A stretch of 64,000 bases of DNA, from NCBI GenBank assembly GCA_014871385.1, contig CM026421.1, positions 10,987,128 to 11,051,127 on the forward strand, given 5' to 3'. This document shows positions 1-64,000 of the stretch, piece after piece. Positions within the stretch are counted from its first letter, which is position 1, and the number at the start of each line of letters is the position of its first letter. The stretch comes from Ceratodon purpureus. Taxonomy: Eukaryota; Streptophyta; Bryopsida; Pseudoditrichales; Ditrichaceae. Under the pieces are notes generated by a model, which saw nothing but the letters and a program-made list of their open reading frames with translations, was not told the DNA's origin and did not search any database. The translations under genes were made by a program, and so were the position numbers.

Positions 1-1100
1 TTTCTTTTTTTTACGTGTAAATAAAACCTCAATGCATGATCTCACTTCTCAGATTTCGATCCAATATTTCTCCATATGCCTTGTTTACTATCAAAGATTG
101 GCCTTTGTATTTGATTTTCAGCATACCTCCATGTGATAAATCAAGCCTTTTTGGTTTTATAGGTCGTATGAGGGTTAAAATTGCATGGACATATTTCTAA
201 CCCACCTAGGAACAAGTCTTAGAATTTGAAGAGCTTCAAGTCAAATTTACTTTTGCAATTGATTTTTTTGGCTCAAGAAACACTTCAAACCCATATTGCA
301 ACAAGGGAAAACAACTTATTTTCCAACTTTGAGTATTATGATTTCACAAATGGTAAGGAATTTGAATCTTAGATTTGGGGTACATATACATGTACAAGTA
401 AGGTACTAGATCCCATGATTACTTCCCCTAAAATACATCAAAACTTGAAAACTTGCACCTTGTATTGAAATAGGGCAATTTTCATGTCAAGTGGAGTCAA
501 TGGATATACAGTAAAGAAACCACATGCATGAAATGATTAACACTCTTATATCATGGCTGCTCAGTGCTTGCTCCTATTTTAGCATTATTTTTGGGATAAA
601 TTTACTGGGCAGTGTCATGAATACTAATTATCGATACCAAATGTCAGATGTACAGTATCACCCTCATTAGTCTTTTGCAATCATACTCACTTGGAAACAT
701 AATAAAAAATGTTAAGAAAATGGCACCAAAAACAAGAGAAACCTAAACCTTTTTTGCACTTTAGATTTGAAGATGACTTTTGGGGTGCATTTTGATTTTG
801 TTTCAGTTTTCCAAAAAAAATAAAAAATTATAAAATATTTTTATTCGGATTACTATCCCAATCTCACTTTTGGTTTGTTTATTGATTGAGCTACACTGAA
901 ATTCTATCTAGGGACTCTTTATACTAGGAAACATAAAAATATTACAAATCTATCTACACACCTGAAATAATGACCACTCAAGAACCCCCGCAAACTTGGT
1001 CCCGTTGCACTTCGCTCCCAAGTTGAAGGCTTAGTTTGCATCATCAAAGACTTGGCCAATGGATCCCTACGGTTATAAATGCCGTGTGGATTGCAACCCT
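1..1100. other. AT-rich intergenic DNA, no gene seen
   Basis: No reading frame, RNA gene or repeat structure could be supported here. The stretch is AT-rich with short homopolymer runs. Confidence 0.6.
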
Positions 1101-1105
1101 CAGTG

Positions 1106-1420
1106 ATTACAGCGTAGGAGGCGGTGTTTGATGCGGCAACAGCTGAGAATTCAGCAATGGAGGTACTGCAAGCAGCTCAAAAGAAGAAGGATGACGCGGA
1201 GGCACTGTTAGCAAAGTATCCTCCTGAGGAGGTAAGTAAACTTGAAGAAGAAACTGATGCTGCTTCGTTGGAGCAAAAAAGGCTCCTCCGCATGGGAACA
1301 ATAGCGGAGTGTAGGGCGCAGGTCAAAGTGGTCTCCACAAATTCAGAGAAGCTAGCAAATTTGCACGAAGAGCTAATGGTGGTCCAAATGTCCCTAGTTA
1401 TGATTTGTAATTCAGTGTAA
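1106..1420 (+). CDS. small charged helical ORF or exon fragment, unrecognised
   Basis: A frame opens after a possible acceptor (GTAG before 1106). It encodes about 100 residues rich in Ala, Glu and Lys that look helical, with a run of KKKDDAEALLAKYPPEE. A GTAAGT donor-like sequence lies near 1231, so only the first roughly 40 residues may be exon. No family is recognised and no neighbouring exons are evident. It is probably a gene fragment; the coding call is weak. Confidence 0.25.
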
Positions 1421-1549
1421 TCTTCATGTGTTCTTAATTTTTTCTTAAATTTTTAAATATAAAAAAAAACACTTATATTTTGTGAAAATATACTTAAACG
1501 AGGTGGAACATATGATATTTAAAAAATACATGAGAATTTACAGTATTCA

Positions 1550-2460
1550 ATGATGACACCCATCTTTGGTGTTATGTTTAAACCCTCAACGTAGAAAAAC
1601 GACATTTTGGATGACAAGCAACAATCTTGAAAAGCCATAACTTCTTCATCCGGATAGAATTACTTAGGTTGGGTTCCAAATCAAGTCTTGTTTTTGTGTT
1701 AAAATTTGCACACCCACGCAATCAATCATGAAATAATGGCTTATATTTTAGTGAAGGCACCTGTTGTTTTTTTGTTTTAAAACATTAGGCATGTTTTACC
1801 ATTGTGAGCCAATCATGTGAAATCCACTTTAATTTGAGTTGTTGGATGTGCAATGATGTTTCTACACTGAAAAAACTGAAAAATTACATGGTTTATGAGG
1901 AGTTGTTTCACTTTCATCCACTGATCGTTGGATTTCAACTTTGTATTGTTGGCTTTTATTCCATGCTAAGTCATGTTTATGTGGTAGAAACCTTAATCCA
2001 TTCAAGATGTGAGGATTTGATGAGATTCATTCTCCTCCAAAGGGTTTAGTTTTGGATAATATTTCTTTTGTAATTTTTGAGGCACTTTTCACCTCTGTAA
2101 GGCCATTATTTGCGTAAAGAAATTTTCTTTGTGGTTTTTTTTTTGTTCATGGGTGTTATTGAGATAAAGGTAAAAACTTTCTAGTCGGTGACTTTTTCAC
2201 TGGAAGGTGTCATTGGGTGGATTTTCACTTCAAAGTGAAAATGATAAAATTTTGTAATCAGTTTTGAGTACTATTATGCTATGATCTTGCAATCTATAAG
2301 GCCTCACAACTCGAATTTTGATCCACATGACCTATACTAAGTCTGCTACAAGATTGTAAGATTGAGATCTAAAAAAATTACTTACCTTCATGTCCATCTA
2401 TGAGATTTTGTTTGTAAATATGTTTTAGCTAAAAATAGACATCCGTAGAACTACAAACTT
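1550..2460 (+). repeat. dispersed AT-rich repeat, copy 1
   Basis: This stretch matches, in reverse complement and with substitutions, two stretches near 31.3-32.0 kb and 32.7-33.3 kb. Shared landmarks include text around GTTTCTACACTGAAAAAACT, a CATCCACTGATCGTTGGATT-like segment, and a segment with TACAAGATTGTAAGATTGAG. It has no coding capacity, so it is probably a non-autonomous or decayed transposon family. Boundaries are approximate. Confidence 0.55.
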
Positions 2461-3435
2461 GTCATGACAAGGTAATACTAATTGATTCACGAGGATCCAC
2501 ATGTAATCCACGATCGAGATAAATCTCTTTGGAGCTCATTCATATCTCACCGACTACCATATCGGTCATATACGTTACATTGGCACTTTTGCAAATCCCA
2601 TTTTAGTGTGGAATTGTTGTAAGCATACCAGTGAAGGCAAAATACAACAAAGCGTTATATGCACAAAGTAGCATTATAAGTCCCAAAAACCTCATATTGT
2701 ATCGATTTAACGAATATGGCCTTATCTCCTCCTCCTCGGGTCCCACCCACAACGTTGTGGTCGCCTTACTCGCCCTAGCTATCAGGCCGTGGGTTCACCT
2801 CCGCGGCGTGGGATTGCGGGGAGCCTAAGCCGTGGGTGGCCACCTCCTGGCTGTCCACAAACTTCCTCCTTGGACCGCGGCCTTGAACATAACCACGACT
2901 GCCGTTATAGCCTTCCCCTCGGAAGGAGGCTAAGGCGAGTGAATGACTGAGACGGAGTCTCACGTGGTAACCAGCCGTGGAGGTAATCATTGAGACTCAC
3001 AGAACAGTCCATCATTACCAACGCCCCGACCGTTAAAGTCTCCCCTCACCCCAGCCCTGTTGAACTTCTAACCCTGAGGGTTAGAATACCTACTTAACCT
3101 ATTTTTTCCCCGTTCTCCCTGCTCGTTCTTACTCACGGATCTCCATGTGATCACCCCGGATAACAATCATTTGTATTGGTGTTAGAAGTTCAACCTGCCG
3201 GTGAAGGCTGTCCAGAAGGCGTTTTTGCGAAACGTTTCCATAATGAAGCTACGGATGTTCAAGCATGGTCACAAGTCGAAGGCGTTGGGCACTATCGATG
3301 GCTGCAAGGACCGACGAGTCATCTACCTCGAGCAAGATAGTTGGGATATATTGCAGAGACTATATGCCAAATGTGGTCGATTTCCTGTAATTTAGAAGGT
3401 GATTATGTTCTAAGCTTCTTGGCGACCTCAAAGCT
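2461..3435. other. unassigned stretch before an LTR remnant
   Basis: A GC-richer patch at about 2,730-2,960 stands out from AT-rich surroundings, but no tRNA fold or gene can be supported. A short open frame at 3,201-3,395 (basic, about 65 residues) lies just upstream of the polypurine tract of the following LTR. It may be degraded internal sequence of that retroelement. Confidence 0.3.
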
Positions 3436-3910
3436 AAAGGGGGAGGTAATGTCACGGCCATGTACTTGGGAAGCAACTTAGGAAGATTCTTGAAGGTTAT
3501 AGAAGTTTCTAGAAGCTCCTAGAAGTTTCTAAAAGTTCCTGGAAACACCTGGAAGTTCTTGGAAGGTCCTAGAAGGTCTTAGGTTGTAGAAGGTTCTAGA
3601 GAACCTTCTTTTGAGCTAGTATAACTAGAAGTCGAAGCTGAAGGCAACCTCAGTCTCGACAACACATCTCTTAAAGCTCTAGCTCACACCTCTTGGTGTT
3701 GTGTACTCTTCTTGGTTAATCTGAGTCTTGTTCAAGCTATATCCAGAGTTCCTCTTCTAGTTTGAGTCCTTGTAGCTTGTCTTCCCGTGTCCCCGGCATA
3801 GGGGGCTTGAGAAAAGTGAGTTTGTGTAGAGAGAGTCCTCCTTCTCAAATGACTTCTCCTTTCGTGTGATATTACCTCTCTCATGTGTCATGAAACTCAT
3901 AAGAGATAGT
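3436..3910 (+). mobile_element. LTR remnant, probably a Ty3-type 3' LTR with its polypurine tract
   Basis: A polypurine tract (AAAGGGGGAGG, 3436-3446) is followed three bases later by TGTCACGG at 3450. This is the usual arrangement at the start of a plant 3' LTR. The downstream 450 bp holds a periodic GAA/TTC array and CT-rich text such as CCCGTGTCCCCGGCATAGGG. The 3' boundary is uncertain; I place it near GTGTACA at about 3914. No intact internal coding region is left upstream. Confidence 0.5.
3482..3581 (+). promoter_or_regulatory. heat-shock-element-like array (5-bp periodic GAA/TTC half-sites)
   Basis: Read in 5-bp steps from 3482, the sequence alternates GAAnn with TTCnn-like units for about 20 units. 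Nine of the ten odd units begin with GAA. The even units are TTC, TTA, TTC, TCC, TTC, TCC, ACC, TCT, TCC, TCT. Several stretches, for example GAAgaTTCttGAA and GAAgtTTCtaGAA, are perfect three-unit heat-shock-factor sites. It could also be a simple 10-bp tandem repeat with fortuitous HSE form. It sits in the U3-like part of the LTR. Confidence 0.55.
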
Positions 3911-3915
3911 GTACA

Positions 3916-5185
3916 ATGAACACTAAAAAAATATTCAAACTGTGATAATAGTGGTAGGGGGCTTTAGAGGAGTAGGTTTGTGTAGAAAGAGATGATGAAT
4001 CCCTTTTATAACCAAATAATTTTTACATTCACTAGTAGTTAAAGAATTGATGGAGTCCAAGAGTCAATCGGAATGGAAATTGAAAAGTTGATGGAGATTG
4101 AAAAGTTATGTAAGTTATGTAATTTGATGCTACTCAACCTCTTTAATATCACATTGATGGACCTTTCTAATATCACCTCAAGGGATCATACGTACAGATA
4201 TGAATGTCAATATCACCTTAAGGAACTATGCGTACGTATATCATTATCAAAATAGGGATTGCACGTGCGGACATCGATCATATTTTATTTTATATATATA
4301 TATATATAACATGTGTACTTGTCGTTTCAGCGAGAGTCACACATCTTTTCGACAAGAGACACTTATCGGGCATAGACGGACATATCCTAAATACTAATTG
4401 TATTCTCTTATAAAAGTGGAAAATTATGGTGATTTTTCAAGTACAATATTTACTTTACCAAACACAAAGAAGTTCCAGCTTTTACACGAATCTCAGTAGG
4501 ATTTGCATGTGTGAATATACAAAAGAATAATCACAAAATTTGGCACCAGAATCGTTTTTCAATGATTTGCATTGTATCTCTTGTATTTAGGTGAATTTGA
4601 TGGCTTCAATAACTTAATCCTAGATATTTGAAGAGTTCTATTATTCCATACCATGACTTGATTGTCATAAATGTGAGTGAAATGCGTGGGCTAATATACC
4701 CATCACACTTAAAAATCTACTTCCTTATGAGGATTTTAATAAAATTTATACACATCCAATGGCTACTTGGTGGTTGCTCACGCTCCAAAGGATTAAACAT
4801 GCGTACCTACTTTCAACAAAAGTGTCCATACTCGTTCTACATTACGCTCTTTGCTTCAAAGACCCTACTATTTGTAAAAATACTCGACAATCTCCAAACA
4901 ACTATGAATTCACACCTTCATGTCGTACTCAAGTATTAGCAAAGTTGTTTGGCTTCCTTCTACAATACGGGACAATTCTTAATCTGCAAATATATAGTCA
5001 AATTTCAAGAATCATCTCCCTCGTAGTCTTCTGTGCCATCTTCAAGCTCGCTTCCTTCAGAATACTGGTAATCAGCAAGTCTTTTTAAGCACGGTCGACA
5101 ATGAAAACCAATTATTTCACTATGATGATCATAGCAGTATGGAACATTGCAGAACTGCAACATGACAATTAAAAGCGCCATTAGT
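3916..5185. other. intergenic DNA, no gene seen
   Basis: AT-rich DNA with a short (TA)n run near 4,290. Overlapping small frames around 4,070-5,090 lack codon structure or recognisable motifs and are not called. Confidence 0.5.
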
Positions 5186-5430
5186 TACTTTACCACAAGA
5201 CAACCAAAGTACCGCACATGCTTCCAACTTCCATGTCGCAAACTACAACAAGTAACTTAGCCCAACATTCAAGAAGGGGTATACCACCAATGCAAAAGCT
5301 GCATGTCAAAAAACCATCCTCCAATATGGAAAAGATACGTAAGCATTGTTGACTTGATGCATGTAATGCCAACAAATGACAAATTGTATCATTAAAACCC
5401 TTTAAATCATCCCAAATAAGAATTACTCGG

Positions 5431-8400
5431 TTAACCCACACACCTAACGAATTCCACAAATATTAACTGCACTACCAACATGTAACCAATTTCAAAAAAG
5501 CATCCACATACCCAATGATCAAAAGGAGAGCAACAACTCCCGGAACCAAAACCCGCTTGAATTCCTTGCACTCCAGGTCCCATACTAGGAATGCCCTCCA
5601 ATCGACAACACCCATGCACACATAACCACTTCAACTTTGACAAGCATCGCAAGTCTCGCAAATAGCGAAGACCTTGACTAAAGCTCAAGTTCAGTGTAGT
5701 CAGCTCACGTAACAAATGCAACCCCTTCACCTCCTTGATTTCCCAAGGCAAGCTCAAACTCAGCACGGACAATCTCGGAGACAAGCCTACCACTTCATTA
5801 AGGTCAATCGTGTAACCGCTTGAACCAACTTCCATATCTTCATATGCCACATGGCTACTCCGATATTCAAACGTTGTGAGATTCCTCAGTTGCAATGCAC
5901 TAAGCACCCACTTGATAAAAGCACCGCAATCGAATCCAACCACAGGCATACCTCCATCCAATTTGAACGACTGCAAATCTTTCAAATCTCTGAAATCTAT
6001 GGGCTCATCGCATTCCCATTCCCAACCTTCATAGGGCAAATGATAGTTGGACGAAATACCATCGATTTCAAATCGCTGAAGGTTCCAACAATGCCTCATA
6101 AAAGGAATGCCCTCAAGTGCATCTAAGTGAACCAACTCCACAAACAGGAGTTCCGTCATGCATCCCCGACCAGGATTCCTCTTGTAACAACACACTCCGT
6201 CGTCGTAACCCTTCTCGCAGCTGCATATAATTCGTTTCACATTCACACACTCCCATAGAATCAAAACACGAAGACTGTGAAAACTTCCAAGTTCCAGGTC
6301 AGGCCCAACATCATCGCATCCGTGCAACTCCAAGACAACCAGACTCCGCCATTCCAGAAACCTCCTCGGAGCAACACCAATTCTAGACCGGTCACAAACC
6401 AGCTCCAATCTCTTCAACTGCGTCGCACCGCTTGATTGACTCATAAACCACTGCCACTCTTTGCTCCCTTCCCGCTTCACCAACACCCTCGCAAATTCCT
6501 TGTACAGGTCATGAATGGACACTTCCGAGTCTGACTCCTCCAGCAACGACAACTTCTGAAGCTTCTTCACCTACGTCCGACACCAAGAACCACCATCAAA
6601 CATCAGTTCAGAAACTAAGCATGAACTGCTGACACTTCAAGTGTCAAGGAAGTTCAACCAAAATGCAACAAACGCAATCCCTAACTTGGCCTCATTGGTT
6701 AATTGAAGCACAATTGATTACTCATATCATGGACGACTACCCACCATCGTCTTCGCCTCGAATACACATACTCCATGCACTTCCGAGATCCATGACACCC
6801 ACGACTCAAACCTACTTGGCCTCTTCTCAGACCACCAATTAACCCATCCAAAACAATACGGATGGTGAAATGCAGTATCCAAGAACACCAACTTCACTTG
6901 GTCAGAAAGAGACCCATAATTCAATCCAAGGATCTCATTCACATTTCCAGCTTCTCCACATCGTTGCAATCCCCCCTTCTTCTCCAAAGCCTCGCCCCAA
7001 CTCATCACATCATCACAACCCACGTCATGGAAGTACGTTCCTAGAGCCCTCAACATCAAAGGATGATATTGCCTCGTCGAATAACCACTATCTTTGAATT
7101 GGCATTCGCTCAAGCACTTCTCCACAATCTCCCTCTCCTCGGGTTTCAAAAATGATACCGATGATATGTTAGGAGCTGCATAAGAAAGGAACAGCGCTGC
7201 AGCCTCCAACCATTCCAGCCTTGGAATAGGTTTGCAATACTTAGCGCCAATAACAGAGACTAGTATTTCACGACTCCTGGCTGTCACCAAAACCTTGCTG
7301 CCCGAGGGAAGTCCCACCCTCAGATACTTTCGTGCTTCCATTTGGGAAGCCGCAAAATCTCCAACGTTGTCGATTGCTAGAAACACTGGTGGCATGTTTC
7401 TAATTCCAGTCCTCAAGCACTTCCATCCCTGCACCAGTCGTGCCCACTTCATATGAGGATGTCTCAGAACAAAGCTTGTAGATACATGGATGGCTAATAT
7501 CATCCTACATGGATATGTGACCTCACAGGTTTCACAAGAAGCTGGGACAACGTAGTGGCAAAACAAAGAATAGAACTATTATACATTGCACATTCACTCA
7601 TAATCAAACAGAAACTGAAAACCTCAAACACAAAGAAATGACTTGGAAATCTTTCGTAGATCATATAAATTCACATGAAATTCCTCAATTAACTTCCACT
7701 GCTACAGTCGGAAACACTGCAGTGACTATTAATACATTCTCTCAGAAAAACGGTAACACAAGAGAAATAGGTATAAACTACACTTATAGGCTACGACCAT
7801 ACATTCAACAATTGGAAACGAGAAGTTGCACATTTTGCATACTCTGCCAAAATACAGACAACACAATAACATTCAAGCAAAAAACACTATGCCAAGATTC
7901 ATATACAAATTTCGTACCTCCTCTTCTGTGGAGATAAATTCTGAGAACGACTTCTCAAACCTTGCCAATCGTTGTACAACATGCTTTAGCCGGCCAACCC
8001 GCTCCTTACTAGCATTTGCTTCACTACCCTCCTCACTTGGCAACTCCAAATGCACCACCCTACCACCAAATTCTTGAAGAGAGTAGCTGCACATGGACTT
8101 ACACAAAGTGGTTTTGCCCAAGCCACCCATGCCATATATTCCAAGATACTTGTGAACTCCTTTGTCTTCACCTGTGACCTCTGCCTCCATAAACATGGAC
8201 GACGTTGCCTGCACAGCAATACAACCAATCTACCAAATATTCACATGCAACTCAATATGTCTTCAAGATCATTGAGAACCATGGCATGTGCAAATTGTAA
8301 ATTACATCATTCGCAATCCAATGGCAAATGGGAATGAGCAAAACACATAACTAAAGAAAACAGAGCAAACGGCAACTTAGTAATCTCGCTACACATGTCA

Positions 8401-9145
8401 ATTTTTTCTATACTCAAAGTTTCATTTGTTAAACAATTACGCAAACTAGTGCACATAAACATTGAACAATCCTGAAAACGGCTTCATTGTTTGACTAAAG
8501 CATTTTCCCACACACCTCGCACACGCGCTCATAACCCTGAATCTCATCAGTGCTCCACTCCAACACTGGCGGCACTATCTTGCATATCTCCTCCACAACA
8601 GCACACCTGTACTTGTACTCCGACTTCGCAAACTTCCCATACTCCAACCCGTTGCTCGACCGCAGCTCCTTCACAGCCTCGCTCCACATCTCCATCACAT
8701 CTTCCTTCACCTCACCCCTCTCCACCAACTCCCTCCAACTCTGCTTCCACTTCGCCTCCACCTCATTTCCCTTCAGGTCACTTGGTGATAGCTTGAAGAA
8801 CAGAGGGAACACTTTCACTCCGCACTCCACGAACCTGCTCAGCTCTAGCATCGGCCACTTCGAGGTCAGGTATGCCTCCGACACCACCACCACTCCCACC
8901 CGGCATTGCCCGGCAGCCTCAAGAATCTCACCAGCGAACTTCTCTGCCTTGCGCAGGCAGTCGGAATCCTCGTCGAAGAAAGGACGCTGGTTCATTCTTT
9001 TCAGGTCATGGTACAGCTGCTCCACAAAGGCTTTCTCCTGCCCACTGTGGCTCAGGAATACGTCGTGCTGGGATTTGCAAACGCGTCTGCATGCATTTGG
9101 CGCACATCTTACATGACCGCTTGAACGACATCTCGGGAATGACAA
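5431..9145 (-). CDS. TIR-NBS-LRR (TNL) intracellular immune receptor, multi-exon
   Basis: Four exons can be followed on the minus strand. Exon 1 (to 8516) is a TIR domain with HDVFLSHSGQEK and SEAYLTSKWPMLEL. Exon 2 (8208-7918) joins in phase 0 and carries the P-loop GIYGMGGLGKTTL. The next exon (about 7,500 to 6772) has the kinase-2 motif VFLAIDNV, an RNBS-B-like KVLVTAR and a GLPL-like HPLMLRAL; its 5' acceptor is unresolved. The last exon (6570-5431) opens in phase 0, has an MHD-equivalent IHDLYKEFA, and then leucine-rich repeats to a TAG stop. TNLs act as NADase or helper-linked immune receptors in the cytoplasm and nucleus. No in-frame ATG precedes the TIR, so an upstream exon is likely, or the 5' end is damaged; a cag acceptor lies just before the HDVF codons (9067). 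Functionality is not proven. Confidence 0.8.
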
Positions 9146-10780
9146 TCTAGGATAACTTTATCAAGACAGCTCGACAAGACTATCAAGTCCTTGGCGGATG
9201 GCATGGTCACCCAAACATGTTTGTTGCAGAAAACCCTAATTCAAAGGCACATGCGAAAGGGAGGATGTGCAGACATGAAATGTACAAATAGCTCCGCTTC
9301 AACACTTCGTCTAGAACTATCACCTTCAACTTCTGGTGGTGTAAGCTTACCGTCGTTTCACCCCTGGCAACTCCATCTCGCGCTGGGAGTAGGAGCTCTC
9401 AGGGTCATCTACACACATCCATAGCAAATTTCAGAGCATGTTCCAACATTCTCAATGACCTCAAATACGATTAGGAACTGGCGAGTATGTACCATCTGTA
9501 ATATGCATAAACAATACGATGCTAGGGTCCCGGCGGATAATGATCCAGTTCCTGCTCCGAACTAAACGATCTGAAAGCTTAGAAATATGCAGAGACTTCA
9601 TTTGAGACTGTAGTGCTATTGTCACATACAATCCATCAGACTAAGACGGCTATTTAGAGACTCAACCTGCCGTCTCCAAGAGAACCTCAAGAAGACAGAC
9701 CTATCTGTGGGTGGTGACAGCTGGGCACAGTCATCTGTCAAGCTCACGTTTCCGTCCAACAAAGCATGATCAGCAAACTCATAGGCTCGTCAGCTCACCT
9801 GATATCGAAGCCATAGCTGATCGACTAGATGTTGTCTTCCAAGGACCACTCACTCCATTGCCACCCCGTGGATGGCAATCCCTACCTCCATGCGCGCCTC
9901 AACACCTGCCATGTGATGCGATAAATCACCCACATGCCCCTCGTTTCACACAGAGAGAATAGGCCGCACAACCATCGTGCAAGACTGACAACATCCTCAA
10001 GAACTTTCATGCCCTAAATCGCAACCAGTACCCTTCCAAACCCGTGTCCTCAAATTGCAAATCACACGACCGTACCTCACTAAACCCACGCATTCAAATC
10101 TCAACGCAACCTCACGTGATCGGAACTCAACCTCCACATAAAAATCAGCAGGCGCAGGTCGCCAAGAACACAGCACCAAAGCTACCGACAAACGTCAGAA
10201 CCAACACAACCGACTCGAGAGTACTAGAATCTCGCTGCCTCCACCAAATCCAAATCCTGAAACACATGCATCATCATCAGTAATCTAAACTCTTAATTCA
10301 CGAAAGACGTTGCCAGCGAAAACCCATCGTCAGAAAACGGAGGGATTGCAAGCCCCGATAGTTGGAGGCACGTACCGCAGCGACGCCTCCGCTTAAAAAT
10401 GGAAACGGCGGGGGCTCCCCAGAACCGTCGTCGAGGTCTGATGGAAAAGTGAAGGTGGTTGTGAGGGGTTGCAGGGCTTCACTTGTGCGTCAGTGTCGGC
10501 ACGTCGCAAGCTAGGGTTGGACTTGTTCAGCCGGAATCCAAGGCTACAGGGATCCAACTGTAGCTGGAGCTTCAATCCTGAGGTTGTGTGCTTCGTATCC
10601 TGTTCAGCGCAATTTCGTGTCGGTAAGAAAGAAAAAAAGAGTATTTTTGAGAGTAAGAAATAGCACAACGTACTTCGTTACCTCCCTGAATAGTTTCTAA
10701 CGAAGCAAAGGTTTGTTAGGCTTGCTTCAATACCAGTAAGATCTTTGCTCACACTAACGTACCGTCTGAGAATCATGTCG
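9146..10780. other. upstream region of the TNL gene; promoter or 5' exon candidates, nothing firm
   Basis: The TNL gene on the minus strand must have its promoter, and possibly a first exon, here. No TATA box or coding exon can be assigned with confidence. Short open frames at 9,700-9,960 and 10,390-10,670 lack motifs. One isolated TGTAGTGC occurs at 9609. Confidence 0.35.
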
Positions 10781-10797
10781 CGTTAATTTGACGTCTG

Positions 10798-11675
10798 CTT
10801 TTATGCACAATGGCCATGTGGACAAAGCTGTGAAGCTCCTCGACGGGATGAGAAAGCACGAATGTTATCACATACAGGACATCAATCGATAGACTTGGCA
10901 AAGCTGGGAAGCTTGACGAGACCGTGAATCTGGTACAAGAGATGGAGACACCGGGTTGCGAGCCTACTGTAGTAACTCACAGTTCTCTCATGGCCGGCCT
11001 CGTTCGTAAAATCCGTGCAACTGGCTATGGCGCTAAGCTTATACTTATACGATGAGATGCTAAGCAAAGGTTGCGTTCCTGATGTGCCTACGTATACTTT
11101 AGTGATCAGTTCCTTCTTCAAGTCTCACGAAGTGGAAAAAGCTATGGAAGCTTTTGGGAGGGTGGAAGAACCTTACTTCGGTGTTCACAAGAGCTTGCTT
11201 GATGGGCTTGTGAGAGAGGAGAAGATTGAATTGGCATTGTACGTTGTCAACGAGCTGGAAGGGATCACTACTTTGGTCCCGGATACATTTGTGTACAATC
11301 ATGGTGAATGGGCTTGTGAACGCTAATCGTGTGGACGAGGCTTGTAAAATGGTGGACAGCATGAAGGCTCGTAATATCACCCCGGATTTGATCACTTACA
11401 GTTCCCTGCTCGATGGGCTTTCAGTGTGTTCACGAAGATGTCGGTGTGAGCCTGATGTTGTAGCTTATACTTCCCTGATGGATGTTCTTGGAAAAGGTGG
11501 TAAAATCGATCATGCGCTCACCATTTTTAGGACTACGACGAAGAAGAAAGTTGCGCCTGATGCTATTACTTATAGAGCTCTCATCGACGCTCTTGAGAAA
11601 GTGGGCAGAAGCAAAGACGCTCAGAAGATCAAGAGATTGAGGTTCCTGGCTAACCACGAAAAGAAGGTCGTTTGA
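10798..11675 (+). pseudogene. P-class pentatricopeptide repeat (PPR) pseudogene
   Basis: Consecutive 35-residue PPR units are recognisable but spread over different frames and interrupted by stops. Examples are GHVDKAVKLLDGM, a GKLDETVNLVQEM unit with CEPTVVTHSSLM, then EMLSKGCVPDVPTYTLVISS (from 11015), NRVDEACKMVDSM with ITPDLITYSSLLDGL, and CEPDVVAYTSLMDVLGKGGK with VAPDAITYRALIDAL. At least three frame disruptions (near 10,890, 11,020 and 11,300) and a short internal deletion after SSLLDGL are evident. Intact PPR proteins bind organellar RNA. The N-terminal targeting part is missing and there is no single long frame, so this copy is very likely dead. Confidence 0.8.
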
Positions 11676-12829
11676 AGGACGGGTCAGTTTCTGGATTGGA
11701 AATCAAAGCTTCGGCCATTTGCATCACCTTGGATCTGCACATGCTTGCTCACATTCATTTCAGGTATGAAGGTGAAATCTAGGGTTATGGTTTTAACTCT
11801 CGACTGGACTTCACAGTAGGTTTTAGGGCTGCACTGCACTGCCTTTTCCTTATTCTAAACAATTAATGTACCATGCACTATTTTAGTCTCCAATCGCCAT
11901 GTCATTCATTCGAAGTGCATATATATATATAAAGAACTCCGGTCTTGTGGGTTGATTCAATGGCTTAACTGTCCATTTGCACTGTAAAGAGGACATCAGT
12001 TGGACCTTGTTAACCCTTAAACGCCCAAGAGTGCCCGAGGGGTTCTTTTCCAACATAATCTTCTCTGTAGCTCTTATTGTACTCAACATTTCACTTATAT
12101 TTTGATATCAAACTGGTCACCTTCTTATGATGTATTCAAAAAGTGAAAATTTTAGATTCAAATCACAATTTGTATGAGTGATTTTGTGCTTTGAAAGGAT
12201 TGTGGTTGGTAGGTTCGGGGTGCACATAACCTTATAGCGAGCCTTATAGGAGGTTGCAAGCTCATCATTGATTGGTGCGTTCATGACGCCCAAGTTCAAA
12301 AAGTGCACTATTCATGATGCCCAAGTCCAAAAGATGTTGTGATCCAATTTCGGGCTGCCCATTTCAGACCCCTTCGGCGTTTAAGGGTTAACGGGAAGCT
12401 TGGTAGTATGTTCCGGTTTCGGACACTTTCAGTGTCGGAAGTTGAATTTATATCAATGACTACAGGTTCCGAACTGGTCAAATTGTTATACAGAATCACA
12501 CAATTTGAAGCGCAGGAACTGTGTTTTTCACACTAGGTTAGGATTTCAAACTGAGTTTTTCCAATACCAATAAGAACCGAGTCGGCTGTTATTTTTGGGA
12601 TCCTTGCACTAGTAGCAAACATGTCGTTTTTCATTCCTCACATGGGAACAGTGTCTGAATAGAACCACAATATTATACTTACATTTCTATCTTCATGTGA
12701 CCAAAACCACTCATAGTACTAGCAAAGCCCATGTGCATGGCGCCCTTCCATTTCTATTACATTTGTAGGAGGGTGGGAGAGTACTTCCAAGGCACTTCCA
12801 GGGGCGAGCACCGCAAACTGCGAAGCGAT
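11676..12829. other. intergenic DNA, no gene seen
   Basis: No coding region or repeat can be supported. Base composition is balanced up to about 12,830, where the strongly A/C-rich plus-strand composition of the following element begins. Confidence 0.5.
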
Positions 12830-14454
12830 GGAGAGTCTGGTGCCAAGAGTAGCCGTAGGCTTAGTTCTCTGCGACAGGCTTGTGCCATCGCAACCCCCAC
12901 GTTCAAACAGCAACTATCAGGGAGATACGCATAGGAAACCCCTTCGAGACAGTCAGATCCGACAGGAAGAAGTTCGCAGACGAAATAGTAAACCTCTGCT
13001 TCTAGCCTACTCCCAGTACAATTTGAGAGACACTCTCAGGCCCATCTTTAGACAAATCCAGCAAGACAAGCACAGACTAGAATTAGACTCGCTAGCTAAA
13101 CCCCACACTCTACAGCAACATGGAGAAGTATCAACGCCGCCCAAGCCATCAAGATGCACCCGCATCGACACACTCAACAGTGCAGATTGCAAGATTTTCA
13201 ACACCATGCGCCTCACAAAAAATCTATCGGCCAGGTGGGTGTTTTATACACCAGGAGCAGCAACATGCCCCACGCAACAGCAAGCAACGCCGGCAAAGCA
13301 ACAGTTCACAAACCCAACTCCGCATATACGCATTTACTCCATACATACTATCTCTAACCATTTCCAAAAACAGCCCTCAAACATTAACTTCTATCAAACC
13401 CTCTCGGCACACTTCTCACTCCACACACCCATACTCTCCAAACATATCCACTCCAAATATCCCATACAACACACTCACCAACACAAAACTCAAAACTACT
13501 TAAACCCTACACTTCACACACACAATCACCGAACGCAAACATCACTTCAACAGGCATGTGTTTTTCCTACTCCCTCACCCCCCCCTACCCTCTACCCATC
13601 GCACAGTTAGCACTGACAACCTCCACTCTCTACACCCCTCCCACAGACCTCACATCATTCCTTCATCTCAAACACTCGCCCTCCCACACAAGCACAGTAG
13701 CATACCACCAACCTCTAGTACCCACTGCATCTCAATTCCATTCCTCCCACCCCCTATCTCCCACACACAACCCCATACAGCCATCAACCAACTCTTAGAC
13801 TCAGAATTTCACCCCTACCTTAGACACCATACAACCCACCCTCTATCCTCTCAATCCCCATCATCTAAACCCCACACAACCACAGCACCTAGAATACCTC
13901 ACATCCCCCGCACAAGCCATTTCACACCCCCTGCAGGACATCACAAGCCAACACCAAGTCGACACAGAGACCCCCTTCTTTCCCTATCACCATTTCCATT
14001 TTGCATCATCACAAGGCTTTGTACACATGCTAGATCAGATACACTCAGAATTATATCCTTGTATCAAATTTATTTTGCAGAATACGTTACAGACTTAACA
14101 TTACCTACACTAACTATCCTCTGCCTCCACAGTTCTGCTACACCGAACCTTCGCCCTCCCAACCACAGCGCGCATGGACACAACTTAAGCTATCACCGCC
14201 CCCTGGAGCAACACTCCCACTTCACGTCGAAAATCAACAGCTGCCGCACCTCAAGCACCGATTCACCTACAGCAACACACAAACCAGTAAGATACCATCT
14301 CTTCCCCTCAGCTCATTACCCCCTCACCTCCCTCATCATAGCAAGATCCAAAAAAACTATACCATATTACCATCTCACTCCCACTCCTACCCTTCCTACA
14401 ACCATCTCCATTACTCACCTTTACACAGTAGACTCCTGTAGTACGACCTCCGCC
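12830..14454 (+). other. 5' A/C-rich leader of the LINE
   Basis: Extremely rich in C and A and poor in G. A long frame that runs in from 13,558 codes only low-complexity Pro/Thr/Ser/His before the ORF1 methionine at 14,455. That looks like a by-product of composition, so I treat it as 5' untranslated or leader sequence. Confidence 0.45.
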
Positions 14455-16883
14455 ATGACCAAAGCTACAGTTAAAATCACCTGTAGAGCCCCTGTCGTGC
14501 AAGAAGAACCAGGGCTCAGTGCGGCCGCCTCTACCCAGTCTGCGCAGGTAGCACCCCGCACATTCAAGCAACTTAGTCACAAGCGCATCAGTCGATCAGT
14601 CTCCGAAAAACTAACCCCAGCCAAAACCACCAAAACCAGCATCAGAAAGAAAGCCAAATCCCAGCCAGATGACATAGATCAAGAGCAGCATAGCACAGCC
14701 AAAGCAAACCTGAAAGCCAAACTTGAGAGCTACCTTGAGCAACTCCTACTTGATAAACTCATGAGCGATTCAGACACCGACGCCAACACCTTTGCAGATT
14801 CTGTCCTCCTAGGCATGCCCATCGACTTAGATAAACCGCATAACACACCACTTGATATCGATTCCCCCCTAGCCCAATCGCAGCACCTAGCTCCCCCCCA
14901 AGCCTCGGTAGCAGTCCTTGCCCCACATCACCTCGAACCTCACCCCTGCCAGCCCCCCATTCCAACCCCAGTCAATCCCTTCCAAGCACCCAGAGTATTA
15001 GTACCGCCCCTCATCTTCACAGAAGATATGTGGTTCAGTTTCGCAACCCATGAAGCAAATGCCACTAGCTCAGCAAGTCCTACCATCATCGAAACCCGCA
15101 CCTTAGCACAAGTAGCTAGCATAGGTGTACCTCGAACCGAAGCCATAGAACTCTACAACTGTGACAAAGCTTACCCCCATGTCCCCCAACTCCTCTTTCC
15201 CATGGACGATCTGACACCGCCGCCGGCCAGTACCTGCACCACACCCAAATCCCAAAAAACTATCCCGTAGACCCCATCACAGGTCTTTCCAAAGGCCATC
15301 AGATTCTCTTTAGATTTGAAACCGGATACCAACATCTCTCCAAACCAGAAGTACTTAGCTTAGCCACCCAGAGATTCGACACTATGAAAATCCGGCTAGG
15401 CACCAGATATAGAGAGCCTATCATAGCCTTCGTCCACCCCAAGACACACATGTGGCTAGGGTTTCTCAAAGTTGATCTCTTCAACCCAGAGAAGGATGCC
15501 ATTGACATTCTCAAAGGCAAACGATCGTTTGTTCTTCCCCTCCTGATCCACAACGTACAAACCAATGTTATCGGCAAGGCTGAGAAAGCCTTTGACCTCG
15601 TAGCCTCCGAAAACAGACTTTACATTACAGCCCCGTCACTCTCCGGCAAATCTGCCAACCAGGTCTTTAGCGACCTCACCCGCCAAGGCTACCTGGACGG
15701 CTATGAACTGGAGATCAGTCAAGTCATCAAACACAGCATCAACCAGAAGTATGCGTTTATTACCACAGGATCAACAACCTCCCGAGAGACTCTGCTTACA
15801 AGACCATTCTCACTCAACGATGAGAAACTTATGGTCTGCCTACCACTATCACACTCAGAAGGTGAGCAAATCCCTGCAACTGACATCAAGCTTAGCACTA
15901 CCATTCAGATCACGAACATATCTATAGATCAGGCACAACCCAGAGTCAAAACAGCCATCAACTCGCTCATAGGGGCCGCTAACATTCTTGACATCTCCTT
16001 TGGTGCTGCAAAGGACGACGAGAAGCTGAGGCATGATGGCATAGCATACATACAACTATCAAACGCCACAGTATACAGCAACTGGAGCAAGGCCAAACCT
16101 AAGCAACTACTCGGCCAACTCATCTACTTCAAACCTCACAGGAAGAGTACCAATGGACCAGAAAAATCTGCAGCAGTCGTAGCCATCCCAGAGACCACCA
16201 CCCCCCAAGCTATGGCTGAAACCGTAGAAATGCTTAGCAACGTCCAAACACATGCACTCAAAACATCGGACATCACCCAATGCTTTGAGGCACATGAGAT
16301 CAGACTAGAAAATAGGCTGCAGACATTAGAAAAATCTATAGTCCACCAGACAGAGAGCTCGCTAGAAGGCAAGATGCAAGATGTTAGGCTTGGCATCCAA
16401 GAGTCCCAGACCCGTATGCTGCATTCCTTGGCCGAGATATCGGCAGCCTTCGGAGGAATGTCTAACAGCATTCACGGGCTTACTTCTGGACTCCAGAACA
16501 GCCTTTCCGCGATAGCCCCCCCAGGTTACCAACCAATCCCCACCACATACCCCCAACCCACCCACTACAACCACAACCCGCTCCTAACACAAAACCCCAC
16601 CATGGCCATGACTATCACCCATCCCGCACCATCACACTACACCCAACCCAACCTGATCACATACCCCCACTCAGACCCCTCAACATTCCCCCACATTGGA
16701 CAACCGGCCCACTACAAACCAGCACCAGCAACGCTCAACACTGAGGCCTCCACCAAAAGCACATCCGCACATAACATAGCCAAGATCCCCACCCAGCATC
16801 GCCTCGGTTCATCCTCGGCCCACTCAGGAGGGACATCTGCACCCAACCCATATTACACAAAAGCCAACATCAGCAATGTGTAG
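14455..16883 (+). pseudogene. LINE ORF1: nucleic-acid-binding protein with RRM and coiled coil (one frameshift)
   Basis: From ATG 14,455 a frame encodes a basic N-terminal region (SIRKKAKSQ) and an acidic middle. It shifts by one base around 15,190-15,270 into the frame that continues to TAG at 16,883. The second part has an RRM-like unit: an RNP2-like TIQITNI and an RNP1-like DGIAYIQL about 60 residues later. A heptad-like coiled coil follows (NRLQTLEKSIVHQTESSLEG and on), then a Pro/Tyr/His-rich tail. This RRM plus coiled-coil design is known for ORF1 proteins of several LINE clades, which coat the RNA and chaperone target-primed reverse transcription. Base composition is more balanced than in the flanks, suggesting past selection for coding. 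The frameshift implies decay or a sequence error. Confidence 0.65.
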
Positions 16884-19043
16884 TACAACCTCACGGCCCC
16901 CCCACACACACACGCGAACACAAAAGATAGAATTACATTAGTACCACAACCTACGGTACCTTTTTCCGTTCTTATGTCTAGAAATCAGACGATCGCAAAT
17001 CCCTGGGCAGCTGATTCCACCCCAGCAGTATCTTTACGAACTGCTCTTGTAAACAACACATGCGGAATATATCTCCCCCCTTTCCCATATCTCACAGATC
17101 CCACCCCAGTCCTTTCTAACATACATCAAATTCACAACCAAAACACAAAACACCCAAACTCTAACATACATCCACCCCACACATTCACAAGCCAAGATTT
17201 ATCACATCCCACTCAAAACCCCCACACATCCCACCGAATCACTACACTACAAAATCCACAAACAACCTCCATTTATAAACAACAAAACACACACCATCAC
17301 ACCGCCTCCAATAAACACAACCACAAACAAACACACCATAAATGGATCCAAAACACTCACCGCCAAAACTGCCACGCAACAAACCAGCTCCACAAACCTG
17401 CGCACCAATTACACAAAATAGTATCCCCTCAATCCACCCTCCAAACTCAGAATCCTAACCTAAACTTAGAACGAGTACACACACACAACCCACACCCTAA
17501 ACCCTCTTACACAACAAAACTTCTGACACTCTCCCTATACCTATACCAAATCGATCCTACACACCGCCAAAACATTACAACGACAATCCCCGCATATAAA
17601 AAACAAACCTTGTCAAAAAAAAACCCCACCAGCTCCAAATCAACCCCACAATACCGCGTCGAAATAGGACCCATACACAGAACCTAAGTAAAGCCAACCA
17701 ACTAAACGAAAATATTAAACAAAACCCCTCCAAATTACTACACAACACAAACACAGGCAAATTCCTAACCTTCCACGCAGAACCAAACCACCATCATCCA
17801 ACACATCAACACAATGCATTATTCAACAAATTTCAAAAACAGAAACCAAAAAATACAAAATCGGGCCCACAACCATCAACCTGGAAATTACTCAAACCAC
17901 ATATTCAAACACACAATCCACCCCCAAAAATAAAACACCACCACCCACACACACCTCAACCAAAACAAAATAAAACAAAAAAACACCATACTAAAATAGA
18001 ATCCACACAACACACAATCCACATGCCCCGAAATCCCACAACTCCCGCTTATACATTCATATCCCCCACAAATACAAACTCACATATCCCACACACACAA
18101 CACCTACACCAACCCGCCCACAATCCAAACCCCAAACACACCAACTCCAAAAACCCTAACCCAGCCCAACCAAACCCGAATACAAACAAACTCCGCAAAA
18201 TCTGGATCTTTCTACAAACCCACCCCTACCACCCCCAAATCAGCATTTACATTAACCACCCTTTACACAAATCCCCAACCAACAAACCCTCAACCTCACA
18301 CCACTCCCAGACTCTTCAAATTATAACCCACCATCTCCCGAAACTCTTCAAATTATAACCCACCATCTCCCGAAACACAGACCTAATTCACCCCACCAAA
18401 AAAACCCATACCACAAAACATACACCACCAAACCATCCCCAGACACAAAAACAATTACAAAACCCCCAATTCAAACCCATACTCACCATTCTACACCCCT
18501 AAAACAATACCCCCTACCCCGGCCCCACAGCAAAACACATTCCCAATCAAAAACCCTAATAAAACCAATTAAAACATTTCCAACCCGATTCACAAAACAT
18601 AAAACCCTCCAACTTCAATCAACACCGCAACTAGATACAAAAACCAACCAAAATATAAAAACCATACACATAAACACCCTTTTTAAAAAACAACAAAACC
18701 CAACTCATTCCCCCCTAACACAAAAACCGCAACCCACATACAACAAATACCCGACCCCACTACTGTCCCTCCAACCCCGGAACCACAACCAACCCATCTC
18801 CACAAAAAAGTCCGCTAAAAACCAAAACTACAAACATCAAAACCAAACACGCACACTGCCATCCTCCCCCAAACCTCCACCCCAAACAAAACCACGCACA
18901 CAGACAGAAAAACAAAACAAAAATACACACAAAACACAACAAACAAACTGCACAAACCCCAGCCAAACCCTAGTCCCAAACCCCCCCCCCCCCCCAAAAC
19001 CCACGGTATTAGAACACCCCGAACGCACGGTCTTAGAAAACCC
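16884..19043 (+). other. A/C-rich spacer between LINE ORF1 and ORF2
   Basis: About 2.1 kb with almost no G on the plus strand and many CAC/ACA/CCC triplets. An open frame at 16,974-17,687 codes low-complexity His/Thr/Asn/Pro only. It is broken by a 15-base poly-C run at 18,981-18,995. An exact local duplication of about 37 bases (starting ACTCTTCAAATTATAACCCA) occurs at about 18,311-18,384. No domain is recognised. It may be decayed coding sequence or a very long inter-ORF region. Confidence 0.4.
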
Positions 19044-19304
19044 ATGCCCCACGATCTATGGACACCTACACCCATATTCATCCAAAATCACAATCTTCAT
19101 CCCTCAAAAAAAACAACAACAACAACAACAACAACCACCACCAATAAATCCACAATATTCCAAAAAAATCCCAAAAGAAAAACAAATACACCATCCAAAA
19201 AACACAAACACCAATCACTCCAACACAAATTACACAAAACACATAATCACATCATAAACCAAAAAATACTCTTCTATAACACATACATACCCCCACAAAA
19301 CCAT

Positions 19305-19349
19305 CTATTCTTAAAACAATGTGGCGATATAGAAAGTAACCCTGGCCCC
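19305..19349 (+). other. 2A-like ribosome-skipping motif (LKQCGDIESNPGP)
   Basis: Codons 19,326-19,349 encode DIESNPGP, an exact match to the D(V/I)ExNPGP consensus of 2A peptides, preceded by FLKQCG as in strong 2A sequences. In known 2A elements the ribosome fails to form the Gly-Pro bond and releases the upstream product. It would separate about 101 N-terminal residues from the rest of ORF2. 2A motifs near the ORF2 N-terminus are known in some non-LTR elements such as trypanosome L1Tc. Activity here is inferred from sequence only. Confidence 0.8.
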
Positions 19350-19940
19350 ATTAACCACATTACACAAAATCTACCAAAAGCCCATATTGCTAGACAAAAA
19401 AAATATTTTTACCCTAACACAATAAGACTTACCTCTCCCTACAAACACTTAGCAAAACCGTTTGCCCCTTTTTTAAACACAAATCACATCCTACACACCC
19501 ATAGTACTACTACCCATCCAAATCTAGCAAATCAATGTCTCACATTAGCACAATATGCACCCCAACACATACTATTTCGATTCATCATTACCATAGGTCC
19601 TACAATTGACATATGCGAAGCATATATTCATACACATAGAACCCCTAAATGGACAAAAATCCTTAACTAACTAAATAAACTCTCAATATCCAAAACCATT
19701 CAATTTGGCCCAATCGACCCCTTACACATCTTCTTTGAAAACAATAAAGACATTATTAACCCACAACATACTATCAACAAAGAAATATATACATATATCT
19801 ACACAAACCCTCCACCTAACACCCGCGACATCCAAAACAAATTTCCCTACCTACCTCTAACACTTATCCAAGAAACACTAAAATGCCGAGACCCAATTAT
19901 AGGTTACCAACACAAAACACAAAACACACACATTAACACA

Positions 19941-19977
19941 CCCCCCCCCACCCCCCCCCCCCCCCCCCCCCCCCCCC
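19941..19977 (+). repeat. poly-C tract (C9-A-C27) inside ORF2
   Basis: Nine C, one A, then twenty-seven C. The frame of the 2A-containing segment enters this tract and the APE endonuclease leaves it in another frame. A homopolymer this long invites replication slippage and sequencing error, so the frame change may not be biological. Confidence 0.85.
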
Positions 19978-22900
19978 AACAACACAGAATGATAAATACA
20001 CACAAACAAAAACCCAAATTATTACATGGAATGTAGGATCACTCAATACAGCAATTCCTGGACTACACAAACTCATCCAAAACCAAGACCAAACACCAGC
20101 CATCATACATCTACAAGAAACAAAATTCTCAACAACAAAATCCACTAAATACCTAAACAGACTATTCCCAGACTTTACATTAATATTCAACAACACAAAC
20201 TCTGCAACAATATGTGCAAAACGTCCATACCTACCATATACCCCATCAAGAGGAGGACTACTCACAATGATACATAAAACATATACACACATTGGTAATA
20301 TAAATAAAATTCCAAGTCCAGCAATCATTTCACCTTACCTTCAAATCATCACCATAGAAAACAAACCCCTCACCAGCATACTACTCATCAACCTTTATAT
20401 GCCATCACATCTTGAAGATCTCCACCTCATCCCCCATATTCAAAACGAAATCACTAAACACATTTCACTCAAACCACAATACATCACAATTATGAGTGGA
20501 GACTATAATCGTGACATTGCAATGATTGGCCGGGACTTTAACAAAAAACACACACCCCCCACCAATAAAGACAAACAATGGCAACATTTCACTCAAACAT
20601 TAAAATTAACTTATATCCCAACAAACACACACTATACTAGACAAGGTGGCCTCAACTACACAGCCACTAGCCTAATCGATGGATTCTACACCAATGATAC
20701 CAACAATACACAGTACACCAGCACAACCAACCTCGGAAACATACAAAATTCAGATCACTTCCCCACACAACTTCATATTCCACAAAACACACTAATTGCC
20801 AGACCAACTCCTACTTACATTCAACCTCCTGCCAAACTATCAAATCCCATCTCTCCAGAACAACTTCAAAACTTTCAAAACTTATTTTTAGAAAAATCCA
20901 ACAACAAAATAGAACGCCTGACACACACACTCCAAATTAATGAAATACAAAATAAACAAACATGGGAAAATTCTTGCAAACACCTAAAAACAATAATAAA
21001 AACTATTACAGAATGCATAACAGACACATGCACAACAAAACCATATCCAAACCTTACTGAAAAAACCAAAAAACAAGGTGGATATCTACCAAGAAAACTA
21101 CAAAAACAATGGAAAAAACACCTCCTAAACTACCATTCATTAAGAAAAATGATATACATTATCACACATAACACACAATGGAGAACCCATCCACACATCA
21201 GAAACATGACCCAACCATCCAAAAACACACCACCCCCACCCTTACATAATAACACACAAAATTGGATAAATATATTGGCAGCAAAAGCAAAAGAAGCCAA
21301 AAATTTAGCACAACAAATAACATACAAACAAATTAACACAAATTGTACAAAAGCCATGGCCAAATACCGAAACCTTCTCAATACACACCCAAAACGAATA
21401 CACAACACTATCTTTAAAAATGACACATCTATAACACTAGACAGTATCCGAGACTCAAAAAACCAAATCCTTACCCATCCAGAAGACATAGCCAACACAA
21501 TATATGAACAACAAACAATAAACTTCAAACCAACAGTACCAACATGCTCTGACCCAACTGACCATGAACTCAAATGCACATGCCTAGTCAAACAATACCC
21601 ATGGCACGACATAGACGGTTTCATCCTAGAAAAAAGAGGACAACCCTATACACAAATGACAAACTTATTTTCACAAGAAACATATGATCTCTGCCTCAAA
21701 CACTTATCAAATGGAAAAGCCCCTGGTCCAGATAACATCCCCAATGAAATAATCAAACACTTACCCCATCAATTCCATACCATGCTATTTTTATTTTTTA
21801 GACAATGTTACCTACAAAAAGAAATACCCCAATACTGGAAACACAGCACAACTGTATTACTCTATAAAAAATCAGACCCCACATATCTCACAAACTATAG
21901 ACCAATTGCGCTAGCCAATACTATCTACAAACTATTTACCAGTACACTAACATCAATTCTTTCTTCCTATGGCGAAAACTATCAAATCTTAAATGAAGCA
22001 CAAGAAGGATTCAGACAAGAAAGATGTACCACAAGACAAATACAAACAATATTAGCTGCACTCTAAGATGCCAAATTCACAAAACAAGACATACACATAT
22101 TATACATTGATTTTAAAAATGCATTCGGATCCATAGACCATGCTAGACTCCTAGCACTTATGGAAGACCTTGGATACCCAATCGAAGCCATCTCCCTCAT
22201 AGGAAACATTTACACAGACTCCACCACATCATTTTCAGGACAACATTTTGGAACCACCAAACCAGTTACAATCCAAAGAGGAACCATCCAAGGTGATACA
22301 CTAAGCCCCTACCTATTTCTAATATTCCTCGAACCTTTACTACGTTGGCTTCAACAAGGAAACCTGGGTTACAAATTTAAAACATCCAACATCGAAATAC
22401 CAACCGCGGCCTATGCAGACGATCTTGCAATCTTAGCAAACAAAATAAAAAAACTTACAAATCCAAATACATAAACTTGAAAAATTCAACAAATGGGCAG
22501 GCATGGACCTTAGCATCACAAAATGCGCCCTCACAGGGTGCCCAAATAAATCCAATCTAAATCCAACTACCTTCAAAGCCTTCTTACAAAGCCACAACAT
22601 CAACTACAATAGCCAACACTTCCCAGTACTACACCAAAATGAGGCATACACATACCTCGGCATCCAATTAATCCCATCTCTTAAATGGAACCTACAACAA
22701 GAAACTACCACAAACAAATTAAAACTCCAAAGCACCAAACTACTCACTAGCCCAGCAACAATCCGACAAAAAATCAAAATTACCAACACAGTTCTACGCC
22801 CAGGAGTAGAATATAGCTTCCACGCAGCCCCCTTCTCCACCCCTGGAATCAAGAAACTAGACAAACTAATTATCCAACTCACAAAAAAAATAAGCAGTAT

Positions 22901-25900
22901 CCCCCAAAGCACACCTAACCTAGCCACACAACTTCCATACAACAACTTTGGCCTAGAAGCATTCTCCTTTCTAAAAGCCTATGCTAATTGCTTGGGGAAC
23001 CAACTCATCAAAGCTCTCAATGATGACGGCAGACTTGGAACAATATACAGAGGTCTAACAAACTACATTATAGCAAAAAATGGAGGATCTCATAAATTAC
23101 CCAGATTAACAGCACATGCATGCCATAGATCACCAATATCCAGAACCTTTAACATCCTTCGAGAACAAGACATTCACCTAGAATCACTTCTCACTCCATT
23201 CAACCTATATCAATCCCCGCTAGAAGAACAATGGACAAAAAGCATACACTGGAACTCTCAAACTCCCACCCAAAAAAATAATAAACAACAATACCTAAAT
23301 AAACTACTACTCTATCAAATCACATCCATTACACAAATCACCCAAGACAACCACACTACCATAATGTGCCAAAAAGACTTCTTAAAAAAATATAAAAGCA
23401 CACCAAAAATAATCAAAAACGCACTTACCACAGCACAACACTTATTTTGTACAAGAATCCATATATGCAAAATAGACTGCCAACACCAATGTACACACCA
23501 AGACAATACCACTACCCACACACTAATGACACAATACACTAACATTCCAGATTTAGAACACACACCCTTAGCACCAACACATACCGACATCCCTCACAAC
23601 GATGAACATACAAATGAAAATAATGACAACCAACCAATCACAAAAATCATAAGATATAAATACCTCAAACAAAAAGAAACATTATTAAACATCACAAATA
23701 ATCATTACAAATTCCTTTGTCAAAACAACCACTCAAACTCTACTAAATGGTTCAAACAACAAAAATTATTCAACATACCACAACAAAATCAAATCACACA
23801 CAACTTATATCTACTACACCAACACATCACACATGTAAGAAACACACAAATAAAAAATAAAATTCACACCTAATTCTTTCAAAAACAAACAAAAGACACA
23901 AAAAATATTTCAAATCCACAAAAAATGACCAACATTCATATTTCAATACAAGAATGTAATCCAGACTTGGACATATGTACAAATAAACCAACTATTCAAA
24001 ACATCCCCCCCCTAGCACACATCTATGACAACACTGGTAAATACATTGGAAGTATTACCTCTATTAGACTCCAATGGCTATGGAAAAAATTTACACAAAC
24101 TAAACAAAATACCCATATTATAACAAACCCTCCCATCCAAGACTTCGCCACCGAAATACTATGGCTCTTTCATAGATATATAACCCACCTTCCAATAAAC
24201 CCAAAACAAATAAAAAATAACAATGAACACTATACCATACCATCCAAACTAATACAATATCTACAACAAACATTTAATATAACTCACTCATACTTCTCAA
24301 ACCTACTAACATGTAATACCAAATTCACACACTATCACTCTATCCACCAAAGAGATGAAATCTTTGGCTCTCTAGGACCCGCATTCAAATTTCAAAGGCA
24401 AGGTAATGGGTATGCACACCCCCCCAACCACCAAGCCACACTCCAAGCAATACATTGGGCGAGACTTGCAGCCCAACAAGACCCAAACTCCACAACAATA
24501 ATAATATTTCCTAACCCCACATGGTATACCAATCACACACTCACCAACAATGAATTTCCAGACACTCACACAATAGCAACATTCCTCCCAGACACACTCA
24601 AATATGAAGCACACCATGGACTACCCAAATACTACAACAAAACTAAACCACTATCCACCAAAATACTTTTTATCCACAACAAAAACTTTTACCCACCCAT
24701 CCCAGATATTACCAATCCTCTCAAAACACTAATACAAAGCCTATTACATACAGACAGCACCATCACACAACCAATAAATACACCACCACACTCAAAAGTC
24801 AAAGAACACGCAGCATGGCACAAAACACCCAAATACCCCATCACCCAACATCCACACATCACAAATACATATCCCAAATCCCACCAAAAATACAAACTAA
24901 AATTTCCAGCACAACACAATTATTACACAGACGGATCCTTTGAACCACCAACCACAGACACCATCACAGGTACACCCAAAGGCAACATCGCAGGATATGG
25001 TATCTATAATAGCCACCATAATATTCAAATCTCACAAAGACTTATAGGACTGCAAGGAATATTAAGAGCTGAACTCACATCCATACTCGAAACACTTATC
25101 CTAACTAAAATGAATACCCACCATACCCATATCTTTACAGACAGTCTCACTAGTCTATACCTAATCAACATACATATGAACCACCCTACACAACACAACA
25201 ACCATTCAGACAAAATACTACTAAATGAAATTATCCAACAACTACAAACTCGCAAAAACCATACCACTATCCACAAAGTCCGAGCACACACCAGAATAAC
25301 AGGAAATGAGGTAGTAGACAAACTAGCACACATTGGCACTAAAATCGGCGGAAACAACATCCCACAAATTACTACCTCACAACATAGAGCACATACCACA
25401 CCCTATTGGCTATCCAAATTAAACAACCACCCCATAACACGCCCAATACGAGACCTTGATCAATACCTTACCAACCAAATTAACACCACACAAATCAATA
25501 CCATACAAACAAAACACCTTAATATTGCCAAATGGACATCCAATAAAGAACTAGATAACAAACTCTCCAACCAATTCTGGAAAGACCCTGAAGTGTCTGA
25601 CGCACAAATCACACAATTACTTAAATTTAGATACGGCCAATACATGGGGAACCAACGAAAAAACCTCTTCTTCCCCCTTCAATTTCCAAATCCCAACTGC
25701 TCCCTATGTGGCCTACAAAACATAGACACATGGCCACACCTACTACTGGCATGTCCACAAATCCAACTTCATAAACTCAGATGCAATCGACATAACAAAG
25801 CCGTGTGGGAAATACGCAAACTCCTACTATCCAACAAAAACTCTAGATCCTTAACATACATGAACGCAGGCACATATGAAAACCAACCACAAGAAAATAC

Positions 25901-26357
25901 AGTACCAACTTGGCTTATCACATGTCATTGCCAAGGACGATGCTATTGCAACGCAAGACTAAAACCCGACATACTATGTATACAAGGTCAACCTCATCTA
26001 TCTGATCCCCCACAATTCCCACACCCATCTACAATAATCCAATACATAGAATTTACATTTTGCCATGACAGATTCAGTCCAGACAAAGTCACTGAAAAAA
26101 TAGCAAAATATGAAGAACTCATACAACAAATTCAAGATGAGGGCTGGAACACAGCACCCATAATCATACTCACAGCAGGCCCTCGTGGTGGAATACACTT
26201 ACCCTCTATAAACATACTTAAAAATAAATTAAAAATCCCATCAAAAGCAATCAAACAATGCATGATTAAAATACACAAAATTGCGGTCAAATATTTGTGC
26301 CACATCATACTAAACAAAAGAAGATTAGAAAATAACCAACCAACAATTGATGATTAA

Positions 26358-26885
26358 ACCAAAATCTGACAATAAGCTAATCAAATGCTCACCACCCCAC
26401 TACCAAACAACCCCCCCTACAAACCCAAAAATAAAGTCCAAATTCAAAAACAACTCACACATTTGATAAAATTTACTCACTGTTAACACTTCCAAAACAC
26501 CCAAAAACAGTCATCCAAACAAATAGATGAAAAACAACAGATGAAACAACAACAAAACGAATGACACCAGACAACATACCACTACAACCACCCAGCTACC
26601 CAGAAAGACCACAAAGCTGACAAACATTCGGTACACTGATTCAGACAGTAAATTTTACAAACAATCATTTTAGTCAAAGGTAAATGCCCCAGTTGCTATG
26701 CTTGTATGCAATAATCTGTATGAGCGTTCCCTTATCCTTCAAATTTGTGATAACTTTATTGCCCTCTGCATTCAGCAACTCAAATATGGAACAAATTACA
26801 TACTGAAACAACCCTCCAACAATATATTCCTTAAATTACAAAACACCACAAACAGTAACAAAGCCATTTTCCAGTATTAGAACAA
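26358..26885. other. LINE 3' region converging on the 3' end of a minus-strand gene
   Basis: No coding sequence is seen. The LINE 3' untranslated tail (plus) must end here, and the 3' UTR of the unrecognised minus-strand gene must lie here. No poly(A) run or target-site duplication was identified. Confidence 0.4.
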
Positions 26886-29800
26886 CTAATTCAATAAGTC
26901 ACGAGTGTAGAAACGAGTCATCTTGGCCACATGCTCATTCTCAGGCTCGAGGAGAACAGGGCACCCCACTGGAATAGCCTTCATTTAAAAGATCAACAAC
27001 TGAGTAAAATTAGCGACAGAATGTTACTCCACTACAGTACTATCACATTTTGCACGCTTCTGTTCCTTTGCAGTAATCTCAAAAATCAAAGCCCAATTAG
27101 CTACTCCTACAACATGAAATCAGTAGTTAACCCATTCCCTGACATTAGAAAAATTCACTCCAAGTGTACCCGGGATAGTAACAAAGCAGACAACAGAACA
27201 ATCAACTATACTCACAAATGCACACACAGCCAGCATACCACTCACACACACAACCCCTCCAAAACACCAACACACCGCACAATCAAGATTCCAAAGGAAT
27301 TCCACCATCCCCATCCCTCACCCATACACAAACTCCATTAAAAAAGCTCCTCCAAATCAAGTCATATACAAAATTACAAAACAACAAGCAGTTATCACTG
27401 CTAAGTGCCAACAGCACCATATGCACATAGAATCCCTGTACAAATCAACAATTCAGTAAACCCTAGAAGCAATGAATCCGACAAACTCCTGCTTAAAACC
27501 AAATATCGGTATCTCACACCACTCCCAAAACTCCTCCTGAAGAAACTAATCTCCACTACCGCAACACCACAACGTAAAGCCAAAAAGCTCCAAGATAATC
27601 CTTCCGCCTGAAATCACCCACTGAAAATATTGATCTCCACCTCCACACCTCCCCTAGGCCCGTAGCAACCCTCTGCAAACCAACCTCCACCACCCAATTT
27701 GGCCAAAATCTCCAAACACGGCACTCCACCGCACAGACTTCAAAACTCCTGAAACACGTACTTAATCCCATAACACACCGATCCCAGCCCCTCCTTCCTC
27801 GACCTCAGACGGAGAAGGGAACACAAATGTAGAATCTGAGGGAGAAGCGAAGGCTAGCGGGGGTAAATTATACCGGATGCGTAACTCATCGGGAACAGCT
27901 ACACACACAATACCCACATTAGAAACTTCATAAACCTAACCAAAAAAACAGCAAACAACCTGCGGAAAATCCTACACAAACATCACCTTTATCCCAAAAA
28001 ACCAACAAGATAATCAAACCATAAACCCCACCTACATTAAAAACCCAAAAAAGTCAAAAATCACAATACCGCAGATTGCCCTTGCTTTCAAACACCAAAT
28101 CAGCGGCGCACAGGATCATCCAACAACATCTCAAAACCATCCGAAGCAGCAGTACACCAACACCAGCAAACACCGCCGCATAGGCCCGAACCACCTCAAA
28201 ATCTCCGCATAATCATAGGCAATTCACATCCGCCTCATCAAACACCATCATTAAAAGAACATCACCCCTGAAACACAGAAACAACTCCCATCCAAAATAA
28301 ACAGAGACCCAAAAATCAAATAACGCAATAAACAAAACAAAAGACCCCAATCACAACCCGCACAAAATCAAACACATTGACTCATACCCCACACACACAC
28401 ATCCTCCCACAAATCCTAAAAACCGCAAAACAAACCAACCACAAACACAAAAACCAAAATACAAAACTCCAAAAAACTCACGCGGCAGAGGATCCTCGAC
28501 GCTCCAGAAGAACCCAGTCGCCATCCCCAGGAAAGCCAACTCCAGCACCGCACGCTTAGTCCAAACAAACCTGGAGCCTGGCTGTGACATCGCATAAACC
28601 CGGGGGAAGGGAGGCAGGCGAAACCCAAGCCGAAGTTGAAAGCATTCAACCCACTGCAACAACACTTCCAAATCTCCTCGGCTCTGTGGCGTCTCCAACA
28701 CAATCGGATAGTACCCACGAAGACAATGATAAGCATATCTCTAGACTCAGGGCGCCACCACAACCGCCGTTGGTACATACAGACTGAAGTCACCAAATCC
28801 CCCGACCCAGGACACTTGTCCATCTTCCAACCAGACCAGGGGAACAGAAACGGCATCACCATCTTGAAAACAAAAAACATATAAAACACAAAGTACACCA
28901 AAACCCCACACCAACACCATATAAAACATACAAAGCCTCCAAAAGATGCATAAACCACCCTCCCCCACTCTCATCATTTATTCCACCTAAAAAGTCTAAT
29001 CACCATCATCCAAAACATACCTAAAACATCACAAATCACACACCATTTCCACCTTAAAACTTCAAAATCACAAAATTACACAAACTAACCCCAAAACTAA
29101 CTAAAATCCAAAATAAAACATACCACCTAATTACTACCTCACTCAAATTCTTTCCAAAAATACACAAAACCACAATTATCTAAAAACATAAAAAGATAAA
29201 ACCAACACTACACCACAAATAAAGCTAGAAAAACACAAACACATCAATACAAAAATATCCAAGCCTCAAATAAAACATAAACTTTACTAAAATACTGCAT
29301 AAATTACATATCATAAAAAGTATCACCAAAATTCCGTAAACAAAACAGAATCACCTAGTGTCCAAAACACTGACGAATACATGCTAGAAAAAATTGTATC
29401 ATTGGCACTGGCGAAATCCCAGCAAAACCCCAGTGCCCAACAATATCCAGCGTTGTCCTCATCAAACCCGGTGTAGAAGGATGATGCTCCATCGCACGCA
29501 CACTCACTTCTCCTTCGGTAAAATACCCTCCATATATCCGAACTCCAGCCGCTCCAGCCACATGTTCCTCATGAAACAAGAAAACAAAAGTACGCGCTCG
29601 TCCATCCAAACCCTCCACAACTGGGAAATCCTCCCTTACACTCTCTGTTTGCTCATCCGGAACTTCGGAAGACTCAGATCCACCACCAACTTGAACACCC
29701 TGACCTCCAAACTTCGACAGATCCATCTCAAAACACCAAACACAGGAAAACACAGAAAAGACAAAAACCCAACTAGAACACAAAACACAAAAACCAAACC

Positions 29801-29945
29801 CTATATACCACCTCAAAACACAACCCCAAAACACACAAAACAACCATACAAAAGTGCCAAATACCAACACATACCCCACTCCCCCGTACCCATGTGAGAA
29901 GACAAGTCCACGGGATCGAAGCACTGGAAACCGCAATAATCTCAC
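26886..29945 (-). CDS. unrecognised multi-exon gene or gene remnant
   Basis: Several islands on the minus strand look like exons separated by G/T-rich, A-poor introns. An early exon contains ATG 29,726 and continues to 29,355, with RARTFVFLFHEEHVAGAAGV and GLMRTTLDIVGHWGFAGISP. One near 28,870-28,790 has VPLVWLEDGQVSWVGGFGDF before a GTATGT donor. One at about 28,695-28,490 has RGDLEVLLQWVECFQLRLGF. Others lie near 27,890-27,780 (VPDELRIRYNLPPLAFASP) and 27,150-27,060 (NWALIFEITAKEQKR). A terminal exon at 26,978-26,886 has PVLLEPENEHVAKMTRFYTR before TAG. I do not recognise the family, and the islands may belong to more than one gene. The 29,355 exon can also be read as ending in a stop, so exon linkage is not certain. 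Confidence 0.4.
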
Positions 29946-30549
29946 ACAAACTGATCACTGACCATTGTGACCCCCATAAGTAATGTACTGGCATTGGCAT
30001 ACACCACACAGAAAACACACATACATATACCCAACCAAAACAACTAAACACAAACCATATGGGACATCTCCAAAATTTTCCAAACACCACGTGCCCAAAC
30101 TAAACAAAATACTACTAAAAAAGAACAAAAACATAATTTATTAAACACAGAAACATAGCTCATTCCGAATAGCACCAATTGTCACAAAGGTTTAGAGGGC
30201 TCAATTTTCCTACCAGCTCCCACTAGCAAAGTACCGAATTCACTCATCCAAGTCTTCAACATGACTCGAACCCAGACGGCTACACTCCCAGAGCGTACCA
30301 TTCAAGCAACACCAACCAACATACCCAACAACTCTGGGTGACTATAACACACCATCACATATAACTTATCCAAAAAACGGTCATGGTCGGTTCATAAAAA
30401 TAATATCAAAACAAGTCACAACAGAGCCCACCTCCGAAAGGGGGCATTAAATCTTAGAAGAGTCTGAGTAGGCCACACGGCCTACAAACAGCATTCTTAC
30501 AGATTAACGGGCCCTTTATTCACGCTGGTAAAATTTTTTACCAGAGTTA

Positions 30550-30616
<67 letters not shown>

Positions 30617-31330
30617 TTGTAGTAAGTGAAAAACGACACATTTCCTTCTAGTGTTGATACAAACTTGAACTGATTAGATGCTAGGGTCAATATTCAGTTG
30701 GACATTGAAACTGGATGAACTTCAGTTCAAGCCAAGTTGAATCGTTCTCTTGATTCTCTTTTGCTTCCATTGATGAGATGTAAGTTTAATACCTTTTCTG
30801 AACAACCCATAATCTTCTTTGGCTCCATGTGTAACTCATTGTATAAGGTTGACACACCTATAGTCGACACATGACCAATAGCCGATATCTTCTAATTCCT
30901 AGATTATGAAAGAACAGATGTACCTCATTTGTATATATCGGCTATTGGTTCGGAAGTACTTTTCACTTTGAAAAATTGTACAAATTTCAATATTGGGAGA
31001 TAATTCATGAAAAAATGCTCATTCTTCATGAACATTATTTTCCTTTGAACCAAAAATATCTCCTTGTTGATAACCCAAGCTTTGATATGCTAAACTGCTT
31101 TAAGTTGTCGGTTATAGGTGTTTCTACCTTAGTCCTTATGTCACTTTACAGGTTTACATTCGCAACGCTGGTCACTTGAAACAATCCCACTTATAATACG
31201 TCAGATACCCACTTAAGCTGATGTAGGCTCTTGAAGACTGTTCTCTGAAAGATAGTGACTGATTTTGCTAATGGTATTGATCAAATTGTCAAACTCCATG
31301 CTATCTTAGTCCACTTTGTATTAAATCTAA
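29946..31330. other. intergenic DNA with a long TA dinucleotide run
   Basis: The A/C-rich composition fades near 30.2 kb and AT-rich DNA follows. No gene is seen. The minus-strand gene may have its 5' end or promoter in the first few hundred bases. Confidence 0.4.
30547..30614. repeat. (TA)n microsatellite
   Basis: An almost pure TA dinucleotide run of about 65 bases, interrupted near its start by TGTGTG. It is a likely site of length variation. Confidence 0.95.
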
Positions 31331-31334
31331 TTTA

Positions 31335-31990
31335 CTATCTAATGTCCAAAACTGTGTCCAAAAGGAAAAAATGACCAAAAGTACAACTGTTGCACAAAAA
31401 TGAATGCCATAACTTCCTCACACCTTGGATGGATTTAAGGTTTCTATCACACAAAAGAAATTCATATAGGAATCCAACCCAACAAACGAAGTTGAAATCC
31501 AATGGTGGATGAAAGAGATGTAGCTCCTCAAAAATCATCCATTTTGTCACTTTTGTCATTGTAGAAACATCGTAGCAAATCCAATACTAGAGTCGTTTGG
31601 ATCAAATTTATTCCAACTAGTAAGTTGTTGGAATTTATCTTAAGATGATGATTACATAAAAAACTAAATTGGATTTTACATAATTGACTTGCAATGGTAA
31701 ACATGCCTAAAGTTTGAAAACCCAAAAACAAAAGCTGCCTTCACTAAAATGCATGTTTTTTATTCATAATTTATTGTATGCGTCTGTAATTTTTACCACA
31801 CAAACTAGACTTGGTTTGGTACCCAACTCAAGTAATTTTGTCCAATACGGAGTCTAGATGAAGAAGTTATGGCTCTCCAAAGTTTCTACCTTTCATCCAA
31901 AATGTAGTTTTCGGCATTTGGCCCGCATGAGGGTTAACTATTTTTAAGGTTTAATTGGGTTCTATTTCCCATGTTGGCGTCGTGCTCACC
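31335..31990 (-). repeat. dispersed AT-rich repeat, copy 2
   Basis: Reverse complement of sequence seen at about 1,550-2,050, including the segment around CATTGTAGAAACATC and the CATCCAAAATGTAGTTTTCG side. Many substitutions indicate age. No coding capacity. Confidence 0.55.
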
Positions 31991-32689
31991 ACCATAGTCC
32001 ACCCAATTATGGTGCGGTCCTTGGACCTTGTTGTATGGGTACCTCCAAGCCCTTTAGGGGGATTCCATGTCTCGTAAAATTGGAAAAATTGTTAAGGAAA
32101 CTAAAAAGATCAAACTTTTCAATCGTAAGATCTTGAACTTAATTATTGTGATTATGCAATTGAGTTATTGGATATGATTATTTTTTTGTAATGTGCAAGA
32201 TCATAAGGTTTGACCAATCGATTAGACCTCTTGAATAGAGCACGCACACAAGGTTTTAAAAATTCGAGGCACAAAATGCCTCAAAGTTGTCAAATTGTTT
32301 TTGACTCCAACTAATGATTGACACGGGTTTATGTAAGGTGATAACAATTGAATTTCCCATATTTTTATCCCTATAAAAATATGGACCAAAGGCTCGCGTA
32401 TGTAAAGCCTTTTTGGAGTTCAATATTGAGACCTTGGTCATTCAAAGATTAATTGTCACCAATTAATTGCTAATAAATCTGTAAACGAAAAGTGTCTCAA
32501 AACTACAATGCATGGTGGACTACTAGGCAACCAAAAACAAAACTTTGGAGAACTTACGAGCATCAAAAATTTATAGAAGCTTGTTTTGGCTCGGGCCACA
32601 TTGATGTTTAAGGACGATTCACAATTTATCTTATGCAGCGTATTGAGATGGACATTATTAGGGATACTTTACATAGGGAGTTTAACCTC

Positions 32690-33290
32690 TAAATGCCCAA
32701 AGGAGGTCCCTAGCCTAGAAACACATTTTTGAAAAAAATGTCATAGATGAAAATGAAGGCAAGCTTTGTAGATCTCAACCGTACAATCTTGTAGTAGGCT
32801 TATTGTATGTCATGTGGACCAAATTTTGGTCATGAAGTCTCATAGATTGCGAGATCACAACGTATTAAGACTCAAAAAACTACAAAATTTTATCATTTTC
32901 ACTTTAGTGGAAATGCTACCAATAAACCTATTGTAATGAAAAAGTCTTTAACTAGAACGTTGTTCACCTTCATCTCAACAACATCCTTGAACCAAAAAAA
33001 TTCATCAAGAAATTTTTTTTGCTCAAATAATAGCCTTGCAATGTCAATCGTGCCAAAATATTTATAAAGGAAGAATAGTCCAAAACTAGACCCTTTGTAC
33101 TCAAATCTATGCCTTGTCTTCAAAGCATCTCTGATTTAGTAAAGGTTTCTACCACTAAAGATAGACTTGATTTGGAATCCATCCCAAAAAGTAAAGTCGA
33201 AATCCAACGGTGGATGAAGAAGATCTAGCTCCTAAAAAATTATCCATTTTTTCACTTTTTACATTGTAGAAACATCATTGGAAATCTTGA
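32690..33290 (-). repeat. dispersed AT-rich repeat, copy 3
   Basis: Matches in reverse complement the distal part of copy 1 (about 2,220-2,400: AAAATTTTATCATTTTCACT and CAATCTTGTAGTAGGCTTAT). At its 3' side it also repeats the GTGGATGAAGAAGATCTAGC / CATTGTAGAAACATC segment seen in copy 2. It may be the remainder of one long element shared with copy 2. Confidence 0.5.
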
Positions 33291-33434
33291 TATCGTGTGA
33301 GACAAAACCAGATTGGACATATGTAGGTATAATCGAGGTGGTGATAAGAACAAGATTAGATATGCATGCGACGAAACCGTCGTGTGGAAAATAATGAACA
33401 TAGTTTGTCGAACGGAGTTGAAGATCCTTCTCAC

Positions 33435-33960
33435 CTGCAGTTGCAACGATTCCTGAACCGATTGAAAAGGCAGAGTAAATCGCCAGTCCCAAGGATTCAG
33501 AGTCTTCGACTGGTCCCCACCCGCCTGCTTCACTTCAAGGGGTATTCCAAGCCGATTTGTGAACAGCGTGAACGGACGTATTCGGACCACCTATTTCGCC
33601 AATTCCAGTAAAAAGAAGCTCAGAATGAAAAGAAGCTCTAAGAAGTTCAAGGCATTCAAACTTAACTCTGTTAACCACGATAAACTAGACCAAGCAGTAC
33701 CTGTGTTTGAGCAAAGCCCTTCGGATGCGAGGTTGTTTTGACAAGAAATCTATAATGCAGATTTTCGTCATCCGCCACTCGAAGATCCACAAACCCGTTT
33801 TGTACACAGAGAAGACCCATTACACTATTTTTCAACTCTTTTTGAGATTATATCACCTTTAATTTGGGCTGCCATTGCAATTAATGCTCTCTGTCTTTCC
33901 TTGAGGCCACCAATTGCACCAATTCCAATAGATTTTTCTCCTTCGAAGAAACCGCCATGC
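33435..33960 (-). pseudogene. spliced gene fragment, possibly VPS13-like
   Basis: Exon-like blocks with good splice signals lie on the minus strand. One ends at 33,701 before GTACTG and contains DDENLHYRFLVKTTSHP. The next, 33,590-33,435, is exactly 52 codons between TAG and GTGAGA, and contains VRIRPFTLFTNRLGIPLEVK followed by NPWDWRFTLPF. That wording resembles the lipid-transfer protein VPS13 family around its beta-rich adaptor-binding region, but the match is from memory and weak. A possible further exon at about 33,950-33,840 has a Gly/Ile-rich segment. No remaining exons were found on either side, so this is probably a captured or broken fragment. Confidence 0.35.
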
Positions 33961-34880
33961 TCCCACATCTAGTGTTATGTTTTGAGGATTAGTGTTGTAA
34001 CACTATGGTGGCATGTGATATTTAGTGTTTCGGTTCACAATTAACGTTTGTAACACTAATCAACAACTCTTGTATAGTGGAAAAGGTGGTTGTGGGAACC
34101 AAACATGGACACCAAAGCTGGGTTCTTTAGACCTATCTTGGTACTAAGAAAATACCAATCTCAAACCGGTTTTTCACACATCTATTCAGGGCACTACATT
34201 ACGTACTTCTGTCATATTATATGATTAGGGTATGTAATAATTTTTTACTCTTGATGATTTTCTTACCAAGACCACAACAATATATATTGTTTACAAATCG
34301 GCATCCGCAAGCTGCTAGACAACCGAGTTACCTGACGTCAAATCCGTGCACCAACAATTCAAGAGAATATGGATGGACTCACATAGTCGCTGGGCCTGTT
34401 TAAGCAGCCCTCACACAAATCGCATGCACCAAAATGCCGACCTAGTTGGTCCAACACCCGACACCATGACAACGGCGGCAAATGCAACTGCCTATGCAGA
34501 ACACACATGAAACGATACAAACAATGTACAAACAAGTTGTTTATGTTGCTCCTTATGATTGTACTGTAACCTCTTTGCACATATAATTGAAGGGGTGGGT
34601 TTGCTTGATGGAGCTTTGGCGACACTAGTGCCACTCTATGGGGTCATTTTCAAAATTGGGTAGTTTGCTTTTTCGAAAAGTCCAGATGGACAATCCAACA
34701 ATTCACACACTCGTCCGGGTAATTGTCATGATGATGGTATAATTATCACCCTATCTTCTACTTTACCATGTTTATCGAAAATATATTTAATAAGGTTAGT
34801 TGTTCTATTAACTCAACAAATTGGAATCCTCAATCTTGACACAATTAAGAAATATCTAATTATCTTCTGCAAACATTTTG
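33961..34880. other. intergenic DNA, no gene seen
   Basis: AT-rich. No supported coding, RNA or repeat feature. Confidence 0.5.
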
Positions 34881-36000
34881 ACGGTTGAAAGGTACTATTG
34901 GTCTTGGGCCATGACAAGCTCAAATCTCTGTCTAGGAATGTGTAATGACTTTGTCATTTGATAGACTTCACATCTAAAAGATCATTGTTGCCAGGATCCC
35001 AAATATCTTTTAAGGATTGTATACCTTTGATGGATTAGTTTTAGAATTGTGAGGCTCTCTCAATGCCAAATGCAAGGCCTCGGAGATTTCAAATCTCTCT
35101 ATTCAGATGGTAATTTCTTTGCTTTTGGGAAACTGAGATCTAACTGGACCATACAGCTCGCCACATGGTCAATCCTTGTAGTTTGCTGTTGAGCGCTTCG
35201 ACTTTTTTTGTCAGATGTACCATCCCAAATGAAGTTGGGCACAAATGTACGCACTTTTCAAAGCTTGTCTTTTTATATGTCACAATAAGAGGTAAGATAC
35301 CAAATACTAGTAAATATAATCTAAATTGATACAAGTAGTGTGGCTACAAGAAATGATTTCTTACTAGTTTAGAGATGAAACTTGGATCTAATTTGAAAAA
35401 GGATTCTAGCATCCTTATCCTTCTTGAAGTTGTTTTTTCCATAAAAGAAACCAAGGTGGCGGACAACTTCTTTGTCTTTCTACCACCGCAAGTTTAGAAG
35501 CATCAAGTCCAAGAGTGCTCAAAATTTGCACTCTAAAGAATATAGGATTTATTTCAACTTAATTGGGCTCCTAAGGCTTTGCAAAGAATATCTAATATTT
35601 TCTAAACCTTTTGTAAGTTCTTTGGAGAGCCATAGACAAATAAGACATAGTTGTCGGCAAAGTAGTGGATGCGTAGTGTTGAGCCGTCAAAGAGTTTGAT
35701 GCCTTGGATTTTGTAATTCACATCATTTAGAATGTGTGTAAGGACATCTTGGATGGAATTATACACGTACAGAGTAAAGAGACAGCCTTTCGCACCAACC
35801 TTCCAATACAAAAATTACTAGGCTTTCTCTCGTTTACTAAAATAGTTAATTTGGCATCTTAATACTTACTAGAGGTTCATTAAATCTAGGTGTAGAAAAA
35901 GCCCATCATTTGTATGGTAGCTTTTAAGAATGACTACTTCACCCTGTTGTAGCCTTTTTAAAATCTAGAAGATAATAATTGTTTGATGATTACTTCCTTA
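34881..36000 (-). pseudogene. decayed plant LINE reverse transcriptase fragment
   Basis: Read on the minus strand, traces of an L1-type plant LINE appear. First is an LDFKKA block near 35,960. Then 35,811-35,602 has AKGCLFTLYV, a degenerate GCPLSPYLF motif, and IHYFADNYVLFVYG, where the catalytic FADD has become FADN. Beyond lie LGFFYGK and FIWDGTSDKKS-like segments. Many stops and frame changes separate these blocks. It is unrelated in sequence to the large LINE at 12.8-26.6 kb. Confidence 0.65.
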
Positions 36001-36480
36001 GGACTAGTTTATAATTTTTTGTCACTGTCATACCTTGACAAAAGTCAATATTGTAATATCCGCTTAATCCTATTGAGTGAATTTTAGCATAATGGGGTAG
36101 AATTTAGTTTAGGTAGATATATGACGGAAACTACTGATTGATGTCAATATGCATTCTTTATGAATTACCGAGGCAAGCCCAAATTTGACGCTCTAGGCAA
36201 ATTTTGCTTTTGTAGTTACTACTTGATAAAGTTAGAGACATTGTTGGCTTCAACAAAAAAACAAAAAAAAATGTATAGAAAGTTTGTTTTTATTGTATGA
36301 TTATTTTTTACTCCATATAATTGAGAGGTATGAATGAACTTATAGTATCGTTGTATTTGGTAGATAGGAACTGGGTGGTCTCTATAGTTAAATAAAACTA
36401 GTTTCTACCATCATAGCATCTTCAAAAACTAGTTTTTCTTGAATTTGGAAACCATCAAACCCAATGTAGATCGCGTTACG
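36001..36480. other. AT-rich DNA before the GC-rich 5' region of gene A
   Basis: No coding sequence or repeat is seen. Confidence 0.5.
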
Positions 36481-38127
36481 TTATCGACCCCCCCTCCAAC
36501 CCCAAAAATTAGCAATGTCAGGGAAGGAGGGGCAGCCCGCGAAAAAACGGCGGGGACGGGCCCGCCGGGTCATGTGGTTTGACCGGGGCCCGCGCCGGTG
36601 GTCCACCCGTCCCGGCCCCACCGCCTTGACCGGGTCGGAGCTGGCGGACCCGTCCCTTTCTCCCCAGCCCGGGTTTGGGTTCTTGGATGTGACGGGCTGG
36701 TGTTTAGGGTTTTCATCCCTCATTCATCTGCCTTGTGCTGCATTAGAGTTTCGGTCGTGGGTTTGGAACCTGAGTGTAGTGCGCTGCCTCGGGCTGTGGC
36801 GAGGTTTCGAGGTTTGGGTGTAGGTTTTCTTCACGTAGTATTGTTAGGGGGAGTCGATGGCGCACAAGGCCGAGGGTCTCTTCAGAGCTCCGGACTAGAA
36901 GTGAGGGAAAGAGGCCGAGGGCGACGTCGTCGAATTGAGGTTAGTGGATGCTGGGCTTGGAATTCCGACTTCAAAAAATTTAGGGTTTTCAGGTACATTT
37001 GAGTTGCTCATACAAAAATTGAGGCATTGTGTTATTGTTTTTGGTTGAGGGTTTACGGGTGTTTATTTATCGCACTGAAGCAAGTGCTGGGTCACTGCTC
37101 GAATGTACTCCGTAGTAGTGTGATCTTGGATGCTGGAATGCGCGGGTTCAGTTGAGTTTAGCACTGGTTGGTTCAGGGTTGTTGAGGGTGGAGCTAGGTG
37201 TGAATGTGATCGTGCGTGTGGGCGGTCGTTTGACAGTGTGGTACCATGTTTAGGTGTTGGGAGAGGTGCCAAGCACAAGGGAGCTGGAAGAGCTGCTGGA
37301 CGAAGAGTCGAGGTATGAAGCTTTGACGCGTTCTATGGAATGGCGGTTTAGGGTTGGGTTGTGGTGTGTTCTGGGTTTTGTGGCATGTGATGGTTGAATG
37401 GATGGGTGGGATAGTATGAACTGGTGGGGCAGTTTTGGTGGGTTCAGGGTGGAGTGGTCGGGATAATGGGTGTGGCATAGTGGCGGGCACTGATTGAATT
37501 GATGTGAGTTGATACATGGGACTGCAGGGTGGAGTTGCATGACGAGAAGCTGGTCTTGGAGACGCAGGAGTTGGCAGACAGTGCAACATGCGTTGAAGGA
37601 GGGCGACAGTTATGCGAACGTTGAGAGGCTCCTGGGGTGCGTGTTGTTTTCCACGTTTGCATGTGGTGTGGAGGCTACGGGGTGTTTGGGGCCAGGTGGG
37701 TTTTCATTCCCGTCCGACATGGGTGGATTGTCTTCTTGGTGGAGTGGTCGAGGTCCGAGGAGGAATATCGGTTTAGTAGATTGTTGGCAGAAGTAGGAAA
37801 CTGATTGGGTGGAATGTGAGCGACTAATTTTATAAATGCTTGGATGCGATATGGGGGGTTTAGGGGTTTTATGGTGGATGCAAGTAGACAATAGTAATGA
37901 TTTGTATACTAACCTAAGCAACTTGTGCGCTATTTCTAATGGACAGAGACTACATAGGGAAGAAACGAGGCAGTCTGTACGAGTTTAAAAACAACTGGAG
38001 CGACGGAGATGAGGACTGAGAGGAATCGTGACGGGTCGCAAGACTTGCAGGGAAGCACAGAGGGAGTGTCAAGTGAACCACTTGCAAATCCAGGTGTTGA
38101 GGGATATGGTGTCGGCATTACATGAGG
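36481..38127 (+). promoter_or_regulatory. GC-rich upstream region of Ulp1/zinc-finger gene A; promoter and unresolved 5' exons
   Basis: A CpG-rich island at 36,480-36,700 interrupts AT-rich DNA. An ATG at 36,515 opens a frame starting MSGKEGQPAKKRRGRARRV, which resembles a nuclear localisation signal and could be a first exon. The first TGTAGTGC copy of the locus is at 36,775. Several possible GTAxxx donors follow (for example 37,312). Exon links to the conserved part of gene A at about 38.13 kb could not be proven. Confidence 0.35.
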
Positions 38128-41100
38128 AGAATTTCGAAATGATGGATCCAATTCTACCTTCAAGGTTAATGAGGATCACAGGCTCATTGCGGAGCTTGGA
38201 TTGGATAGGTGGTGGGATATTGTTGTGAACGGGCCAATCGGGTTGGTAGCTGGCACGAAGGTGAAGGACCAGAATCTGTACAGGTTCACCCTAACTCAGG
38301 GTCATGCTAAGAATTGTGTGTGCTTGTTTACAGAGGAAGAGTACGAGGAGCTTGTAGTGGAAGCACATTACAAGTGCCGATATCATGTTTACCGTGCCCA
38401 TGGAAAGGAGCAGAGAAGATGGTTTTGGTGCAGGTACTGCTACGAGGATTTCTCAGATAAGAACGCTCTCTCTTACCATCGACACAAAAATTTCTGTAGA
38501 GGTTGGCAGACATTAACAGGTGGAAAACGGGGGGTGTTGAAGATGTACCCTACATTTGAGACCAGTGACACAAAATCGGTGAAGCACATACTCTTGAAGC
38601 ATGGGCTGAAGTTCCCAGAAGTTGATGGAAAACGACCCTGGGCTCCAAGACTTGGAGAGGTGGCGATTTTGGGTGGTGTGGAAGCAAAGCTGCCACGGTC
38701 ATCTTCTTTGAGGGGCTTACAGGTCGGAGGGACAGCTACAAGTGGCGGTAGACAGAGAAAGAATATCACTCGGGAGGGACCGGGGTCGCCTACAGTAAAA
38801 GACCTAGTGGAGGAACTAAAGTCGACACGTCCATCGAGGAGGCAAAAGAGAAGGATGAAGACGCCCGAAAGTTCCGAATCGGAAGACGACACTGCAGTCA
38901 CAATACAGTCCGGTACTAGTGTAGTGCGAAGGAGTCAAAGGAAGAAGCCCCCGGCTATAGACCCGAGTAGGAGAGATGGAGATTGCGAGGACGACGGAGA
39001 CCAGAGAAAAAAGGGGAAAAAACGATTGTGTAGGAAACACAATACATCAGTGTCAGAGAAGGCGCCATGTGAGTCCGAGACAGGAGGAACAGCGACCGAG
39101 AGTATACAGTTGGAGCAGTTGGACAGTGAAGGATTCGGACCTAGGGAGGCAGCTGGTCTATGCGAGTTGAACGCCGCACAAGAAGTAGGAGGGGAGGACG
39201 AAGACACCACCTTCCATGTAGTGCGAAGGAATTTAGACTTTGTGGCCGGTGAGAAAGTAGAGGTAAACAAAGAGCAGGTCCCTCTCGAGGATCTTATTGA
39301 CGTCGGTGACGGTGGGGATCTTGAAAGGGTCTGTACTCCTCGTCCAACCCCATCAGTAGCTGAGTTTAGAGGGTCTAGGAGAGACGAGGTCATTCGGGCG
39401 GCACAAAGTCGTGCAGCCCTGCTAACTATAGGTGACCTACAGGATGTAAATCCTCCTCCACAGCCACTCTCTGCGCCTGGTCTCTATCACCTTCTCATGG
39501 AAGGGCCAGTCCCGGTTGTTGACAAGGTGTTGTTAACTGCACCGGAGAAATGTATGGAAATGCTCACCGGTATGGAAGCTAGTGGGCAACTCGGGGTGAA
39601 GATTGTCCAAGCTTTGGGTCATTGGATTTAGTGGCGCATGGCGCGTGTGGTACGCTGTACTTACCCTCTGATAATAGTCTGTAGTGCGATACTTACATGA
39701 GACAATCTGTAGTGCAATATTTATATGTGACAATCTGTAGTGCGACCATTCGTGTAGTGGAAAGGGTTAGTATGTTTGTGATGTATTGACGCTATTTGGT
39801 TGTATCATCCGTGATGAGCAGGGACCAGACACCACTTGTGAGGAAGAAGAAGGAGTACAAACACTGGTTCATCGTGCAGCAAGCTGCTGGAACCTTTACG
39901 TGACCGTGCATGACAATGAGGGAAGGGTAACTGAGCTGAAGAGACTCAGTGAATTCTTGCAGTACAAGAAACAGGCTAGGGAGTATGAGGAGTATAAGGT
40001 AGCAGCAGTCCAAGAATTCAGGGAGTTATATGTACGGAAAGCATTGGAAGATTTTGAGCCTTTGGAGCGTGCCTCCATTGATGAGGAGAACGACTGGTCC
40101 TGGTCGCCTCTTTATCAAACTCTTCTGAGGGACCCCCCAATTGGCGGACCACAACGCCCTTGGAAGCACACCTCAACCGAATTGGAGGAGATCATGAGGG
40201 TCTTCGTCGAGGAGGTAGGAGAGAACAAGTCCACCTTGGAGGTAGAGTGTCCACACGTGGTGCGCGCTCTAAAGCTTTACATGAGGATGACGGAGGGGCG
40301 TGGTGTACCAGTGGCACATCCAGTTCACGGTATGACAAGGGCGAGGCTCCTGGAGATTGCGAGGGATGGAGTGGAGTCGCGGCGCCTGTCTGTATGCGCC
40401 CAAGATCTGGTTGATATTGGATTTGCATATTTTCCGTGTACCTTTGGGAAAACAAAGGAACCAACTTACACTTCTTGCTCACACATGGTCGCACTGATGG
40501 GGTTTCAAGGTTGGCGTCAGGACGTAGTGGTGTAGAAGATAGAGGATTTCATGAAGAAAATTGCTCGACGTGCTCTTGTTGATTTGTGGCGAATGCAGGA
40601 CCATAGACTCGAAGTGGCTGCGATGTGGTATACCCCACCTCCCAAGGATCCAGGTGCACTACGGCACCAATGTGAAGAGGTAAGCAATGCTGCTAAACCG
40701 AGTTGAAGTTTACATTTATGTAGTGCTGTAGTGCAGTTTAAATATCTATATATCTGGGGCTGACATGTAGTGTGTCTTTGGTTGCAATGTTAGGTGTTTT
40801 CGAGGGTGCATATGTTGAGGGAGAATATTGACCTCGGTTGGGCGATGCTCGGGTTGGAGAACCAAGAGCCACCTACAGAGACACTACGGCCATATGCAGA
40901 GAAGGTTGTGGATGCATTGACGGAGCTACATACCAAGGAGCAGGATATAGCTTTCAAGATTCTTGGGTACAATAATGAAGGTGCTCAAGAGTCATCATCG
41001 ATGTCTAGCCCTGTTAACTTGGATCATCTGGACATTCCTCAGATGTCCCAGATTGTAGGGTCGCAGTTTCAGCACCATTTGGAATGGACTCAGATTGCGG

Positions 41101-42468
41101 TCTCTCCAGATGCGATGTCAGGGGAGAGGGAGAGACGTCTTCTTTGCGAGCACATCAAGGTGCCAGCTCCAGTGGTAGTGGAGGACGGTGGTAGCCAGTG
41201 GCATCGTAAAACCCCATGCCATCTTCAGTTGAGGCTCAGACAGGGATTATCTACGTACTCAGCTACTCCTATGCGTCTACTGGATTATGATCACGGTGGG
41301 GAGACTTCGTTTCAAGACATGGCTACGGCTCTGATTGATGGGGACATCCAAGGAGCACCGTTGGGGACGACCGAGGTTCAGGTGGGAGAGGAGGGTGATC
41401 CAAACATGGATGCTACAAGCGACGCTGCTGTAGTGCATGGACCAGCTACAGCAGAGTATCACACACCTAGTAGGTAGTGTAGCCCTACAATTCTCTTGTC
41501 CGTAACTTCCTATTGCCATGTGCAAAGTATGCACTACTTCTGTCTTGTTTGCTCTTGCAAAACAGTACCTATCCCTAGCTATAGTACATGTAGTTCATGT
41601 AGCAGTTTGCTCACTGTAGCATTGTATTGGACATGGATTTTGCGACATTATAAATAAAGGGATTTTTATCATTGCAGTTTACTCAATATGTCAAAGGAAC
41701 GAATCTCTCTAGAAGGTGGCCAAGAGAGTGGAGGATACTTGGACTTCTCTTTTGGCGGAGAGAAGATCAGGCTGACCTTGGAGCCAGACTTGGATATCCT
41801 TGATTGTTGTGGCATGGGGTTGAGTCTGTCATTGATGGATTGGTTTGCAGCCTGGTTTAGTGGAGATATCCCTCCTGCCACGCTTATTTGCAAGACAGAG
41901 TTTGCAGTGTCCTTGAGGGCCCTTACTAATTGCTCTGTCTCGGCACAGACACTACATGGATTCTATGAGACAAACACTTATACTGCCGAATTTAGGGGCA
42001 AGACTTTGTTCATTCCTGTATTTGACTGTAGGCATTGGAGTTTGGCGGTGATTTCAGATGAGGGCTTCTTCAAGTTTGATTCTGGTTACTACACCAATCC
42101 CAATTTTCACGGGCCACAACGTCTTCATGAAGCAATGGCCAAAGTGTGGTGCATGGCGAATGGGCACGGTCCGGGTACAACTGAATGGAAGCGAGCCGCA
42201 TCTATAAAGTCTTGGGTCCATGCCAGTTGTCCACAGCAACCTGATGACTGGACATGCGGATTTTATGTGGCCTGCTACATAGTGATGTTGACTAACTATC
42301 TGAAGCGGACCACCGCAGATGAGAGGATCTGGGAGGAAGCTGTAAGTAAAGTGCACATTGTGGTGTTCGAATAAATAGTCTGTTGTAGCGAATGTACTGC
42401 TGTAGTGGTTGTAATATTGTGCTGGTTGTAGTGCTGCAGTGGTTGTAGTGCTGCAGTGGTTGTAGTGC
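36775..42468 (+). repeat. TGTAGTGC octamer array over gene A (12 exact copies, one orientation)
   Basis: Exact copies start at 36775, 38920, 39217, 39680, 39708, 39736, 40719, 40727, 41429, 42427, 42444 and 42461. All are in plus orientation, in exons, introns and the 3' part. One-mismatch copies (TGTAGTGG, TGTAGTGT) occur beside them. By chance about 0.1 copy per strand would be expected in 6 kb. A local cluster at 42,420-42,500 repeats about every 17 bases. Confidence 0.85.
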
Positions 42469-42721
42469 GGTAGTAGAGTTGTTGTAGTGTTATATTATGA
42501 GTAATATGGGTTCAAGAGGAGGATATATGAATTCTGTTTGACATCAAAGGGAATGGTGGAACGATGTGCAGATTTCGGAGTGTTTTGATCACAACGAGGT
42601 GTTAGCGTTACGGAATGCATTGAAGAACGCTATAGTATCTGCACTACGTTGTGGGATGGCGGGTCCCTACAAATGTGAAGTTTCCGTAGGGTTGTATGGT
42701 GACCACGTTGGAAGCCCTTGA
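38128..42721 (+). pseudogene. gene A: C2HC zinc-finger and Ulp1/C48-type protease protein, interrupted by two TAG codons
   Basis: Exons were set by alignment to gene B. They are about 38,128-39,649; 39,822-40,679; 40,794-41,473; 41,678-42,341; 42,572-42,721. Phases are 0, 0, 2 and 0, exactly as in B. The first block has a CX2CX12HX5C finger (FWCRYCYEDFS...HKNFC) and a charged, disordered region. The second and third hold conserved helical domains of unknown function (CPHVVRALKLYMR; MLGLENQEPP). The fourth is a Ulp1-like cysteine protease: HWSL (His116 counted from Met 41,688), KFDSG (Asp131), QQPDDWTC (Gln183/184, Cys190). All catalytic residues are kept. TAG at 39,629 and at 40,533 sit at aligned sense positions in B. 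Such proteases process SUMO-type conjugates and are carried by several plant transposons. Without readthrough no full protein forms. Confidence 0.7.
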
Positions 42722-44460
42722 TCGTTGTAGGACACTCGGTGCTGAACGTAGTTTTGTAAATTATTTTTCCAGCCATTTTCTGGCATCGGCTTTGTATTTT
42801 TGGATGTATATTTCAAATGAAATTTCACTTAAAAAGTCATGGATCTGCGACATGTCTCAAGTGTTTTCTAGGGTGCTCAGCTTGAGAAGGACTACTGAAT
42901 ATTTACAAGATAAAAGAATAACGCAAACATATCAAAAGATAAATAAATTAAGGCGAATTTTTTAAGGAAATTAAGAAATAAATAAAATAATAAAATAATA
43001 TTTATTCACATAGTAACTCAAAAACATATGTATCTCTATAAATCAAAGATTCAAGGGAACCAAATAAATTACACATGAGGTATTCCAGTGGAAAAATTTA
43101 ATCACAGACTTAAACGAATTAATAGAACAAAACAAAAAGGAAAATAGGAAATTCATTGCGATGGAAGAACATCATGTGCCTCCATGAAGAAGATAGAAAT
43201 AAAATAATAATTAATGAAGCAATTTAAATAAAAGTAAAAATAACATTCAAGGTGAAACGATCAAGAGATTGAATTGTTGAAGTAAAGAAAATTAAAGGGA
43301 TACGTGAAAAGGGAAAATAAATTTAAGATGAAACACTTAAAAAGAATGGGAAAAATAAAAATAATAAGATTGAAATCAAAGGATTAATGTGGGGAAAGAG
43401 TGGAGTCATAGAGTGAAAAAATAAATACAAAGGGGAAAAAAAAGGAAAAGAATTGAAATAAGAAATGAAATGCAAGCAAAGACAAAAATATAAGGAAGAT
43501 GTGAAAAGGGAAAATAAATTTAAGATGAAACACTTAAAAAGAATGGGAAAAATAAAAATAATAAGATTGAAATCAAAGGATTAATGTGGGGAAAGAGTGG
43601 AGTCATAGAGTGAAAAAATAAATACAAAGGGGAAAAAAAAGGAAAAGAATTGAAATAAGAAATGAAATGCAAGCAAAGACAAAAATATAAGGAAGATGTG
43701 AAAAGGGAAAATAAATTTAAGATGAAATACTTTAAGAGCATAAGATTAATTGTATATGATGCATTAAGGAATTAGGATCTGGAATAAAACGATAAAGGTT
43801 TTAAGGAAACGATAATGAAAAATAAATGTTAAAATAGAATTGGGTAATTCAATACAATTACGAGATACATTATTGTATCAGTCATTTGCAAATGGGATCG
43901 TGAAGAATCATGAATTATATATAATCAAGAATGTCATTCTTTGTGGGGCCAGGGTGGAAAATGAACGTGAAAGTTCAGTTGCACGAATTGAAGTAATGTA
44001 TATGGAACAAATGATTTGAAGGGACACGAAAATGATGTAGGCTAGGGTGAACGATTATATTCATGAGATATAAGTTTGAATAACTAGAAAAAACAAAATT
44101 AATTAGGCAAATGAAAAAATAAAATCTGAGGAGTAATAAAGTTCCTGAATATAACTATCAATCCTAGGTGATATATAAGGATTATAAATAATTTCATATA
44201 TGTGAGAAATAATATGGTGATACGGATATTCAATAAAATGTTACATGCGAATATGAAGTTTTGAAGATCATCGATAGTCAATGAATGTATTCATGCGATT
44301 TAATATCCACATAATGAGTTGTTTAGTGGTACATAAAGATTGTATATGTCCTCCATCCGACATGGTTTTATTAAACCATGGGTGGAATAGAGGAGACCGT
44401 ACAAATCGGGGGTTTCCAGACAACGTAGGTAGAACTCTGACTTCAGAAAACAACATAAAG
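42722..44460. other. AT-rich spacer between genes A and B, containing a tandem repeat
   Basis: No coding sequence is seen. The A/G-rich plus strand here contrasts with surrounding DNA. A 197-bp tandem repeat occupies 43,304-43,730. Confidence 0.5.
43304..43730. repeat. 197-bp tandem repeat, about 2.2 copies
   Basis: The text starting GTGAAAAGGGAAAATAAATT recurs at 43,304, 43,501 and 43,698, so the period is 197 bp both times. Copies 1 and 2 look nearly identical; the third is partial and begins to diverge (AAATACTTT for AAACACTTA). High identity implies a recent duplication or an assembly effect. Confidence 0.9.
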
Positions 44461-45180
44461 GTAACCCCTTGTTTAAGTGGCTGACTCTTCGTACAGGAGT
44501 TCTCCTCCGTGGCCTTGACTTGTGCTGCTCAGCCGCTGTTCTACAAGGAGGCCTGCTCTGGTCTTCGAGAGGAGGTCCCGTGGTTCAAATCGTGATCTTC
44601 CATCGCAGAAGTCGTTCCGTCTTTATTGAGGGACAGAGCTCGTGTGGGGTGCGACCTGGACGTGATCCTACAATTCTGGGTTCTGGGTTCTTCATGTAGC
44701 ATAGTTTCAGAGGGGAGTGAGGTGCGGCAATGGTTGTGGTAGAGTATAGTGTTGGAGTTGAGACGGCAGCATGGAGTCAGGTGAGAGATGAGGATTCAAG
44801 AAACCAGGGTTAGGGTTTAGTACGCCTTCATGTTTTCTTTGGATGTAGCTTTTTTTCCTTGAGATGGGTGGTCGGGTTCAGGTCTGTAAAATGCTGGATT
44901 CCGACATGTAAAGACAACAGCAAGAATTGGATAGTAGATTTTAGTGAATGCTCAATAGAGGTGGAAGTTGCCCCTTCTTTTAATGCTGTTTAGGGTTATA
45001 GGTGAATATTGGGATTCTCTTTGATTAGAACTGTAGGTGGTTGGAGAGGCTTGCCAGGACGTTGTTTTCACGATTTATGCTACATAGGGTAGGTGGTATT
45101 TTGTTCAATCAGTATACAACTTCTCTGTGCATGGTCACACGTTCTGAATGTTTATCGCTTCTCGTTTTGGTGGGTTGTAG
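44461..45180 (+). promoter_or_regulatory. upstream region of gene B, promoter and unresolved 5' exons
   Basis: Base composition rises in GC from about 44,470. Short open frames (for example 44,469-44,699) show no motif. Gene B needs its promoter, and probably its first exon, here. No TGTAGTGC copy was found in this stretch. Confidence 0.3.
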
Positions 45181-48100
45181 ATAATAGCCGGAGATTAACG
45201 AGGGCATCGTCGCAGCACGTTCCTATAGGTGACACGAGTATTGAGGCCGCGATTGGACCATTGCTGGGGCTAAGGGATGCGGCGAAGGAAGGCAGTGATG
45301 CTTCTACGGACCTAGACGAGCAGTTTAAAGAAGGTTCTTCACAGGGTCAACTCAGAGAGGCCAGGAGCTATAGCGGAGGTACAGCTCACAGTAGACAACG
45401 ATTGCCTCCAGCCGTAAGTTCAGGTTCGATATCTTTCCTTGGTGTTGGAGTGACAGGACCCAGAATTCTTTTTCTCGAGGACGAGAAATTAATAATCAAT
45501 GAGGATAAGCGTCTTATAGACGGGCTGGGACTGGAGACCTGGAAGATGCTACTAAGGAACGGACCACAAGGTCTACAAGAGGTACGTCACGTTCTGCCAA
45601 AGGAGTTTATCTAATTCGACCTAGTTCGCATTAAATGTTGGCCACTACAATGTTGTAGTTCTCAGAATCGCTGCGTTACACATGGCAGGGGTATACGGTT
45701 GGAGGCGAGAGGGTATACAGAGCTGAGTTAAAGCAGGGTAGAGTACCATGCGCATGTCTTCATACTGAGCGGGAATACAAAGATCTTGTAGTCGAGGCGC
45801 ACTACACGTGCCGTTATCACTTTTACGAGAACCCACATGGCCACGAAAAGCGTTATTACTACTGGTGTAAGTACTGTCACGAGGACTTTAGTGATATGAA
45901 TGCAATTTCTTATCATCGTTATAAGGATCAATGTGACAAGTGGAAGGAAGTTGGTTCTGGAGTCTTGAAAATGTATCCTACGTTTACTCAGAGTGAACAA
46001 CACGTGCTTAAAGGAATCTTACAGGAAGCTGGTTTGACATTCCCAGAGAAAGAGGGTAGCCGACCCTGGAATCCGAGGGTACAGCTACCACGTGTAGTGC
46101 AGCCAATAACCAAAAAGGACAGGGACTTTGTAAAGGAAGTGAGACTAGGGACAGGTAAGGATGCAGATAATTTCAATGTCAGGCCACGGAAGGATGGATC
46201 TGGCACTACAGGACAGCGCCAGGTGACAATGGTTTACAAGAAAAAGGACTGCGCTGTAAAAGAGTCAACTGAGAGGGCAAAGACGTCGGTAGTGCAGGAG
46301 AAGTTCCAGAGGTGTAGCAAGTCTGTAGTGCAGTACGAGGAGGAAGGTTCTGATTCAGACGAGCCGCATTTCTGGGTTAGATATTCCAAACACAACCACG
46401 TCGGGGCACCGTCTGTTTCTCCTCAAAGAAAGGGCCATCTTGAAGGAGTCGTCAAAAAGAAGAGTACTTTGTTGGCTGGAGCTAGGAAGAGAAAAAAGGA
46501 CCAGGAGGCTGCGGAGGAAGTGCTCGCACCGGTTAGAGAGAATCCTAACTCCACCAATTTCCAGTCAGAATATCACGAGGACGTTTCTCCGTTTGATTCC
46601 TCTACACAGGTTGGGTCGGGAAAAGGAGCCCTTCATTCCGATGTAGTGCATGAAGATGAGCCAATTTCGACTTATACGTTTCCCGTTGATGCTACTCGAG
46701 AGGGCGTACTGGAAGAAGCCGAACGTTACGCAGCTTCTTTAACAGTGGAAAACACATTTCCAAACATTGGCCCACCTCCCCAGGTTAAGAGTTGCCCAGG
46801 GTTGTATCACCTGATCCAGGAATTATCGGTCAGCACTATCATTGACCGCAAACTCTTACACAACCATGAAGAATGCATGATTGAGCTTCGGAGACTAGAA
46901 GCAAGAGACGAGCTAGGAGGGCTCATATTTGCCTCTAGAGGCTCATGGATAGCATGGAAAGAATCACAGGTACATGTGTGTACAATCCTCCTTGTATTCT
47001 ACCTGCATCTCAATTCTTTTATCTCACACTCTCATAATAAGACAATGAATGTCTTCAATCTCCTTTTCTATTATGTTTCCAGGTCCAGGGGGAATCTGAG
47101 GCACGACAAAAAGAGGACGTGAACTTTGTTATGATGTCTGTGAAGCCCTGGAATCCTTACATTGAGTTAGTAAACCACGACGGAAGAAACTCCGAACTTA
47201 CCAAGCTAGAGCACTACCTGCAGTACCTCAAGGATAAGGCTATGTATGTCTCCAAACGACTCAATGCGGAGATTGCACTACAGGACCGGCGGAAGTCACA
47301 TGTTCTGGGCCAGCTTAAAGTGTACGACTGCGAAAGGGAGATGCGATTGGAGGACAGGGATTGGGGTTGGTCCCCCATGTTTCGGATATTGTGCAAAGAA
47401 GGATCTCCTGCACTTCCGCCACGTCCATGGTCTCATACGCAGGAAGAGCTAGACCGTATACTTGCTGCACTACATGCAGATGACAAGATGGAGCCTATGT
47501 CGCTAGAGCTTGATTGTCCTCATATTGTCCGTGCCCTAAAGTTGTACGCCCGTGTCTCCCTTGGACGGCGCTCCCCAATTTGCCATCCAGTTACAGGCAT
47601 GACAAGAGCAAATATACTTGCTATAGCAAAGGACAAAGTAGAGTCAAAACGACTCTCAGCATGTGCCCAAGATGTTGTTGACATTGGCTGGGTATATTTC
47701 CCATGCATTTTAGGAGGTATCTGTGCTCCACTTCGTCGTTGTTGGGGGGATATGCTGGGATTGATGGGCTTTGATGGATGGAACCAGGATGACGTACTAC
47801 ACTTGATAGAACAGTTTCTTAACCGTGTTGCACGCCGAGCAATATTGGATCTGCACAGATCTGGAAGAAGTTCTGCTGAGCTTGCGGCTATGTGGTGGGT
47901 TCGTGGTCCAGACGATCCTACAACTCTGCGCCTTCATTGCAATGAGGTAAAAACATCCAGACAGGACATTTGGTCATCATTTCCGTAGCAGAACTAAATA
48001 ATCCCTTCTCTGCATACGTATATGTAAATAGGACATGAAGTGATAATTGATCTTGCACTACAGGTGATGTTGAAGATGTTATGTATACGCGAGGACGTGG

Positions 48101-49849
48101 ACTTTGGATGGTCGATGCTGGGGCTTGACAATCAACAACCAGTCCCAGAGGATTTGAAGGAGCCCGTAAATCGCGTGGTACAGTTGCTACTGGAGCTTCG
48201 TGAGAAGGAGCTTCACCGCACTTTCACACAGATGGGTATCGTGCAACAAGTTGAAACGCCTCCCTCACCACCCTTCCTTACTGCAAATGTCATGCCGCTT
48301 GAAGCAGTGGATCCAAGTCACCAGACTCTGGGCGAACATGCTGGTCAAGCGCAGACCACTTCTTTGGAAGTGATTTCATTAGTGGTCGCCGAAACGCTCT
48401 CAGACATGTCTGAGACGGTTCATCTAGAGGACGACCGGGCCGTGCGGGAGAGAGAACTTCTTTCCTTACACATAAGAAACCCAACGCCGCCAATCATGCG
48501 GACTGGGTCAGGCTGGTTTAGGAAGACTCCAACACATATTGATTTTAGGTTAGGTCCGTGCCGTGTGCGGTCAATGCTCTCCCCTATTCGTTCATTGAAA
48601 CTGGTTTCATCAAATGACCCCTGCGAGGAGCAGACTTCTATGAATTTGGCGGAGGAGACCCCACCCGGGAGTACAGCAATAGCACTGTTCATGTCGCCGA
48701 TGGATTCAGCTACCGTAAATATTAGGTAGTATATGTCACTGCTCTACACATGTACACTTCTAGATCCAAATAATACTCTAATGGCTATAGAACCCTAGAG
48801 CTATACCCTGACTCTTTCAAACCCAGTCTTTATTCTGCACTACACGTTATTACTTTGCACTACATGTTGTTGCTACACTTAGATACGGTGTTCGTTTTGT
48901 AATGCAGTGCCTACGGTCTGATGATGGACCGTATACGACTGGCGCATGACGACACTACTAGAGGACGGTTGGAGTTCCTTTTCGATTCAGGCAGTACTAT
49001 TTTACGCCTAATACCGGACATGGAAGCCCTGGATTCCCATGAAGGATTGCTCACTACGCCTCTCATGGATTTCTTTTGTCTTTGGTTTCAGACATACCTT
49101 CCTGACGAGGTTTTGCTATGCAATTCTCTAATAGCAACTAGCCTATGTACGCTCATCAAAGAAGGTGACTCAACTAATGCACTACAAAGATTTTATAGTA
49201 AGAAATCTGGGTTTAAACGGCTGAAGGGTAGGACGATCATCGTTCCCATTGTCGATAGCACACACTGGAGCTTAGCTATACTGTCGACCTCTGGATTCCT
49301 GAAGTTTGACTCAGGTGTGACAGATTCCACTACCTTCCACGGCGGTAATAAACTACATGAATATCTCGGCAAGCTATGGTGTATGGTAATAGGCGAGTCA
49401 GAAGGATCGCCCACATGGAATGCATGTTCCAACACAAAAGCATGGACCCAAGTCCGTTGCTCTAAACAGCGTGATGGTTGGTCATGTGGATACTACGTCA
49501 TGTGCTTTGTTATCACATACATGGCGATCCTTGGAAAGGAAACTGAAATTGACTGGACAGCAGAGGTCAGTGCATCTATCCCTTTTGAGATATCTATTTA
49601 GGTGTAGCACTACTTCCTGTTCATATACCGCATGCTGCCGCATATCTCCGTGAGAGAGAGGAATCCCATATGGCAAAACACAGAGTATTACTTAGTTAAC
49701 GTGGCATTATGTTGATGCAGATGTCCGATGTATTTGACTTTGAGGATGTGTTGGACATGAAACGGAAGCTTAAGAACGCAGTGACCGAGGCCATGGTCAC
49801 AGGTGCTGTGGACGGACTATCGTGCCGGATTACAGCCGAGGTCAACTAA
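45181..49849 (+). CDS. gene B: C2HC zinc-finger and Ulp1/C48-type protease protein, intact paralog of gene A
   Basis: Exons: about 45,181-45,581; 45,659-46,969; 47,083-47,946; 48,064-48,725; 48,908-49,565; 49,721-49,849 (TAA). Lengths keep frame throughout, with junction phases 0, 0, 0, 2 and 0, and every intron is GT-AG. Exon 2 carries the C2HC finger (YWCKYCHEDFS...RYKDQC). A basic, disordered stretch follows, then a PGLYHLIQEL segment. Exon 3 has CPHIVRALKLYARV and MLGLMGFDGWNQDD; exon 4 has GWSMLGLDNQQPVPE. Exon 5 is the Ulp1-like protease, with HWSLAI (His115 from Met 48,921), KFDSG (Asp130), KQRDGWSCGYY (Gln183, Cys189). Exon 6 encodes a short conserved tail (LKNAV). The set suggests a nuclear DNA-binding deSUMOylase-like protein, possibly encoded by a mobile or selfish locus; no transposase is visible. 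The 5' start is unresolved. Confidence 0.75.
45799..49186. repeat. TGTAGTGC octamer array over gene B (11 exact copies, both orientations)
   Basis: Plus copies start at 46093, 46324 and 46642. Reverse-complement copies (GCACTACA) start at 45799, 46203, 47275, 47467, 48055, 48837, 48857 and 49179. From 47 kb on all copies are reversed. Several lie inside exons (for example 47275, 47467, 49179) and one overlaps the intron acceptor at 48,063. Confidence 0.85.
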
Positions 49850-50504
49850 GAAGCACCAGTGGATTTTAGCATAGTACGTCCCGTAGGTAGAGACTTGGGT
49901 CCTGCACGTCAGAAGTCCAACCGTGTAGCCGCTTGAAAAGGACATAGTACAGAAAGCATCCATGCAATAGAAATTATAATTGGTTTAGTATATTTTAAAT
50001 ACGTAGTTTCTTCTAGGAGTGCAGGAGGATTCAAGTCTCCATCCTCATGTCCTAAGCATTTGTAACCGTTAGTGCCAAGTAGCAATACATGTGCTGGTTT
50101 CATAGCCAAATTTACGGACATTCGCTCTACATGTGGTACAACAGCGTCAGACTAATATTTGTACTACATGTATTACATAACTAAGATATTGAAATAAACA
50201 ATTTATAAAGGCCATCGACCTGAAATCTCACAGTTCTTGACTTGGATTTTTGATACTTTAGTAAAATAAACAGCAAATTGTATTCCTTCCTGGATGGACG
50301 CTATAAAGGGCATGTTAGGTAGTCTAAACAGTAACTGGACGGGATGGAAAATTAATATGTACAGTCGATGGCTGATGATGTGTCCTGTATTTGCCCTAAA
50401 TCTAGTGTTATCTAAATGTTGCCTTCTTAGGAGTGACGACCTTATGCTTCAGTTTATAGCATGTCTCAGTTTACATGGCATGTGGAAAGTGATTTCCACG
50501 GTTG
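49850..50504. other. spacer between gene B and the first Ty3 element
   Basis: AT-rich, with no supported gene. The CCGG-rich text of the next element begins at about 50,510. Confidence 0.5.
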
Positions 50505-50860
50505 ACACACCGGAATACTAATTCCGGTAGGAAAATGATAAAAAAATTAAAAATTTTATGTTAGAAATACGGAAGTACTAAGCCTATAAGTAAAACAACC
50601 GGTTAAGCCGGTCGGCTGAATAAATAAGTGACCGGAAGGCCAGCCGGGTGAGATCCGGTCGTCTGCGGTGGAGGAGAGACGGGTACAGTCCATATGACAG
50701 AGCCCTGACCCGGCAGACTTAAGGATAACCACCAAAAGGTACAACGCACACGGGGATAATGGCTGCAACCATTAAAACGCCGCCCGTCGCGACCGTCCAA
50801 TGATGAGGGGCTACGACCGTCCGACATGATGAGCTACGAACGGGTGGGCGCGAGGGCAGG

Positions 50861-50867
50861 TATAAAA
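50861..50867 (+). promoter_or_regulatory. TATA box upstream of the 621-codon ORF
   Basis: TATAAAA in GGGCAGGTATAAAAGGAGG, about 200 bp before the ATG at 51,070, in a GC-rich setting. The spacing suits an LTR (U3/R) promoter or an ordinary RNA polymerase II promoter. Confidence 0.55.
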
Positions 50868-51069
50868 GGAGGAAGAACCGCCATGCTCCTCCTTTCTCTT
50901 TGTCATTTTGTGGCACGACGGGTCCTTGCGCTCTAAGGCGGAGGGCGCAGTTAGGGTTAGACGGTAGGAGAGAGACGGTGAGACGGAAGTGTTTCCGTTA
51001 GGCGAGAGATTGTGGTGAGGATCGTGCGTGCAGGTGTTACCGGAGTGACGGAGAGGAGGACTTAGCAGA

Positions 51070-52935
51070 ATGGGTAGGAAAGGGAAGGAACCGGCGGCGG
51101 AAGGACAGTCGTTCAGGGTACAACGGGTAATGCCGTTGATACCGGCCGGCGAGAAGGAGAAGGAGCTCCTCCGGACCGCCTTAGAGTCTATGAGATGTGA
51201 GGTCCTACTGGACAAGGCATGGGGTTGGAAGCTTGCCCTTCCGGCCCAGGAGATCCTCGTCAAGAATCCCGAGAATCGAGGAACCATTCGGGGAGAGCCG
51301 GATCAATGGACGGCACAACTCTGGAGGGAGACGTATGGTTTCAAGAACTCCGGCGAGGTCTCGACGCCGGAGCCCCGGGACTTCGTACACCGGTATCTCA
51401 AGGGGGCCGGAGACCCGAGAGAAGGATGGGGGCTAGATGACATTGCGGATCCGGAGGCCCGGAGAGTCGTAGGGTTTATGAACCCTATTTTCCATCCGGA
51501 AAAGCCCAAACGGATCACCAACAAGTGGGCGTCCGTTTTCATTGGGGCCATGATCGGTGAATTCACGGTGGACTGGGGGGTCATGATGAAGACGATAATC
51601 GACCGACAGGTGGCCAATCTCCGGAAGACCAAGAAGCAGGCCACCTGCCTTCCGTCTTTCCTCATTCACCTCTACCGTACTAAGGGGCTGTTGAGTGCTG
51701 AGGAGGTCCGGGAGTACGATGAGCTCTTAAGCTATCAGCAGTTCGCTGAGCCGGAAGAAGTGTCCGACCAGGACGACGATGATGATGTTATTGAGGTCTC
51801 CCCCACGCCGGCTAAGAGACCCCGTCCTAGCCCGGAAAAGGGACAGCCATCCGGATCACCTCGGACTCCCGTACCGGCCAAGCGAACCCTGAACACGGAG
51901 ATCCAACAGCCCACCGGACCACCGGAGCACACCGGAGATCCGTACCAGGACTTAGTTAACCTATCGGAGCAGGCGACGACGTATGCCCGGTTCTTACAGT
52001 CGACTAGGAAGGCGGAGGGCCGGTTGGCTAGGGAGGTAATGATCCTTACGGGTTCGGACCGGTTGGAGGATTGCCTGAGTATTCTTCGCAAGCACCGGGA
52101 CTTGGCCGGTCTCCAGGAGAAGCACATGGACCGGCTGGCGAAGTACCGGGAGACGAATCGGAAGCTCGAGGAGGAGGTGCGTGATGCCCGGAAAGATTTC
52201 AATGACGCCCGTGACCGGTCAGTCGAGGCCATCCGGTCGGTCGCCGAGATCAAGGCCACTTTAGCTCTTCCGGTAGATGTGGCCAATCAGTGCGCCGTTT
52301 ACCAGGCCTTCCTGACCCGTCAACCGGATCCGACTATGAAGAATATTATAAAGTTCATGCACGACCGGACGCAGGTGATGAGGGACACATGGATGATGAT
52401 GAAGAACCTGGTGGAAGTCCTCGGTTACGCAGAGGCCGGTCCGTCATCAGGGCCACCGGCAAATCAAGAGGATCCCAGACCACCGTCTCCAACCAGGGAA
52501 CCGGCACCGGTGCCACCTCCAGCCTCTCCGATACGGTCGGCCATCCGGCCCGCCCAACAGGAGGTAGGACACCCGCTGGAGGATCCTATTCCGGACACCT
52601 TGAGCAGTCTGCACACTCTACCCAACTTGGATGGAGTCGAGACTGTTAACCCCGGAAACATTCCTTTGGGACCGGACCAGAGACCACCACCGGTAGATTT
52701 TATACCGGTACAGGGATCTCCGGAAACGCTCCAGGTGGATCTCAGCGCAGTTCCGGTGGCGGCACGATCTCCATCCCCGGCAGTTCAAGTAGACCGATCC
52801 CAGAAGTCCAGCGAACCGTCAGCATCGGAGGCTCCGGAAGAAGGCCCCTCGTTGAAGAAACTGAAGCGGCCACAGAAGAAGGAACGGTTGGACGGAACCC
52901 GGCACAGTCCCCGGCTAGATAAGCACAAGGAGTAG
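51070..52935 (+). CDS. 621-aa extra ORF of retroelement 1, plant-transposon-type protein of unknown function
   Basis: An uninterrupted frame from ATG to TAG. The first 200 residues are globular, with RITNKWASVFIGAMIGEFTV and TCLPSFLIHLYRTKGLL. They recall the so-called plant transposon protein domain found beside gag-pol in plant elements, though I cannot verify this. An acidic run follows (DQDDDDDVIEVSPTPAKRPR), then a predicted coiled coil (about residues 320-400, KLEEEVRDARKDFNDARDRS). The end is a Pro/Ser-rich tail with basic KKLKRPQKKER. It lies 5' of the primer-binding site, an odd place for an internal ORF. It could be inside a long LTR, or a captured gene. The open frame suggests recent activity. 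Confidence 0.65.
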   Translation: MGRKGKEPAAEGQSFRVQRVMPLIPAGEKEKELLRTALESMRCEVLLDKAWGWKLALPAQEILVKNPENRGTIRGEPDQWTAQLWRETYGFKNSGEVSTPEPRDFVHRYLKGAGDPREGWGLDDIADPEARRVVGFMNPIFHPEKPKRITNKWASVFIGAMIGEFTVDWGVMMKTIIDRQVANLRKTKKQATCLPSFLIHLYRTKGLLSAEEVREYDELLSYQQFAEPEEVSDQDDDDDVIEVSPTPAKRPRPSPEKGQPSGSPRTPVPAKRTLNTEIQQPTGPPEHTGDPYQDLVNLSEQATTYARFLQSTRKAEGRLAREVMILTGSDRLEDCLSILRKHRDLAGLQEKHMDRLAKYRETNRKLEEEVRDARKDFNDARDRSVEAIRSVAEIKATLALPVDVANQCAVYQAFLTRQPDPTMKNIIKFMHDRTQVMRDTWMMMKNLVEVLGYAEAGPSSGPPANQEDPRPPSPTREPAPVPPPASPIRSAIRPAQQEVGHPLEDPIPDTLSSLHTLPNLDGVETVNPGNIPLGPDQRPPPVDFIPVQGSPETLQVDLSAVPVAARSPSPAVQVDRSQKSSEPSASEAPEEGPSLKKLKRPQKKERLDGTRHSPRLDKHKE

Positions 52936-54001
52936 GTTTTGGGATAAGGACCGGATAAAATGGCAGCGACTAACGATGGGGCTCCAGTGCACCCGGCTGC
53001 CAATCCGGATAGATAGCGGCAGTAACTAGGAATAGAAGGCGGCTACCGGTCCGGGATTCCCGGATCCAAGATCCGGAATTTCTGGATCTCGGTGGACCAC
53101 TTGGTCGCTTTGGGAACCGATAGGTTTTAGTATTTAAGTTAGACGTTTTTCCAAGGCAGGGGCCTTGTTTTTGTACGCCGTTTTGTTGTTGCAATTGAGA
53201 ATATACTTTTGGATTTGTTGTGTCAACCGGCTGCTGACGGGTCCGTTGCCGTATGGTTTGTGGTTCTATTGTCTTCAGTAGTGTTCCGGAGGAGTGTTGA
53301 ACAGTAGGAAGGTCAGGAGAGCGCCCGGAGAGACTGGGGAGGGGTCAAGCGTCGAGTGTTGACGGTTTCCAGTCCCGGAAGGAGCCCGTAGGGAAGGAGA
53401 GACGTATTGCAGCAGGGCTGGTAGTCTCAAGGACACGGAGAGCCGTGTGTACACCGGGATCCGGAAACGGACCGGTCGCTTCCTGTAGATGGGATAAAAG
53501 CCGGATACCCTACTGCGAACCAATCCGGAAGGAAGATAGTATGGTAGAATACCGTGCAGCCGTAAGGTAATGTCATTGTAGTATGATTTCCGTATCCGTA
53601 ACCGGCACTGAGTAGTTATCCGGACCGGTCCCTAGCCGTACGGAAGGATTATTACTCCACTTCTCGGGTGGTAGATAGGAACAGTGGGGTGTCCAGCCAC
53701 TATAAGTCACGGGACGGTGGAAAATCCAGCCACTTGAAAGGATAGACGGATCAGTGGGAACCGGCCACTAGTCTAAAAAGCCGGAAAATAGGAACGAGGC
53801 AAAAACTACCGGATTTGTCCAACCGTCTGTAAGACGGTGTACGGTCGGACACGGGTGGTGATTTCCGTTAAAATCTAAAAGGAAGAAAACTATAGGTCTT
53901 CGTGGGAACGAACACGGAGTGGTTTACTTTGGAGGGTGTTTAGTGTCAATTAAGTGCCTTCCGGAGGAATACTGATACCACGTCGTGCTACATGTGATTT
54001 T
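52936..54001 (+). other. CCGG-rich non-coding stretch before the primer-binding site
   Basis: No coding frame is seen. The text has the same CCGG-rich vocabulary and local repeats (CCGGCCACT / CAGCCACT lines near 53,690-53,790). It probably represents the R/U5 part of the LTR plus leader. A CA suitable as LTR end lies in GTGCTACA a few bases before the primer-binding site. Confidence 0.4.
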
Positions 54002-54019
54002 TGGCGCCGCTGCCGGGGA
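54002..54019 (+). promoter_or_regulatory. primer-binding site, complementary to tRNA-Asp 3' end
   Basis: TGGCGCCGCTGCCGGGGA differs by one base from the TGGCGCCGTTGCCGGGGA used by plant Athila/Tat-type Ty3 elements. It is 68 bases before the gag ATG. Confidence 0.8.
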
Positions 54020-54086
54020 TCTATATGATTTTCTTTCTCCGGATTTCTACGGTTGTCACTAACCCAAGTCAGGTTGTAGAAAACGC

Positions 54087-55652
54087 ATGAATCCGAATTC
54101 TGAGCCGGAAGGAGTACGGAGGTCTAGTAGAAAGAAGAAGGGTGATCAGGAGACGGAAGCCAGACCATTCGTCACTACTAGAGCAGAATTCACTGAAGAC
54201 ACAGATCAAGAGATAGCCGGGACTTCCGGATCCGGAGGTCAGGGTGGGACAGTACCACCCGGGCCGGTGGCCGGAGGACCGGTAGCGGGTCTTCCTATGG
54301 CCCGGACGTTCTCCAGACTGAAGTATCGGAAGTTCAGGGGCGATGGCCGGGAGGACGTGGACGAATGGCTAAGCGAGTTCAACGCCACGGCTGCTGCCAA
54401 CCAAGAGGACGAAGCAATCAAGTTACGGTTGTTCCAGGGATTACTCAAGAAGGAGGTACTCCAGTGGTACCAGGAGGAACCGGACAACGTGCGAAGGAGT
54501 TGGGGTTTGCTATCCGATGCCTTCCGGAGGGCCTTCCGGGAGGTAGGAGGAGAAGCCCGCACATTGGGAAAACTTAGTAAAATCCGGATGGAGCCGGAAG
54601 AGTCAGTCCGCCGGTACGGACAGAGGGTTAGGAGTTTAATTCATAAAATAAGTCCCGGAATTGCAAACAGTATCCAGGTAGAATGGTACGTCGCTGGGTT
54701 ACCCGACCGGATGGGGTTCCAAGTAAGGCAGACCCGGCCACAGACTTTACCGGAGGCCATGGAGGCCGCCCAGAACTATGAGAACTCCAAGCAGTCCATA
54801 CGGCAGTACCGTAAGGCAGGGAAGACCTCTAGACGTCTTCGAAAGGTCCGGAGGAACCGGGATTCTAGTTCAGAATCCAGTGGATCCAGCCCCGAAGATA
54901 GTTCGGAAACCGGAAGCAGCAGCAGTGAGGAGGATCCCTCACGACGGAAGGCGTCAGGTAGCAAGGGCTACCGGAAAGACAAAGAACGGACGATAGTCCG
55001 AGTAAAGGAGGAATACCCATCGGAGAAACGGATGATCAAAGATCTGGTGAACAGCATTGAAGAACTGAAAGTCCAGATGGCGGAAGAGAAGAAAGCACGG
55101 AAGGCGGTGCCCACCGTCCGGAACAACGTGTGGTGCACCAACTGCGGAAAGCCGGAACATTACAACCGGGAATGCCCACACGGAGCGCCCAAGAGAGTGC
55201 AGTTTGTGGATGAGGAGGGGTCAGTATTCTTTGCGGAACCTGCTTATGAAGAGGAGGAAGTGGAGATGCTACCGGTTTACCAGGTAAACCCGGCCTATGG
55301 CCGTGGACGGATGATACAGCCGGTTATCAGACCTCGACCCGGAATGGGCTATCCATCCGGTGGACATCCGGCCCCGCCGACACGACCACCCGTCTCAGTG
55401 GAACGGCAGTTTGGATGCTGTTATATTTGTGGAGAAGCCGGTCATTATGCTAACAATTGTCCCCACCGAGGAGGTCAAGGCGCACCGTTGGAACTTCCGT
55501 GTCAAAACTGTGGTCAGTACGGCCATAAGTCACCCCAATGCCAACAACCGGTTAGACCTAGGGCTATCTATAAGCAAGTGGAAGAACCTCCACGGGAGCG
55601 TACCGGGCTCAACTACGGTCACAAAGACGGGGTAGAGAATCCGCCAAGTTGA
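54087..55652 (+). CDS. gag: gag polyprotein of retroelement 1
   Basis: 521 residues from ATG 54,087 to TGA 55,650. A Ty3 capsid-type region (VDEWLSEFNATAAANQEDEA, LLKKEVLQWYQEEPDNVRRS) is followed by a Ser/Arg-rich linker. Three CX2CX4HX4C zinc knuckles lie at about residues 350 (CTNCGKPEHYNREC), 445 (CYICGEAGHYANNC) and 472 (CQNCGQYGHKSPQC). Gag packages the genomic RNA in virus-like particles. The stop is TGA followed by CGG, and pol continues in the same frame, so Pol may be made by stop-codon readthrough. Confidence 0.85.
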   Translation: MNPNSEPEGVRRSSRKKKGDQETEARPFVTTRAEFTEDTDQEIAGTSGSGGQGGTVPPGPVAGGPVAGLPMARTFSRLKYRKFRGDGREDVDEWLSEFNATAAANQEDEAIKLRLFQGLLKKEVLQWYQEEPDNVRRSWGLLSDAFRRAFREVGGEARTLGKLSKIRMEPEESVRRYGQRVRSLIHKISPGIANSIQVEWYVAGLPDRMGFQVRQTRPQTLPEAMEAAQNYENSKQSIRQYRKAGKTSRRLRKVRRNRDSSSESSGSSPEDSSETGSSSSEEDPSRRKASGSKGYRKDKERTIVRVKEEYPSEKRMIKDLVNSIEELKVQMAEEKKARKAVPTVRNNVWCTNCGKPEHYNRECPHGAPKRVQFVDEEGSVFFAEPAYEEEEVEMLPVYQVNPAYGRGRMIQPVIRPRPGMGYPSGGHPAPPTRPPVSVERQFGCCYICGEAGHYANNCPHRGGQGAPLELPCQNCGQYGHKSPQCQQPVRPRAIYKQVEEPPRERTGLNYGHKDGVENPPS

Positions 55653-58517
55653 CGGTTACCGGTGGAACCACGAGAAGAGACCGGCGTGGGTATCCATCAG
55701 GTCAGTTCGCGTAGTTCCACCCGGAGACAGGATTCAGAAAAGAAGAAGAGGAAGTCTGGTGTTCGGACCAGGTCACAGAGGAAAGAGAGTAGCCGACCGG
55801 AATCTTCAGAAACTTCCGGGGAATCAGAGAAGGAGGTGCCCCCGGAGACGGTCCCGGTTGAAAAAGGGGTCAAGACCCTACCAACCATGCCGGACATTGG
55901 ACCGGAGGTAATTGCTGGGTTACCTCAAGTACAGGAGGGCCGGAAGGTGACATTCAGCGAGATTCCGGAAATAATCCAACCGGAGGTCCGGGCGAAAGCC
56001 GACAGGTACGACATCCTCCAGGATATTCAAGCCCAGCCGGCCAATGTCACCATAGGACAACTGTTACATGATAATCCTAATTATCAGAAGCAGGTTAAGT
56101 CCGGCTTAATCCGGACCCGGAAACGGAAGATTAAGCTGCCTTCCGTCGCAGTTAATTTTGCCGAGATGGAGGATTTCGGGGCTCCGGAAATAGCTGTGGA
56201 GATCGACGGATGTATTATCCAGAAGGTACCGATAGATGGAGGATCCGGAGTAAATCTACTACTGGAGAGTACGGCCAACGATTTAGGGTACACTGCCTTT
56301 GAGCCTACCAATCAGACCCTACGGATGGCAGACCAGTCTCGAGTAGTACCAGTGGGAAAACTGTCGGCAGTACCGACAAAGATTTCCGGACTCACTTACC
56401 CGCTCAACTATTTGGTTATCCGGGTGGAGGAAGGAAATCCGTTTCCACTGTTACTCGGACGGCCGTGGCTATATCTAGCCGGAGTCAAGGTAAATTGGGC
56501 GAAGAAGGCTTTTACTTTCGGGGATCCGGCTGTTTTGCTATCGTGGAAACCGGAGCTCCATCTGGGGGAAACAAGTGAGACGGATGGTTACACTTCCGAT
56601 TGGACAGGGTCAGAAAACTCGGATTCCCTGCAATCGTATCATGTTCAAGAGTTCCGGGAGGTATCAGAAGAAGATCTGGGGTTCCGTAACCCGGTACCGG
56701 AACAGAAGCCGGATGGAACCGAAGTACCGAACCAACCGCCGGAAGGCAGGAAGGAAGATGACAGGGCTTTAGGAGAAGCAAGCGTTCCATTGACCTCCGA
56801 ATGGATTAGAGGACAGTTCGCAGATGGGATAATCAAAACAGGAATATCCGGGTCAAGGACCAGTGACTTACCCTGGTCAGCCCTTCCGGGGTCCGTAGGA
56901 ACGGATGCTAGCGAACCGGTCAAGAATGTGGTAGCACCGGAAGATTACGAAGCAGTGAAGACGGGAGCCGGTAGGACTTTCTATTTGGGAAAAGGACTGA
57001 CGGACCGGGAGCGGGCACAGTATTTGGAACTGCTTACGGAATATGATGACGTCTTCGCCTGGCTCCCATCGGATCTGGTGGGTATACCGCCGGAATTGGG
57101 CGAACACCACATCGACCTAATGGAGGGAGCGGTTCCGGTTCGCCAAAGGCAGTACCGGCTCAACCCAAAGTACTCCATGATGGTGAAGGAGGAACTAGAT
57201 AAACTGCTGGAAGCCGGTTTTATTTATCCAGTGAATAACTCCGAGTGGGTGTCACCGATTGTGGTAGTACCAAAGAAAACGGGTCCGGATGGTAAAGTCA
57301 AAATCCGGGTATGTCAGGACTTCCGGAAGCTGAATGCAGCTACGAAGAAGGATCATTTCCCTTTACCCTTCATCGACATGGTGCTCGATCACGTGGCCGG
57401 TCAGGAATGCTTCAGTTTTCTAGATGGGTTTTCCGGATACAATCAGGTCTCCATCCGGAAGGAGGACCAACTGAAAACTACTTTTACCACCGATTGGGGT
57501 ACCTACGCTTTCAACCGGATGCCTTTCGGATTGTGCAATGCGCCCGGAACGTTTCAACGGTTGATGATGGACATCTTTCAGGATTTCTTAAAACACTTCC
57601 TGGAAGTTTTCATTGACGACTTTGCGGTGTTCAGCCGGTGGATGGAACATCTGGACTATCTCCGGAAAACGTTCCAGCGATGCCGGGAGACTAAACTCAA
57701 GCTCCATCCGGGCAAGTGTTTTTTTGGTATGTTAGCCGGACTATTGCTCGGACACATAGTCAGCCGGAAGGGAATAGCAGTGGATGTAGCAAAAGTGATA
57801 GTCATGTTGGCCCTTCTTGCTCCCACCAACCTCCGGGAACTCAGAGGATTTCTAGGGTGTGTGGGATACTACCGGAGGTTCATTGAGAATTATGCCCGGT
57901 TGGCAATGCCACTAACGGAGCTACTCAAGAAGGAAGAAGAGTACCTCTGGACGGAAATCCGTCAACAGGCTTTTGAAGAACTGAAGAGACGGTTGGTCAC
58001 AGCCCCTATACTAGCACCACCGGACTGGTCGAAATCTTTTCATGTCACTTTGGATGCATCCGGTTGGTGTGTGGGAGCTATCCTATGGCAATTTGATGAC
58101 GAAGGCCGGGAACGACCCATCTATTATGCCAGCCGGCAGATGAATCCGGCCGAGAAGAATTACACGACAACCGAACGGGAGGCTCTAGCCGTCATTTATG
58201 CGTGCAAGAAGTTTCGCTATTACCTATTGGGGTACAAAGTCATCTTCCATACGGATCATGACTCGCTGAAGTATCTAGTCAACAAACCGGATCTGTCCGG
58301 AAGGTTGGCCCGGTGGATATTACTTCTTCAGGAGTTTGTTACCTCCACAGGCACCATGGCGAACAAGGAGTCCAGGATCGGTAGAATCAAGACCAACAGG
58401 GAGTTAAAAGTAAGCAGCCAAGATAAACAAGGAGTTACAAGCAGAGTCACCATGGCAACCAGGCGAAGGGAGGCGGTGGCACTGACTGTTGTGCCCGGCA
58501 ATAGCGGATTAGTCTAA
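55653..58517 (+). pseudogene. pol: pol of retroelement 1 (protease, RT, RNase H), truncated by element 2
   Basis: The frame is the same as gag. A basic linker leads to an aspartic protease core (IDGGSGVNLL near 56,235, LLLGRPWL). The reverse transcriptase has PIVVVPKK, CQDFRKLNAATKKDHFPLPF, FLDGFSGYNQV, MPFGLCNAPGTFQR and catalytic FIDD at 57,609-57,620. RNase H has TLDASG, TEREALAVIYACKKFRYYLL and HTDHDSLKYL. Native sequence stops at LLLQEF; from 58,337 the frame reads into the LTR of element 2 and ends at TAA 58,515. Integrase is therefore separated from the rest. No other break is seen, so the insertion is the main lesion. Confidence 0.85.
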
Positions 58518-59122
58518 GTATAAATCATAGCGTTAGAAGCTTAGAAGGGACTTCTGGTTACTCGTAGCTGTGAGATTAGTATTACAAAGCAGACTCTTAG
58601 CCAGGACCTTAAGTCGTTTTGCCTTCTCTTTACTTCACATGTTTCAGTGTATACACGGATCATGGATGTTGTTGCTCCTCTTTTTACATACTGAATACAC
58701 TAAGACTTGCTTCTATACTGTTTTTGCTTGGACTCATGGATTGCATGGTACACCATGATACACACCTCATAATCCTCACCCCTGACTCTCCATAGTGATA
58801 TTCCAAAAGCTCTCCACCTCTTTTACAGACTCCACGGCTTACTTGGTTACTGTTCTCAGACTCCAACCTCGGGTGTCGGTTAACGGTCCCAACCTTGGGA
58901 CTTCAAGGGTGTCTGTTGGTTTACCGCACCTGCCCCTCTTCTGGTGACTCATTTCCGTCCTCAATGACTTTCCCTCTCCCAGACGCTACCCACCTGTTTC
59001 TTTCTCTCCAACTCCTCATACTAAGGGCCTGACTACCATGATCGCACTCGGTTTGGGCTGCTTCCCTTATTCCCTTGGCTTCCCTGGATCTCAGACCTCC
59101 ATCAAGACAATCCCAGCTAACA
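58337..59122 (+). repeat. 5' LTR of retroelement 2 (786 bp)
   Basis: It begins TGTTAC exactly where the host pol frame loses similarity and ends CTAACA, giving TGTTA...TAACA inverted ends. The primer-binding site follows three bases later. TATA-like and CT-rich stretches are present, but the transcription start was not fixed. Confidence 0.75.
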
Positions 59123-59125
59123 TTT

Positions 59126-59143
59126 TGGCGACCATGCTGGGGA
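59126..59143 (+). promoter_or_regulatory. primer-binding site of retroelement 2
   Basis: TGGCGACCATGCTGGGGA starts with TGG, complementary to a tRNA CCA end, three bases after the LTR. The tRNA species was not identified; it differs from the tRNA-Asp site of element 1. Confidence 0.6.
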
Positions 59144-59207
59144 TGGTAAGTTGAGATCCGCAAATAAATCTCCACGCCAAGGAACGCCCTGACACGACCC
59201 TGTCACC

Positions 59208-62200
59208 ATGCCTCCACGGAAGTTACCTCTCGACCGGATCAATGAAGCCGAAGACGCCATGCAACAGGATGACCCTGACCCTACCAGAGAACTCTTACAA
59301 TTCTTGAAAGACCAAATGACTGCCTTGGCTGCCAAAAATGAAGCTACAAATGCTAAACTAGAAATGTTGAGTGTCCAGTATCAGAATCTTCACGGCTCAA
59401 CTACTAATGAAGCCAACCACGCCACTCCCTTAGAGGCACCGCTAGAACCTTTGCGTTCTACGACCTTACCAAGAGAAAACCGAACTGCTGCCACCACCCA
59501 GAGTGGAGCCGATCACGAACGAATCACCAAGCTCCCGAAAATACCATACCCGGTATTTGACGAATCAGGAGACCCGGACTGGCACATAAGAAGGTTCAAG
59601 GTCATTGCTCGTACCAATGGCATCCTCAGTTCCGTGGACCTGCAAAACATCTTTGGCACCACGCTCCAAGGAAATCCTATTAACTGGTATATCGACTTTG
59701 AAACCGATCACCCCCATGCTAGTTGGGAGGACATGGAGCGCGGTTTCCTACATAAATTCAGAAAATTAAAGACTAGTGCCGAGATCCTCCGTGCCTTAGG
59801 AAGTATAACTCAAGATAGAAACGAGCCTGTAGATAAATTCTACGATCGGTTCAAACAACTGTCGGACAAACTTAGTCAGCGTCCAGAAGAGGACTATTTG
59901 TGTGAATGGTTCAAGAAGGGGCTATTACCTTGGATACAACAGGGGATAGTAATCCGTGGCGTCAAAACACTGAGCGAAATCCTTGACGCAGCCAATGATA
60001 TCAGCCGTGAACTTAGTGCATTAAACCGGACCCAGGCCCCATTATTGCCACTGCCCGTTTTAAGAACTGAGAATCGCTCAGCCCCCACAGTTTGCACAAC
60101 TTGTGGAAAAATTCATAGCGGACGTTGTTGGTTCGCGCCAGGGCAGACCAGGCCAGACGATAACCGGCGACCAAGACCAACTACTGCCGCCATGTATACC
60201 GAGGAAATTGGCGTGGACGCTTTTCAGCCTGGGCGTAACGACACGTGCTGGGAATGTGGGTCTCCGAATCATCGAAGAGGCCAATGCCCCCAATTACGCC
60301 AGAGGTGGGCACAGAACTCCAGCGCTACAGAACCAGGCCGACCCAGCGGTCCATCCATGGAAAATCAAAAATACCCTACACCTAACAGAAGGGGGGGAGT
60401 GACTCTTACCGAAGTTCACGGCACCGAGACCAACGTAGCTACTATCAGTGCCGCAGCGGTCACCACGAGAGCCAAGGCTACTTTAGTGGATCATGTAGTC
60501 GAGCATCGCAAACCATTTCCCACGGATCACTGGGATCGTTTGCACAATATTAGACAGGATCTTCAAAAAGATTTAGAAAAATCCACGGCGACACCCGACA
60601 TCCAAAATATTTTGGACGATACAAATGTGACCATCACCTTGTCTAAGCTGTTAAAACTGAGCCCAGAATTACAAAAATACCTCCAACAGGCTAGTCTACC
60701 AGACACAATGCACAACCCAACAATCATCGAGGTAAACGCTACTACCTTGGACCCTGACGCCGCGGTTATACACTTACAGCTCGGACCCCATGAGTTGACC
60801 AATGTACTGGTCGATGGAGGCTCCGGCGTTAATGTAATGAGTGATCACTTACGGAGACATCTAGGTTTACCTCCACCAAAAACCGCAAAATTCATATTGC
60901 GAATGGCCAATGATGACCCAGTCACACCCCTGGGAATTTTGGCCACGGTAGCCATAACCACTCACGGAGTTTCTACCCCCGCCACTTTTGTCATCATTGA
61001 CATGCCAAACAGCAGTAATTTTCCAGTTATCTTGGGACGACCTTGGCTACGCGATATGAACGCCATCCACGATTGGTCGCGAAATCAAATCCGCATTCAC
61101 CGCCAAGGAAAAACTGTAATCATACCAGTAGACAGTTGCATCACTAGGGCCAAGGCTGCTCAGATTCGTCATAGCGCAGGCACTAACTGGGTAAAAGGGC
61201 TATCACCAGACCAAGAAACCTTGGTCCTCCATGCTAACCCTAATCTAATTCCCCTCGCCGAAATACATTTGGCCAGCTTGGTCACAGTACCAGAAAAACT
61301 GGATCTTCCTCCACGATTCTCCAAAGAAATATCCGGCTCGGTCACCATCAACTCCACCCCTGCATTCCGCGCTCTCGAAAAGGAAGTAGTCACTGGATGG
61401 ACCCATGGCGCCAAAGAAGCCGTGGAACTAGTTAACCTTGGTACCAAGGACGATCCCAAATTCATTAAAATAAATGCGGATGCACCACGCAATATTAAAG
61501 AAGCGGCCATAGCACTGTTCCATGAGTACCACGATATATTCGCTTGGAACCATGAAGACCTGAAGGGTATACCCAAAACTCTGGCTGAACATACCATAGA
61601 TTTAATTCCCCACGCTACCCCTGTACAACAGCGCCGTTACCGTATGAACCCGAACTATGCCTCCCGAGTCAAAGAAGAGCTTGATAAGTTACTCAAAGCT
61701 AAGTTCATCTCCCCTGTTGACTCGGCACCATGGCTGTCTCCCATGGTGATCATACCCAAGAAAAACGGCGCACTACGGATTTGTGTGGATTTTAGGAAGC
61801 TAAATGCGGCCACCAAAAAAGACCACTATCCCTTACCGTACATGGAGGAAATCATAGACGAGGTCGCCGGCCACGAAATGTACTCTTTCCTAGATTGCTT
61901 CTCAGGCTATTATCAAGTCGCCATGGCAGAGCAAGACAAAAACAAAACGGCGTTTTCAACAGAATGGGGACCATACCAATTTGAGCGAATGCCGTTTGGA
62001 GCCAAGAACGCCCCCATGACCTTCCAAAGAGTTATGGAACTCATTTTTCGTCCATATTTAAAAAGGTTCTTCAGGATCTACTTGGACGACGGAACAGTAT
62101 ATGGGCAAATGAAGAACCATGTTGCTCACCTCCGCCAAATATTCGATGCATGCCGTGCCAACGGTGTCAGCTTAAATGCAGACAAATGCATGTTCTTATT

Positions 62201-64000
62201 TTTCGCCGGAGTCATCCTTGGATACATCGTCTGCAAGTATGGTAAACTCCCTGACCCCTCCAAAATCAAGGATATCTTGGAAATGACGCCACCCAAGGAC
62301 CAAAAGGGCATACAGCGACTACTAGGACTTTCACAGTTCAATCGGATATATATTGAAAAATTGGCACACATAACCGCTCCGATCACGGCGCTCAATAACT
62401 CCAAATATACGTACCCACGGGATTGGACACCAGCAGCCCAAGAGGCCTTGGAGAAAATTAAACAAGCATATACACATGCACCCATACTCATCGCCCCAGA
62501 CTGGTCCAGACCCTTCCATGTGCATACCGATGCCTCCAATCTGGCCGTTGGGGTAATGCTAGCTCAGAACATTAATGGCAAACATGATCAACCTGTAGCA
62601 TACGCCAGTAGATTGTTAAACCAAGCTGAAAGAAACTATTCCACCACGGAGCGGGAAGCCCTAGCCATGATTTACGCCGTGAAAAAATTTCGACACTATT
62701 TATTGGGCAACAAATTTAAGTTCATGGTCGACCATCATAGCCTGTCGTACTTGGTAAATCAACCTTTAGTCACAGGCAGAGTAGCCCGATGGATAATGAT
62801 ACTGTTAGAATATGACTTTGAAGTAGTTTACATACCCGGGAAAAGACACATTGTCGCCGACTATTTGTCCAGGGATACCACCACCACCGAGGAAGGTATC
62901 GATGACTCATTCAACGAACTGTATATTCAAGCTGCTACCGTGACTGTCCAAGATAACGATGATTGGACCACGGATATCGTACGATACTTAACTACCGGGG
63001 TCACACCACCCAACCTCACTGGGACTAGGAAGATCAGTTTTGTAAGAACAACATTACCATATACCGTGGTCCATGGACAGCTATATCGCCGCGGCCCCGA
63101 CTATGAGGTACGCCTATGTGTCCCGACGACCCAGCACACACAGATTATCTCCCAACTTCATGACGGACCCGCTGGTGGCCACCAAGGCCCAGATACAACT
63201 ATAAAGAAAATCATGACGGCCAAGTACTGGTGGCCAACGCTCCATCGCGACGTTTATGCCTACGTCAAAAATTGTCATGCATGTCAGATTTCCACCACAA
63301 ATTTTCAGTATCAAGGAAAGGTTCCCCTGAAATCCACACCTCCTTTGGGACCGTTTCAGCGATGGGGCCTCGACTTCATCGGCCCTATTCGTCCAATCAC
63401 ACGCCAAGGGTACAAGTACATATTGGTAGCCACGGATTATACAACCAAGTGGGTTGAGGCAAAACCTTTGCGAAATAACACCGCGGTAGTCACGGCATCC
63501 TTCCTGCACGATAATATCATCACTCGGTTTGGGTGTCCTCTGGAAATTGTATCTGATCAGGGCTCACACTTTGTCAACTCGGTCATCGAAGATCTCATGG
63601 AAAAGCACGTCATTAAGCATCGCACCAGCACTGTATACTATCCCCAAGGGAATGGGCAGGCAGAGTCTACTAACAAAACCATTCTAAATATGCTCCGACG
63701 TTTCATTCACGCCAACCAAGCCGACTGGGACGACTGCCTTCCGGCTGCACTCTGGGCGTACCGAGTGGCGACCAAAACTGCTACTACCCTCAGTCCATTC
63801 GAAATGGTATACGGAACGCAACCTCTGCTACCCACGGAGTACATCGCTCCAACGTTCCAATCCATGAATCCTCGGGAATATTCGCCACACAAAGTCTTAG
63901 CGGCAAGAATCCAAGATATCCACCACCTAGAAGAACTCCGAACTCTCGCAATCAAGAATATCACGGATAGGCAACTAATCAGTGCCAAACATTTCCAAGC
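59208..64000 (+). CDS. gag-pol: gag-pol polyprotein of retroelement 2 (partial, open to window end)
   Basis: A single frame from ATG 59,208 with no stop over about 1,597 codons. Gag has PDWHIRRFKVIARTNGILSS and a CCHC knuckle CWECGSPNHRRGQC (about residue 347). Protease: LVDGGSGVNVM (near 60,810) and ILGRPWL. RT: CVDFRKLNAATKKDHYPLPY, FLDCFSGYYQV and catalytic YLDD at 62,079. RNase H: HTDASN, TEREALAMIYAVKKFRHYLL. The connection is followed by YIPGKRHIVADYLSRD. Integrase has an HHCC finger ending CHAC, then D-D-E positions in LDFIGP, SDQGS (Asp codon 63,555) and GNGQAEST. Gag and Pol are fused with no frameshift or stop. All catalytic motifs are intact, so it may be a young, competent copy; the C-terminus is beyond the window. 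Confidence 0.9.
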   Translation, partial: MPPRKLPLDRINEAEDAMQQDDPDPTRELLQFLKDQMTALAAKNEATNAKLEMLSVQYQNLHGSTTNEANHATPLEAPLEPLRSTTLPRENRTAATTQSGADHERITKLPKIPYPVFDESGDPDWHIRRFKVIARTNGILSSVDLQNIFGTTLQGNPINWYIDFETDHPHASWEDMERGFLHKFRKLKTSAEILRALGSITQDRNEPVDKFYDRFKQLSDKLSQRPEEDYLCEWFKKGLLPWIQQGIVIRGVKTLSEILDAANDISRELSALNRTQAPLLPLPVLRTENRSAPTVCTTCGKIHSGRCWFAPGQTRPDDNRRPRPTTAAMYTEEIGVDAFQPGRNDTCWECGSPNHRRGQCPQLRQRWAQNSSATEPGRPSGPSMENQKYPTPNRRGGVTLTEVHGTETNVATISAAAVTTRAKATLVDHVVEHRKPFPTDHWDRLHNIRQDLQKDLEKSTATPDIQNILDDTNVTITLSKLLKLSPELQKYLQQASLPDTMHNPTIIEVNATTLDPDAAVIHLQLGPHELTNVLVDGGSGVNVMSDHLRRHLGLPPPKTAKFILRMANDDPVTPLGILATVAITTHGVSTPATFVIIDMPNSSNFPVILGRPWLRDMNAIHDWSRNQIRIHRQGKTVIIPVDSCITRAKAAQIRHSAGTNWVKGLSPDQETLVLHANPNLIPLAEIHLASLVTVPEKLDLPPRFSKEISGSVTINSTPAFRALEKEVVTGWTHGAKEAVELVNLGTKDDPKFIKINADAPRNIKEAAIALFHEYHDIFAWNHEDLKGIPKTLAEHTIDLIPHATPVQQRRYRMNPNYASRVKEELDKLLKAKFISPVDSAPWLSPMVIIPKKNGALRICVDFRKLNAATKKDHYPLPYMEEIIDEVAGHEMYSFLDCFSGYYQVAMAEQDKNKTAFSTEWGPYQFERMPFGAKNAPMTFQRVMELIFRPYLKRFFRIYLDDGTVYGQMKNHVAHLRQIFDACRANGVSLNADKCMFLFFAGVILGYIVCKYGKLPDPSKIKDILEMTPPKDQKGIQRLLGLSQFNRIYIEKLAHITAPITALNNSKYTYPRDWTPAAQEALEKIKQAYTHAPILIAPDWSRPFHVHTDASNLAVGVMLAQNINGKHDQPVAYASRLLNQAERNYSTTEREALAMIYAVKKFRHYLLGNKFKFMVDHHSLSYLVNQPLVTGRVARWIMILLEYDFEVVYIPGKRHIVADYLSRDTTTTEEGIDDSFNELYIQAATVTVQDNDDWTTDIVRYLTTGVTPPNLTGTRKISFVRTTLPYTVVHGQLYRRGPDYEVRLCVPTTQHTQIISQLHDGPAGGHQGPDTTIKKIMTAKYWWPTLHRDVYAYVKNCHACQISTTNFQYQGKVPLKSTPPLGPFQRWGLDFIGPIRPITRQGYKYILVATDYTTKWVEAKPLRNNTAVVTASFLHDNIITRFGCPLEIVSDQGSHFVNSVIEDLMEKHVIKHRTSTVYYPQGNGQAESTNKTILNMLRRFIHANQADWDDCLPAALWAYRVATKTATTLSPFEMVYGTQPLLPTEYIAPTFQSMNPREYSPHKVLAARIQDIHHLEELRTLAIKNITDRQLISAKHFQ

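Follow-up and report, generated by a model that had tools for sequence, protein, structure and literature searches.

The octamer TGTAGTGC is scattered through two neighbouring paralogous genes of the moss Ceratodon purpureus, which raises the question of what the word does there and what might read it. Inspection of the window (the whole 64,000-nucleotide stretch of DNA that was analysed) revealed 23 copies between positions 36775 and 49186, where 0.3-0.8 would be expected. TGTAGTGC was the top 8-mer of this interval (a fourth-order Markov model built on the window predicts 0.84; uncorrected Poisson p about 1e-24), and an order-1 simulation gave an expectation of 0.3 with a maximum of 5 among 200 runs. 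An earlier note on this DNA had counted 12 plus-strand copies over one gene and 11 (3 plus, 8 reversed) over the other, lying in exons, introns and flanks, with a chance expectation well below one per gene; these counts proved exact, and the expectation of 0.3-0.8 holds for the entire interval. The note had given only one other copy in the window, at 9609, to which a second at 34191 on the minus strand must be added. The strand switch that it placed near 47 kb is present but not clean, with minus copies at 45799 and 46203 to its left. The features of the locus, in window numbering, are listed below.

36464..36472: 9-bp target-site duplication ATGTAGATC, left copy; the right copy is at 78830-78838, outside the window
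36473..64000: Mutator-like element, part within the window; it continues to 78829 and measures ~19.7 kb without the LTR insertion
36775..42468, plus: 12 exact matches to TGTAGTGC over gene A, with introns and flanks, starting at 36775, 38920, 39217, 39680, 39708, 39736, 40719, 40727, 41429, 42427, 42444 and 42461
38126..42371, plus: gene A, exon limits approximate
39678..39743, plus: mini-array of three TGTAGTGC with a 28-bp period, in a gene A intron
40719/40727, plus: adjacent pair of TGTAGTGC
42393..42474, plus: 17-bp tandem array with three exact TGTAGTGC, following the gene A Ulp1 exon
43288..43750: 197-bp tandem repeat in the A-B intergenic space; contains no TGTAGTGC
45182..49849, plus: gene B, paralogue of gene A with identical layout; exons predicted, with splice sites placed by eye from GT/AG, at ~45182-45581, 45689-46969, 47083-47946, 48064-48725, 48908-49569 and 49721-49849
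45799..49186, 3 plus and 8 minus: 11 exact matches to TGTAGTGC over gene B, starting at 46093, 46324 and 46642 (plus) and at 45799, 46203, 47275, 47467, 48055, 48837, 48857 and 49179 (minus)
50481..64000, plus: LTR retroelement inserted into the Mutator-like element, ending at 73150
right of the window edge, convergent to genes A and B: gene C, a MULE transposase gene

The cluster extends past the window, with 10 further copies at 73193-78526 in gene C. A longer dispersed repeat carrying the word was ruled out because the 14-nt flanks of the TGTAGTGC sites do not align, except in the three mini-arrays, which together hold 8 of the 23 window sites.

Genes A and B and the MULE transposase gene form one Mutator-like element of ~19.7 kb. 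The proposal that the genes belong to a Mutator-type element was thus borne out by the transposase and by 9-bp target-site duplications, but the two-gene unit of the earlier note was too small, the unit being this three-gene element. Its left boundary was set by alignment with three other copies (C12, C10 and C7) and its right boundary with C12 and C10. All three copies with both ends read (window, C12 and C10) have 9-bp target-site duplications, C12 and C10 each having its own; for C7, 600 bp of added sequence did not reveal the right end. The element begins GCGTTA and ends in AACGCGACCC. A blastn comparison of the left 560 bp with the right 3 kb revealed no inverted match exceeding 14 bp, so that no long terminal inverted repeat was found, although a short imperfect GCGTTA similarity remains. 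A CACTA element, considered on account of the CACTA inside GCACTACA, was ruled out because of these ends, the 9-bp duplications and the MULE type of the transposase. The inserted retroelement is 22.7 kb long, with LTRs of ~3.5 kb that are 99.8% identical and a TGGCA target-site duplication. In the window copy, CG and CHG sites carry private C>T changes at about 4.5 times the density of CHH sites, a pattern that past methylation of the copy would produce.

The joined exons of gene C matched PF10551 (E 4e-11, 43.7 bits versus a cutoff of 27.6) and, weakly, SWIM (E 0.11); taken singly, they gave nothing useful in Pfam. Gene A comprises a C2HC zinc finger, a variable linker, a conserved helical region and an Ulp1-like (Peptidase_C48) domain. 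In the window copy it contains in-frame TAG codons at 39629 and 40533, at which C12 and C10 have no stops. The Ulp1-like domain of A matched PF02902 at 21.5 bits versus a cutoff of 20.7; that of B, 36% identical to A over 225 amino acids, fell under the cutoff (E 0.46), and the H-W, F-D-S and C-G blocks of Ulp1 were seen by eye in both. The zinc finger is weak in Pfam: zf-C2H2_4 matched 7 of the 9 members, at best with E 0.01, and was slightly surpassed by a phage zinc-binding model with a best E of 0.0025. DUF1985 is a feature of the VANC proteins of Arabidopsis VANDAL elements, and Pfam scans run exon by exon on A, B and their homologues gave no match to it with E values up to 1. Structure models of two exons were poor (pLDDT 38 and 42).

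Across the genome, exon 2 of gene B has 136 matches; a transposase exon has 134, and many of the weaker of these 134 are probably other MULEs. An A/B match lies within 35 kb of 49 of the 56 related transposase matches, in convergent orientation in all 49, and the A/B-transposase unit is therefore conserved. A contig of more than 109 Mb (C6), which we take to be possibly a sex chromosome, holds 59 of the 88 gene A/B matches tallied.

TGTAGTGC is dense in the element, with 33 copies, and sparse in the remaining 264 kb of surrounding sequence, with 6. The whole genome of 362.5 Mb contains 11,527 copies, or one per 31 kb, compared with one every 0.6 kb within the element, and the same pattern read backwards occurs 8,887 times; similar density genome-wide, against which the earlier note had staked its reading, was thus not found. 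Family members chosen from the 136 exon matches were also read: two close copies, one middle, one distant and a 1.7-kb stretch of a further one. The window copy, C12 and C10, which are 99% alike, count once. The enrichment anticipated at other members was present in C12 (33 copies), C10 (29, part read) and C7 (26) but absent from the distant copy, C1b, which has only 2 exact copies; the lack of enrichment at other members that the earlier note had named as refuting its reading was therefore found only in part. Given that the transposase gene is also filled with TGTAGTGC and showed no homology to genes A and B by tblastn, the word is a property of the element rather than of one gene family.

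TGTAGTGC is conserved beyond background between subfamilies. In C7, with a DNA divergence of 22%, 15 of the 19 alignable C12 sites are unchanged, versus 17.6% of all aligned 8-mers. Coding sites (9 of 10 kept; background 18.9%, p 3e-6) and non-coding sites (6 of 9; background 11.1%, p 1e-4) both contribute, and among same-amino-acid codons of gene B the codon itself was kept in 15 of 16 cases inside sites versus 556 of 812 outside (p 0.02). By the exon model, 21 of the 33 C12 sites are non-coding and 12 are coding. C1b, with 38-54% protein identity, instead contains 45 copies of TGTNNTGC in 15.5 kb, where 7.2 are expected; a masked-word search blind to the motif placed TGTNNTGCA at the top once a tandem array was left out, and an exact-word search gave weak matches only. 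The C1b motif retains the outer triplets of TGTAGTGC with an altered centre.

These observations suggest that TGTAGTGC is a putative docking site for a DNA-binding factor that the element itself encodes, a reading to which we assign a probability of roughly 55%. The paired zinc-finger/Ulp1 proteins are its most likely reader: protein A, protein B or both, with their C2HC finger and SUMO-protease-like domain, would recognise the word, coat the element and counter host silencing, perhaps (and here we speculate) by stripping SUMO from silencing factors, with the outcome that all three element genes would be expressed. The earlier note had likewise suggested that the C2HC protein may recognise the word in its own locus, a proposal supported here in part.

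Of four alternatives, two assign the word to other binding agents. That the transposase or an accessory protein binds TGTAGTGC to assemble the element ends, much as the subterminal repeats of En/Spm and Ac are bound, seems unlikely. It would account for sites within the transposase gene, for a first site ~300 bp from each end (36775 versus 36473; 78526 versus 78829) and for the mirrored orientation in C12, where a cut near 10.3 kb, the best one available, has 15 of the 17 plus sites on its left and 14 of the 16 minus sites on its right. The sites are, however, spread over 19 kb of gene bodies rather than crowded at the ends, the inner ones are conserved, and the mirroring is weaker in C7 (p 0.04 at a fixed midpoint), the core sites listed for C1b lying on both strands throughout. 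Binding by a host transcription factor, with the octamer serving as the element's enhancer for its three genes, would suit the presence of TGTAGTGC in all three, introns and flanks included, but appears rather improbable. The motif centre differs between two subfamilies of one genome while outer triplets and density are retained, which suits a factor evolving with the element, and codons within coding sites are better preserved than other codons (p 0.02).

The remaining two alternatives are already disfavoured. Spread of a functionless word by tandem duplication could explain the three small arrays with their 8 of 23 window sites, but is highly improbable because of the conservation above background; the other sites have unrelated flanks, and other centres are enriched in C1b. 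The idea that VVQ, VVH or ALQ peptides are selected, the DNA word merely following, draws on the V-V frame of all 6 coding plus-strand sites of genes A and B and on 14 occurrences of VV[QHR] in five B-type homologues versus 2.2 in shuffles. We nevertheless regard its chance as close to negligible: 21 of 33 sites are non-coding, 6 of the 9 aligning ones are conserved, coding minus-strand sites fall in three different frames, and VV[QHR] is absent from two A-type and six exon-3 homologues.

For the self-encoded docking site, the best reading is that its proposed action resembles that of the anti-silencing VANC proteins that Arabidopsis VANDALs encode, the SUMO step excepted; the link would rest on anatomy and behaviour, not homology. 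The available parts of one report describe VANC21 as binding YAGTATTAY, which is dense in VANDAL21, with density mattering, and VANC motifs as lying mainly in non-coding tandem arrays of one orientation (PMC5735166); further sources on this system are PMC10398659 and PMC6446971. Like VANDALs, the moss element combines a MULE transposase with extra genes, gave no long terminal inverted repeat by blastn of its ends, and has a short motif that is dense in itself, rare elsewhere and altered in related elements. Unlike them, it has no DUF1985 match, its extra genes form a tandem pair of paralogues, both with a C2HC finger, its motif also occurs in exons in mirrored orientation with few arrays, and its host is a moss rather than a eudicot. 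The missing DUF1985 match, the 12 of 33 sites in coding sequence, the split orientation and the weak finger match count against the docking or VANC-like reading, as do the two poor structure models and the small number of copies read.

In En/Spm, the element-encoded TnpA binds 12-bp subterminal sites that crowd the ends and is linked to demethylation. The moss element similarly has many short sites of both orientations, an element-encoded reader being only proposed for TGTAGTGC, but here these sites extend along its entire length and into exons. Ulp1-bearing VANC genes are described for the KIU/Kaonashi group of non-TIR MULEs in the accessible portion of a review, which reports sequence-specific anti-silencing and places Ulp1 capture at the monocot-eudicot split (PMC13317346). 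The moss element shares the Ulp1 protease domain in a MULE accessory gene but differs in its moss host and in having a pair of Ulp1-like genes that also encode a zinc finger. KIU anti-silencing was reportedly the subject of a 2022 study in EMBO J. Grapevine MULE and CACTA elements, also plant cut-and-paste elements with an Ulp1-like region, carry Ulp1 according to a partial source (PMC2528002), which in that part mentions no self-motif; the moss transposase is of MULE type. In the open literature searched, no mention of TGTAGTGC as a whole word was found; from the portions available, the match for bryophyte transposon-encoded anti-silencing appears to concern a different subject, and that for a moss Mutator-like element with Ulp1 concerns Ginger transposons.

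A more elaborate version, which we consider rather unlikely, is an independently evolved moss anti-silencing system in which A and B, each with one zinc finger and a SUMO-protease domain, would read TGT and TGC half-sites side by side, coat the element and strip SUMO-dependent silencing; the subfamilies would have separated through changes in two central bases. The site would then be asymmetric, with TGT and TGC as directly repeated TGY units at a spacing of five bases, and the coat would extend over the entire element, exons too, with mirrored orientation.

Sequence-specific anti-silencing by transposons has been worked out in Arabidopsis, as far as the available parts of these reports go (PMC5735166, PMC10398659, PMC6446971). 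If the docking reading is true, a moss would have a like system that differs in protein architecture and whose motif persists even within coding exons, which would suggest that the strategy is old or has evolved more than once. Given the abundance of the family on contig C6, coevolution of motif and protein would be traceable within a single genome that offers dozens of copies.

All 23 copies of the octamer TGTAGTGC that the earlier note had located across the tandem paralogues A and B, which encode a C2HC finger and an Ulp1-like domain, were recovered at the same positions and on the same strands. The one outside copy it had noted stands, although an additional copy at 34191 had been overlooked; the strand switch it had put near 47 kb is not clean, two minus-strand copies lying to the left of 47 kb. 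No other 8-mer in the region was as strongly over-represented as the octamer, for which 23 copies compare with 0.84 expected under a fourth-order Markov model and 0.3 in order-1 simulations. Eight of the 23 sit in three small arrays, outside which the flanks of the copies are unrelated. The genome (362.5 Mb, 151 contigs; the window is C1:10987128-11051127) contains 11,527 copies, or one per 31 kb, and 8,887 copies of a control in which the pattern was read backwards. With flanking DNA included (100 kb on the left side, 120 kb on the right), the neighbourhood spans 284 kb and has 39 octamers, comprising the 23, a cluster of 10 (73193-78526, window numbering) and 6 scattered copies. Other features of the window, assigned by eye, are as follows.

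5431-9157, minus strand, TIR-NBS-LRR-like gene
11214-11675, PPR-like ORF
13504-26357, plus strand, non-LTR retrotransposon-like ORFs
18819-19670, plus strand, ORF with the 2A-like peptide CGDIESNPGP

A tblastn comparison detected no homology between the third octamer cluster and gene A or gene B. The cluster corresponds to a minus-strand gene, C, the joined exons of which match the Pfam MULE transposase model PF10551 with a score exceeding the curated cutoff (E 4e-11) and, weakly, SWIM (E 0.11). When gene B exon 2 was used as the query of a protein search, there were 136 matches genome-wide. Among these, four other copies (C12, C10, C7 and C1b, one of them partly) were read, as was a 1.7-kb piece of a fifth; over the parts read, C10 and C12 share 99% identity with the window copy. 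Alignment of copies placed the left end of the element at 36473; the right end is at 78829 (window numbering), and the element holds 33 octamers versus only 6 in the remainder of the 284 kb. The 9-bp target-site duplications differ between the window copy (ATGTAGATC), C12 (CTTTTCTTT) and C10 (CACAACTTG); the right end of C7 was not found in 600 bp of added sequence, and the ends of C1b lie outside the DNA read. The two ends of the element share only a short imperfect GCGTTA similarity. The window copy is split by a recent LTR retroelement at 50481-73150 (LTRs of ∼3.5 kb, 99.8% identical; target-site duplication TGGCA); without this insertion, the Mutator-like element is ∼19.7 kb long. An apparent second retroelement, marked by a 786-bp repeat (100% identical, ∼58337-59122 and ∼67327-68112), is nested within the LTR retroelement. 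A 197-bp tandem repeat lies between genes A and B (43288-43750), and two tRNA-like sequences, identified by eye, lie directly right of the element (78870-79026, window numbering).

In a tally that took in 86 of 134 transposase hits and 88 of 136 A/B hits, 49 of 56 transposase hits with at least 56% identity had an A/B hit within 35 kb, and all 49 pairings were convergent; transcription of A and B towards the transposase is therefore the usual family layout. At least two A/B hits lay within 35 kb of 21 of these 49. The other seven had none within that distance, nor had any of 30 weaker transposase hits. C. purpureus is a moss with a giant sex chromosome. Contig C6 (>109 Mb) accounted for 59 of the 88 A/B hits in the tally and for 39 of the 56 related transposase hits.

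C12 contains 33 octamers, C10 29 (16.7 kb read) and C7, of a subfamily at 45-83% protein identity across exons, 26. C12 and C7 are 78% identical over 12.1 kb aligned, where 15 of 19 aligned C12 sites were identical in C7 versus 17.6% of all aligned 8-mers (p ∼1e-8; this and the following conservation p values are guides, adjacent positions not being independent). Under an approximate exon model with limits set by eye, 9 of 10 coding sites (background 18.9%, p 3e-6) and 6 of 9 non-coding sites (background 11.1%, p 1e-4) were kept. Among same-amino-acid codons of gene B, 15 of the 16 that lie inside sites were unchanged, compared with 556 of 812 elsewhere (p 0.02). Each of the four aligned C12 sites without an identical counterpart differs from C7 at a single base; among 20 aligned C7 sites, five differ from C12 at one to four positions, and 14 C12 sites fall in DNA no longer alignable to C7. 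The motif is a property of the element and is conserved, and sites have been both gained and lost. Telobox-like words were also over-represented, ACCCTAAAC in C7 (7 versus 0.11 expected) and AACCCTAAA in C12 (4 versus 0.17).

Between like exons, C1b shows 38-54% protein identity, and it has only two exact octamers. A masked-word search uninformed of the motif (tandem array excluded, masks sampled) ranked TGTNNTGCA first in this copy, with 27 versus 3.6 expected. The form TGTNNTGC occurred 45 times in 15.5 kb versus 7.2 expected from surrounding DNA. Its central pair was AG at 33 of 50 sites in C12, 26 of 48 in C7 and 2 of 45 in C1b; in this last copy, C or T was the second central base at 34 of 45. 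The 1.7-kb piece, from another subfamily, had five TGTNNTGC sites versus 0.8 expected, two with AG. The motif centre shifts across subfamilies while the outer triplets and density are retained. A ∼184-bp tandem array lies between the A and B genes of C1b.

Orientation was divided along the element: with the best cut in C12 (10.3 kb), 15 of 17 plus sites fell on the left side and 14 of 16 minus sites on the right, and at ∼10.8 kb in C7 the values were 10 of 12 and 12 of 14. At a fixed midpoint the split gave p values of 4e-4 (C12) and 0.04 (C7), which are not independent, many sites being common to both. The core sites listed for C1b occupy both strands throughout.

The finger of A and B has the invariant form WC-x-YC-x2-DFSD-x-NA-x-SYHR...C (C2HC type) and is followed by a variable linker, a conserved region without assigned fold and the Ulp1-like domain. 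The proteins align at 36% over 225 amino acids; gene A scores just above the Pfam C48 cutoff and gene B below it. Weak matches to zf-C2H2_4 were found in 7 of 9 members, the best at E 0.01; a phage zinc-binding model likewise matched weakly in 7 of 9, with E 0.0025 at best. No DUF1985 was seen in Pfam scans of A, B and homologues, and two AlphaFold models were of too low quality for use. Five B-type homologues contain 14 VVQ/VVH/VVR tripeptides versus 2.2 in shuffles, a reading of T-GTA-GTG-C, and two A-type homologues contain none. The B-type repeats hint that the octamer is kept in other sources too, although the homologues are mutually related and the A-type ones lack such repeats.

Private C>T changes affected 0.98% of CG, 1.01% of CHG and 0.22% of CHH sites in the window copy; the corresponding values of 0.45, 0.34 and 0.15% in C12 and 0.98, 0.47 and 0.13% in C10 show the same lean. 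Of the in-frame stops examined, two in gene A and one in the SWIM region of gene C do not occur at the corresponding codons of C12 and C10; a further apparent stop, at a gene C exon start, is also present in C12 and C10 and may be outside the true exon. The C>T pattern and private stops fit past CG and CHG methylation of a silenced element.

A dense, conserved and changing word is spread across one three-gene MULE. An element-encoded protein would read the octamer, and A and B, as the additional genes of the element and bearers of the finger, are the leading candidates; speculatively, they may split the work on TGT and TGC. Published reports describe, for the VANC anti-silencing proteins of Arabidopsis VANDAL elements, a dense short motif and sequence-specific methylation loss (PMC5735166, PMC10398659) and, for KIU, an Ulp1-bearing VANC (PMC13317346). 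The moss element resembles these systems in its dense short motif, and A and B resemble KIU in their Ulp1-like domain; a SUMO step might, as speculation, be involved. By analogy with VANC, the effect of octamer reading would be anti-silencing.
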